This document shows positions 1-41,190 of a DNA stretch of 41,190 nt, in pieces; position 1 is the first letter of the stretch; each line of letters starts with the position of its first letter. A program made the translations under genes and the position numbers. The notes below the pieces were generated by a model. That model made no database searches. It had not been told where the DNA came from and saw nothing but the letters and a program-made list of their open reading frames with translations. Where the stretch lies: positions 1 through 41,190 of IMG/VR virus record IMGVR_UViG_3300040808_002675. The stretch is one strand, 5' to 3'. The stretch comes from a virus.

Positions 1-1
1 A

Positions 2-139
2 CGTAACAGAACTGTACAGTGCGAAGCAGGCGGCACAGAATTTAATGCTGTATATGGCATTGGTAACATTCCTGAAGTAAAAGAAACAGGAACAAACCCT
101 GCAACTACATTAGCAATAGCATTACCAGCACAAGGTTAA
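2..139 (+). CDS. C-terminal fragment of an unidentified (probably virion) protein
   Basis: An open frame enters from the left edge and ends at a TAA at 137-139, leaving the last 45 residues. The piece contains one Cys and a Gly/Thr/Ala-rich tail that ends LPAQG. It shares strand, and presumably transcript, with the structural genes that follow, so a virion protein is the natural guess, but the fragment is too short to assign a family. The start lies outside the window. Confidence 0.55.
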   Translation, partial: RNRTVQCEAGGTEFNAVYGIGNIPEVKETGTNPATTLAIALPAQG

Positions 140-144
140 TATTT

Positions 145-163
145 TGGGGGATTTATTCCCCCA
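145..163 (+). terminator. G/C stem-loop between two structural genes, possible weak terminator
   Basis: Five G (146-150) pair with five C (158-162), extended by a T145-A163 pair, around a 7-nt AT loop. The sequence after the stem is TAATTT, so the U-tract is poor. It may attenuate transcription or protect a 3' end rather than terminate fully. It lies just after the stop of the truncated gene and before the AAGGA Shine-Dalgarno (170-174) of the next gene. Confidence 0.4.
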
Positions 164-180
164 TAATTTAAGGATCTATA

Positions 181-1212
181 ATGTCAAAGTTTTTACAAGT
201 ACCATACGGTGATTACACAATACAAGTTCAACCTGGCGGAAATATTATCTTAAATACAGGTTTTGATCAAGGAACTGTTACAATCACTGGTGACTTACTT
301 GTTGCAGGTAACACTACAACTGTTAATACAGAAAACATGACTATCGAAGATAATATTATTCTTCTTAACAGTGGCGAAACAGGCGCAGGTATAACATTAA
401 ACACATCAGGTATTAGAATTGATAGAGGTTCTCTAGTTGATGCATATGTGGTATTTGATGAAAATTTAAGCTGGACAGATCCTATAACTGACACAACTAA
501 AAACGGTGTATGGGTACTAAAAGATGACACTTCAGCTCTTGTAGGTTTAAGAACAAACAGTATTAGCACAGGTGGTGGAGATTTATATTTAATAAATCAA
601 GATCAAGGTGTCATAAGTGTAACTGGAACCAACAATTACGAAGAACAAGTTTTTACTTATGTTGCAGGCAATCTTGATATTACTGGTGGTCCTAACGCTG
701 ACGGTGTACAAGATGACGATTATATACCTAATGCTAAATCTATTGTTGATTATATTAACAGTTATTTTGCAGGTGTTTTCCAAGATAGAATTGAAGAAGG
801 TACTTTATCTAAAACTTTTGTTGAAACAAAAGATATAGAAGTTACTGGCAACCAAAGTTCTGTAGATATTGGAGTTGACGGTACAATAAAAGCACAGTTT
901 TTTGATAACAGGATTGAATTAAACAATTTAAGAATTAGTGGTACAAAAATTGAAACTATTGATTCTAACGAACCTATGATATTATCTGCTCCAGGCACAG
1001 GCGCAGTTACAATTAATGATGTGCTAGAAATAAACAGTCAACCTACTATTGACGATGCGTCTTTAGAGCCTGCACTACCCGAAAGCGGTATGCGCTTATA
1101 TGTAAGTGATAGAGCCGAAGGTGGTAGTGGCTTGTTTTTCGGTCATGAGGACACAACTAGAGATGAAATTATAAGTAATAATAGAGCACTGGTATACAGT
1201 ATGTTATTTTAA
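181..1212 (+). CDS. Virion structural protein, tail-fibre-like (343 aa)
   Basis: A beta-rich, Asn/Thr/Gly-rich protein with no membrane segment or catalytic motif. The N-terminal third (about residues 35-75) has the GDLLVAGNTTT...IEDNIILLNSGE pattern that I recognise from T4-like marine phage structural proteins. Around residues 175-195 lies an 'IPNAKSIVDYINSYF' helix matching the 'VPTQRAIKAYIEAQI' element near the C-termini of the two giant proteins downstream, so this gene is built from the same module pool. The start is supported by AAGGA six nt upstream. It heads a tightly spaced run; the next start is 9 nt after this stop. Exact virion location cannot be told from sequence. Remote similarity to other phage fibres is inferred from the look of the repeats. 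Confidence 0.65.
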   Translation: MSKFLQVPYGDYTIQVQPGGNIILNTGFDQGTVTITGDLLVAGNTTTVNTENMTIEDNIILLNSGETGAGITLNTSGIRIDRGSLVDAYVVFDENLSWTDPITDTTKNGVWVLKDDTSALVGLRTNSISTGGGDLYLINQDQGVISVTGTNNYEEQVFTYVAGNLDITGGPNADGVQDDDYIPNAKSIVDYINSYFAGVFQDRIEEGTLSKTFVETKDIEVTGNQSSVDIGVDGTIKAQFFDNRIELNNLRISGTKIETIDSNEPMILSAPGTGAVTINDVLEINSQPTIDDASLEPALPESGMRLYVSDRAEGGSGLFFGHEDTTRDEIISNNRALVYSMLF

Positions 1213-1221
1213 GGATTACAC

Positions 1222-1581
1222 ATGGCAATAAACAGCGTAGCAATAGGAAGCACAGATACAGAACTTTTACCTAGCAATGGTGTAGACAATACAGTTCCTG
1301 CAGGTGAAAGATGGGCTATAACAACAATTATGGTATGTAATACTGTAGTTCCAAATCCTGATCACGAAGAAGATGGATTAACACAATTTGATATGCACTT
1401 TGTAAAAAGTGGCGAACCAAAAAGCGATACAAATAAAGTTATCAACAACTTACCTTTACCTGCAGGAGAAACTTTTACGTTTGATAGTGAAAAAGTTGTA
1501 CTAAGTGAAGGTGATAGAATTGTTTTACTAGGAGAATCTCCTACAGTATTAAGTGCAACGGTAAGCTATTTGGAAGTATAA
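1222..1581 (+). CDS. Small beta-sandwich-like virion protein (119 aa)
   Basis: A short, all-beta-looking protein. The pattern is a 'VPAGERWAITTIMVCN' strand pair, a 'LPAGETFTFDSEKVVLSEGDRIVL' hairpin and a C-terminal 'SATVSYLEV' strand. Two other proteins here, at 9431-9760 and 22811-23131, have the same length and order (N-terminal strands, hydrophobic central pair, 'L..G..i.l....I.V' and a final 'V.Y.E' strand). The three are probably divergent copies of one small virion component, each next to a large fibre gene. The Shine-Dalgarno AAGGA (1211-1215) overlaps the TAA stop of the preceding gene, suggesting coupled translation. Function beyond structural is unknown. Confidence 0.6.
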   Translation: MAINSVAIGSTDTELLPSNGVDNTVPAGERWAITTIMVCNTVVPNPDHEEDGLTQFDMHFVKSGEPKSDTNKVINNLPLPAGETFTFDSEKVVLSEGDRIVLLGESPTVLSATVSYLEV

Positions 1582-2091
1582 ATGAGATTAATTAGAAGTC
1601 AAAGCACAAATTTAAGAAGCATTAGAGGTAGTGGCGTAAAGTATGACTCTAATGACCAAGTTATTATGGACAGCAGAACTAGTGCAAGGCTTCCTAAGGG
1701 TAGAATACAAGAAAGACCCTTTTATCCAGAAAATGGACAAATAAGATATAATACTACAGACAATCAACTAGAAGCATTTCAGAATGGTGCTTGGAGAGAG
1801 ATACGGTTTAAAGAACCTAATCAAGATCCAGGTATTGTACAACAGAATTTAGGTGTTGGAGATGCTAGTGAAATTGATTTTGGTCCTTTGAATAGTAAAG
1901 ATCCTGATTTTCCTGTACCAGACGCAGCACAAAATATTTTAGTATTTGTTGAAAACGTTTTCCAAATTTCAACAACAAACTATATCCTTAAACAAAACCC
2001 AACAGGTAAGCCAGCAGGATGGTATGTTAGATTTTTAACTCCTGTGCCTTTTGGTAAACCTGTGACTGTACTACACAATTTTGATAAGTAA
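1582..2091 (+). CDS. Fibre-associated virion protein with an RYNT module (169 aa)
   Basis: The start codon directly follows the TAA of the previous gene (1579-1581), so translation is probably coupled. Residues about 38-75 carry the recurrent phage fibre module 'LPKG...RP..PENGQIRYNTTDN..EAFQNGAW'. Residues about 110-165 look like the common fibre domain 'VFVENVFQ....NYILK....WYVRFLTPVPFGKPVTV' (named-strand, glycine turn, final V-rich strand). No enzymatic motif is seen. The same RYNT module occurs in the proteins at 2123, 5690, 24022 and 36358, which ties this gene to the tail-fibre set. The precise role is not assignable. Confidence 0.6.
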   Translation: MRLIRSQSTNLRSIRGSGVKYDSNDQVIMDSRTSARLPKGRIQERPFYPENGQIRYNTTDNQLEAFQNGAWREIRFKEPNQDPGIVQQNLGVGDASEIDFGPLNSKDPDFPVPDAAQNILVFVENVFQISTTNYILKQNPTGKPAGWYVRFLTPVPFGKPVTVLHNFDK

Positions 2092-2096
2092 ATCCG

Positions 2097-2103
2097 CTAA
2101 ATA
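2097..2103 (+). promoter_or_regulatory. T4-type late promoter (CTAAATA)
   Basis: The heptamer CTAAATA lies 19 nt before the ATG at 2123, with a GGAG Shine-Dalgarno between them. Near-identical promoter-leader blocks precede the genes at 15771, 25670 and 36358. T4 late promoters are recognised by gp55 through a single TATAAATA-like -10 box; CTAAATA/NATAAATA variants are known from marine T4-like phages. The flanking ACTAC (2103-2107) and GTAGT (2116-2120) form a small inverted repeat around the ribosome-binding site. Confidence 0.65.
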
Positions 2104-2122
2104 CTACAGCATGGAGTAGTCA

Positions 2123-5100
2123 ATGGCAAGAGAACCTCAAAATGGTAGAATAGGCGGTGGTGTCTTACAAGATAATCTTAAAATTTATCAAGACAACTCT
2201 GGAAAAGATTACCTAAACTTCAAAAATGAAAGTGCTGATACTGCACTTCTACACTTGGATCCTATTAATAATCGTGTGGGTATTACAACTGAAGCGCCTA
2301 CGAGAGACTTACTTGTCCCTACAAAGATTAAATCTATAGGAGGTAATACCGATCGTTTAGAATTACCTAACTACACACTAGAAAATAGCATTATAAGAAA
2401 TGAATTAAATGAAACTATCTATTTGAGTTCTGCCAATAAGATTAAACTTTCCGCACTTGCAACAGATCAACTACTAATCGATGATGATAGAATTACTACT
2501 AGCGAATCAAATGCAAATATTGACTTAATTCCAAATGGCACGGGTACTGTAGAAGTACAAAATGAATTAAGAGTATACGGAAATATAGAAACAACTGGAG
2601 ATATTACTCTAGATGGCGACTTAATCTTTGGCGAAGGTCCTGAAACACCTGATTTAGTAGCATTTGATAAAGAAATAAACAGTGATATATTATTAGATGT
2701 TACAGATACCTGGGCTTTAGGTTCTGATAGAAAATATTGGGCAAACTTATGGTCAACATATCTAAATGGAGCAGCAGTAAGAACACGAGATTTATCAATT
2801 GGACCTGATCGTTTAACACTACGTCAAGGAAACAAAGTGTATGTTGCTATAAACGGCGACGATACTAATGCTGGAGATCATCAACAAGGACCTTTTAGAA
2901 CTATAAAAAGAGCATTAGAATTTGCAGATAGTAGTCCAGGACAGCAAGTTGAAATTGAAATATTTCCAGGAGAATATGAAGAAGAATTTCCTTTAACTGT
3001 TCCTTCTAATACAATTATAAATGGACACGGAATAAGAAGTGTATCTATAAAACCTACAAGTGGAACACTAGCAAGTGATTGTTTTCTACTTACAGGAGAA
3101 ACTACTGTACAAAATTTAACAATTAAAGATTTCTTTTACGACAGTTTAAATAATACAGGACATGCATTTAGGTTTGCTTCAGGTGCAGTAGTAACAAATC
3201 GTTCACCTTATATTCAAAATGTCACTGTAATTACACAAGGAAGTATTACAACAGGCGATGATCCTAGAGGATATTCTCAAGGAGATGCAGGTCGAGGCGC
3301 TTATATTGATGGTGCAGAAGTAGATTTTGCAAGTCGTAATGCAAGTATGTTATTTCATAGCGCAACATTTATAACACCCGGAGTTGATGCTATAACAATG
3401 ACCAATGGTGTAAGAGTTGAGTGGCTTAATAGTTTTACATATTTTGCTAATAGAGGCTTATATGCAGTAAGAGGAGCAACTGGGCATCTAAGCGAAGATG
3501 GCTCAACAATGATGTACGGTGCTGAAATACGTTCTATCGGTAGTGCAAATGTATACGGAAATATCGGCGCAGAAGCAGACGGCGATGATTGCATTATGTA
3601 CTTGATAAATCACAACTTTGCATATATAGGGTCAGGAAGATTTGTAGATAATGATACAACAAGAGTGGACCATACAAAAGAAGCAATCCAAATTAATAAT
3701 GGTAAAGTTTTTTATCAATCTACAGACGAAAGAGGTACTTTTAAAGTTGGAGAATCTTTTTTTGTAAACTTAGAGAATGGACTTACAAGCATTGATGCAA
3801 GCCAAGTTGACTTTGACGGATTAAGTCAAATTACTGTTTCCGACGGAGACGATGAAACAATAATAGGCGTCAACTATGTTGATACAGGAAATATTAGGTT
3901 TGACGGTAACACAGTCTTTAGTTTAGACGGAGATCTAAATATTGACACTGCTACAAATGATATAAACTTCCTTACTAATGTTAGTATACTAAAAGACCTA
4001 GCAGTTTCAAACGATGTAAACATCCAGGGCGCACTAATAACATTTGGTAATGAACCTACTGATACTTTAAAATTTAACACGCCTATATCACAAAACTTAG
4101 TTCCTGATGTAAACAGTTCTTACAATTTAGGATCTCCTACCAAGAAATGGTCAGTTCGTATAGACGATAGCCAAATCGACGATATTAAATTTAAAGACAA
4201 TTATATTACTACAACTTCTAGCAATAGCGATTTAGAATTTATAACAAACGGTGTAGGAACAGTTAATTTTCAAAATGTTACTTTTAATGCAGATACCATA
4301 TCAACAGTAGATAGCGATTTAGTAGATAGCGATTTAATATTATCTACTCCGAGTAATTTACGTATTGATGCAGATAAATTTGTATTACCAAAAGGTGATA
4401 ATGATGAAAGAATAGATGGCGAAGGCGATCTTAGATTTAATACAGAAGATAATATTTTTGAAGGTTATTCTACAAGTAATATAGGCATTGGCGGAATATT
4501 CTCGGACGATAGATTAACTTCGATTACTGCTCATCCAACTGACAATACTATCAACATTGCAGTAAATGGGGACAGCGTAGGACAAGTAAATAGTTTAGGT
4601 TTAGAAATACATGGGTTAGCCGGAGATAGTATTCTATTTGATGGCGCAACAATATCTACTATTGATTCAAATGCAGATTTAGATATTAGAAGAAATGGTA
4701 CCGGTAGTGTATATCTAGATGGTAAAGAATATTTTAGAAATAATATATGGACCAATACTGATACAGTCGGCGCTATTGAATTAAGTGCTACAGACAAAGG
4801 TTATGTAAAAGTAGGCGGAACATTTGGTACAGTTGTTCCTAGTAATGGTACTTATACTTTAGAAGATACAGCAGATGTTGCACTAGGGCAATCACTTGCA
4901 GGTGCATCTATTATAACGACCGTCACGTCTGGTGTTACAGTAACTGATCCAGGAACCGGAACCGGAACTGGCGGATTTGATACTTACAGGCATTATCTAT
5001 TTACTGGCGCTAATACAAGAAGTATTGTTAGTGCAACTTACGATTTGACAGATTTCATTGGCGGAGCAATTACAGGAAAATTTATTTCAGGTAATGATAC

Positions 5101-5545
5101 AAATGGCAAAGCATCTTTTAGAACTCCACGTAACGGAAAAGATTTAGAATTACAATGGAGCGATGATGGAATTATTTGGGAAACTATATCAGTTTTAATG
5201 TTCGGCACTCAAGCTACAGGTTTTCCAACTTGGACAGATTTTGATATTACACTAGAAGCATTACCGAGCAGTTTTAATCCAGCTACAGTTAGATTTAGAG
5301 TAGTGCAACTAGATAGTGCCGAAGGAAGCTTTGACGAAGTAGCTGTTGCGCAATTATCATTTAGATATGCAACTGATACATCTAACAATACTGAATTAGG
5401 AGCTATAAGATACAATGTAGGGTTAGCCCTATTAGAAGTTTATAATGGCACTGATTGGATTGAAAGCACTGGTGTAGAAGAAGATCCAGTTACTGAAGAA
5501 TATATGCTAGATAGAATAACACTTTGGAGCATTCTCCTAGGCTAA
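2123..5545 (+). CDS. Large beta-helix tail-fibre/virion protein (1140 aa)
   Basis: Residues about 1-235 hold fibre repeats of the type 'N..Y.LG....RW..LW' and 'ITTSESNANIDL.PNGTGTVEV', which recur near 650-720 and 840-870. Residues about 236-520 look like a pectin-lyase-type right-handed beta-helix: 'VYVAINGDDTNAGD' entry, 'PFRTIKRALEFA', 'PGEYEEEFPLTVP', 'NRSPYIQNVTVIT', 'GVRVEWLNSFTYFANRG'. A 'GKVFYQSTDERGTFKVGE' module follows. Residues about 950-1085 form a separate beta-sandwich-like domain ('LELQWSDDGIIWETI') resembling reelin/MAM-type folds (weak). A 'LGAIRYNVGLALLEVYNGTDW' element lies near the end. It is a paralogue of the next gene. It has its own late promoter 20 nt upstream and GGAG before the ATG. 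It is probably a surface-glycan-binding or enzymatic fibre; no catalytic residues could be assigned. Confidence 0.7.
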   Translation: MAREPQNGRIGGGVLQDNLKIYQDNSGKDYLNFKNESADTALLHLDPINNRVGITTEAPTRDLLVPTKIKSIGGNTDRLELPNYTLENSIIRNELNETIYLSSANKIKLSALATDQLLIDDDRITTSESNANIDLIPNGTGTVEVQNELRVYGNIETTGDITLDGDLIFGEGPETPDLVAFDKEINSDILLDVTDTWALGSDRKYWANLWSTYLNGAAVRTRDLSIGPDRLTLRQGNKVYVAINGDDTNAGDHQQGPFRTIKRALEFADSSPGQQVEIEIFPGEYEEEFPLTVPSNTIINGHGIRSVSIKPTSGTLASDCFLLTGETTVQNLTIKDFFYDSLNNTGHAFRFASGAVVTNRSPYIQNVTVITQGSITTGDDPRGYSQGDAGRGAYIDGAEVDFASRNASMLFHSATFITPGVDAITMTNGVRVEWLNSFTYFANRGLYAVRGATGHLSEDGSTMMYGAEIRSIGSANVYGNIGAEADGDDCIMYLINHNFAYIGSGRFVDNDTTRVDHTKEAIQINNGKVFYQSTDERGTFKVGESFFVNLENGLTSIDASQVDFDGLSQITVSDGDDETIIGVNYVDTGNIRFDGNTVFSLDGDLNIDTATNDINFLTNVSILKDLAVSNDVNIQGALITFGNEPTDTLKFNTPISQNLVPDVNSSYNLGSPTKKWSVRIDDSQIDDIKFKDNYITTTSSNSDLEFITNGVGTVNFQNVTFNADTISTVDSDLVDSDLILSTPSNLRIDADKFVLPKGDNDERIDGEGDLRFNTEDNIFEGYSTSNIGIGGIFSDDRLTSITAHPTDNTINIAVNGDSVGQVNSLGLEIHGLAGDSILFDGATISTIDSNADLDIRRNGTGSVYLDGKEYFRNNIWTNTDTVGAIELSATDKGYVKVGGTFGTVVPSNGTYTLEDTADVALGQSLAGASIITTVTSGVTVTDPGTGTGTGGFDTYRHYLFTGANTRSIVSATYDLTDFIGGAITGKFISGNDTNGKASFRTPRNGKDLELQWSDDGIIWETISVLMFGTQATGFPTWTDFDITLEALPSSFNPATVRFRVVQLDSAEGSFDEVAVAQLSFRYATDTSNNTELGAIRYNVGLALLEVYNGTDWIESTGVEEDPVTEEYMLDRITLWSILLG

Positions 5546-5567
5546 ACACCCCTAAAACGGCGAATTG

Positions 5568-5575
5568 GATAAATA
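5568..5575 (+). promoter_or_regulatory. T4-type late promoter (GATAAATA)
   Basis: GATAAATA is identical to the boxes at 15743 and 36330 but lies 114 nt, not 20 nt, upstream of its gene (ATG 5690). The transcript would therefore carry an unusually long leader of about 105 nt. Recognition by a gp55-like late sigma factor is inferred from the match to the T4 late consensus. Confidence 0.6.
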
Positions 5576-5689
5576 TAATTAATGCAAGTAAGACCAATAT
5601 TTGCAGGGTCAAACTGTGGTTAACCAGCAAAGAGCCCAAGGGATGAAAATTTGGTTAGAGGGACAGGATCCCCGAATTGAGGAGAAGAG
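5576..5689 (+). other. Long, potentially structured 5' leader with two micro-ORFs
   Basis: This is the longest gene-free stretch in the structural block. It contains the 10-bp palindrome TGGTTAACCA inside a GGGT...GCCC pairing, a CCAA...TTGG pairing, and a GGGA-CAGGA-TCCC hairpin close to the GAGGAG ribosome-binding site. Two tiny reading frames are possible: ATG 5582 to TAA 5623 (13 residues, ending SNCG) and ATG 5643 to TAA 5708 (21 residues, preceded by AAGGG, running out of frame into the next gene). It is not recognised as any known riboswitch. Whether RNA structure or the micro-ORFs matter is open. Confidence 0.35.
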
Positions 5690-8600
5690 ATGGCTGTTGG
5701 TCGTATAAGTGGTCCGCTCTTAAAGCAAAACCTACTTCGTCAAGGAGTAGACCTAGCTTTTGAGACGGATCTTCTATATCTAGATGTTAATAACCAGCGC
5801 ATCGGCGTTAATAATTCTAGCCCTCAATTTGATTTAGATGTAGGCGGAACAACTAGATCTACACTTTTAGAAATTACTAATTTTGCTGATATAGGTCAGA
5901 TAAACATCACAGATAACACTATTAGTACAAGTGCAAGTGTTCTTGCATTAGGTACTGGTGATAACGTTGTTTATCAAAATAGACTTACTATTGATAGTTT
6001 AGATCTAGAAGGCAATGCAATTAAATCAAATGAATCTAATGCTAATATCGAACTAAGACCTAATGGTACTGGTAGCGTTGAAGTTTATTCTGATCTTAAT
6101 GTTACAGGAGATATTTACGCTACAGGAAACATTACAGCAGACGGAACAATTAGAATTGGTGATGCAAATACCGATGAGATTGTTTTTAATTCAGAAATCA
6201 ATTCTAATATTGTTCCTGCACAAAATAATACATATAATTTAGGTAGTAATCCTGATACTGGCGGAGCAAGATGGAATGATGTTTGGGTTAAAAATGCAAA
6301 TTTCGATGCCATAGAATCTGATGCAATAGAAGCAGATGGTATTGATCTTGTTTTACGTCAAGGTAATATTATATACGTTGCTGAAAACGGTGATGATACA
6401 TATAGCGGTACACACCAAAACGATCCATTTGCGAGTGTAAAACATGCATTATCGCAAGCTGTATCAGGTGATACAATTTATATCTATCCTGGTGTTTATA
6501 CTGAAGAATTTCCTATGACTGTACCAACAGGTGTAACTGTTACTGGTAAAAGTTTAAGAAGTGTTACTATACAACCTACAGTAGGAACAAACGATCAAGA
6601 TGCATTTTTACTTAACGGTGAATGTACTGTAGAAGACATAACTGTTGCAAATTTTTATTATAATGTAGGAGCAAATACTGGACATGCATTCCGCTTTGCA
6701 CCCGGAATGACAGTTACATCACGTTCACCTTATATAAGAAACATAACAGTAATTACAAGCGGTAGTACAACTACAGCAGAAGATCCAAGAGGATTTAATA
6801 CAGGAGACGCAGGAAGAGGTGCATACTTAGATGGCAGTGTAGTTGGACCTGGTTCAAGAGATGTAGGTGGGTTGTTCCATGCAGCGACATTTATTACACC
6901 TGGTGTTGATGCAGTTACATTTACAAATGGTGTAAGAGTTGAATGGCTAAACAGTTTTACATATTTTGCTAATATAGGCGTACATTGTTTAGACGGCACG
7001 GCAGGTAAAGCTAGTGATGGTAAAACAGCACTTAGAGTTGATGATGTTACTGGAACATTTTCACCGGGCGATTTTATAACCTATTATGATAATGACGGTG
7101 TTACAGTTATTGCAAATGGTTTAATAGAAACTGTTGATGCAGATGGTAAAATTTTTATAGACGGAAAGTCTACTGGATTTGAACTTCCAAGAGAACGTAT
7201 TGGTAAAATACCAGTTGGATACGGAAATGCTGTATTAGATACTACTAATAAGAAATACGGAACAGCAAGTTTAAGTATAGATGGTGATGGCTATGTAGGT
7301 GTTGCTTCTCAAAACGATTTTGGTTTTGGAACAGGCGACTTTACTATTGAATTTTGGGTATACTTAAACAGTGTTGCAGCAGTTGATCAAATGCTGGTAG
7401 ATCTAAGAGCAGGTGTTGGTACAGATATTGCACCTGTTGTTTATACAAATGGCGGTAACATTTACTACTACACAGATAGTGCTGATAGAATTACAGGCGG
7501 TACAGCACTAACTGTTTCAACATGGCATCATATTGCACTTACAAAAGAAGGTACAAGCACAAAATTATTTGTAGACGGAACACAAGTAGGTTCTACATAT
7601 ACAGATAATAACAATTATGGAACTGCAAAACCATTGTTCATAGGTGCTGACTTTGATGGTAATAATGCTGTTAACGGATTCTTTGATGATCTAAGAATAC
7701 AAAAAGGTAATGCCCAGTATACAAACAATTTTACTGCTCCTATTACAACAGTGTATTCTACACAAGACACAGTTATACTTTTAAGATTTAATGGCGACGA
7801 CAGCACAGTCAGTTTTACAGACGAAACAATACAAAGCCAGGACATTAGATCAACAAGTGGCGCAACAGCTACTGAATTTACATTAGTTGATTACACAGAC
7901 TTTGGCGCAGAAGTGCGTATGATAGGTAGTGCTTGTGTGTACGGTAATTATGGTATATACGGATCAGGACCTGGTGTTATTGTATATGCTATCGGACAAA
8001 ATTTAGCATATATCGGTAATGGAAAAGAAGTAACCAACGACCCAACTACAGTTATTCAAGGTAATGAAGTTGTAGAATTAAATGGTGCAAAAGTTAGATA
8101 TAACTCAGTTGATCACAGAGGTGACTTTAGAGTAGGTGATCTTTTCTATGTTAATCAAGAAGACGGTACTGTATCGTTTACTGCTGCAAACTTTAATGTT
8201 GACACTGATACTGGATTAACATTTACAGATGGCGTAAACACTACAACTATTTTAGCTACAGGTATTGATACAGGCAATTGGCGTATAAGCGGAAACACAA
8301 TAGAAACACTATCAGGCGATGCTAACTTTGATAGTTCTAGCGAACAAATCAATCTTAACAACAATGTTAACATAACTGGGAATTTAGATGTAACTGGCAA
8401 CATAACTATTGGCGGCGATATTACAATTGGTGACGAAGCAACTGACAGTATTGAAATAATTGCAGGAATAAATTCAAATATTGTGCCAAGCGAAGACTCG
8501 ACTTACACACTTGGTACACCGAGTTTAAGATGGAAAAACTTATATGCTAACATAGTTAATGTAGATGATATTAAAATAACAAACAACTATATTACAACAA

Positions 8601-9418
8601 CTACATCTAATGCAGATTTAGAATTACGTGCTAGTGGAACTGGAGTAGTTGTAGTAGACGATTTATCATTTGATGACTATACAATTTCAAGCACAAATGA
8701 TATTATTTTATCACCTACAAGTTCATATGTACAAGTAGATACAACAGGTGCAATTAAATTACCTTCAGGTGATACAGCAAGTCGTCCTACTCCAGAGTCT
8801 GGTTTAATTAGATATAACACTGATAAAAATGCATTTGAAGGTTATAATGGAAGTTATTGGATTAGATTTAGTGGCGTTATAGATTTAGATGAAGACACAC
8901 AGGTTACAGCAGAAATTACTCCGGGTGCAAATGATAATATAATTAGATTTGATACATCTGGCACAACTGTTGTAACTATAGATGAAAATAGACTTACTGC
9001 ACCTAGGATCACAGTAGATGACATCCAGATAGATACAAATGTGATAAGTACTATAACGACAGATCAAGACTTGTATTTGAATGCACAAGGAACTGGCAAT
9101 GTTAACCTAGAAAACTTTGCATTCAGTGGAAATACTATTACTAACGCAGTAGCTGATAGTGTAACTATTTTCCAAAATACAGGCGATGGTTATGTCAAAA
9201 TTACCGGTACAAATGGTTTTGTTATTCCAGTGGGTAACGACATCAATAGACCTGATATAAATTATACTGAAGTAGGCATGTTGAGATTTAATACAGTTGC
9301 TGGACGTGTTGAAGCTTATGACGGAACAGTTTGGGGATCAGTTGCAGGACAAACAGGTGCTATTTCGAGAATTGATGCTGAAGACATAGCAATTGTAAAC
9401 GCGGTAATACTTGGTTAA
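5690..9418 (+). CDS. Large beta-helix virion protein with inserted LamG-like lectin domain (1242 aa)
   Basis: A paralogue of the 2123-5545 protein: N-terminal 'GPLLKQNLLRQGVDLAFETD' head, fibre repeats ('NTYNLGSNPDTGGARWNDVW', 'ITTTTSNADLELRASGTG'), and a beta-helix starting near residue 223. The helix is interrupted at about residue 432 by roughly 300 extra residues. The core of that insert (about 520-683) is a LamG/concanavalin-like domain: 'GDFTIEFWVYL', 'STWHHIALTKEGTSTKLFVDG', 'PLFIGADF', 'GFFDDLRI'. The beta-helix resumes with 'VRMIGSACVYGNYGIYG'. A 'VRYNSVDHRGDFRVGDLFYV' module and an RYNT module ('RPTPESGLIRYNTDKNAFEGY') follow. GAGGAG gives a strong ribosome-binding site. It is likely a carbohydrate-binding fibre or baseplate appendage; the role is inferred from domains. 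Confidence 0.7.
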   Translation: MAVGRISGPLLKQNLLRQGVDLAFETDLLYLDVNNQRIGVNNSSPQFDLDVGGTTRSTLLEITNFADIGQINITDNTISTSASVLALGTGDNVVYQNRLTIDSLDLEGNAIKSNESNANIELRPNGTGSVEVYSDLNVTGDIYATGNITADGTIRIGDANTDEIVFNSEINSNIVPAQNNTYNLGSNPDTGGARWNDVWVKNANFDAIESDAIEADGIDLVLRQGNIIYVAENGDDTYSGTHQNDPFASVKHALSQAVSGDTIYIYPGVYTEEFPMTVPTGVTVTGKSLRSVTIQPTVGTNDQDAFLLNGECTVEDITVANFYYNVGANTGHAFRFAPGMTVTSRSPYIRNITVITSGSTTTAEDPRGFNTGDAGRGAYLDGSVVGPGSRDVGGLFHAATFITPGVDAVTFTNGVRVEWLNSFTYFANIGVHCLDGTAGKASDGKTALRVDDVTGTFSPGDFITYYDNDGVTVIANGLIETVDADGKIFIDGKSTGFELPRERIGKIPVGYGNAVLDTTNKKYGTASLSIDGDGYVGVASQNDFGFGTGDFTIEFWVYLNSVAAVDQMLVDLRAGVGTDIAPVVYTNGGNIYYYTDSADRITGGTALTVSTWHHIALTKEGTSTKLFVDGTQVGSTYTDNNNYGTAKPLFIGADFDGNNAVNGFFDDLRIQKGNAQYTNNFTAPITTVYSTQDTVILLRFNGDDSTVSFTDETIQSQDIRSTSGATATEFTLVDYTDFGAEVRMIGSACVYGNYGIYGSGPGVIVYAIGQNLAYIGNGKEVTNDPTTVIQGNEVVELNGAKVRYNSVDHRGDFRVGDLFYVNQEDGTVSFTAANFNVDTDTGLTFTDGVNTTTILATGIDTGNWRISGNTIETLSGDANFDSSSEQINLNNNVNITGNLDVTGNITIGGDITIGDEATDSIEIIAGINSNIVPSEDSTYTLGTPSLRWKNLYANIVNVDDIKITNNYITTTTSNADLELRASGTGVVVVDDLSFDDYTISSTNDIILSPTSSYVQVDTTGAIKLPSGDTASRPTPESGLIRYNTDKNAFEGYNGSYWIRFSGVIDLDEDTQVTAEITPGANDNIIRFDTSGTTVVTIDENRLTAPRITVDDIQIDTNVISTITTDQDLYLNAQGTGNVNLENFAFSGNTITNAVADSVTIFQNTGDGYVKITGTNGFVIPVGNDINRPDINYTEVGMLRFNTVAGRVEAYDGTVWGSVAGQTGAISRIDAEDIAIVNAVILG
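6985..7910 (+). other. LamG-like domain insertion in a beta-helix protein
   Basis: Aligning this gene with its paralogue by eye, both share 'GVRVEWLNSFTYFAN' before and a 'SIGSANVYGN'/'MIGSACVYGN' element after, but here about 300 residues intervene where the paralogue has about 30. The insert contains a full LamG-like strand pattern (about 7250-7740) flanked by short beta-rich linkers. LamG/Laminin_G_3 domains bind glycans or proteins; the ligand here is unknown. Confidence 0.6.
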
Positions 9419-9430
9419 GGATAGATAGAG

Positions 9431-9760
9431 ATGGCAACATTTTTTAGAAATACAGTAATTAAAAACGTAGGAACAAAACCTGTTGAAGTTGCAGCAACTA
9501 CTGCTTCTAGCAGATTTACGGTAATTGGTTTAAGTTGTACAAATTTAACACAAGACTTTGTGTATGTAAGCGTTTTGCTTGAAGATAATACTAGTAATAC
9601 TGGATTTTACTTGAAAGATACATTAGTTCCAGCAAACACAAGTTTGCGAGCAGTGCAGCAAGGCGAAAAATTAATCGTTGCACCTGAAAATAAATTACTA
9701 GTACAATCAAACATAAATGATTCAATAGATGTAATAATAAGTTACGTAGAAATAACATAA
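9431..9760 (+). CDS. Small beta-sandwich-like virion protein (109 aa)
   Basis: Similar in size and strand pattern to the products of 1222-1581 and 22811-23131: 'SRFTVIGLSCTNLTQDFVYVSVLLED', 'VPANTSLRAVQQGEKLIVAPENKLLVQS', and a final 'VIISYVEIT' strand. No catalytic or membrane motif is present. The AAGGA ribosome-binding site (9417-9421) overlaps the stop of the upstream fibre gene. Its repeated pairing with a giant fibre gene suggests a cap, adaptor or trimerisation partner for the fibres, but that is inference only. Confidence 0.6.
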   Translation: MATFFRNTVIKNVGTKPVEVAATTASSRFTVIGLSCTNLTQDFVYVSVLLEDNTSNTGFYLKDTLVPANTSLRAVQQGEKLIVAPENKLLVQSNINDSIDVIISYVEIT

Positions 9761-9769
9761 GGATTTAAA

Positions 9770-10195
9770 ATGACACACTATGTAGGAAATACACCACAAG
9801 ATGTTTTAGCAGGATTTATTAAACGTTATTTTTACGGATTGCGTAGAAATATTGACGGAGAACTTTACTTAGTTAGAACTGATCAGTTATCTATATCAGA
9901 CGGCAATAGTGTTGTAATTAATGATATAGGCGAAGCAGAAGATAGTTTTCCTGATTTTGAAGAAGGTATCGATTTTTTAGATGGAATAGATGAAGATCAT
10001 AACGTAGTATATGAAAATTTAAGATATCCACAAATTAAGTGGGAAGGCAGAAGCATTACTTACTTTATTGACGAAACTACTGGTGAATTTATTTTAAGAG
10101 TTTCTGAAGGTTATGATTTTCCAGAGGATATATCAAGTCCTGCATATGGCGAAGGCAAAGACGATGAAGTATTGCCTAACACAGTAGGATATTAA
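9770..10195 (+). CDS. Hypothetical virion-region protein (141 aa), acidic
   Basis: Not recognised at family level. It is a strongly acidic protein: the central and C-terminal parts are rich in Asp/Glu ('DSFPDFEEGIDFLDGIDEDH', 'GEGKDDEVLP'). The N-terminal half has a basic amphipathic start ('GFIKRYFYGLRRN') followed by beta-like segments. It is translated from an AAGGA site overlapping the previous stop, 9 nt between genes, and is followed 10 nt later by the 1838-aa protein, so it belongs to the same late transcript. A structural or assembly role is likely from position alone. Confidence 0.55.
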   Translation: MTHYVGNTPQDVLAGFIKRYFYGLRRNIDGELYLVRTDQLSISDGNSVVINDIGEAEDSFPDFEEGIDFLDGIDEDHNVVYENLRYPQIKWEGRSITYFIDETTGEFILRVSEGYDFPEDISSPAYGEGKDDEVLPNTVGY

Positions 10196-10205
10196 GGGGT
10201 TATAG

Positions 10206-13200
10206 ATGGCAGAGTTTAAGTTAGACCGTTTTAAATACAACTGGAGAGGTGATTGGAATCCAGGCACAGTTTACAACAGAGATGATGTTGTACGTGTAGG
10301 TGGTAGAAGCTATGTATGTTTGGCAGGACACACTGCTGATGCTGTATTCCGTACTGATTTAGATTATGTACTACCGGGTTCAACACCTCCGTTACCACAG
10401 CCTAAATGGGTATCAATGACTGAAAGTAATACATTCAAAGGAGAATGGAGTACATCTTCAGATTACGATTTAGGTGATATAATATTTAAAGATGGATCAT
10501 TATGGGTTTGTACAACAAATCATGTAGCAACAACATTCCACGATGATTTTGCATATTGGACTGCTTATGCAAGCCATATTGTATATAAAACTGATTGGCA
10601 AAGCAGCACAGGATACGGACCAGGTGCTCTAGTAAAGTATAACGGTATTACTTATAAATGTATTGTAGCTCACGAATCACAAGGTATATTAGAATTAGAC
10701 GCAGAAAAATGGTCTGTATTTCATGATGGTATACAATATAGAAATTCATGGTTACCTACAACACAATATAGAAAAAATGATCTAGTAAAATACGGACCTA
10801 CTATGTTCCGTTGTACAGAAACTCACCAAAGTGGTGCAATAGCTTTGGATACTACAAAATTTAGTGTAGAATTTCCAGGGTTTAGTTTCGACGGTGAATG
10901 GGATTCAGAAACATACTATCAAATAGGAGATTCAGTAAGTTACGGTGGCTTTGAATATTATGCTGTAGCAAACAATCAAGGAGTTCAACCTGACGATAGT
11001 AGTTCTTGGATACAATTAACTTTTAGTTTTAATTTCAAAGGCCCTTACGATGTAAATGAGAATTATAAACCGGGTGATGTTACACAACGTGGCGGTAATT
11101 TATATGTAAATCTATCAGAAGTTGCATCAGGTGACGGATCGTCAAATGATTTATTAGATCCTACAGTATGGGAATTACTAAAGCCTGGAGTAAAATGGAA
11201 TAATGTTTGGCAACAGCCTATTCAATATTATATAGGAGACCTTGTATATTTCAAGGGAAGTACATTTAAATGTGTAGAAGCACATATTTCTACACAAAAT
11301 AATTTTCCGGGTGATAACGGAAGTGGATTTAATTATTGGGAACTGTATGTAGAAGCAATTGAACAAGCCGGTCTTCAAAATAAGGGTGACCTTTTAACTT
11401 ACGGTCTAAATAGAACAGAAGTAGGTGACGGATCTACAAGAGGTCCTACTAATTTACCTATAGGTAATGCAGAAGAATATCTATCGATAAATTCTGATCA
11501 AGAATTATATTATAGAAACTTTACATGGGATAGTGATGTAATATATGTTGCATTGCACGGCGTAGATGCAGAAGGTTATGGATTAAGTTCAGAAAAACCA
11601 TTTAGAACAGTGCAGTATGCTAGTGAGTATGTTTATTGGAACTACACACCTCTTACTCCTGTAAAAATTAAAATTAGTACAGGAAGATATGAAGAAGTTT
11701 TACCGATAACTGTACCTGCAGGTACAACAGTTATGGGAGATGAATTAAGAAGTACTACTGTTTTTGCAGCACCCGCTGATCCACAATATGAAGCAGACTG
11801 GGACTTTACCCTAGATGCTCTTGTGAGATTAAAAGAAGTACTTCCACAAGTATGTCAAAACGTTATTATAGAACCTACTGAAGGTAATGAAGCAGAACAA
11901 CAAGTTACAGATAATCCTGACTCAGGAGCATTAGCAGATGCTGGCGGATATGATGTTCCTATAGACGATGTAGCAAATTATATTAATTTTAGAGTTGCAA
12001 ATGGCGATACAGATGCAGTAATCTCGGGAGATTACTTACCATCAATTGATCAAGACAGAATTAATGCTAGCGCCTGTATTTTACTAAATCTAAATTTTTT
12101 AGTAGAAGAAATGGTAGCATGGCGCCTGTTTAGTGATATAACATTTGATAGAGACAGATTTAGAAGAGATTGTAAACAATGGATAAGATCTGTAGCAGAA
12201 GACATATTATACACTGGTAATTTCAGAACTATTAGATCTGGAGAAGTTTATGTAAACAGAGTATTAGGTAGCCAGTTAGAAGCGAATATGTTTTATGCAA
12301 GAGATACCACTACTTTTAGAAGTATGACAGTGGACGGCTTAAATGGAAGATTAAATCCTCCAGGTGTTTTTGAAATCTTTCAACGCCCTACCGGAGGAGC
12401 GTACATAAGCTTAGATCCAGGAGCAGGCCCAGATGATCAACGTGTATGGATTAACAACCGTTCTCCTTACATGCAAGGTATAACAACATTAGGAACTAAC
12501 GCCATTGGTAAAAAAGTAGACGGTGCACTCCACAACGGGGGCAATAAGTCAATGACATCAAATGACTTTACACAAGTTATTAGTGATGGTATCGGTGCCT
12601 GGGTTTTAAATGGTGGTAGAGCAGAACTTGTTTCAGTCTTTACATACTATGCACAAATTGGATACTTAGCAGAGGATGGTGGAATTATACGTGCAACAAA
12701 TGGTAACAACTCTTATGGTAGCTTTGGATCAGTTGCTATAGGGATTGACCCTAACGAAACTCCTCAAGTAGCAGAAGTTTTCAACAGAGACAACGAAGCT
12801 ATTGTATCTGCAGTTTATGCAGGCGAATTCCAAGACGAAATCTTCGCATTCGAATATGCACACGCAGGTGAAGAGTATGTAAATTCACATGGTGCATCTG
12901 CGGCACAAGCAGAAATTATTGGTGCAGGCGGTAGTGCAGAAGTTACATTTGATGACACTAGAGACGGCGGAATTTTCCAATCTAGATTGTTAAATGAAGG
13001 TTCGGGTGCTGCTGGAGGTAGCGGTTATACTGTAATTGGTAACAATGCGCAAGCTGGTGACGCAACGAGTATCACACTTGCAACAGCAGATGAAGGCACA
13101 CAGATAGCATATGAAGGTAAAAGAATTTTAATTACAAGTGGCGACGGTACAGGACAGTATGCTATAATTAATACTCTTAATCCTATTACAAAAGTAGCAA

Positions 13201-15722
13201 CAGTAATTAAAGAATCTAACGGTGAAGCAGGATGGGATCATATCCAACCAGGCAACGAGATACAAGCTGCACTTTCAAACAATACTGTTTACAGAATTGA
13301 ACCTAGAATAGAAGTTAGTGATCCGGGATTTGCTGTAGAAGTTGCAGACTTACCTTCAGCTAGAAACTGGAAAGATCTTACACATGGACAAACTACAGAA
13401 CTATTTGAAGGAATTGTAGGAGGTTTTGGTACTGGAGATACAGACGAATCAGTAGAATTAGCTGCTGCTACGTTTGATATTCTTAGAACAGGATCTCAGT
13501 ATGAAGCAACTATTGTAACCGGCGGCGCTGGCTATGCAATCGGAGATCAAATTACAATACTTGGAACAAGTTTAGGCGGTAATACTCCTGATAATGATTG
13601 TACAATTATAGTTACAGCAAACACAGATGACAGTACTAACGCAATTACAGGTGTCACTACAACAGGCGTAGGTTTATCTGGTATATTTACTGCGGTAGCT
13701 TTACCTAATTTTATTGCCTATAGTACAGATGGATTAAATTGGACTGAAACTTTTATTACACAAACAGCAAACTGGACTAAGATTGTAAATGGTAATGATA
13801 AATTTGTTATGATTTCCGATGATACAACTTTTGTTGCTACATCACTAAACGGTATAGATTGGAATATTGGTAGTTTTCCAATCACAGAAACATTTACAGA
13901 TATTACATTCGGCGACGGCAAATTTGTAGTTATTGCAGAAAATACAAATACTGTGCTAGTAAGTACTGACGGAGAAAATTGGACACAAGAAACTATCCCA
14001 GACGATACGCTAGGCGATAGTACAGCAAGCCAGTGGGTAAAAATTACACACGGTGCTGGAAGATTTGTTGCTATTGCAGGCAATGACAGAGGTGTTGCAT
14101 ATTCAGATGATGCAGAAACATGGACAAGAGTTGACAATGGTTTACCTGTATCACTAGCCCAAGAACCGTGGGTAAGTTTAACATATGGTAGAAATATTTT
14201 CTTTGCAGTTTCGCAAAATGGTAGTACGGCTTATAGTATCGATAGAGGCGAAACATGGGCAGTAGGTAATGATATGCCTAAAGAAGATGGTTCAACAACA
14301 ATGGTTTGGAACAATGTCAAATACTTAAACGGTATTTGGTGGGGTATTTGTAATACAGGTGGTCAGATCATTGGCTCAGACCCGACACCGCCTCTAGGAC
14401 AAACAAGATACTGTGCAACATCAACAGATGCATTTAATTGGACCGATAGACAATTTATTGCAACTAGAAATTATACTGCAATCGGGTATGCTACAATTAA
14501 CAACGAACCGGCATATGTTGCTCTTGGTGATCTAGAAACAATCAACGCAGTTGCAGTTGTAAAAACAGGTGCAAAAGCTAAATTTAGAGCAGTAGTTACA
14601 GGATCGCAAATAAGCGAAATGAAAATTTGGGATCCAGGTAGCGGTTATATCAAAGATGGTATCAATAATCCTACACTTACAATTACTGATAGTAGCGAAG
14701 TTGCAGTAGTATTATATGATCTTAGAATAGGAAATGGAGTATTATCGCAACCTTCTTTTGTAAATAGAGGTATCGGTTATAGAACATCTAGCACAACTGT
14801 TACAATTAGTGGCGACGGATTTGCTGATATTATACCTGAGTCTAATTTTGTTACACTTAGAGGTGTGTCAGTATTACCTGGACCAGGAGCCCAGCTAAGA
14901 TTTGACAGCATCGGTGATCCAGAAACTGCTGACGAAACTGATAAAAAGATCTTTACAGTTTCAACAATTACAGATTTAGGAGACGATGGACTAAATGGTG
15001 GAACTAGATTGGTTAGATTTAGAATAACACCTAAATTAAATATTGAAGATAGTTTAGAAACTGGAACTAGTGTTGAAATTCGAGAACAATACTCGCAGTG
15101 TAGAATTACAGGTCACGATTATTTAGATATTGGCACAGGTAATTTCTTAGAAACAAATTATCCTGATATATACGCAAGCGGTAACTTCTTTACATATGCT
15201 CCTGAAAATGAAGTATTTGAAGACGGTGGCGGACGAGTATTCTATACAAGTACAGACCAAGACGGTAACTTTAGAGCTGGCGAACTGTTTAGTGTTGAAC
15301 AGGCAACAGGTATTGTGACAATTAGTGCAGAATTCTTTGACCTAGACGGTCTTAGCGAACTTGCACTCGGTGGCGTGAGACTAGGTGGTTCTGGTACTGT
15401 TATTAGAGAATTTAGTACAGACGTTACATTTACTGAAGATTCTAATAATGTTATTCCTACACAGAGAGCTATCATTACATTCTTTACTAATAGACTAAGT
15501 CAAGGTGGTTCTGAAATTGCTACAAACAATTTACAAGCTGGACAGGTCTTAATAGGTACTGAAGAAAATAGAATTGATGTAACAGAAGGCGAATTGTTAT
15601 TTCCTAAAATGATGTTGTTTGATGGACAAGACGAATTAGGAGCTCCAACAACAATTCAAGGATCCATGCTAGCACAAACATACTTTACTAGAAGTGCGTT
15701 TGATGACGATAGTATGCAATAA
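10206..15722 (+). CDS. Giant modular virion/tail-fibre protein (1838 aa)
   Basis: Domain order: (1) residues about 5-390, seven CBM5/12-like repeats of about 50 aa ('W....Y..GD.V...G..Y.C...H'). (2) About 440-520, beta-helix entry ('VIYVALHGVDAEGYG', 'GRYEEVLPITVPAGT'). (3) About 620-700, one copy of a helical C..D module ('FRRDCKQWIRSVAEDILYTG'). (4) About 735-850, a conserved core ('AYISLDPGAGPDDQRVWI', 'NDFTQVISDGIGAWVLNGG'). (5) About 1160-1420, Asp-box-like repeats ('STDGENWT', 'SDDAETWT', 'SIDRGETW') suggesting a beta-propeller. (6) C-terminal 'GHDYLDIGTGNFLETNYPD' and 'YTSTDQDGNFRAGELFSVEQ' modules. AAGGGG overlaps the preceding stop. It is a paralogue of the next gene. It is probably a glycan-binding appendage; no hydrolase active site was identified. 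Confidence 0.7.
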   Translation: MAEFKLDRFKYNWRGDWNPGTVYNRDDVVRVGGRSYVCLAGHTADAVFRTDLDYVLPGSTPPLPQPKWVSMTESNTFKGEWSTSSDYDLGDIIFKDGSLWVCTTNHVATTFHDDFAYWTAYASHIVYKTDWQSSTGYGPGALVKYNGITYKCIVAHESQGILELDAEKWSVFHDGIQYRNSWLPTTQYRKNDLVKYGPTMFRCTETHQSGAIALDTTKFSVEFPGFSFDGEWDSETYYQIGDSVSYGGFEYYAVANNQGVQPDDSSSWIQLTFSFNFKGPYDVNENYKPGDVTQRGGNLYVNLSEVASGDGSSNDLLDPTVWELLKPGVKWNNVWQQPIQYYIGDLVYFKGSTFKCVEAHISTQNNFPGDNGSGFNYWELYVEAIEQAGLQNKGDLLTYGLNRTEVGDGSTRGPTNLPIGNAEEYLSINSDQELYYRNFTWDSDVIYVALHGVDAEGYGLSSEKPFRTVQYASEYVYWNYTPLTPVKIKISTGRYEEVLPITVPAGTTVMGDELRSTTVFAAPADPQYEADWDFTLDALVRLKEVLPQVCQNVIIEPTEGNEAEQQVTDNPDSGALADAGGYDVPIDDVANYINFRVANGDTDAVISGDYLPSIDQDRINASACILLNLNFLVEEMVAWRLFSDITFDRDRFRRDCKQWIRSVAEDILYTGNFRTIRSGEVYVNRVLGSQLEANMFYARDTTTFRSMTVDGLNGRLNPPGVFEIFQRPTGGAYISLDPGAGPDDQRVWINNRSPYMQGITTLGTNAIGKKVDGALHNGGNKSMTSNDFTQVISDGIGAWVLNGGRAELVSVFTYYAQIGYLAEDGGIIRATNGNNSYGSFGSVAIGIDPNETPQVAEVFNRDNEAIVSAVYAGEFQDEIFAFEYAHAGEEYVNSHGASAAQAEIIGAGGSAEVTFDDTRDGGIFQSRLLNEGSGAAGGSGYTVIGNNAQAGDATSITLATADEGTQIAYEGKRILITSGDGTGQYAIINTLNPITKVATVIKESNGEAGWDHIQPGNEIQAALSNNTVYRIEPRIEVSDPGFAVEVADLPSARNWKDLTHGQTTELFEGIVGGFGTGDTDESVELAAATFDILRTGSQYEATIVTGGAGYAIGDQITILGTSLGGNTPDNDCTIIVTANTDDSTNAITGVTTTGVGLSGIFTAVALPNFIAYSTDGLNWTETFITQTANWTKIVNGNDKFVMISDDTTFVATSLNGIDWNIGSFPITETFTDITFGDGKFVVIAENTNTVLVSTDGENWTQETIPDDTLGDSTASQWVKITHGAGRFVAIAGNDRGVAYSDDAETWTRVDNGLPVSLAQEPWVSLTYGRNIFFAVSQNGSTAYSIDRGETWAVGNDMPKEDGSTTMVWNNVKYLNGIWWGICNTGGQIIGSDPTPPLGQTRYCATSTDAFNWTDRQFIATRNYTAIGYATINNEPAYVALGDLETINAVAVVKTGAKAKFRAVVTGSQISEMKIWDPGSGYIKDGINNPTLTITDSSEVAVVLYDLRIGNGVLSQPSFVNRGIGYRTSSTTVTISGDGFADIIPESNFVTLRGVSVLPGPGAQLRFDSIGDPETADETDKKIFTVSTITDLGDDGLNGGTRLVRFRITPKLNIEDSLETGTSVEIREQYSQCRITGHDYLDIGTGNFLETNYPDIYASGNFFTYAPENEVFEDGGGRVFYTSTDQDGNFRAGELFSVEQATGIVTISAEFFDLDGLSELALGGVRLGGSGTVIREFSTDVTFTEDSNNVIPTQRAIITFFTNRLSQGGSEIATNNLQAGQVLIGTEENRIDVTEGELLFPKMMLFDGQDELGAPTTIQGSMLAQTYFTRSAFDDDSMQ
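10224..11370 (+). repeat. Seven tandem CBM5/12-like protein repeats
   Basis: Seven units of about 50 codons, each with an aromatic 'W', 'Y..GD.V.Y' and 'Y.C...H' signature: YNWRGDW, FKGEWSTSSDY, YKTDWQSSTGY, YRNSWLPTTQY, FDGEWDSETYY, FKGPYDVNENY, WNNVWQQPIQY. This is the pattern of ChtBD3/CBM5-12 carbohydrate-binding modules. The fifth and sixth copies have lost the Cys/His end. Confidence 0.6.
13690..14470 (+). repeat. Asp-box (BNR-like) repeats, probable beta-propeller
   Basis: Repeats with 'YSTDGLNWTE', 'TSLNGIDWNIG', 'STDGENWTQ', 'SDDAETWTRV', 'SIDRGETWAV' and 'STDAFNWTDR' alternate with 'F..I.FGDGKFV' strands. Asp-boxes (S-x-D-x-G-x-x-W) mark beta-propeller hairpins in sialidases and related proteins. 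No sialidase Arg triad was identified. Confidence 0.55.
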
Positions 15723-15742
15723 AACACGATATAATAAGAAAA

Positions 15743-15750
15743 GATAAATA
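15743..15750 (+). promoter_or_regulatory. T4-type late promoter (GATAAATA)
   Basis: GATAAATA is followed by CTACATACGGAG and the ATG at 15771, the same 20-nt box-to-start spacing as at 2097, 25643 and 36330. It lies in the 48-nt gap between the two giant genes, so the second can be transcribed independently. The assignment rests on consensus and position. Confidence 0.65.
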
Positions 15751-15770
15751 CTACATACGGAGTAAAATAA

Positions 15771-18700
15771 ATGGCAGAATTTAAGTTAGGTAGAATTAGA
15801 TTTGTTTGGAAAGGCGACTGGTCTAATAGCACTAAGTACTTTAGAGACGATGTAATAGCCTATGGCGGTAAAGTATATATTTGTACCATAGGACATACAA
15901 GTGACGCAGATTTCTTTACAGATTTAGATATTGTTCCTCCAAAATGGAACCTTGTAAGTGATGGTCAAACTTATAAAGGAGTTTGGGCACCTGACACATA
16001 TTATGTGTATGATGATATTGTTAGCTATGGTGCAAGACTTTATATTTGTAATACAGTCCATACATCAGATGCTGACGCTGAAGCAGGACTAGAAGCTGAC
16101 TTATCAAAGTGGGATGTTTATGCCGAGGGCTTAGATTGGAAAGGTGACTGGGCAATATCTACACGTTATAGAGTAAATGACCTAGTTAGATACGGAGGTC
16201 AAACTTATGTTTGTAACGCTCTACATACTTCTGCTGCCACAGAAACTCTAGGGTTAGAAGCTAACCAAGGAAATTGGGAAGTATTCAATCCGGGTATTGA
16301 ATACAAAAATACTTGGAATAAACTAACAAGATATAAAGTAAACGATGTAGTAACATATGGTTCTGGTTTATATATTTGTACAACATATCATACTAGTACA
16401 CAAGATTTTCCAACTGACGAAGGTAACTGGGAACAATTTGTACAAGGTTTCCAGTTCGACGGAGAATGGAGCCAAGGTAGAGCTTACCAAAAAGGTGATG
16501 TAGTAAGAAGCGGTGGAAATCAATATATTGCACTTACTAACCACAGAGGCAGCGATCCACAAGCAGATCCGAATAGTGATTGGAGACTGTTTAGTGAAGG
16601 TATTAGATTCGTCGGAGAATGGGGCGAAGATTCTAGTAACATAGAATACAACAAAGGTGAAGTTATCAGCCGTGGGGGATATACATATCTATGTATCGAA
16701 AAGCACAGCGGGTTTGCTCCGCCAAATACAGACTACTGGCAAGAACTTGCAACAGGTTTAAGCTTCAGAGGTAGATGGTTAGATGACCAAGAATATTTCT
16801 TAGGTGATGTTGTAAGATTTGGACAAAACGCATATGTTTGTGTTCAAGGACATATTTCAGAAGGAGATGATTTCTCAACTGAAACACTAACTGAACCAGG
16901 CGGCGGCGCACAAAATTCTCGTCCAGATCAAGACTTAACAGGTACATATTGGAATATTCTTGTAATTGGTAGTGAAACATCTGTTTTAACAACTGACGGC
17001 GACTTAGTTTACTATTCAGGCGCAGGCCCAACAAGACTTCCAATAGGTAACGAAGGACAAATACTAGAAGTTTCGTCTGCAGGTGTTCCTGAATGGACAT
17101 ACTATGGTGTAGCAGAAGATGTGTACTATGTTGCAGAACATGGAACAGACGGGCCAGCACCGTTACATGGACGCACCTTAGATAAGCCTTTTAGAAGTAT
17201 TCGTTATGCTTGCGAACAAGTAGAACATGGAACAAAAAATTCTAATGCAAGAAAACTACTTGAACTAAACAGATTTTTTGTTCAAAGAGAAATAATTGAA
17301 TGGACTGACTATCAAGTTGCAAACGCAGGCGTAGGCGATCTATTTGAAAACTTTGAGTACAACGAAGAAAAATGTTCAAGAGATATGGGTCTTATTGTTG
17401 ACGCATTGGTTTACGATATTACACACGGCGGCAACGTAAAATCAAGAGAAGCTGCACTGTCTTATATAAATGATACTGTAGGTTCTCCATATTTAGGACA
17501 AAAAGAAGAAACAGTTGCTTCAATAAACTATGGGTTACAAGTGATCGAAGCAGTATTAGGTAACACTGATCCAGCAGTAAATTATCAAGTGTTAAACGGT
17601 GACAATTCAACTGCTATAGTAGATCAATACAAAGACGAAAGTTTAGATGTTGAAAATGTTCTAGCAGACATTACATCACTTACTGGAATTATTACTAACG
17701 CAATCACAGCAGGTGTAGCTGATGATATTCCTGCAAGAATACAACGTAGTTCTCTTATTAAAGTTTCAACAGGAAAATATTATGAATTACTTCCTATTAT
17801 TGTTCCAGCAGAAACATGTATACTAGGTGACGAACTTCGTTCAACAAATGTTCAACCTAGAAAAGAAGAAAATACTACTATGGTAGACATTTTCGATAGT
17901 CAGTTTAGCTATAGAGCAATTGAAAGACTAGAAAATATTGCAGCTGATATTGTAAGAGGGGTAGGAGTTACTCCAACAACTGGAAACACAGAAACACAAT
18001 CACAAGAATTTCCTTTCGCTCAAAATGCACAAGCAACAGGTGTTGCCCAAGCACTCAGAACAATTAGAAAAGAAATTGATTTTAGTCTAGGTCAAAAACT
18101 AGAAGCAGTATTGCCAAATCCAGTAGGTTTTGACGATGCTTATGGCAGAGCACGAGACCTAATTAAAATTAACAAAACATTTATTCAATTAGAAGTTTTA
18201 GAATATATTACTAATAACTATCCAAATGTTTATTATAGCAAAACTAAATGTAAACAGGATATAGGATACATTCTCGATGCTATTTCATATGATTTAACTT
18301 ATGGCGGTAACTGGCAATCAGTTAATGCAGGTAATGCATATTTTGCAGGATCAGGCGGATCTTTACAAATTGATACAGAAGAAAAATTAGCAACTATTGC
18401 TGCTTATCAGTACTTGAAAGACATCCTTGCTCCTATTTCAAGAAACATCACAGTGTCACCTACAGAACAAACAACTGAACCACAAATACCAGGTACAGGT
18501 GGTAGTGTAGCAGCAGCTACAGCAGCACAAGATTTAATTGACGATATTATTCAAACAATTAACACAGGTACTGCACCTGCTATTACATATCCAGTTATTA
18601 CAGCTGAATCAGCTGCATTACAAGCAGATAACGCTATACTACTAAGTGGCGGAAATCAAACTACTGTTAAAAATAATGTTATTTCTTTCATTACAACAAA

Positions 18701-21700
18701 CTTCCCTGATCTAACTTATGATCAAACCAAGTGCGAAAGAGATTTAGAACTTATTAGTACAGCAGCAGCATATGATGCAGTATTTGGATCAAACTTTGCA
18801 AGTATTGTAGCAGGTTACGCATACAGAAGAACTTCTTCAAACAAAGTTTACGGCGATCAAAGAGAAGCAACTTATGCAGCAAACGTGTATGCCGCAGCAC
18901 AGTACAAAGTACTTACTAACGAAACTGAAACTGATGCAGCATTAGATTTTGCATTCCAATATGCAAATGATATGATTTTTGCAGCAGCTACAAATGAAGG
19001 TTCTAATGTAACAATTGCAGAACCAAACAATCATCATGCAGTTAGACAACTAGAATTAAACAAAGACTTTATGGTTGCAGAAGTACATGCATGGATAGAT
19101 GACTTTTTTAGCGATACTGTTACATTTACAGATGCAACTACTGATGCTATTACAATATCAAGCACTACTTGGTTATCTAAAAATATGCCTATACAATTTG
19201 TTGATCCATCAGATTCGTCTTCAGCAATTTTTAACTCAAACTTATCATCTTTAACTTACTACGTCAAAGATATTCTAAGTGAGACAGAATTTACAGTAAG
19301 TAACACTGTAAACGGCAATACTGCAACTTTAACTACAAATGAAAGTTCATTTTCTGTTGTTGCAGTTTATGATTACAATCTTGCTACATGTGCAAGAGAT
19401 GTAATTGCTTACATAGATGCAATTAAGTGGGATTTAACTTATCCTGCAAGATTTGATAGAAATTACACAGACGATGTACGTGTAATTATGCCAAGCAACT
19501 ATAAATCTAAATTAGCTGCTCGTTACTATGTAAACAGTGTGTTAGGTTGTAAAGAAGAGGACTTCTTCTATCTACGTAATGCAACTGGTTTAAGAATGAT
19601 GACAGTTGACGGACTAGACGGTGATCTTGGTCCTGCAAATGAATATGGTACAAGAAGACCTACAGCAGGTGCTTATGCATCACTTGATCCGGGCTGGGGT
19701 CCAGACGATCAGCGTGTATGGATTACAGCACGTTCGCCTTATGTACAAAATGTTACAACTTTCGGTAAGGCAGCAGTTGGTCAGAAAATTGACGGTGCAC
19801 TACACAACGGTGGCAATGATTCGATTGTTTCAAACGACTTTACACAGGTTATCAGCGACGGTATCGGTGCATGGTTACTTAACAATGGTAGAGCTGAAAT
19901 GGTTTCAGTGTTCTCTTACTATTCATATATTGGATATCTATGTGAATCGGGCGGTAGAGCTCGTGCAACAAACGGTAACAACTCGTATGGTACATTTGGT
20001 AGCGTAGCTGAAGGTGTTGACGCCGACGAAGTACCAGTAACAGCTATTGTAGACAATAAGTTCCAATATAATGCTACAGTTTCAGAAGTAATATGTGACG
20101 GTGATGAAATTCTAACTTTTGAATATAGTCATGCTGGTAATGAATACACAGAAGCTGTATTTGAAATATTCGGTGCAGGTTCAGACGAAAGTTTAGAATA
20201 CACTGAAAAGAGCATCAGAGATGATGCAATATTCCAAGCTAGAATAACACAATTAAACGATTCTACAGGTTTAGCAGGTGGTAGCGGTTATAGTGTCTTC
20301 GAGAACACAGCTCAAGCTGGTACTACTTCTCAGCTTACTCTTGCTGCTACAGACGGTAGTGTATCTAGTGCATATCCAGGTATGAAGCTAGTTATTACAG
20401 GTGGTGCAGGTGTAGGACAATATGGTATTGTAGATACATATAACGCAGGTACAAAAGTAGCAACAGTGATTACAGAATCTACTGGTGTAGCAGGATGGGA
20501 TCATTTCCGTCCAGGAACAACTATTATTGCTCCTAATAGCTCTTCTACATATAGAATTGAACCAAATGTTACATTTAGTTCTCCTCCAGTTTCAGACAGT
20601 GAATCTACATTCTCAGGTACAAATACATGGAGTGATATAGAATACTTCCAAACAAGTGAAAATTATGCAAGTGTTTCTGCAACAGGCGGCGACGGAACAG
20701 GTGCATTGTTTGATGTAGATAAAGTAGGTAGCAAGTACTATGTAACAGTTGTATTTGCAGGCGCAGGATATACAAGACTAGATGAGCTAACTATCGCAGG
20801 TACAAGTGTTGGTGGTGCAAGCCCGCTTAATGATATTACACTTACACTAACTACTGTAGATGGCAGTGGCGGCGTAGTAGCATTTGACCAAGAAGGTCTT
20901 GCTCGCACTGGTCTTTTTGTAGCAATCGGCGCAGGTACTACAGCAAGCACAAGTATTGATGGTACAAGTTGGTCAGCAATGACAATGCCTGCAAGCGGTG
21001 GTACAGGCTGGAGACGTTTAGCATATGGTTCAATCGACGACGGTTCTACTTTCTTAGAAACAACAAGATTGATGGCTGTTACAGATAATACTACAACAGC
21101 AGCATACAGTGATGACGGCACAAATTGGACTACATTTACAATTAGTTCAGGAGGCACAAACAACAGTGTTGCATTTGGTAGTAACTTATTTGTTATTATT
21201 AGTTCAAACTCGCAAGATGTACATGTAAGTAATAACGGTGGTATTACTTGGACTACATATGCAGGATCATTGCCGTCAACAGGTTATACTGAAATCGCAT
21301 ATGGCGGCGAAACATTTATGGCAATGAAACCTAACAGTACTGAAATAGCATACAGTACAAACGGCGGACAGACTTGGACAGCAGGCACACTACCTGCAAG
21401 CCGTAATTGGACAGATATTGAATACGGAAACGGTCAATGGATTATTATCAACGATGGTAACAATAACCAAGCAAGAAGTATAGACAATGGCCAAAACTGG
21501 ATAGAATTTGCTGATGGATTCACAGGTGAGCGTCTTACATACGGACAAGGTGTATGGGTCGCAACTAACACAACTAGTGAAAGAGTTTATTGGTCAGATG
21601 ATGGTGTAAATTGGAATTTCCGTACAGGAACATTTGGCGGCACTCCAGCAGTAGATGGACCAGTAGCATTCGGTAATCCAAATCAGACTGGTGTGTTTGT

Positions 21701-22796
21701 AACAACTAACAGTACTTCTACAAATGGTGTATATCTATTCAACATTGGTGCAAGAGCAAGAGGTAGAGTAAGTGTTGCTAGTGAACAAATATTCGAAGTA
21801 AGATTGTTTGAACCAGGCAGCGGTTATACAGGTGCTACACCTACAATCACTGTTACCGATCCAGGTAACATCAATGATGCAACATTTGAAGTGAGAGTAG
21901 GTAAAGGTTCGCTATCACAACCAGAATGGGGTTCAAGAGGTATTGGATTTGAAGCAGCAGATGCAGACATTATTGCTAGACTAAGTAATGGTCATGCAGA
22001 CTTCTTCCAAAGCGGATTGTTCGTAGCTGTAAGACGTCTTACAGAAAGACCTGTAAATGGTTCAAACGTTGAGTTTGATAGTTTACCAGGAGTATTCTTT
22101 AAACTGGTTAACAGTGTAAGTTTCCTAGGTACAGAAGACGGATCTTACAGTGCATTCTTACAACTATCGCCAGATGTAGAAATCGATGAATCTCCAGTAC
22201 ACGGAAGTGCAGTAACAATGCGTATTAGATTTAGCCAAGTACGTCTCACAGGACACGACTTCTTAGATATCGGTACTGGTAACTTTACAGATACAAATTA
22301 TCCAGGAACACCATTAAATGCGCCAAATCAAGCAAACGAAACTGTTGAAAATGATGGCGGCAGAGTGTTCTTCACTGCAACAGACCAAGATGGTAACTTT
22401 AGAGTCGGTGACTTGTTCAGCGTTGAACAGTCGACCGGTGTTGCTACATTGAATGCAGAAGCATTTAATATTGCTGGTCTACAAGAACTTACACTTGGTG
22501 AGGTTACACTAGGTGGTAATTCAGCAAGCGTTACTGAATTTAGTACAGACCCGTTCTTTACTGCAAACAGTGACAGCGTTGTGCCTACACAACGTGCTAT
22601 TAAAGCATATATTGAGGCACAAATTGGTGGCGGTGGTGCGTCACTTAATGTTAACAGTGTAACAGCTGGTGACATCTTCATTGCAAATAATGTCATAACT
22701 ACTATTGATAGTAGTTTGATAAATATAAAAGCAAGAGTAAATTTCCAAGGTGGTGTAACCGGACTACCACTAGCTTATAATTATATGTTACGATAA
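15771..22796 (+). CDS. Giant modular virion/tail-fibre protein (2341 aa), paralogue of the preceding giant
   Basis: Same plan as the 1838-aa neighbour but expanded. Residues about 5-385: seven CBM5/12-like repeats. Then a beta-helix entry ('VYYVAEHGTDGPAPLHGRTL', 'GKYYELLPIIVPAETCILGD'). About 488-1243: four copies of the helical C..D module, against one in the neighbour, the last interrupted by about 65 beta-rich residues. About 1265-1420: conserved core ('AYASLDPGWGPDDQRVWI', 'NDFTQVISDGIGAWLLNNG'). About 1710-1985: Asp-box repeats. C-terminus: 'GHDFLDIGTGNFTDTNYPG', 'FTATDQDGNFRVGDLFSVEQ', 'VVPTQRAIKAYIEAQI' and a glycine stretch. It has its own late promoter and GGAG ribosome-binding site. 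It is among the largest single ORFs expected for a phage of this type. A surface-binding appendage is inferred. Confidence 0.7.
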   Translation: MAEFKLGRIRFVWKGDWSNSTKYFRDDVIAYGGKVYICTIGHTSDADFFTDLDIVPPKWNLVSDGQTYKGVWAPDTYYVYDDIVSYGARLYICNTVHTSDADAEAGLEADLSKWDVYAEGLDWKGDWAISTRYRVNDLVRYGGQTYVCNALHTSAATETLGLEANQGNWEVFNPGIEYKNTWNKLTRYKVNDVVTYGSGLYICTTYHTSTQDFPTDEGNWEQFVQGFQFDGEWSQGRAYQKGDVVRSGGNQYIALTNHRGSDPQADPNSDWRLFSEGIRFVGEWGEDSSNIEYNKGEVISRGGYTYLCIEKHSGFAPPNTDYWQELATGLSFRGRWLDDQEYFLGDVVRFGQNAYVCVQGHISEGDDFSTETLTEPGGGAQNSRPDQDLTGTYWNILVIGSETSVLTTDGDLVYYSGAGPTRLPIGNEGQILEVSSAGVPEWTYYGVAEDVYYVAEHGTDGPAPLHGRTLDKPFRSIRYACEQVEHGTKNSNARKLLELNRFFVQREIIEWTDYQVANAGVGDLFENFEYNEEKCSRDMGLIVDALVYDITHGGNVKSREAALSYINDTVGSPYLGQKEETVASINYGLQVIEAVLGNTDPAVNYQVLNGDNSTAIVDQYKDESLDVENVLADITSLTGIITNAITAGVADDIPARIQRSSLIKVSTGKYYELLPIIVPAETCILGDELRSTNVQPRKEENTTMVDIFDSQFSYRAIERLENIAADIVRGVGVTPTTGNTETQSQEFPFAQNAQATGVAQALRTIRKEIDFSLGQKLEAVLPNPVGFDDAYGRARDLIKINKTFIQLEVLEYITNNYPNVYYSKTKCKQDIGYILDAISYDLTYGGNWQSVNAGNAYFAGSGGSLQIDTEEKLATIAAYQYLKDILAPISRNITVSPTEQTTEPQIPGTGGSVAAATAAQDLIDDIIQTINTGTAPAITYPVITAESAALQADNAILLSGGNQTTVKNNVISFITTNFPDLTYDQTKCERDLELISTAAAYDAVFGSNFASIVAGYAYRRTSSNKVYGDQREATYAANVYAAAQYKVLTNETETDAALDFAFQYANDMIFAAATNEGSNVTIAEPNNHHAVRQLELNKDFMVAEVHAWIDDFFSDTVTFTDATTDAITISSTTWLSKNMPIQFVDPSDSSSAIFNSNLSSLTYYVKDILSETEFTVSNTVNGNTATLTTNESSFSVVAVYDYNLATCARDVIAYIDAIKWDLTYPARFDRNYTDDVRVIMPSNYKSKLAARYYVNSVLGCKEEDFFYLRNATGLRMMTVDGLDGDLGPANEYGTRRPTAGAYASLDPGWGPDDQRVWITARSPYVQNVTTFGKAAVGQKIDGALHNGGNDSIVSNDFTQVISDGIGAWLLNNGRAEMVSVFSYYSYIGYLCESGGRARATNGNNSYGTFGSVAEGVDADEVPVTAIVDNKFQYNATVSEVICDGDEILTFEYSHAGNEYTEAVFEIFGAGSDESLEYTEKSIRDDAIFQARITQLNDSTGLAGGSGYSVFENTAQAGTTSQLTLAATDGSVSSAYPGMKLVITGGAGVGQYGIVDTYNAGTKVATVITESTGVAGWDHFRPGTTIIAPNSSSTYRIEPNVTFSSPPVSDSESTFSGTNTWSDIEYFQTSENYASVSATGGDGTGALFDVDKVGSKYYVTVVFAGAGYTRLDELTIAGTSVGGASPLNDITLTLTTVDGSGGVVAFDQEGLARTGLFVAIGAGTTASTSIDGTSWSAMTMPASGGTGWRRLAYGSIDDGSTFLETTRLMAVTDNTTTAAYSDDGTNWTTFTISSGGTNNSVAFGSNLFVIISSNSQDVHVSNNGGITWTTYAGSLPSTGYTEIAYGGETFMAMKPNSTEIAYSTNGGQTWTAGTLPASRNWTDIEYGNGQWIIINDGNNNQARSIDNGQNWIEFADGFTGERLTYGQGVWVATNTTSERVYWSDDGVNWNFRTGTFGGTPAVDGPVAFGNPNQTGVFVTTNSTSTNGVYLFNIGARARGRVSVASEQIFEVRLFEPGSGYTGATPTITVTDPGNINDATFEVRVGKGSLSQPEWGSRGIGFEAADADIIARLSNGHADFFQSGLFVAVRRLTERPVNGSNVEFDSLPGVFFKLVNSVSFLGTEDGSYSAFLQLSPDVEIDESPVHGSAVTMRIRFSQVRLTGHDFLDIGTGNFTDTNYPGTPLNAPNQANETVENDGGRVFFTATDQDGNFRVGDLFSVEQSTGVATLNAEAFNIAGLQELTLGEVTLGGNSASVTEFSTDPFFTANSDSVVPTQRAIKAYIEAQIGGGGASLNVNSVTAGDIFIANNVITTIDSSLINIKARVNFQGGVTGLPLAYNYMLR
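15780..16930 (+). repeat. Seven tandem CBM5/12-like protein repeats
   Basis: Units begin FVWKGDW, YKGVWAPDTYY, WKGDWAISTRY, YKNTWNKLTRY, FDGEWSQGRAY, FVGEWGEDSSN and FRGRWLDDQEY. Most continue with 'V.DVV.YGG..Y.C...HTS'. The number and order match the N-terminus of the preceding giant gene, so the array pre-dates the gene duplication. Confidence 0.6.
17235..19500 (+). repeat. Four diverged copies of a helical C-x-x-D module
   Basis: Signature 'L..N..F...E...W/I', then 'Y....C.RD...I.DA..YD..YG.N..S'. Copies: about 17235-17470 (EEKCSRDMGLIVDALVYDIT), 18150-18350 (KTKCKQDIGYILDAISYDLT), 18610-18840 (QTKCERDLELISTAAAYDAV) and 19030-19500 (LATCARDVIAYIDAIKWDLT). 'PT.GN/PTEQTT' linkers separate them. 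The previous giant gene has a single copy. Confidence 0.65.
20905..21730 (+). repeat. Asp-box (BNR-like) repeats, probable beta-propeller
   Basis: Repeats include 'STSIDGTSWSAM', 'YSDDGTNWTTF', 'VSNNGGITWTTY', 'YSTNGGQTWTAG', 'SIDNGQNWIEF' and 'WSDDGVNWNFR', each preceded by a '..LAYG...F.A' strand. The spacing of about 45 residues fits propeller blades. The arrangement parallels that in the 1838-aa protein. Confidence 0.6.
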
Positions 22797-22810
22797 GAGA
22801 GGACTTAGAT

Positions 22811-23131
22811 ATGGCAAACGGAAGACTAGGAGCATCAGCACTTGGCGCAGCAACAAATACTATTGTGTACACTTGCCCAGCGGATACATTTGCTGTTGTT
22901 ACAGTAAACTATACAAATAGAAATACACAGGCAAGAAATGTTAGATTAGCAGTAGCAGATACAGGAACACCTTCAAACGGTGAATATCTTGAATATGATA
23001 CTGAATTGATAGGAAGAGGTGTTTTAGAAAGAACAGGCATTGTTCTATCAGCTGATCAAAAAATTGTAGCGTTCAGTAATAGTACTGACACAAATGTTGT
23101 TGTCTACGGAATAGAAACTTCAACAGTGTAA
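22811..23131 (+). CDS. Small beta-sandwich-like virion protein (106 aa)
   Basis: The third member of the small family also seen at 1222-1581 and 9431-9760: 'NTIVYTCPADTFAVVTVNYTNRN', 'YDTELIGRGVLERTGIVLSADQKIVAFSN', final 'VVVYGIET'. The N-terminus 'MANGRLGASAL' resembles fibre-junction peptides. A GAGAGGA ribosome-binding site lies in the 14-nt gap after the 2341-aa gene. As with its relatives, its constant placement beside a giant fibre gene suggests a partner subunit. No enzymatic residues are seen. Confidence 0.6.
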   Translation: MANGRLGASALGAATNTIVYTCPADTFAVVTVNYTNRNTQARNVRLAVADTGTPSNGEYLEYDTELIGRGVLERTGIVLSADQKIVAFSNSTDTNVVVYGIETSTV

Positions 23132-23143
23132 GGGGAAGATAAT

Positions 23144-24022
23144 ATGCCAAGAAGAATTTCAACGAGTGTGCAAGGTGGTCCTACACTAGGATCATTTACA
23201 GCTCTGGACAACAACTTATCTACCATTGTCGCAGATGATGATATGATCATGGAGCCAAGCGGAACTGGAAACTTTGTAATTCACTCACACACAATCCTTA
23301 GGGATGCAAAAGAGCTCCGATTTAATGACAGCGATAGTAGTAACTATTTGGCATTGAAATCACCAAGTACTGTAGGAAGTAATATTACCTATACATTGCC
23401 AGGAAGCGGAGTAACAAACGGTTACTTCTTACAAACTGATGCAAGTGGTAATTTAAGTTGGGCAGAAGCAAATGTTAGTGTATCTAACACTACTACAAGC
23501 GGAACAACGCATTACATTACACTTACAACTGCAACTAGTGGAATTATTACAAGTGTAAACACTAGTAACACAAAATTAAGCTTTGTACCTAGTACAGGTA
23601 CATTAAGTGCAACAAGATTTAGTGGCGCTTTGACAAGTTCAAGTGTTGATATTAATGGTGGAAATGTTGATGGAACAACTATTGGATCAGCGTCTGCTGC
23701 TCCTGGTACATTTACTACATTACAATGTACATCAATTAACGAAACATCAAGTATTGCATACAAAGAAAATGTAAATACAATTGAAAATGCATTAGATAAA
23801 ATAATGAAGTTGACTGGAGTTACATACGATCGTAAAGATGGTTCTGCTAAAGAAGAAGCAGGACTAATTGCAGAAGAGGTAAACGAAATTTTACCTAATC
23901 TAGTAAGCAAAAAGGACGGTGTTCCAGAAAGCTTAATGTATACTAAACTAACTGCATACTTAATTGAAGCAGTGAAAACTTTAAAAACAGAACTAGATGA
24001 AATCAAAGGAGTAAACAAGTAA
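23144..24022 (+). CDS. Tail fibre with C-terminal S74 intramolecular chaperone (292 aa)
   Basis: Residues 1-200 are repetitive beta-rich fibre ('FVIHSHTILRDAKELRFND', 'YTLPGSGVTNGYFLQTDASG'). Residues about 201-290 match the endosialidase-type chaperone (Peptidase_S74): 'SSIAYKENVNTIENALDKI', 'LTGVTYDRKDG', 'EEAGLIAEEVNEILPNLV' and a terminal coiled-coil-like helix 'LTAYLIEAVKTLKTELDEI'. In known cases this domain trimerises the fibre and then cleaves itself off at a Ser just before the conserved Lys-Glu; Ser 202/203 here are candidates. It is followed with a 1-nt TAATG overlap by the glycine-rich adhesin, an order reminiscent of T-even gp37-gp38. The ribosome-binding site is AAGGGGA overlapping the previous stop. 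Confidence 0.8.
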   Translation: MPRRISTSVQGGPTLGSFTALDNNLSTIVADDDMIMEPSGTGNFVIHSHTILRDAKELRFNDSDSSNYLALKSPSTVGSNITYTLPGSGVTNGYFLQTDASGNLSWAEANVSVSNTTTSGTTHYITLTTATSGIITSVNTSNTKLSFVPSTGTLSATRFSGALTSSSVDINGGNVDGTTIGSASAAPGTFTTLQCTSINETSSIAYKENVNTIENALDKIMKLTGVTYDRKDGSAKEEAGLIAEEVNEILPNLVSKKDGVPESLMYTKLTAYLIEAVKTLKTELDEIKGVNK

Positions 24023-25053
24023 TGGCAACTTTAAAGAATACTACTTTTAACGATACTGGTCATATTAGATTACCATCTGGTACAGAAGCACAAAGACCGG
24101 GTACGCCACAAGCTGGTATGATGAGATATAATAACACAGCAGGTCAATTTGAAGCATATGCATCTTCAGGTGAATGGCAAGCTATAAGCTTGGCACCTAA
24201 TACAGTTGCTCCTGGACAAAGCGAATATAACAGCCCAGGAACATACAGTTGGGTAGCACCTACTAATGTTGTAGAAGTGCAAGTGCTAGCAGTTGGCGGT
24301 GGCGGCGGAGGCCAAAACAGTTGGGCGAACCCAGGCGGTGCAGGCGCAGGACTAGGTTGGAGAAATGGAATTTCAGTAAACCCAGGATCGTCGTATACTG
24401 TTCAAGTTGGCTACGGCGGCGGTAATGGACAGTATGGTAACAACAGTTACTTCCAAAGCACAAGCACAGTTGCAGGATATGGCGGCGGTGCTGCTAATGG
24501 ACAACGTGGCGGACCTAACCAAAACGGACGTGGCGGCGGCTACGTTGGCGAAGGCGGCGGAGCTGGTGGTAATGCAAACGACTGGACAGGCGGTGGCGGA
24601 GCCGGAGGTTATACCGGACGTGGCGGCAACGTTAATGAAAGAGGCACATCACCTAACGGTGGAGGCGCATCTGGAGGCCAAAACTATTCTTCAACATTTG
24701 GTACAGGCGCCGGAGGCGGTGTTGGTCTTTTAGGACAAGGTTCAAGTGGCGACGGACACTATACTCCATGGAACGGCACAAACTCACCAGGCGGCGGCGG
24801 TAACGGCGGCTCAGGCGGTGAAAGAGGATACTATGGCGAAAATCCTTGGAGTGGTTCTGGACAAAGTTCAAATGACCAAAGAGGCGGCGCTTATGGCGGC
24901 GGAGGTGGTGGTCCAGGCACAAGTTGGCCATCATGTTCAGGAGACGGATACAGAGGTGCTGTACGAGTACTTTGGGGTTCACGTCAAAACAGTAGTCCTA
25001 GTTCTCCTCCACTTACAAGAGCATATCCTAATACAAACACAGGTAACTTATAA
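24022..25053 (+). CDS. Glycine-rich tail-fibre adhesin (343 aa)
   Basis: Residues about 12-55 form the RYNT fibre module ('LPSGTEAQRPGTPQAGMMRY'). Residues 70-92 ('GTYSWVAPTNVVEVQVLAVG') are the entry strand typical of phage glycine-rich domains. Residues about 92-300 are dominated by GG/GGG runs separated by Asn/Tyr/Trp/Ser loops, as in polyglycine-II adhesins such as gp38 of Salmonella phage S16, where variable loops between glycine motifs contact the receptor. Frequent GGC/GGA codons make this stretch locally GC-richer than its surroundings. The ATG overlaps the S74-fibre stop by one nt and AAAGGAG lies upstream. Receptor-binding tip protein is a strong inference; the receptor is unknown. 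Confidence 0.7.
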   Translation: MATLKNTTFNDTGHIRLPSGTEAQRPGTPQAGMMRYNNTAGQFEAYASSGEWQAISLAPNTVAPGQSEYNSPGTYSWVAPTNVVEVQVLAVGGGGGGQNSWANPGGAGAGLGWRNGISVNPGSSYTVQVGYGGGNGQYGNNSYFQSTSTVAGYGGGAANGQRGGPNQNGRGGGYVGEGGGAGGNANDWTGGGGAGGYTGRGGNVNERGTSPNGGGASGGQNYSSTFGTGAGGGVGLLGQGSSGDGHYTPWNGTNSPGGGGNGGSGGERGYYGENPWSGSGQSSNDQRGGAYGGGGGGPGTSWPSCSGDGYRGAVRVLWGSRQNSSPSSPPLTRAYPNTNTGNL

Positions 25054-25062
25054 TAGGAGATA

Positions 25063-25608
25063 ATGATGGAGTTATATATCAAATTAGATGCAGATGGTAA
25101 TCCAACAGGACATCCTATGTTAAGATCAAATCTAGAGACTGCTTGGCCTCATATAGATTTTGACAACTTACCTGATGATCTTGCTCCGTTTGTAAGGTTA
25201 GAAGATCCTAAAAGATCACATCCATATGAAGTAATAGAAACCACATATGAATGGGACGGCGATGTTGTAAAAGATGTTTATACTGCAAGAGACATGACAC
25301 CTAGTGAAAGATCAGCTCAAATATCAGCAGTGCAAGCTACATGGGCAGAAGATACAAATTGTCCAAGTGATTGGGTATTTGACGAAGTAAACTGCTGTCA
25401 CGTACCACCTGTTCCATATCCTAATGATGGAAACTTGCATGTATATAGTATGGACGAAGAAAGATGGGTACAGATAGAAGACAAAAAAGTAGACCTAGGT
25501 CTACCACCTTATCCAACAGACGGAAAACTTTACAAGTGGAGTGATCTACACAACACTTGGGTGATAAAAGATATGGGAGATGATACTGCTCCTCCTGAAG
25601 CACGGTAA
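25063..25608 (+). CDS. Tail-fibre accessory/assembly-like protein with W-P-DG repeats (181 aa)
   Basis: The N-terminal half reads like a phage tail-fibre assembly or tail accessory protein ('YIKLDADGNPTGHPML', 'VYTARDMTPSERSAQ'). The C-terminal half has tandem units 'WVFDEVNCCHVPPVPYPNDG', 'LHVYSMDEERWV', 'LPPYPTDGKLYKWSD', 'LHNTWV', that is a repeating W...PyP-DG-Y motif common in marine T4-like structural proteins. A Cys pair is at residues 111-112. The start could be either of two adjacent ATGs (25063 or 25066) after TAGGAG. It is the last gene before a terminator, immediately behind the adhesin, where T-even phages place fibre assembly factors. The assembly role is inferred. Confidence 0.55.
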   Translation: MMELYIKLDADGNPTGHPMLRSNLETAWPHIDFDNLPDDLAPFVRLEDPKRSHPYEVIETTYEWDGDVVKDVYTARDMTPSERSAQISAVQATWAEDTNCPSDWVFDEVNCCHVPPVPYPNDGNLHVYSMDEERWVQIEDKKVDLGLPPYPTDGKLYKWSDLHNTWVIKDMGDDTAPPEAR

Positions 25609-25633
25609 AGTTCAAAACTTATTAAAATTAAAG

Positions 25634-25669
25634 ACTCCACTACTAAATATTCTGTAGTGGAGTTTTTTT
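25634..25669 (+). terminator. Rho-independent terminator closing the fibre operon
   Basis: A perfect 10-bp stem, ACTCCACTAC (25634-25643) with GTAGTGGAGT (25654-25663), encloses a 10-nt loop and is followed by seven T (25663-25669). It sits 25 nt after the 181-aa gene. Unusually, the T-tract runs straight into the ATG at 25670, and GGAG in the 3' arm (25659-25662) is the only ribosome-binding site for that gene. Confidence 0.8.
25643..25649 (+). promoter_or_regulatory. T4-type late promoter (CTAAATA) inside a terminator hairpin
   Basis: CTAAATA occupies the loop edge of the terminator and keeps the 20-nt spacing to ATG 25670 seen at 2097, 15743 and 36330. A transcript started here would lack the 5' arm of the hairpin, leaving the GGAG ribosome-binding site free. 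A read-through transcript from the fibre operon would fold it away. Confidence 0.5.
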
Positions 25670-26335
25670 ATGAGTAATTATAAAGGTTTATACAACGATC
25701 CAAATGAACGTGCTAGGGTAACTTATCCTTATGTATATTGGGAAGATGCATTTAGTAGAGAAGAACTTGATGCTATATGTGAAATAGGTTCTCGTGATTT
25801 AGTTGAAGGAACAATTGCTGGGAAAAAAGAAAACCATGATGGCGTAGCAGATACTCCAAAAAATGTAGGTCCAGTTTCTAATAAAAGTGTAAGAAGTTCT
25901 AAAGTATCTTTTCACAAAAAGAATGACGAAACTGAATGGATATTTGAGAGATTAAATGGCCTTATTGAAATGTGTAACAATAGATGGTATAATTATGATT
26001 TAAATGGTTACGAAGCATTTCAATATACAGAATACCACTGGGACGAAGAAGGTCACTATGACTGGCATGTTGACTCACAATTTGGTGTTCTTCCTTACGA
26101 TAATTTAAATTTAGAAATGAGAAAATTATCACTTACTCTACTGTTAAATGATCCAGAAGAAGATTTTGAAGGCGGCGAGTTACAAATTGGTAGCCCATTA
26201 AATCCAGAAACTTGTGCAACAAAAAAAGGCACTGCAATTTTATTTCCTTCATTCCAGTTACATAGAGTAGCACCAGTAAGAAAAGGTATAAGAAAATCAT
26301 TAGTTGTTTGGGTGTTAGGACCAAAGTTTAAGTAA
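25670..26335 (+). CDS. 2-oxoglutarate/Fe(II) oxygenase, prolyl-4-hydroxylase/PKHD type (221 aa)
   Basis: A double-stranded beta-helix dioxygenase. The iron triad is visible as H133-x-D135 ('HYDWHVDSQF') and H198 ('FQLHRVAPV'), with R208 ('RKSLVVWV') as the 2-oxoglutarate-binding Arg. 'LSLTLLLNDPEEDFEGGEL' between them is the classic P4Hc/PKHD strand. Such enzymes hydroxylate proteins or small molecules using 2-oxoglutarate, O2 and Fe(II). It is the first gene of a five-gene plus-strand run ending at 29672, starts directly after the terminator T-tract, and abuts the next ATG (TAA at 26333-26335, ATG 26336). The substrate cannot be read from sequence; neighbouring halogenases suggest a shared target. 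Confidence 0.85.
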   Translation: MSNYKGLYNDPNERARVTYPYVYWEDAFSREELDAICEIGSRDLVEGTIAGKKENHDGVADTPKNVGPVSNKSVRSSKVSFHKKNDETEWIFERLNGLIEMCNNRWYNYDLNGYEAFQYTEYHWDEEGHYDWHVDSQFGVLPYDNLNLEMRKLSLTLLLNDPEEDFEGGELQIGSPLNPETCATKKGTAILFPSFQLHRVAPVRKGIRKSLVVWVLGPKFK

Positions 26336-26860
26336 ATGGCTTGTGAGGTATATGATAATTTTTTAGAAAAGGAAGTATTCAGCAACATACAACGTCTTAT
26401 GCTAAGTGCTGATATACCCTGGTTTATGAATGAACATATAGTTAAACCAGACTATAAAGATATTGATGATCTTTATAATTATCAGTTTACACATGTATTT
26501 TATAGAAATCATGCCCATTGTAGTGATTTTTTTGCAGATTGTATAGATCCGTTGTTTTTTAAGATTAATCCTAGTGCTATAATACGTGTAAAAGCAAATC
26601 TTATTCCTAGGACACACGAAACAATAACACATCAAATGCATGTAGACGTTGGATATTTTAAAGGCAAAACGGCAATTTTTTACATCAACACAAATAATGG
26701 CAAAACTATTTTTGAAGACGGCACGGAAATTGACTCTATTGAAAATAGACTAGTTGTATTTGATTCTAATATATTACACACTGGCACAACATGCACTGAC
26801 ACTAGAGCAAGATGTTTGATTAATTTAAATTATTACACTTGGAACGTAGATGAAACCTAA
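26336..26860 (+). CDS. 2-oxoglutarate/Fe(II) oxygenase-like protein (174 aa)
   Basis: A compact cupin-fold oxygenase with a complete candidate triad: H102-x-D104 ('HQMHVDVGYF'), H148 ('NILHTGTT') and R159 ('RARCLINLNYY'). 'TAIFYINTNNGKTIFEDG' is the expected central strand. It is shorter than the PKHD-type neighbour and probably a different subfamily, resembling phage 2OG oxygenases of unknown substrate. The start codon directly follows the previous stop, and its last 11 nt overlap the halogenase start at 26850, implying co-translation. The catalytic residues are seen; the activity and substrate are inferred. Confidence 0.75.
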   Translation: MACEVYDNFLEKEVFSNIQRLMLSADIPWFMNEHIVKPDYKDIDDLYNYQFTHVFYRNHAHCSDFFADCIDPLFFKINPSAIIRVKANLIPRTHETITHQMHVDVGYFKGKTAIFYINTNNGKTIFEDGTEIDSIENRLVVFDSNILHTGTTCTDTRARCLINLNYYTWNVDET

Positions 26861-28301
26861 TAAAATACTTGTTGTCGGGGGCGGCACAGCAGGTCTAATT
26901 GCAGCAATTATTTTAAAAATAAAACTCAATGTTATAGTAGATGTAGTACATTCAAAAAACATTGGTATTATTGGTGTAGGTGAAGGTTCTACAGAACACT
27001 GGAAAGAATTTATGTCTTTTGCAGGCATAGATCAATATGATTTAATTAAACACTGCGATGCAACGTACAAGAGCGGTATTATGTTTTCAAACTGGGGAGC
27101 AAAAGATTTTTTGCATAGTGTCGCAGGACCTTTTGATAACAAGAATGGACAATACAGTTATGTCTATGCAAAACAGATTGCAAAAAATGATACATATTTG
27201 TATCCTAGTAACTTTTTAGATAGCACAATTGATGTTAGATTTTTTAATACTAGAGATGCTTTTCCTGCTAATCAGTTTCATTTTAACACTTATAAATTAA
27301 ACGAATTTTTGATAGATAAAGCAAAATCTATTGGAATCAATGTTTTAGAAGACGATATTAATGAAGTAATTCTTGATCAAGAAGGATCTATAGATTATTT
27401 GATAGGAAAAAAACAAGAATACAACTATGACTTTTATATAGACAGTACAGGATTTAAACGCATCCTTATGTCAAAACTTGGCGCTAAGTGGAAGTCATAT
27501 AAAAAATATTTAAAAATGAAATCTGCTATAGTTTTTCAAACACCTGATGAGCCAAATTATAATCTTTGGACACTAGCAAAGGCAATGGATTACGGATGGA
27601 GATTTAAGATTCCTGTATGGGGCAGACACGGTAATGGATATATTTTTGATAGCGATTACATTACTGCTGATGATGCACAAAAAGAATTGACCAAAGAACT
27701 AGGCGATATAGAAATAAGAAAACAATTTAATTTTGATCCAGGTTGTTTAGAATCAGTATGGATTAAAAATTGTTGTGCAATAGGTGTATCTGCTAATTTT
27801 GTAGAGCCTTTAGAAGCTTCTAGTATCGGTACAAGTATACAACAATCTTTTTTACTAATGCATAAAATTAGTAACTATACACAACAAACTATACAATCAT
27901 ATAATAAGTCTGTCAATAGTATAATGGAAAATATACGAGACTTTGTTGTTCTTCATTATCAAACAAAAAAGAATCATAACAGTTTTTGGCAAGATTTACA
28001 AAAAACAGAATTACCAGAAAGTTTACTTGAAAATTTAGAAATGTGGAAATATAAACTTCCTATTAGGGAAGATTTTTCAGGACAATCAAATTATATTTTA
28101 TTTACAGAAGACAACTATACATTAGTAATGAATGGTTTAGATTTGTTTGATCGAAAAAGTATTGATGGCGAATATCAAACTCTTAATAGGTTTGCACAAG
28201 ACAATGCAAATCTAATTATAGATGACGAGTTATATAACGAACAAAATTTAAAAACTATAACACACAAAAACTTTCTCAAATTGGTTAGAGACTATCTATA
28301 G
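26850..28301 (+). CDS. Flavin-dependent (tryptophan-type) halogenase homologue A (483 aa)
   Basis: The N-terminal Rossmann FAD loop is 'GGGTAG' (residues 10-15), followed by 'GVGEGST', the family's GVGEATxP motif. The halogenase catalytic Lys aligns with K74 ('TYKSGIMFSNW') and the catalytic Glu with E322 ('FVEPLEASSI'; PrnA E346). The WxWxIP signature is altered to W250-R-F-K-I-P. 'GYIFDSDYI' and 'DSTGFKR' are also typical. The family (PrnA/RebH, PF04820) uses FADH2, O2 and halide to make HOCl/HOBr-derived halogenated aromatics. No flavin reductase gene is in the window. It overlaps the upstream oxygenase by 11 nt. Halogenase is supported; substrate, and whether it halogenates at all, is open given the changed motif. 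Confidence 0.8.
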   Translation: MKPNKILVVGGGTAGLIAAIILKIKLNVIVDVVHSKNIGIIGVGEGSTEHWKEFMSFAGIDQYDLIKHCDATYKSGIMFSNWGAKDFLHSVAGPFDNKNGQYSYVYAKQIAKNDTYLYPSNFLDSTIDVRFFNTRDAFPANQFHFNTYKLNEFLIDKAKSIGINVLEDDINEVILDQEGSIDYLIGKKQEYNYDFYIDSTGFKRILMSKLGAKWKSYKKYLKMKSAIVFQTPDEPNYNLWTLAKAMDYGWRFKIPVWGRHGNGYIFDSDYITADDAQKELTKELGDIEIRKQFNFDPGCLESVWIKNCCAIGVSANFVEPLEASSIGTSIQQSFLLMHKISNYTQQTIQSYNKSVNSIMENIRDFVVLHYQTKKNHNSFWQDLQKTELPESLLENLEMWKYKLPIREDFSGQSNYILFTEDNYTLVMNGLDLFDRKSIDGEYQTLNRFAQDNANLIIDDELYNEQNLKTITHKNFLKLVRDYL

Positions 28302-28317
28302 CACTGGTAAGTACAAT

Positions 28318-28953
28318 ATGATTGAACATTTAACATTTCCTAATATAGGGTTTTTGAAAGCAACACTAAGTGATGCAGATATGCAACCTATAAGAAAAGA
28401 AATAGCAGAAATACAAGAAGACTTTGAAAATACATATAAAGCTAATAATTTTTTAGTAGGAAATATTAAAAAAGAATTTAAAATTAGTAAAAGTGTAGAC
28501 CATATAGCTAGTGTCTTACCTAAGTATGTACAAGAATTTGAAAATCGAAATAATTTCTTTAAATCACAGGATGTCCTTGATCAGAATTGTCCTATAATGT
28601 TAAAAAATGTTTGGGTCAATTTTCAAGAAAGATATGAGTTTAATCCAGTACACGATCATAATGGATTGCTTAGTTTTGTAATATGGACAAAGATTCCTTA
28701 TAAAATAGAAGATGAAATTAATCAAGGACCGGGTAAAGATAGTAGACAACCATTAGCTGGGCATTTTTGTTTTTACTTTACAGATGCATTAGGTACAATA
28801 CGACAATATAGTATTCCTGCAGATCAAACAATGGAAAACACAATTCTTTTATTTCCTGCTAAATTAAATCATTCTGTACATCCTTTTTATAGTAGTGAAG
28901 AATATAGAATTAGTGTGTCAGGAAATATTTGTTACCAAACTGGAAACAATTAA
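28318..28953 (+). CDS. Putative 2OG/Fe(II) oxygenase with HDH motif (211 aa)
   Basis: Resembles the TIGR02466/2OG-FeII_Oxy_5-like proteins of marine phages. The central 'VWVNFQERYEFNPVHDHNG' and 'LSFVIWTKIPY' are followed by 'LLFPAKLNHSVHPF' and 'EYRISVSGN'. The metal-site equivalents appear to be H112/D113/H114, H185 and R197, so the usual HxD is replaced by HDH. It is a clear paralogue of the minus-strand gene 31383-32012, with the same motif order and length. The N-terminal half is helical. The 16-nt gap from the halogenase carries only a weak ribosome-binding site. It ends in a 1-nt overlap with the next gene. Enzyme class is likely; activity is not proven by sequence. Confidence 0.65.
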   Translation: MIEHLTFPNIGFLKATLSDADMQPIRKEIAEIQEDFENTYKANNFLVGNIKKEFKISKSVDHIASVLPKYVQEFENRNNFFKSQDVLDQNCPIMLKNVWVNFQERYEFNPVHDHNGLLSFVIWTKIPYKIEDEINQGPGKDSRQPLAGHFCFYFTDALGTIRQYSIPADQTMENTILLFPAKLNHSVHPFYSSEEYRISVSGNICYQTGNN

Positions 28954-29672
28954 TGTTTTTTAAAAAAGATAAAATAAGATTTTTTTGTGAACTAGACGAA
29001 GTAAAGGAAAGATATCCTATTGTGCCTGCACAAAAAATTAAGTTTGACTGGTTTAAAACATCTGCAAAAAACTTTAAACATATGGCAGACACTAAAGGAG
29101 CCTACGAGCAAATATCCGGTGTAGTAAAATGTCCCGGTGTTAGTCCTATAATGAAAAAAGGATACATTGTTCAGTCCTGGTTTGATTTAACAATAAGATT
29201 TCATAACGACGGTTTTGAATATTTTATACCAGAAGGAATATTATCTTATCTGAAAGAAAAAGGATTCAAGAAAACACTAGTAAATGGTTTTAATAACGCA
29301 GAACCTGCTCATGCTACTCCTATTCCAAAATCTCAGTTTCAAGGTTTATTAAAAATAACCACACCTTGGTCTGTTTCAATACCAAAAGGTTGGGAACTGT
29401 TATTACAGCCGATACCTTATCCAGATGATATAAACTTTAGCGCAGTGCATGGTATATTAGAGCATGGCGATTTTTATCATTTAAATGCAATAATAAGATG
29501 CAATCAATACCACAGAGAATTTACAATACCAGCAGGTACTCCTTTATTTCAAATGATACCTATAAAAACTACAAAAACAAATGTAATGTTTGAAAGATAT
29601 ACAAATGAAATTAAAAAGAAAGAAGATAGGCAACAATTTGATGCCCATCATCAGTTTATAATCAAAAAATAA
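28953..29672 (+). CDS. DUF6065-like protein of unknown function (239 aa)
   Basis: The ATG at 28953 overlaps the previous TAA by one nt (TAATG). An in-frame TTG at 28929 would lengthen it by eight residues but has less support. The C-terminal half has the beta-rich pattern I associate with DUF6065: 'TPWSVSIPKGWELLLQPIPY', 'GILEHGDFYHLNAIIRC', 'FTIPAGTPLFQMIPI'. The middle 'KCPGVSPIMKKGYIVQSWFDL' is typical of marine phage homologues. There is no HxD or nucleotide-binding motif. It closes the five-gene run with two oxygenases, a halogenase and the HDH protein, and converges on the carbamoyltransferase gene with no gap. Family assignment is from memory and moderate; function unknown. Confidence 0.55.
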   Translation: MFFKKDKIRFFCELDEVKERYPIVPAQKIKFDWFKTSAKNFKHMADTKGAYEQISGVVKCPGVSPIMKKGYIVQSWFDLTIRFHNDGFEYFIPEGILSYLKEKGFKKTLVNGFNNAEPAHATPIPKSQFQGLLKITTPWSVSIPKGWELLLQPIPYPDDINFSAVHGILEHGDFYHLNAIIRCNQYHREFTIPAGTPLFQMIPIKTTKTNVMFERYTNEIKKKEDRQQFDAHHQFIIKK

Positions 29673-31373
29673 TTAGTTCGGGATGTATACACATCTTTTA
29701 ATTTCAGGCATATAAAGATACTGTAATTTAGATCTTCTTAAAGAATCTATTGCATCATCTACAGTCTCGACAATAGGGTCTCCTGCAAGATTAAATGATG
29801 TGTTAAGTAGCATAGGAACACTTGTTTCATTGTGCCATGTGTTAAGAAGGTTATAAAAATGAAAATTTTGTTCTTTATTAACAGTTTGTATTCTGCAAGT
29901 ATTATCTATATGAAGTACAGCAGGAATATCAATTAGTGTTTCTTTTTTTGCATTTACAGCATACATCATATAAGGTGAACTATCTATTTTATCTAGCTCA
30001 AACCAATCCTTTGCATATTCTTCCATAACTGTTGCAGCAAATGGTCTAAAAGATTCTCTACCCTTTACAGTATTAACAATGTCTTTGCCTTTGTCAATTC
30101 TAGGATCAAAAATAATACTTCTATTACCTAATGCTCTAGGACCAGCTTCTGATTTTCCTTGATATAGCCCAACTATATGTCCTGCTTTTAATAGTTCGAC
30201 TATAGTTTCGTAGTTAGCAAAAAACTCTTTCTCGTCTTCTTGTAATCTACTTAAATAATTATACTCAGGATCATTACCTCCTATATAAATCGATGGAGTA
30301 GATATAGGAGTTTCGCTTTTATTTTTTTCGTTAATATATAAGAGAGCAAGACCTATACAGTTGCCTTCATCTCCACAGAGAGGATCAACATATATGTTTA
30401 CATCTTCTGGCAGTTTTTGTCGATAGTAATAGTTTGCTACAACGTTTAGTGCAGTACCGCCAGTAAGGACTATATTTTTATTACCTGTTTTATCAATCAT
30501 ACGCTTGATGCGATCTAATCCTATTTCTTGAAATGCTTTTTGAACTTTTTTTGCAAAGTCGGTTGCATTTGCATCATCTAAAAGTTCTAAATGATCTCTA
30601 GTAAATCCTAGATGTTTTCTTTCATGGTCGAATGCAAATAAATCCATATCAAACTCGCCATTCTTTAAAGGATCAGGAACTAGCCAATTGTCGTTCCCGA
30701 ATGATTGAGCACTCATCATTTTTCCGCCTTCGTCGTCAAGCCCCATACTACGAGAAGTTCCTTCATACATAAATCCTAAATCAAAGCTGTTAGATATTTC
30801 AATCTCACTTTTTTGACTCACATATCTAGGTCTAGGAACTCGGTGTATAGTAAACTGATTGTGCCAAATTATTTTTGTATCTTCGTCTATTTTTGAATGA
30901 GTATGAAATCTTCTATAAAGTAATTTAAAATTACCTTTTTTATTTGCTTCAAATATTGAAGTAGTTTCTTGGGCTTGTCCTCCATTAGATAAATTATATG
31001 TAGATCCTTTTCCGTCGCAAACAAATACCAATGCGTCATCAAATCCTGAATCATAAAATGCTTTTGTTGCATGATATAAATGATGTGCTTTGTTGTAAGG
31101 AACAAATTCAAATCCTTTGTTAAAAGCAAATCCCATTTTTTGTAATATACTAATTATAGACATGTTTTCAGAAAGCACACTATCATATCCAGATATTAGT
31201 AGTACATCTATGTCTTTACAAATTTTTTGTATTTCTTGTAAGGTATAATATGGATACCCGCTATCTTTTTTAATTCTAGATAATCTTTCTTCTTGATTAT
31301 AATAAATTAATTCGTTGTTCATGTATAAACAAGCACTCGAATTATGATCTTTTTGTATACTTAAAATATTCAT
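29673..31373 (-). CDS. NodU/CmcH-type O-carbamoyltransferase (566 aa)
   Basis: The full two-domain family length is present. The N-terminal TsaD/Kae1-like domain begins 'MNILSIQKDHNSSACLY', has 'NQEERLSRIKKDSGYP', the metal-binding 'HHLYH' at 97-101, 'VFVCDGKGS' at 117-124 and 'LTGGTALNVVAN' near 303-314. The C-terminal YrdC-like domain has 'SEAGPRALGNRSI' (408-420), 'GRESFRPFAATVM' (438-450) and 'LLNTSFNLAGDPIV' (522-535). The family transfers a carbamoyl group from carbamoyl phosphate to a hydroxyl via carbamoyl-AMP, on sugars (Nod factor, tobramycin) or antibiotics. It is the second gene of a two-gene minus operon after the HDH oxygenase; GGAATG precedes the ATG. It appears intact. The acceptor (glycan, hydroxylated peptide or small molecule) is unknown. 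Confidence 0.9.
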   Translation of the reverse strand: MNILSIQKDHNSSACLYMNNELIYYNQEERLSRIKKDSGYPYYTLQEIQKICKDIDVLLISGYDSVLSENMSIISILQKMGFAFNKGFEFVPYNKAHHLYHATKAFYDSGFDDALVFVCDGKGSTYNLSNGGQAQETTSIFEANKKGNFKLLYRRFHTHSKIDEDTKIIWHNQFTIHRVPRPRYVSQKSEIEISNSFDLGFMYEGTSRSMGLDDEGGKMMSAQSFGNDNWLVPDPLKNGEFDMDLFAFDHERKHLGFTRDHLELLDDANATDFAKKVQKAFQEIGLDRIKRMIDKTGNKNIVLTGGTALNVVANYYYRQKLPEDVNIYVDPLCGDEGNCIGLALLYINEKNKSETPISTPSIYIGGNDPEYNYLSRLQEDEKEFFANYETIVELLKAGHIVGLYQGKSEAGPRALGNRSIIFDPRIDKGKDIVNTVKGRESFRPFAATVMEEYAKDWFELDKIDSSPYMMYAVNAKKETLIDIPAVLHIDNTCRIQTVNKEQNFHFYNLLNTWHNETSVPMLLNTSFNLAGDPIVETVDDAIDSLRRSKLQYLYMPEIKRCVYIPN

Positions 31374-31382
31374 TTTACATTC

Positions 31383-32012
31383 CTAAACGTCAAAAACAAA
31401 ATTACCTGAAACACTGATTCTAAAATCGTCAGTGCTAAAAAATGGATATACTGCATGTCTCAACTTTGCAGGAAATACTAAACATATATTTTCCATTGTG
31501 TCATCTACTTTAATAATATGAGACTGTATTCTGCCTAGCGCATCTGTATACTGAAATTCAAACGCTCCGGCTAAATTTTCTTTAGATTTTTTACCTGGAG
31601 AACTAACATCTTCACCTGATCGTGTGTATGGTATTTTAGTCCAAATTACAAATGAAAAAATTCCATCATGGTCGTGACTAGGATTAAATTCATGTTTTAA
31701 CTGAAAATTCACCCAAGCACTCTTTAGTACAATTGGCACATTTTTTGATAGTACACTTATATGTTCTATATAATCATATGCTTGATCATAATGTGTCAAC
31801 AATGGAAAAACCAATTGTTCTAAATGATTTTTAGAATCAACTAACTTAAATTCTTTTTCTATGTTTCCGATTAGTGCTGAATTCATTTCTTGTGAGTTAG
31901 TAAAATCTTTTTGTATTTTTTGTATTTCTTCTCTCACAGGTGCGAGATCATCATTACTAAATTTACAATGTAAAAATCCATAGTTGTTAAAGTTTTGTGT
32001 AAAAACTTCCAT
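31383..32012 (-). CDS. Putative 2OG/Fe(II) oxygenase with HDH motif, paralogue of 28318-28953 (209 aa)
   Basis: Shares with the plus-strand paralogue 'WVNFQLKHEFNPSHDHDG' (H113/D114/H115/D116), 'FSFVIWTKIPYT', 'FQYTDALGRI', 'LVFPAKLRHAVYPFF' (H186) and 'DFRISVSGNF' (R198). It is the first gene of a minus operon with the carbamoyltransferase, 9 nt between genes. A distant GGAG lies 5' of the ATG. The two copies sit in oppositely oriented operons on either side of the DUF6065 and carbamoyltransferase genes, so they arose by duplication or separate acquisition. Catalytic competence depends on whether HDH can replace HxD. Confidence 0.65.
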   Translation of the reverse strand: MEVFTQNFNNYGFLHCKFSNDDLAPVREEIQKIQKDFTNSQEMNSALIGNIEKEFKLVDSKNHLEQLVFPLLTHYDQAYDYIEHISVLSKNVPIVLKSAWVNFQLKHEFNPSHDHDGIFSFVIWTKIPYTRSGEDVSSPGKKSKENLAGAFEFQYTDALGRIQSHIIKVDDTMENICLVFPAKLRHAVYPFFSTDDFRISVSGNFVFDV

Positions 32013-32084
32013 TTTGATTTATAGACTCCGGTGTTAGTGATATATAACTTATGTATGCAAAAATACAATTGAGGACATCAAGAA
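32013..32084. promoter_or_regulatory. Divergent intergenic region of two oxygenase operons
   Basis: These 72 nt separate the minus-strand HDH oxygenase from a plus-strand oxygenase and must hold promoters for both. An AT-rich GATATATAACTT stretch (around 32038-32050) is a plausible -10 region for the plus strand, and GAGGA at 32071-32075 is that gene's ribosome-binding site. No clear TAAATA late box is present on either strand; TATAAATC on the minus strand lies between the GGAG and the ATG, too late to be the promoter. Confidence 0.35.
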
Positions 32085-32636
32085 TTGGTATTTAATAAAG
32101 TTAATTTAAAAAACGAAGAACTAGATTTTATAGAAAATTTTGTCCTACAAGAATGGATTGAATTATATAAACAACCTTGTCAAACAGATTTTGATCCTCC
32201 TGAACAAGTAAAAGATCGTGCAGGAAATAGTTATTTTTTCTCACATGCACTAATGAGAAAAAATAACAGTCCTAACACAGACGGAGAAGTAAACAGTAAT
32301 CATTATCCTATGTTTGAGTCTATATTTTTGCGCTGGCTAGAAGAAAACAATTTTAACAAACCTAAACATATCTATCGGGCATGTATTAATGTAACAACAT
32401 ATCTTGATAAAGAATTTTCAGTACCGCATTATGATCATTCTTGGCCACACTACAATTGGGTATGGTATCTAAATGATACAGATGCAGGCACACTGTTGTT
32501 TGACGAAGAATACAATGTAACTAAAGAATTTCCCTCTAAGAAAAATTATGCATGTGCATTTGAAAACACATTACATGCACAGCAATTTCCTAAACCTGAT
32601 CAATTAAGATACGTAGTTGTGTTTACTTTTATTTAA
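32085..32636 (+). CDS. 2-oxoglutarate/Fe(II) oxygenase (183 aa), TTG start
   Basis: The complete facial triad H115-x-D117 ('VPHYDHSWPHYNWVWYL') and H164 ('NTLHAQQF'), plus R175 ('DQLRYVVVFTF'), is in the spacing expected for 2OG dioxygenases. 'DAGTLLFDEE' is the intermediate strand. The start is a TTG with GAGGA (32071-32075) 9 nt upstream; no in-frame ATG sits nearby at the N-terminus. It is a single-gene transcript flanked by minus-strand operons, and its last 8 nt overlap the end of the convergent halogenase gene. It differs from the HDH pair and from the PKHD enzyme, so it represents another subfamily. The substrate is unknown. Confidence 0.8.
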   Translation: MVFNKVNLKNEELDFIENFVLQEWIELYKQPCQTDFDPPEQVKDRAGNSYFFSHALMRKNNSPNTDGEVNSNHYPMFESIFLRWLEENNFNKPKHIYRACINVTTYLDKEFSVPHYDHSWPHYNWVWYLNDTDAGTLLFDEEYNVTKEFPSKKNYACAFENTLHAQQFPKPDQLRYVVVFTFI

Positions 32637-34086
32637 GATTTTCTAAAAACTGTCTATGATCGGGCGCATAATTGATCATATGATCAATTTCTTGACGGTA
32701 TTGCATAGGACTTGGAGTTAATCTTTCATAGCCTTTTTGATTTATTTTTTCTTCGATTAAATGTAACCCTTTACAAATCCAAAGCCAGCTCATTAACGGA
32801 AAAATTGCAGGACAATTTTGCTTTTGCAAATAATGGTATTGTAGTTTTCCTTTTTTAACATACGGTAAAAGCTCTTTTATTATTTCAGGTGTTTCTGTTT
32901 TTTCTTTAAATTCTTTCCAAAAAGGACTGTCGTTCCGTTTTCCTAAATAGTGTAAGTGTACAAAATTCATTTTTTCGTCAACTTCATTACCGATTATTTT
33001 GTTAAACAAATCTATTTCACTTTGATCTAAATTATCAATAGTGTGCAAAAATTGCTTCAAATTAGTCATTAAAGATAGCTGCAACCATATTGAAGTAGAT
33101 TCTAATGGTTCGATAAAGTTTCCTGCTAACCCTACAGCAATGCAGTTTTTAATCCATACATTTTCGTATCTACCTGCATCTATGTCAATTACTTTCCTTA
33201 CTTCTACAGAATGTCCTAGATGTTCTTCAACTTCTTTTTGTGCTTCGTGTTCATCGATATAATCACTGTCGAAAACATAGCCTGCACCTATTCTATGTTG
33301 TAAAGGTATTTGCCACATCCATCCATATTTTAATGCTCTTGCAACTGTATATGGAGGTATTTTTTCTTGTGGATCTAACCAAAAAGGAATTGCTTTTTTC
33401 ATTGGCAGATATTTTGTATAAGAAATCCATTTTTCTTTAAATGCCTTACCGATAATTTGTCTGTGCATACCGGAACAATCAAAAACAAAATCACAATTTA
33501 CTTTTTGCTCCTCTAAAATTAAAGAAGTAATTATGCCGTTTTTGTCTTGTTCTACATCAATATATTTGTCTTCGATTATGTTTACATTTCTAGAACGACA
33601 AATTTTTTCTAAATACTCGCCAAATCTAGCAGTGTCAAAATGCAAAGCATGTACAGTATTATCTATGTCTACTTTGCATTCATTTGCTAACTTATTTTGA
33701 TACATAAACTCGTCAAAGGGCAAGTTGTCACTTATAAGCCTTTTGACATAGAAATCAAAACAAGAATGATCAAAAATTCCTGGTATGGCAAAATCAGCAA
33801 CCTCTTCTACAAACGGATGCAAATATTTTGTACCGTCGCCGTTCCAATTTTCAAAACTAATTGCATGTTTTACACTGCCACCTGTTTCTTTCAAAAAATG
33901 ACCTATATCAATATTACAACTTTGTAAGAAGTTTAATATCTGCGGAGTAGTTGCTTCTCCTACTCCTATTATAGGAATATCTTTTGCACGTATCATTGTG
34001 ATGTTATCTTCAGGGAAAAACTTACGAAGACTTAATGCTGTTATCCAGCCTGCTGTTCCTGCTCCTAAAATTACAAAATTTTTCAT
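32629..34086 (-). CDS. Flavin-dependent (tryptophan-type) halogenase homologue B (485 aa)
   Basis: The most canonical of the three halogenases. FAD loop 'GAGTAG' (8-13), 'GVGEATTP' (41-48), catalytic Lys K73 ('SVKHAISFENW'), an intact WxWxIP motif at 256-261 ('GWMWQIP'), 'GAGYVFDSDYID', and catalytic Glu E329 followed by Ser330 in 'FIEPLESTSI', as in PrnA E346-S347. Length is close to family members (about 500-540). It lies 1 nt downstream of the HxH oxygenase gene in a minus operon. It should be able to bind FAD and make the lysine-relay halogenating species; the aromatic substrate is unknown, and the flavin reductase would have to come from the host. Confidence 0.88.
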   Translation of the reverse strand: MKNFVILGAGTAGWITALSLRKFFPEDNITMIRAKDIPIIGVGEATTPQILNFLQSCNIDIGHFLKETGGSVKHAISFENWNGDGTKYLHPFVEEVADFAIPGIFDHSCFDFYVKRLISDNLPFDEFMYQNKLANECKVDIDNTVHALHFDTARFGEYLEKICRSRNVNIIEDKYIDVEQDKNGIITSLILEEQKVNCDFVFDCSGMHRQIIGKAFKEKWISYTKYLPMKKAIPFWLDPQEKIPPYTVARALKYGWMWQIPLQHRIGAGYVFDSDYIDEHEAQKEVEEHLGHSVEVRKVIDIDAGRYENVWIKNCIAVGLAGNFIEPLESTSIWLQLSLMTNLKQFLHTIDNLDQSEIDLFNKIIGNEVDEKMNFVHLHYLGKRNDSPFWKEFKEKTETPEIIKELLPYVKKGKLQYHYLQKQNCPAIFPLMSWLWICKGLHLIEEKINQKGYERLTPSPMQYRQEIDHMINYAPDHRQFLENLK

Positions 34087-34087
34087 A

Positions 34088-34681
34088 TTATTCCTTGTGT
34101 ATGTCTGCGTTAAATGCTATTGATATTCTAATTTCGTCGTCTACATTTGGTTCAACATAATGTTCTAACCAACTGGGGAAAATCATTAGTTTTCCTTCTT
34201 CAGGTAAGACGCTCCAATTACATGCTAGAAAGTTTGTCCACTTATCCATAGTATTTTCGGGTATAGTATATTGCTGAATAATAGACGGGTGTTTAAACAC
34301 TAACTTTCCGCTTTCTTCATTGCACTTTACATAATATACGCCTGAAAATGTAGCACCAGGGTGTACATGTGGTCTGTTAAAACTACTTTTACGATCGTTT
34401 ACATTAATCCATAAATTAATCATATTGATTTTTGCTTCTTCTAAAAATCCTAATTGAACTTTTACAGATTCAAGTTTTTCAGTAATAGTATCTACTAGCT
34501 TTTGAATTTCGTCATTTGGTTTTACTAGATTGTCGCTTTGCCAACCTATAAAATTACTTTTGACCACTCCGTCGCTATCGTCGTCTTTTAATTCATAAGC
34601 GTATCGTATTAATTCTTCATTGTCAATATTCTTTAAATAATCATTTAAAAGAAATGCTGGGAATAGAGTGTTCAATTCCAT
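34088..34681 (-). CDS. Putative 2OG/Fe(II) oxygenase, TIGR02466-like, HxH motif (197 aa)
   Basis: The core 'WINVNDRKSSFNRPHVHPGA' and 'FSGVYYVKCNEESGKLVF' are followed by 'GKLMIFPSWLEHYVEP' and 'EIRISIAFN', the layout of TIGR02466/2OG-FeII_Oxy_5 proteins. Candidate ligands are H105 and H107 (HxH, not HxD), H174 and R185. It is the first gene of a minus operon that continues 1 nt later with halogenase B, so the two are almost certainly co-expressed. AAAGGAAA precedes the ATG. Family resemblance is good; whether it is a true oxygenase is not settled because the second ligand is not acidic. Confidence 0.72.
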   Translation of the reverse strand: MELNTLFPAFLLNDYLKNIDNEELIRYAYELKDDDSDGVVKSNFIGWQSDNLVKPNDEIQKLVDTITEKLESVKVQLGFLEEAKINMINLWINVNDRKSSFNRPHVHPGATFSGVYYVKCNEESGKLVFKHPSIIQQYTIPENTMDKWTNFLACNWSVLPEEGKLMIFPSWLEHYVEPNVDDEIRISIAFNADIHKE

Positions 34682-34752
34682 TTATATTTTCCTTTGAACT
34701 TTAAGAGCATAACTAGTATATATATCATAAAATTTACTAAGAGGAAAAATTT
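34682..34752. promoter_or_regulatory. Divergent promoter region between oxygenase and halogenase C
   Basis: On the plus strand TTGAAC (34694-34699), 17 nt, TATATA (34717-34722) makes a plausible sigma70-type promoter 31 nt before ATG 34753, with AGAGG as the ribosome-binding site. The same TA-rich core could serve as -10 for the minus strand. No late TAAATA box is seen. This suggests, weakly, early or host-type expression for the inner island operons. Confidence 0.35.
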
Positions 34753-36300
34753 ATGAACATTGTCATTGCCGGCGGCGGCACAGCAGGCTGGCTAGCTGCA
34801 TTATTTATAGCAAAAAATCATCCAAATCATAATATAACAATAGTTGCTTCATCTAAAATTGGAGTTATAGGAGCAGGTGAAGGTGTCACTGGCGAACTTA
34901 TGGATGTTATAATAGGACATTACGGTGATTTTGGTATTGATCCTAAAGAGTTTTTAAAAAATACAGGAGCTATGCCTAAATATGGTATTATGCATAAAAA
35001 TTGGACTCCTGTAAAAGATAAACAGTATTTCGGTCCAATAGATGGAACTAAAACAAGCGGAAGACTTCCGGATGATTTAATTGTTTATCTATCAAATTTT
35101 GCAAAAGATAAAGCATATCTCGGATCATTCTATGGCAATTTATATGAACAAAATGTTTCGCCTGTTAATAAAGTTACTAACACTTATGAAATATCAACTT
35201 TTGCCTTCCACTTTGATGCGAGACTAGCTGCACAAGAGTTAGAAAAAGCAGCTCTAAAATTTCCTAATATAACACTTGTTGATAGTATTATAAAAGGATC
35301 GACAATGAATAATGGATTGATAGATTCTTTGATTTTAGAAGATGGGCAAAAACTAGAAGGTGATTTTTTTGTAGACGCTACAGGATTTGCAAGACTCCTT
35401 ATAAAGAATTTTGATGTAGGCTGGATTAGTTATAAAAAACATTTACCTGTAAATACTGCGTTACCTTTCTTTATACAATACGAAGAAGGTGAATCTCCTA
35501 ATCCATACAGTATGGCATGGGCACAATCTGCAGGATGGTATTGGGAAGCGGCTGTACAACATCGTAAAGGGTGCGGATATGTATTTTCAGATGATCATAT
35601 TTCTGTTGACGATGCACATGCTGAGATAGAAAAAACACTAGGTCGTAAAGTAGATCCTATTAAAGTTTTAAAATTTGACAGCGGAAGATTAGAAAATAGT
35701 TGGGTTAAAAATTGCTTTGCAATAGGATTAGCATCTGCTTTTAGTGAACCTTTAGAAGCAACATCTATTCATGCAACTATACGACAGTTAGCAGACCTGT
35801 CTCATGAATTTATACAGCCGACGATTGAAGATACAATTAATCCTGCTAGTATTAAATTATGCAACCATAGAATGAATAGAATGTATGACGATTTTAAAGA
35901 TTTCTTATCATCGCATTATCTAGGAGGTCGTACAGACACTGAGTTTTGGAAATATGTTACAAACGAATCTGCAACAGACTTTGCTAAAAATTTACAAGAA
36001 ATGTGTAAGTCAAGAATTCCTACAAAATTTGATTTTCCTCATTATCCAGGGTCGGCTAATTGGACAATTTGGTCTTATGTATTGTTGGGTACTAATCAAC
36101 TTACAGAAAAAGTAACATCTAAATATTTGAACGAAGAAATTATTAGAGATAGTGAATATTACTTAAATCATTTAGCTACTTTTGCAGAAAAAACAAAACT
36201 TACGCACTATAGTTTCGATGAACATATTGATATTGTAAAAAATAATCCAATAGATTTTATACCATATTTAGGCGATGAACACTATCTAGGACATTTATAA
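34753..36300 (+). CDS. Flavin-dependent (tryptophan-type) halogenase homologue C (515 aa)
   Basis: FAD loop 'GGGTAG' near residues 7-12, 'GAGEGVT' in place of GVGEATxP, candidate catalytic Lys K76 ('MPKYGIMHKNW') and Glu E335 ('FSEPLEATSI'). The signature tryptophan motif reads W262-Y-W-E-A-A, so the IP pair is lost. 'GCGYVFSDDHIS' and 'DATGFARLLI' are conserved. It is a single-gene transcript, divergent from the oxygenase/halogenase B operon, and the last island gene before the late promoter at 36330. Full length, no frameshift. The flavin-binding halogenase fold is supported; the altered WxWxIP suggests a changed substrate or activity such as plain oxygenation or peroxide production. Confidence 0.8.
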   Translation: MNIVIAGGGTAGWLAALFIAKNHPNHNITIVASSKIGVIGAGEGVTGELMDVIIGHYGDFGIDPKEFLKNTGAMPKYGIMHKNWTPVKDKQYFGPIDGTKTSGRLPDDLIVYLSNFAKDKAYLGSFYGNLYEQNVSPVNKVTNTYEISTFAFHFDARLAAQELEKAALKFPNITLVDSIIKGSTMNNGLIDSLILEDGQKLEGDFFVDATGFARLLIKNFDVGWISYKKHLPVNTALPFFIQYEEGESPNPYSMAWAQSAGWYWEAAVQHRKGCGYVFSDDHISVDDAHAEIEKTLGRKVDPIKVLKFDSGRLENSWVKNCFAIGLASAFSEPLEATSIHATIRQLADLSHEFIQPTIEDTINPASIKLCNHRMNRMYDDFKDFLSSHYLGGRTDTEFWKYVTNESATDFAKNLQEMCKSRIPTKFDFPHYPGSANWTIWSYVLLGTNQLTEKVTSKYLNEEIIRDSEYYLNHLATFAEKTKLTHYSFDEHIDIVKNNPIDFIPYLGDEHYLGHL

Positions 36301-36329
36301 AGTTTGATAGAAAAATATTGTTCTTATAC

Positions 36330-36337
36330 GATAAATA
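36330..36337 (+). promoter_or_regulatory. T4-type late promoter (GATAAATA)
   Basis: GATAAATA is followed by GGAG (36347-36350) and ATG 36358, repeating the 20-nt promoter-to-start spacing of the other late units. It restarts structural-gene transcription immediately after the enzyme island. Confidence 0.65.
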
Positions 36338-36357
36338 CGTTATAATGGAGATAAAGA

Positions 36358-37572
36358 ATGAATTCTGCACCAATTGTTGATCGTATAAGAATTATTCCTA
36401 GAGCTAAAGACTTTTTAGATAGAAGTACAGGTTCAAGCGGCGAGGTATTCTTTAGTAAAGAAACTAATACACTAAGAGTGTATAGTGGACGAACTGCAAA
36501 TCGCGGCGGGTTTGAAGTAGTAACCGATGCAAGTCTTAGAAGAAATATCGGCCAGCAAGAAATTGCATCTGTAAAATATGATGTTACTATAAATAATTCA
36601 GGCACCGGCAATAAGTATATTCTAAACGGTGTAGAACGCCCAGCACTGTCATTTGTGATAGGTTACACTTATGTTTTTGATCAAACAGATCAAACAAACA
36701 TTTATTATCCTAATCCTGAAGGCGGTGCAAATAACCAGCATGTGCTTGGATTTAGTGCAGACAATATAGATGGTGTTGAAGGCGGCGGCACAATTTATGA
36801 AGACGGTGTAAAATATATACTAGATGGCAAAGAGGTTGACAGAAGCACTTATGTAAAAAACTTTCAGCGTTCAGACACACGTATTGTTCAAATAACTATT
36901 ACTTCTTCTACTCCTGAAACATTATATTACTGGTGTAATCAACATACTGGTATGGGCAATGAAATTAGTGTAGGAGAACCAGGAGCAGGTTCAGCAGGCG
37001 CCGGAACAGTTACAGCAAGCATTGATCCGCCTGCAAACCCAACTAACGGAAGTGTTTGGTTTGATGCAGAAATAGGTAAATTATATGTATACTTAGATGA
37101 CGGCGACAGTCAACAGTGGGTACAGCCTGTTGCTACAGAAAGTGCAGGAGTTGATTTAACAGCATTTAGTGTAACACAAAATCCAGCATCGGGAACAGGA
37201 TCACTTACATATGATGACGCAACTGGAGTTTTTGAATATACTCCTCCAGAAATTAGCGGCGGTGGCGGCGGTGGATTTGATCAAACTTTAAACACTACAG
37301 ATGATGTAGTATTTGCAAGTATAGAAGCAGCAAGTTTTACAAATACAGGTGTTGGCATTTCGACTATAACAAGTGCAAGTACACTAACACTTGATGTAGG
37401 AGATGCACTTATAGTTTCGGGCGGTCCATTTAGATTACCTAGTCTAACTGATGCAGAAAGGGATGCATTAATTCCTGTCAACGGCGACATGATATATAAT
37501 ACAGATAATACAAGAATAGAATCTTATGTCAATGGAGCATGGGTAATAGTTAGCACTAGTCCAATAGTTTAA
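36358..37572 (+). CDS. Virion structural protein with a cupredoxin-like domain (404 aa)
   Basis: Residues about 1-70 form a fibre-type head with 'GSSGEVFFSKETNTLRVYSG'. Residues about 80-205 look like a plastocyanin-like domain: 'YTYVFDQTDQTN', H128 ('NNQHVLGFS'), then strand 'RIVQITIT' and 'YYWCNQHTGMG' with C193, H196 and M199, the Cys-His-Met set of a type-1 copper site. 'PANPTNGSVWFDAEIGKLYVY' and a C-terminal RYNT-like module ('LPSLTDAERDALIPVNGDM') mark it as a phage fibre protein. A late promoter lies 20 nt upstream. A second cupredoxin protein lies two genes on. Copper binding is inferred from ligands only. Confidence 0.7.
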   Translation: MNSAPIVDRIRIIPRAKDFLDRSTGSSGEVFFSKETNTLRVYSGRTANRGGFEVVTDASLRRNIGQQEIASVKYDVTINNSGTGNKYILNGVERPALSFVIGYTYVFDQTDQTNIYYPNPEGGANNQHVLGFSADNIDGVEGGGTIYEDGVKYILDGKEVDRSTYVKNFQRSDTRIVQITITSSTPETLYYWCNQHTGMGNEISVGEPGAGSAGAGTVTASIDPPANPTNGSVWFDAEIGKLYVYLDDGDSQQWVQPVATESAGVDLTAFSVTQNPASGTGSLTYDDATGVFEYTPPEISGGGGGGFDQTLNTTDDVVFASIEAASFTNTGVGISTITSASTLTLDVGDALIVSGGPFRLPSLTDAERDALIPVNGDMIYNTDNTRIESYVNGAWVIVSTSPIV

Positions 37573-37581
37573 GGAAAGTAT

Positions 37582-39147
37582 ATGTCAGAAAAAGAATACA
37601 CGGTTATAATAAGAAGAGGCGAAAACTTAGCTGAAGTAGAAGCGGATTTAACTGCTTCTACTGGTGACGGTCCTATACCAAGTAGAACTGTTGACGTTGC
37701 TAATCCTAGACCAGGAAGTAAAAGACAAACACACTTTATGTTGACGGATGAAGAAGCAACAGCACTTAAGGAAGATCCTAGAATTTTAGATGTTGTTATT
37801 CCTGCTGCTTTAAGAGATGACGTTGATATAGGTTTGAATGCAACACAAACTTTTGATTTTGACAAAACAACAGCAGTTGATAACACACGAGCAAACTGGG
37901 GGTTGCGTAGAATCATTGCAGATACTAATGTATATGGCGCAACAGATGCAGCACCTGACGGGTCTTATCCTTATGCTTTAGACGGCACAGGTGTTGATGT
38001 TGTAATACAAGATACAGGAACTAGTGCCGATCATCCTGAATGGGAAGATGCAGATGGAGTTAGTAGATTTGTAGAACTTGATTGGTATACTGCAAGTGGT
38101 TTACCAGGATCAATGCCTGCAGGACATTATGTGGATTACCACGGACACGGCACTCATTGTGCAGGAATCACAGCAGGTAAAACATATGGATTTGCAAAGG
38201 GAGCAGCTATATATGCTGTAAAAGTTCAAGGTCTAGAAGGCGACACTGATCCAAATTCAGGAATTAGTATAAATGATTGTTTTGATGTAATTAGACTTTG
38301 GCATGCAGCGAAAACTAATGGGCGTCCTACTGTAGTTAATATGAGTTGGGGCTATGGTAGAACACTTACAACTACTAATCCGGTAGGCGGAAATTATCAA
38401 GGTGCTCCGTGGACGTATTCGGGACAATCTCAGGCTCAACTATGGTCAGATTATGGTATTGTGCCTCAGATTACAGATGGATTTACAAACTTTAGAAGAA
38501 TACCTATAAGACTAGTTGATATTGATGCAGAAGTTGAAGATATGATAGATGCTGGCATTCATGTATGTATTGCAGCAGGAAACCAATATTACAAGATAGA
38601 TATAGATGGCGGAGTAGATTACAATAATGATGTTGATCTAGGAGGATTAACAACAGCATATCATCAAGGCAGTTCACCATATAGTGATAGAGCATATATT
38701 GTAGGAAACATAGATAGTACAACACAAGATGATGGCGGCACTCCTAGAGATAAAACGGCAGGTTCTAGTAATAAAGGTCCGGGAGTAAATATCTGGGCAC
38801 CTGGAACTGATATTATTAGCGCAGCAAGTAATATAACAGTATTTGGCTCATCTGCTGGAGCATATTTCGAACCGGGTTATCAGATTGCAAACATAAGCGG
38901 AACAAGCATGGCAGCGCCGCAAATAGCAGGACTTTGTGCATTGCACTTACAAGCAAACCCAACTGCTACTCCGGACCAACTACGTAATAAAATACAAGGC
39001 GAATCAAAACCGGTAATATATAGTACCGGTCTTACAGACGATTATAATGCATCCGGAGAAAGTATTATGGGAAGTCCTAACAGAATGGCATTTAGTAAAT
39101 ATGGAAAACAACCATTCAGTATTACAGGTAGCATAGATTTAACATAA
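37582..39147 (+). CDS. Subtilisin-family serine protease (521 aa)
   Basis: The complete S8 catalytic set is present: D144 ('VIQDTGTSADHPEW'), H189 ('GHGTHCAGI'), oxyanion N334 ('CIAAGNQYY') and S442 ('SGTSMAAPQIAGL'). 'AIYAVKVQGLEGD' and 'VVNMSWGYG' are the usual flanking strands. Residues about 1-85 resemble an I9-type propeptide ('THFMLTDEEATALKEDPRIL'), which in relatives acts as intramolecular chaperone and inhibitor. There is no signal peptide. AAGGA overlaps the previous stop. Lying between two cupredoxin-bearing structural genes and within the late block, it may be a virion-carried or maturation protease. Activity is strongly suggested by the intact site; the substrate is unknown. Confidence 0.9.
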   Translation: MSEKEYTVIIRRGENLAEVEADLTASTGDGPIPSRTVDVANPRPGSKRQTHFMLTDEEATALKEDPRILDVVIPAALRDDVDIGLNATQTFDFDKTTAVDNTRANWGLRRIIADTNVYGATDAAPDGSYPYALDGTGVDVVIQDTGTSADHPEWEDADGVSRFVELDWYTASGLPGSMPAGHYVDYHGHGTHCAGITAGKTYGFAKGAAIYAVKVQGLEGDTDPNSGISINDCFDVIRLWHAAKTNGRPTVVNMSWGYGRTLTTTNPVGGNYQGAPWTYSGQSQAQLWSDYGIVPQITDGFTNFRRIPIRLVDIDAEVEDMIDAGIHVCIAAGNQYYKIDIDGGVDYNNDVDLGGLTTAYHQGSSPYSDRAYIVGNIDSTTQDDGGTPRDKTAGSSNKGPGVNIWAPGTDIISAASNITVFGSSAGAYFEPGYQIANISGTSMAAPQIAGLCALHLQANPTATPDQLRNKIQGESKPVIYSTGLTDDYNASGESIMGSPNRMAFSKYGKQPFSITGSIDLT

Positions 39148-39159
39148 GAGGTTTATAAC

Positions 39160-40050
39160 ATGGCATTAAATTTTCCAGCAGATCCAACAAACGGTGATCA
39201 GTATACAGATGGTACAACAACTTGGGAATTTGACGGAACAGTTTGGAACGTTATTACTGTTGCACCTGTAGTAGGGACAGTACCTGATGTTTTTAACACA
39301 ATAGCGGTAGCAGGACAAGATGACATTGTAGCTGAAGTTACAAATGATACCTTAACGTTTGTTGCTGGAGAAAATGTTACTATTACAACAGATGCAATTA
39401 CAGATAGTATTACTATCAATTCTACCGGCGGTGGTGGTGGTGGTGGCGACACAAATCAAAATGCATTTAGTAATATTGCAGTTGCAGGTCAATCAGTTAT
39501 CGAAGCTGACGATATAACAGATACATTAAATGTTGCAGCAGGAGATGGCATTGCAATCACAACAAATCCAGTTGACGATACTCTTACAATAACAAATACA
39601 TTGGCAGCAAGCGATGTATCGGCATTTACAGATTTGACAGATGCAGTTAATGCCAGTTTAACTATAGACAAGTTTTATGAACCTGCAATAGCTATGATAA
39701 GAATGAATAACGTAGGAACAACAGCTTATACAGTAAACAGTCACTATGCAGACCAAGGTCAAAATCCTACACTTTATGCACTTGCAGGTACAACAATAGC
39801 CTTTGATTTAGACAATATCGGTGGACATCCTTTTTTAATACAAGATGCAACTGCAACAAATTATAATACAGGTTTAGTACATGTTGATAGTGCAGGTAAT
39901 GTTACAACTGGTGCATCTGCCCAGGGTAAAGATTCAGGGACACTTTATTGGAGGATACCGGAAAGTATTTCTGGAAATTATAGATACCAATGTTCTTTAC
40001 ATGCTGGAATGGTAGGTGCTATTACTGTAAAACGTTTAAGCGTTATTTAA
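39160..40050 (+). CDS. Virion structural protein with C-terminal plastocyanin-like domain (296 aa)
   Basis: The N-terminus 'NFPADPTNGDQYTDGTTTWE' is a common phage fibre/collar opening. Two repeats follow: 'NTIAVAGQDDIVAEVTNDTL' and 'SNIAVAGQSVIEADDITDTL'. Residues about 185-296 form a cupredoxin-like domain with H223 ('GGHPFLIQD'), C278, H281 and M284 ('YQCSLHAGMVGAITV'), the full type-1 copper ligand set in plastocyanin order. A 7-Gly/GGGG linker precedes the second repeat. It follows the protease by 12 nt, and its last 15 nt overlap the convergent minus-strand gene. A copper-binding virion protein is inferred; redox function is untested. Confidence 0.75.
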   Translation: MALNFPADPTNGDQYTDGTTTWEFDGTVWNVITVAPVVGTVPDVFNTIAVAGQDDIVAEVTNDTLTFVAGENVTITTDAITDSITINSTGGGGGGGDTNQNAFSNIAVAGQSVIEADDITDTLNVAAGDGIAITTNPVDDTLTITNTLAASDVSAFTDLTDAVNASLTIDKFYEPAIAMIRMNNVGTTAYTVNSHYADQGQNPTLYALAGTTIAFDLDNIGGHPFLIQDATATNYNTGLVHVDSAGNVTTGASAQGKDSGTLYWRIPESISGNYRYQCSLHAGMVGAITVKRLSVI

Positions 40051-40293
40051 ATTCTTCAATATATTTTTTCTTAGTTTGATCATATCATTTCTTTTATCTA
40101 CAAGAAGTGTTGGTGTAACATAACCATTATAATAAGAATCATAACCTATATCAATTTCTGCAACTAGTCGTTTTAGATCTTCGATCTTTTTTCTTACTTT
40201 AGTTTTTTTTGGTTCTTCCAGTTTAGCAGCTTTGTCATAGAAAAATTTAATTTCTTCTTTAAATTTGTCACTTGTAGATATTTTAGGCAGCAT
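40036..40293 (-). CDS. Small charged helical protein (85 aa), unknown
   Basis: A Lys/Glu-rich, largely helical protein ('FKEEIKFFYDKAAKLEEPKK', 'KIEDLKRLVAEIDIGYDSYY', 'KRNDMIKLRKNILKNL') with a short non-helical 'NGYVTPTLLVD' segment in the middle. It has no recognised domain. Its start overlaps the end of the upstream cupin gene by 11 nt, so the two are probably coupled. Its end overlaps the convergent structural gene by 15 nt. It could be a small scaffold, chaperone or coiled-coil adaptor. Not identified. Confidence 0.6.
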   Translation of the reverse strand: MLPKISTSDKFKEEIKFFYDKAAKLEEPKKTKVRKKIEDLKRLVAEIDIGYDSYYNGYVTPTLLVDKRNDMIKLRKNILKNLNNA

Positions 40294-40660
40294 TTAATTC
40301 GCTCTCAATAGCATCGCCCGGCAACACAACACATATGTCGTCAGCTTTAAATCCGTCATTAACTTCTGTAACTGAGCTGTTATCGGTTAAAGATATTAGT
40401 CCTACTGGTAACATTGCAGGAATATTAAATACTTTTCCTTCTTCTAATTGCTGCTCAAAAACTTGACCATTTTTTGTATCAATCCATCTCATAATAAATG
40501 AACCATTATTAATGAACCAAGACTTGTTTACAGTCTTTTGAAAGAAAATAGGTGTTTTGCTATTTCTTGCAGGGAACATTAACATTTTTGCACCATACGT
40601 TTCTGTTCTTGCCCATTCTGCTTCGTAACCCCAATCATGTTTTTTTACTGTATCAGACAT
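40283..40660 (-). CDS. Cupin-like protein, mannose-6-phosphate-isomerase type II fold (125 aa)
   Basis: The N-terminal 'HDWGYEAEWART' resembles the 'KPWGxE' opening of the GDP-mannose/M6P-isomerase-type cupins. 'FFQKTVNKSWFINNGSFIMRW', 'QLEEGKVFNIPAMLPVGLI' and 'SVTEVNDG' give two cupin-like half motifs, but the canonical His pair is absent (Gln/Lys at the expected places), so metal binding is doubtful. AAGGATAT precedes the ATG, 9 nt after the Nudix gene. Phages of this type often carry such small cupins; the role is unknown (sugar-nucleotide metabolism or regulation). Confidence 0.6.
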   Translation of the reverse strand: MSDTVKKHDWGYEAEWARTETYGAKMLMFPARNSKTPIFFQKTVNKSWFINNGSFIMRWIDTKNGQVFEQQLEEGKVFNIPAMLPVGLISLTDNSSVTEVNDGFKADDICVVLPGDAIESELNAA

Positions 40661-40669
40661 TGTATATCC

Positions 40670-41104
40670 TTATGCTAAAATATTTAATACTTGAAAAACT
40701 GTTTCAAGTTTATTTAAATTTGTTTTTGTTGTGAGTGTTTTCTTTAGGCCATAATGTAGCGGTTTTGGCCATTTCCCAAAACTTACCCATGCATAACCAT
40801 CATGCTCTTCATTTAATTGTGGCAGGAATTCTTTTTCTACCAAACATAGATATGTATGAAACAAAAACTTCGAATCATTTGAAACGAATGTTTCTAAAGG
40901 TATTGTTTTTTTAATACTAGGCATGAAACCTATTTCTTCTTCTATTTCTCTACGTAACCCTTCCCAGGGTGTTTCTTTATCTTCATTTGTTCCGCCCACT
41001 AACCCCCAAAGATTATTAGTTTTTCCTTGAGTCCTGTGTAAAAACAAAAATCTATTTGTATCAAGAGTATAAAAGAGAGCACCACTGCAAACTATATTAT
41101 TCAT
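40670..41104 (-). CDS. Nudix hydrolase (144 aa from the chosen start)
   Basis: A perfect Nudix box is present: Gly, five residues, Glu, seven residues, then 'REIEEEIGF' within 'GTNEDKETPWEGLRREI'. These Glu residues bind Mg2+ for hydrolysis of nucleoside diphosphates linked to another moiety. The N-terminal 'SGALFYTLDTNRFLFLHRT' and 'NNLWGLVGG' strands are typical. I chose the internal ATG at 41102-41104 because it leaves an 8-nt gap after the upstream gene; an ATG at 41135-41137 (155 aa) would overlap that gene by 25 nt. Neither start has a strong ribosome-binding site. It is first of three co-directional complete genes. Substrate (NTP clean-up, ADP-ribose or sugar nucleotide) unknown. Confidence 0.85.
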   Translation of the reverse strand: MNNIVCSGALFYTLDTNRFLFLHRTQGKTNNLWGLVGGTNEDKETPWEGLRREIEEEIGFMPSIKKTIPLETFVSNDSKFLFHTYLCLVEKEFLPQLNEEHDGYAWVSFGKWPKPLHYGLKKTLTTKTNLNKLETVFQVLNILA

Positions 41105-41112
41105 AATAATAG

Positions 41113-41190
41113 TTAGCCGTCTAGATCGATTCTCCATGTGCCAACTGGATATTCTCCGTCAACACTTAGCAGCCATTCGTCGTTTTTAAA
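41113..41190 (-). CDS. C-terminal fragment of an unidentified protein
   Basis: A minus-strand open frame enters from the right edge and ends at a TAA (41113-41115), leaving 25 residues: 'FKNDEWLLSVDGEYP', then 'VGTWRIDLDG'. It lies 8 nt upstream of the Nudix start and presumably belongs to the same operon. It is too short for a family call; the Trp/Asp-rich strand pattern suggests a beta-rich protein. Confidence 0.5.
   Translation of the reverse strand, partial: FKNDEWLLSVDGEYPVGTWRIDLDG

Follow-up and report, generated by a model that had tools for sequence, protein, structure and literature searches.

A terminator-like hairpin that carries a late promoter box and the ribosome-binding site of the next gene in a T4-type phage, and the recurrence of similar predicted locks

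Background

Hairpins that lock a ribosome-binding site (RBS), with an internal late promoter as the means of opening it, are established for T4 gene e and I-TevI, and similar structures have been reported for soc, 49 and Aeh1 mobE (PMC3014915, PMC2988022). In gene e, which encodes the lysozyme, the Shine-Dalgarno (SD) sequence lies in the 3' arm and the late box TATAAATA in the loop, and late RNA lacks the 5' arm. In I-TevI, I-TevII and mobE the read-through RNA likewise hides the RBS, with the late promoter in or beside the 5' arm. The leaders of soc, 49 and 26 also pair the start region of a late gene in the long RNA.

We describe a hairpin of this kind in a 41,190-nt stretch of viral DNA, all of which was analysed and is called the window below. 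The principle of the RBS lock is already known, and the hairpin is a compact variant of the T4 lock with a U-tract added. It differs from that of gene e, which has no U-tract, locks RNA from early promoters and precedes a lysis gene, in being terminator-like as well and in lying between late units. I-TevI, I-TevII and mobE differ in being homing endonuclease genes inside other genes, without a terminator; the soc leader has no U-tract, and the structure at T4 26/51 arises from back-to-back SD sites of divergent genes. With intrinsic (rho-independent) terminators the hairpin shares a stem of at least 10 bp followed by U7, 25 nt past a stop codon, but here the 3' arm and U-tract double as SD and spacer of the next gene, and a promoter box occupies the loop. 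We found no description in the open-access literature of an RBS lock fused with an intrinsic terminator, or of the breadth of RBS locks across T4-type late genes.

Results and discussion

Anatomy and setting of the hairpin

The features of the junction are collected in Table 1. The original prediction of a 10-bp stem and seven T directly abutting the ATG proved exact at every position, and the GGAG in the 3' arm is indeed the sole SD-like site 5' of that ATG. The loop was also said to hold CTAAATA; TAAATA is unpaired there, but the 5' arm ends with the first C (25643), which pairs with G25654. In the minimum-energy structure the stem extends to 14 pairs, with the T-tract joining in.

Table 1. 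Features of the junction and of the late modules compared with it (positions in the window)
Feature	Position	Strand	Basis or remark
Last upstream tail-set gene, 181 aa	25063..25608	+	no family match
5' arm, ACTCCACTAC	25634..25643	+	sequence, fold, inverted-repeat search; missing from internal-promoter RNA
Anti-SD CTCC in 5' arm	25635-25638	+	
T4-type late promoter box, CTAAATA	25643..25649	+	sequence, spacing to ATG
Loop, TAAATATTCT, 10 nt	25644..25653	+	fold
3' arm, GTAGTGGAGT	25654..25663	+	sequence, fold
Predicted late RNA start	25655..25655	+	CTAAATA begins at -12; ±1 nt
GGAG	25659..25662	+	within 3' arm
T7, terminator U-tract and SD-to-start spacer	25663..25669	+	sequence
2OG-Fe(II) oxygenase family gene, first of island, 221 aa	25670..26335	+	
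Comparison late module, CTAAATA to ATG 2123	2097..2126	+	no hairpin
Comparison late module, GATAAATA to ATG 15771	15743..15773	+	no hairpin; before tail set ending 25608
Comparison late module, GATAAATA to ATG 36358	36330..36360	+	no hairpin

Several measures set the structure apart from its surroundings. It ranks first among the inverted repeats of the window and folds with a z of -4.5, and a search of both strands found no second 10-bp Watson-Crick stem followed by at least six T, a combination that dinucleotide shuffling of the window produced in 2 of 200 cases. In having a stable stem and then a U-tract where a transcription unit ends, the hairpin is built like an intrinsic terminator, although its 10-nt loop is longer than usual, and a terminator scan that admits loops of up to 8 nt misses it. 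The region has no match in Rfam.

Upstream lie tail and baseplate genes, which have late boxes before them at 2097 and 15743 and no identified early promoter. Downstream is a five-gene plus-strand island in which the leading oxygenase is followed by an endonuclease V-like gene, a tryptophan halogenase, a second 2OG-Fe(II) oxygenase and one gene of unknown function. The window is a fragment of the phage genome, and a family scan of most, though not all, of its genes showed no gp55, gp33 or gp45. Relatives of the two genes at the junction were not found among the viral contigs, so conservation of the hairpin at its own junction is not shown, and recurrence was examined in other phages instead. 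Two tryptophan-halogenase-like genes and a Nol-type carbamoyltransferase gene (26850-28301, 34753-36300 and 29673-31373) lie amid the phage tail genes and possibly form a modification island.

Late-promoter modules

The promoter part of the junction follows a common plan, in which a late box is followed after 8-9 nt by GGAG and after a further 6-7 nt by ATG. The same module precedes the genes at 2123, 15771 and 36358, in each case without a T-tract, the T-run being confined to the module with the hairpin. Three of the four compared modules of the window thus do without a lock, as do most late modules overall. A box resembling TATAAATA or CTAAATA about 20 nt before a start codon is typical of T4-type late promoters, and here the distance from the end of CTAAATA to the ATG is 20 nt. 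That this is the standard spacing was borne out by ten other T4-type genomes analysed with the window, in which box-to-ATG distances peak at 19-20 nt. CTAAATA itself occurs no more often in the window than expected (11 sites against 14); what is unusual about the copy at 25643 is its position, not its abundance.

Promoters read by gp55 consist of a single box and need no -35 element, and for that reason a T4-type promoter is well suited to placement inside a hairpin. CTAAATA is the Aeh1 form of the late box and begins at -12 (PMC1524935), which puts the predicted RNA start at 25655.

Computed locking of the ribosome-binding site

For each late module we calculated the energetic cost of opening the RBS, once for read-through RNA and once for RNA that begins after the box. 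The null was obtained by shuffling only the sequence upstream of the box, with everything from the box onward fixed. At the window hairpin, opening costs 21.2 kcal/mol in read-through RNA, where the SD is paired, and 4.9 kcal/mol in promoter-started RNA; the null is 9.1 ± 1.9 kcal/mol, and none of 60 shuffles reaches the read-through value. The sequence, spacing and predicted start place the late promoter such that its RNA would lack the 5' arm. The calculation, together with the published precedents of T4 e, soc, 49 and I-TevI, gives good support to the earlier claim that read-through RNA would hide the GGAG and promoter-initiated RNA would expose it.

Across the ten other T4-type genomes and the window, read-through locking at p <= 0.05 was found in 36 of 238 late modules, with 11.9 expected, and 25 of the 238 lock at p <= 0.02. 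The screen recovered a known case, T4 I-TevII, blind. It cannot score T4 e because the 5' arm of that hairpin sits between two boxes; when T4 e, soc and I-TevI were folded directly, each gave the topology of the window hairpin, none with a U-tract. Some of the 36 matches may be by-products, since the read-through stems of T4 26/51 and of one Aeh1 pair arise from back-to-back SD sites of divergent genes. T-runs accompany 4 of 34 locking modules versus 6 of 204 others (p = 0.04), and most locking modules lack a U-tract. In one 338-kb record (G010) many late modules are locked by unrelated stems (ATGs at 333759, 326554, 266306, 243486, 109894, 102043 and 7965), two of them before homing/HNH endonuclease genes.

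Fused hairpins in viral contigs

A pattern scan for the fused form returned 87 viral loci. Among non-identical viral hairpins with TAAATA in the loop and a stem of at least 7 bp, 32 of 45 have an ATG that opens an ORF 5-8 nt after the GGAG. In bacterial genomes the same hairpin pattern is coupled to an ATG in 6 of 85 cases (p = 3e-14 versus the viral set, an optimistic value because the viral sequences are partly related). The bacterial genomes replaced a scan with the scrambled loop AATATA, which proved unclean as a negative control; such loops often contain TATAAT and themselves mark fused hairpins. When the loop was left unconstrained, TAAATA occurred in 9 of 46 hairpins versus 1.95 in shuffles, a sample that is weak alone because stemless matches gave 4 of 46.

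The genes behind TAAATA-loop hairpins include those for the T4-type late proteins gp13 (neck) and gp5 (baseplate hub), a RuvC-like resolvase and a RegA-like protein. Similar predicted locks, built from different sequences, recur across many T4-like phages. Fused terminator-SD hairpins with a sigma70 -10 element in the loop and a -35 upstream of the 5' arm (L002:7142-7182, L183:1181-1223, L239, L154, L145 and L296) precede dNMP kinase, MazG and other genes, and on contig L002 the two kinds of loop occur one gene apart. At L136:3938-3972, and at similar loci on L137, L162, L188, L195 and L233, endolysin-amidase-like genes follow a long hairpin that hides the SD and has T6-T7, but whose loop holds no obvious promoter box.

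Predicted locks before gene 13

The best 80 relatives of gene 13 yielded 49 unique sequences whose box was in range and whose flanks were long enough. Of these, 24 have an RBS lock at p <= 0.05, where 2.5 were expected, a proportion that overstates independence because gene 13 was picked after hairpins had been noticed there and the sequences are related; 15 of the 49 lock at p <= 0.01. The locks are of two designs, one with the SD in the 3' arm (n = 13) and one in which GCCAT over the box pairs with the start ATGGC (n = 11), and this second class, together with the differing stems, softens this caveat. The SD-arm stems covary, with 9 double-change cells against a shuffled mean of 2.7 (none of 500 shuffles as high), and sliding the partners abolishes the signal. 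In nine of the loci (L352, L354, L356, L359, L360, L362, L365, L371 and L376) the box CATAAATA overlaps GCCAT, and its pairing with ATGGC makes a start-codon lock without a terminator.

A T-run of at least five occurs in 5 of the 13 SD-arm members and in none of the 11 start-codon-arm members, and for this reason we regard the terminator as an added option. In these predicted structures the common element is the RBS lock, and the U-tract is an optional extra.

A probable fused insulator between late units

The hairpin is probably a fused insulator between two late units, by which the first island gene would be made only from its own promoter. RNA of the tail operon would fold the hairpin and stop at the U-tract; in RNA that reads through, the GGAG would be held in a stem of at least 10 bp, and translation would not begin at the 2OG-oxygenase start. 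Polymerase carrying the T4-type late sigma (gp55) would start near 25655 from the CTAAATA inside the hairpin. This RNA, without the 5' arm, would neither terminate nor hide the GGAG, and its leader of about 15 nt would leave the SD open. The overall action would be to terminate, to silence leakage and to restart.

The observations behind this proposal are the sequence, fold, spacing and computed energies of the hairpin, and elsewhere the recurrence and covariation of like structures, seen in the viral excess of start-codon coupling and in the locks among late modules and before gene 13. From them we infer promoter use, termination, the effect on translation and the purpose. Separation of dosage would be a likelier purpose than early/late timing, as late boxes precede the upstream unit too. 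The original prediction had the entire island translatable only from its own late promoter; the predicted lock supports this for the first gene, but the RBSs of the other island genes are not locked, and these genes would be guarded only through termination or translational coupling.

Other explanations account for parts of the arrangement. Short intergenic space might have led an ordinary terminator, a late promoter and an SD to share 36 nt, with the hiding of the GGAG an unselected by-product. A terminator alone would already be useful at the end of the tail set, and in viruses SD-fused terminators with a start codon behind them are not confined to TAAATA loops (in the AATATA scan 13 of 20 stems are of this kind, though several hold TATAAT). 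Nevertheless, the 11 start-codon-arm hairpins of gene 13 give the same lock without a U-tract, as do most locking modules, and read-through locking exceeds its null; we consider compaction by itself unlikely.

A timer in the strict sense of T4 gene e, in which the lock blocks translation of incoming early or middle RNA, would agree with the anatomy, which matches that of e and I-TevI, where early and middle RNAs are the ones locked. At this locus, however, the RNA would come from tail and baseplate genes that stand behind late boxes, with no early promoter identified in front, and this explanation strikes us as quite improbable. To a reading in which the hairpin is a terminator only, the loop CTAAATA a chance match and the island read from elsewhere, we attach hardly any weight. 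The lack of CTAAATA enrichment across the window is in its favour, but the box has exactly the 20-nt spacing of the phage's other late modules, no other box-SD module precedes 25670, and TAAATA is a recurrent loop motif of fused hairpins that precede late genes, for example those of gp13 and gp5.

Beyond the insulator proposed for this junction, we suggest tentatively, as something possible rather than expected, that RBS locks gated by a promoter evolve often and repeatedly at the late genes of T4-type phages, as a general principle of insulation with a sigma70 counterpart before early genes. Such locks could take SD-arm, start-codon-arm or terminator-fused form and would not be peculiar to e, soc and homing endonucleases. 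If this is true, the translation of each late unit would depend entirely on RNA that starts at the unit's own promoter, and what textbooks describe for a few T4 genes would become a testable general rule for insulating compact late operons. The 36-nt part at 25634-25669 is predicted to terminate, silence leakage and restart. Gene 13, whose relatives show different designs at a single orthologous position, lends itself naturally to tests of the rule. Junctions of this kind would be missed by terminator scanners that admit short loops only, and by operon maps that rely solely on terminators.

Late boxes at other distances

Within 5545-5690 of the window, GATAAATA occurs at 5568 with the next gene start 114 nt on, which would imply either a leader of exceptional length or a small gene that has escaped annotation. 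At the other extreme, HTVC008M, Mosig and the genomes G041 and G010 show a sharp peak of TAAATA-N5-ATG, with 53 ORF starts at 5 nt versus about 2-11 at neighbouring distances. If +1 lies six nt past the box, such RNA would begin at the A of the ATG, and leaderless late mRNAs may for that reason be common (12 in HTVC008M and 19 in G010, for example).

Follow-up and report, generated by a model that had tools for sequence, protein, structure and literature searches.

A recurrent island of halogenase, 2-oxoglutarate oxygenase and carbamoyltransferase genes in a phage virion-gene region and its possible role in virion-protein tailoring

Genes for PrnA-like halogenases (prnA) and 2-oxoglutarate (2OG) oxygenases are known from the cyanomyoviruses syn9, Syn10 (halogenase VirX1), S-RIM44, P-TIM40, S-CREM1 and S-SCSM1, and for more than 15 years phage halogenases and cyanophage oxygenase arrays have been regarded as auxiliary metabolic genes without a target. 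In the cyanomyovirus islands, halogenases, PF13759/PF13640 oxygenases and a protein with a predicted dUTPase-like fold are grouped after tail-fibre genes, and JmjC_2/Cupin_8 proteins are also encoded. The island lies downstream of tail-fibre or fibre-assembly genes in syn9, S-RIM44, P-TIM40, Sf-FR1 and Sf-CH3 and after a collagen-like gene in S-CREM1, while in S-RIM44, Sf-FR1, Sf-CH3 and Sf-CH11 it stops directly before the neck gene gp13. In P-SSM2, the halogenase adjoins genes for the assembly of L-shaped fibres and is located about 60 kb from the carbamoyltransferase. In the Pelagibacter phage HTVC008M, several oxygenase genes in a row separate the baseplate genes from gp13, and the single halogenase is overlapped by an oxygenase gene; P-RSM4 carries a carbamoyltransferase and several oxygenases after its tail-fibre genes. 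The single genes are already known; no description of the island as a unit was found in the literature.

We analyzed a window of 41,190 nucleotides, positions 1 to 41,190 of the IMG/VR record IMGVR_UViG_3300040808_002675. At 25670-36300, eleven genes lie side by side, all of them ORFs without an internal stop: three flavin-dependent halogenases, six 2OG-oxygenase-like proteins, a NodU/TobZ-type carbamoyltransferase and one small protein. They form five strand blocks (plus, 25670-29672; minus, 29673-32012; plus, 32085-32636; minus, 32629-34681; plus, 34753-36300), in agreement with the eleven intact genes and five alternating units of an initial annotation. The genes and their structural neighbors are:

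24022..25053, plus strand: glycine-rich adhesin-like protein, possible substrate (PF21722, E 1.9e-4, slightly below cut-off)
25063..25608, plus strand: conserved flanking protein of 181 aa, rich in W and P, without family match
25670..26335, plus strand: OXY1, 2OG-Fe(II) oxygenase of the PKHD/prolyl-4-hydroxylase type (PF13640, 56 bits, cut-off 27; phrog_61)
26336..26860, plus strand: OXY2, 2OG-oxygenase-like protein (phrog_274; weak DUF6445; HVD102..H148..R)
26850..28301, plus strand: HalA, flavin-dependent halogenase (PF04820, 289 bits; K74, GWRFKIP, EPLEAS)
28318..28953, plus strand: OXY3, 2OG oxygenase (PF13759, phrog_81; HDH112..H185..R)
28929..29672, plus strand: small protein of 247 aa, dUTPase-like fold predicted (phrog_7084; no Pfam match)
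29673..31373, minus strand: CARB, NodU/TobZ/NovN-type O-carbamoyltransferase (PF16861, 196 bits; PF02543, 54 bits)
31383..32012, minus strand: OXY4, 2OG oxygenase (PF13759, phrog_81; HDH113..H186..R; 55% identical in contig L203)
32085..32636, plus strand: OXY5, 2OG-oxygenase-like protein (phrog_274; HYD115..H164..R; 57% identical in L203)
32629..34086, minus strand: HalB, flavin-dependent halogenase (PF04820, 356 bits; K73, GWMWQIP, EPLEST)
34088..34681, minus strand: OXY6, 2OG oxygenase (PF13759, TIGR02466; HVH105..H174..R)
34753..36300, plus strand: HalC, flavin-dependent halogenase (PF04820, 299 bits; GWYWEAA, K76, EPLEAT)
36358..37572, plus strand: baseplate/tail-fibre-like structural protein of the downstream flank (phrog_708, phrog_9729)

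The gaps between strand blocks do not exceed 72 bp, and both flanks are baseplate/tail-fibre genes. OXY2 and HalA share 11 bp, a single base pair lies between the end of OXY6 and HalB, and HalC is divergent from OXY6, as had been noted before for the oxygenase neighbors of the three halogenases. The catalytic motifs of the island enzymes are intact with the exception of HalC, which is missing the IP of WxWxIP. Profile searches detected no core NRPS or PKS gene among the eleven island genes, and a pre-existing molecule is therefore the likelier substrate; the gene content thus bears out the earlier view of a tailoring cluster inside a virion-gene region. In contrast to the window, with its CARB gene, third halogenase and alternating strands, the cyanomyovirus islands examined have a single transcription direction and no carbamoyltransferase. 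HTVC008M differs in its split arrangement, with the halogenase beside the terminase, and neither a carbamoyltransferase nor a dUTPase-fold gene was present in the stretch examined; that of P-RSM4, whose carbamoyltransferase is 38% identical, contained no halogenase. A recent foreign import, as the low G+C content of the island might suggest, was rejected. Since G+C at third codon positions is equal (0.196 in the island, 0.189 in the structural genes), the difference reflects amino-acid make-up.

The metal triad HxD/HxH...H and the distal Arg are present in all six oxygenases, and the HxH variant also occurs in solved PF13759 relatives. Pfam matches above cut-off were obtained for OXY1 (PF13640) and for OXY3, OXY4 and OXY6 (PF13759); OXY2 and OXY5 are identified by phrog_274 and the HxD...H...R motif, for which '2OG-like' is the fitting word. 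OXY1 retains HVD and H198..R, and its structural relatives are the PKHD hydroxylases 3dkq and PiuC and the prolyl-4-hydroxylase 6iuq. It resembles PiuC and Sbal_3634 in sequence and metal motif, although similarity is low (≤36 bits). Characterized members of these oxygenase families often hydroxylate protein residues.

HalA, HalB and HalC are the only PF04820 proteins in the whole record (E 6e-86 to 4e-106), and each combines a match above the curated cut-off with the GxGxxG FAD motif and the active-site Lys and Glu. The WxWxIP motif is complete in HalB (GWMWQIP), has one change in HalA (GWRFKIP) and has lost IP in HalC (GWYWEAA), a change common to HalC orthologues (AN in L008, AS in L011). 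Orthologues of HalA were found in contigs L008, L203, L066 and L104, and the nearest cultured relative of HalB is that of HTVC008M (43%). The halogenases of an island, of which there are several, come from deeply separate clades; the tandem halogenases of cyanophages form a large clade of their own, apart from those of the window. The motifs of the free-tryptophan 5/6/7-halogenases PrnA, RebH and PyrH (HPFE and YHG...YS; list taken from PMC8269204) were found in none of 104 phage halogenases. BrvH, the Xcc-b100 enzymes and MibH, which are free-standing bacterial enzymes, are likewise PF04820 proteins without these signatures, but are cellular and encoded outside virion gene blocks. The substrate of MibH is a peptide. 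VirX1, whose active site is large and open (PMC8407142), is placed with BrvH, KrmI and MibH, all indole halogenases, in a published tree (PMC8269204). The flavoprotein QhpG, which oxidizes peptidyl Trp, resembles FAD-dependent halogenases (PMC7876137), and its profile gave weak matches to the phage halogenases analyzed here.

Both the N- and the C-terminal domain of CARB scored above their cut-offs, and HHLYH (HxxxH) and GKSEAGPRALGNRSI (GPRALG motif), the motifs that characterize NodU/CmcH/TobZ, are present. Its relatives in the PDB are NovN, GdmN and TobZ. Carbamoyltransferases of the NodU/TobZ type act on small molecules and sugars.

The gene set recurs in other viral contigs, the opposite of the scattered occurrence that would have spoken against a functional unit. 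In L203, all genes from the small protein through HalC occur in unchanged order and direction and their products are 55-60% identical, whereas the structural gene adjoining the island is only 46% identical. Shorter versions were found in six further contigs, and relatives of HalA and HalC co-occur in L066 and L104 in different gene orders. L165 and L184 have the carbamoyltransferase pair only, while L212 and L215 have oxygenases and the dUTPase-fold gene without a halogenase. In the nearest large relative (200,843 bp), the island is surrounded by genes for portal, capsid, baseplate, neck, sheath and terminase, and 8 of the 11 halogenase/oxygenase genes fall inside 8.4 kb, which was matched by none of 200,000 random placements. 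The terminase of this relative is closest to those of PA5oct-like jumbo Pseudomonas phages, indicating that the cargo crosses phage lineages and is not confined to T4-like marine phages, to which it had initially been linked. The island is thus very probably a recurrent unit under selection within a virion-gene module.

The structural neighbors are conserved as well. The adhesin-like protein is 62-67% identical in L008, L010 and L033; as glycine-rich genes are common in these regions, its proximity alone is weak evidence. Orthologues of the 181-aa protein adjoin OXY1 in L007, L008, L009, L010 and L033, the same contigs in which OXY2 is kept, and this protein is a possible substrate or chaperone. 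A counterpart of the downstream structural protein adjoins the island in L203, L033 and L185-L187. No Trp/Tyr enrichment was seen in adhesins beside halogenases relative to others, a comparison with only 9 proteins. Collagen prolyl hydroxylation was discarded, as a G-X-Y tract is absent from the window.

Taken together, these data are best explained by a virion protein as the substrate of the island, i.e., tailoring of a tail fibre or adhesin, to which we assign a probability of roughly 40%. The recurrent cassette, presumably expressed late, would modify the host-contact proteins of the phage during their synthesis and assembly. The oxygenases would hydroxylate side chains of fibres or adhesins, the halogenases, using reduced flavin from the host, would add Cl, Br or I to Trp or Tyr residues within the protein, and the carbamoyltransferase would cap one hydroxyl. 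Several halogenases from separate clades may serve different sites. This reading draws on the position of the islands in virion-gene regions, the higher identity of the island genes than of the adjoining structural gene in L203, the PKHD/P4H-like nature of OXY1, the missing free-Trp motifs and the resemblance to QhpG. Against it count the small-molecule and sugar substrates of the carbamoyltransferase family, the adhesins without Trp/Tyr enrichment, the missing G-X-Y tract, the terminase-side halogenase of HTVC008M and the distance between halogenase and carbamoyltransferase in P-SSM2.

A glycan could be decorated instead, either a host surface polysaccharide modified by the phage for superinfection exclusion or a sugar of the virion. 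Sugars or lipids would then be carbamoylated and hydroxylated. CARB is related to NodU/TobZ/NovN, which carbamoylate sugar or antibiotic hydroxyls, and a comparable site in S-CAM1 has a carbamoyltransferase beside heptose, phosphoheptose and nucleotide-sugar genes. However, flavin-dependent halogenases require an electron-rich ring, which glycans do not offer, and no glycosyltransferase or nucleotide-sugar gene was found among the island genes of the window; we consider this reading unlikely. For cyanophage prnA, a small-molecule role has been speculated on in print (PMC2984593, PMC9964418), and many small aromatic compounds are reported as in vitro substrates of VirX1. A halogenated indole or tryptophan, an antibiotic or a signal might be made or altered and be released at lysis or protect the infected host, but the absence of core biosynthetic, transport and resistance genes, the missing free-Trp motifs in 104/104 phage halogenases and the site inside a virion-gene block make this unlikely as well.

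The variable cargo, as in L165/L184 and L212/L215, would suit a hot spot that gathers unrelated accessory genes without a joint pathway. Such hitch-hiking is improbable given that the recurring enzymes belong to few types, that L203 retains the whole stretch reaching from the dUTPase-fold gene to HalC and that HalA and HalC relatives meet again in L066 and L104. If the oxygenases acted mainly on the 2OG pool and nitrogen signaling (NtcA), as put forward by Sullivan et al. (2010; PMC3037559), or in DNA repair, with the halogenases as unrelated passengers, it would be left unexplained why they are found so constantly beside halogenases and tail genes and why one island holds such different types of oxygenase. 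Moreover, oxygenase, halogenase and dUTPase-fold genes move as a set, and we regard this explanation as very improbable. Least probable of all is hypermodification of DNA, in which the oxygenases and CARB would act on modified pyrimidines. A 2OG oxygenase is combined with a carbamoyltransferase in this way in TET phages, and DNA methyltransferase genes lie near the syn9 and P-TIM40 islands. Yet Tet_JBP (PF12851) was matched by 0/6 window oxygenases, and the island of the window contains no methyltransferase; TET-type modification was accordingly rejected. PF12851 also gave no match in 11 related contigs, but as the control stayed silent too, that result carries no weight.

A further-reaching and less probable reading is that a dedicated post-translational system, common to several lineages of marine phages, adds halogens, hydroxyls and carbamoyl groups to the receptor-binding proteins of the phages themselves, so that host contact would be varied by chemistry and not by sequence only. 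This would be a viral protein-halogenation system, with the phage-specific dUTPase-fold protein as halogenase partner. The recurrence of the island beside fibre/adhesin genes across lineages makes a direct test possible on virions of cultured cyanophages: modifications would add a further level to the way in which phage and host recognize each other and would offer halogenases that act on proteins, while their absence would strengthen the metabolite or glycan view.

The small protein, which may help a halogenase, had been named DUF6065, a name without profile support: PF19541 did not match it, and only 1 of 7 relatives gave a hit (E 0.08). Its AF2 model (pLDDT 83.9) matched only dUTPases and dCTP deaminases among the top 50 Foldseek PDB matches listed (best E 6.6e-4; TM 0.25-0.33 by query length). 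The catalytic Asp of dUTPase motif 3 (G-x-x-D) is absent from the window protein, which reads GILE; GxxD is present in 13 of 21 aligned members. A search of viral contigs with the window protein alone gave no match, and a family alignment was needed. It yielded 293 loci, 80 of which were examined, and in 57 of these a halogenase lies within 3 kb. A bacterial home of the family was rejected, as only two loci were found among 84,980 species genomes. One lies on a single-cell contig of Prochlorococcus; the second lies on a contig from Nonlabens that is probably phage sequence, since its gene order and proteins resemble those of cyanophage P-TIM40.

The window record has linear ends over its 41,190 bases and is probably a fragment. 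The eleven intact open reading frames in five strand blocks described in the initial annotation are present at 25670-36300, where profiles matched three flavin-dependent PF04820 halogenases (HalA, HalB and HalC), PF13640 and PF13759 oxygenases and a carbamoyltransferase with two domains. The region is organised as follows:

upstream of the island: genes for the baseplate wedge and fibres, a protein with an S74 chaperone domain and one rich in glycine
26336-26860: phrog_274 protein with an HxD...H...R motif
28929-29672: protein with a predicted dUTPase-like fold (the dUTPase-fold protein)
29673-31373 (-): carbamoyltransferase
32085-32636: phrog_274 protein with an HxD...H...R motif
34753-36300: HalC
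36358-37572 (+): baseplate/fibre-like gene
37582-39147: subtilase, followed by another tail gene
40283-40660 and 40670-41137 (-): cupin-like protein and NUDIX hydrolase at the window end, opposite in strand to the tail genes

Two of the oxygenase-like proteins were recognised through phrog_274 only, a family that carries the label 'DNA endonuclease V' in PHROGs/RefSeq. Since both carry the HxD...H...R motif and the phage syn9 protein gp51 (L054), like gp53 a phrog_274 protein, shows a weak PF13640 match, this label looks wrong for the window pair and for the two syn9 proteins. The distal His and Arg are retained in 6/6 window oxygenases, with HxD in OXY1, OXY2 and OXY5 and HxH in OXY3, OXY4 and OXY6; HxH is also found in the two solved PF13759 relatives. 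All three halogenases retain GxGxxG, the active-site Lys and the EPLE Glu, and the carbamoyltransferase retains HHLYH and GKSEAGPRALGNRSI. In HalC the IP of WxWxIP is gone (GWYWEAA), the AA being AN in the L008 orthologue and AS in that of L011, and this replacement across the orthologous group suggests that its chemistry may be altered.

The 247-aa protein at 28929-29672 had been named DUF6065, a name we do not retain: it has no Pfam match and is not found by the PF19541 profile. For an AlphaFold2 model from 21 aligned members (pLDDT 83.9), 50/50 listed PDB matches were dUTPases or dCTP deaminases, although one alone passes E 0.001 and TM-scores by query length are low. An existing annotation calls one cyanophage family member a triphosphate nucleotidohydrolase. 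Because the window member has Glu at the catalytic Asp position of motif 3 (GILE; GxxD in 13 of the 21 aligned members), its activity as a dUTPase appears doubtful. A halogenase gene adjoins the dUTPase-fold gene in all 14 cultured cyanophage records having that protein (by annotation in 12, by its gene stretch in S-CREM1 and from gene positions in Syn10), and from this adjacency we would guess that the protein is a halogenase partner.

The genes had initially been read as one cluster, and among viral contigs the set does recur. HalB as query yielded 49 IMG/VR loci. Locus L203 resembles the window cluster most closely, and six more contigs (L007, L008, L009, L010, L011 and L033, with L007/L033 and L008/L009 near-copies) hold shorter versions, flanked by the window's neighbouring genes wherever they extend far enough. 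HalA occurs in L008 and L009 and is missing from the other four; the stretches read of the six yielded no dUTPase-fold gene. From the dUTPase-fold gene to HalC, L203 has the genes, order and strands of the window at 55-60% protein identity, compared with 46% for the adjacent structural gene and 24% for the subtilase; the island genes are thus conserved no less than those neighbours. Its HalA is 62% identical over a cut fragment and is separated from the dUTPase-fold gene by three open reading frames.

In a FastTree phylogeny of 103 phage halogenases, HalA, HalB and HalC fell into three separate well-supported groups, each including orthologues from other phages, and the two tandem cyanophage halogenases fell within another large clade. 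As HalA and HalC relatives also co-occur in L008, L066 and L104, several different halogenases per island is a repeated state, which suggests that they act on different sites or substrates.

The aligned dUTPase-fold family retrieved 293 viral stretches, of which 80 were read; L144, the 81st locus counted, came from a carbamoyltransferase search. Since sampling was seeded by halogenase, dUTPase-fold and flank queries (some IMG/VR contigs being mutual duplicates), the following fractions are not frequencies in nature: a halogenase lies within 3 kb of the dUTPase-fold gene in 57/80 loci, with oxygenases in most, and beside homologues of the 36358-37572 gene in 22/74, the remainder including many distant relatives, duplicates and cut contigs. 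The cargo at the latter site varies from carbamoyltransferases alone to oxygenases with the dUTPase-fold gene to full sets. Oxygenase counts in relatives are approximate, as the in-house HMMs were built iteratively and subclasses overlap; by independent scoring with Pfam's own model, PF13759 matches in ten related contigs lay largely near halogenases of the same contigs.

In S-RIM44, Sf-FR1, Sf-CH3 and Sf-CH11 such islands sit between tail-fibre genes and the neck gene gp13; in syn9, P-TIM40 and S-CREM1 they follow fibre or collagen-like genes. Comparable sites hold a carbamoyltransferase with oxygenases in P-RSM4 and with sugar genes in S-CAM1. In HTVC008M the enzyme set is split. In the 200,843-bp relative G001, the island (52.8-61.2 kb) lies amid genes for portal, capsid, baseplate, neck, sheath and terminase and contains both of its halogenases; 8/11 halogenase/oxygenase genes fall within 8.4 kb, which was reached in 0/200,000 random placements. 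For the G001 terminase, PA5oct-like jumbo Pseudomonas phages ranked first among 2,658 matching records, with 54% identity. No terminase is present in the 41,190-base window, and its own lineage would follow from the flanks in common with G001, whose subtilase is 69% identical.

Composition, intact motifs, recurrence, position and conservation of the island were observed directly; its late expression and substrate are what we infer. We tentatively favour a virion protein as substrate, with a probability of about 0.4. In several phage groups the islands lie next to fibre/adhesin genes, which argues for this, as do the oxygenase types present (PKHD/P4H, JmjC_2 and Cupin_8), whose relatives include protein hydroxylases. 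The free-tryptophan motifs (HPFE/YHG) are missing from 104/104 phage halogenases scanned and the active site of VirX1, the cyanophage Syn10 halogenase, is open (PMC8407142), which points the same way, as do precedents on peptidyl Trp: QhpG acts on it (PMC7876137) and RebH is reported to brominate it in vitro (PMC13184988). The lack of a biosynthetic core gene among the island genes likewise argues for a virion protein. Counting against it, the carbamoyltransferase family works on small molecules and sugars; we regard a glycan and, by a narrow margin below it, a small molecule as less likely substrates. Also against a virion protein, no Trp/Tyr enrichment was seen in adhesins near halogenases, and glycine-rich genes are frequent in such regions.

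In the full texts searched, which included few subscription papers, no description of such an enzyme island tied to tail genes was found, and phage tryptophan halogenase and carbamoyltransferase were named together in Sullivan et al. (2010) alone. That study tabulated prnA, carbamoyltransferase and oxygenases of cyanophages and suggested 2OG/NtcA and DNA-repair roles (PMC3037559), and Clokie et al. (2010) restated an antibiotic idea as speculative (PMC2984593). The 24 oxygenase genes of S-SCSM1 (PMC9602691) and ten of S-CREM1 (PMC9964418) were interpreted as host reprogramming.

Several arrangements differ from that of the window. L104 and L066 carry mixed-orientation islands of numerous oxygenases and as many as four halogenases, with HalA and HalC relatives in another order, and the 188-kb contig L050 has two tandem halogenase pairs with few oxygenases nearby. 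A subtilase also adjoins the island in L033 (2239-6576), a different protein takes this position in L203 (11496-13523), and the G001 counterpart of the window subtilase comprises 1,445 aa. A Nonlabens xiamenensis contig (L157, NZ_RMVE01000006.1) contains a P-TIM40-like stretch with fibre-like genes, two halogenases, the dUTPase-fold protein, oxygenases and a helicase, probably phage sequence contaminating the contig.
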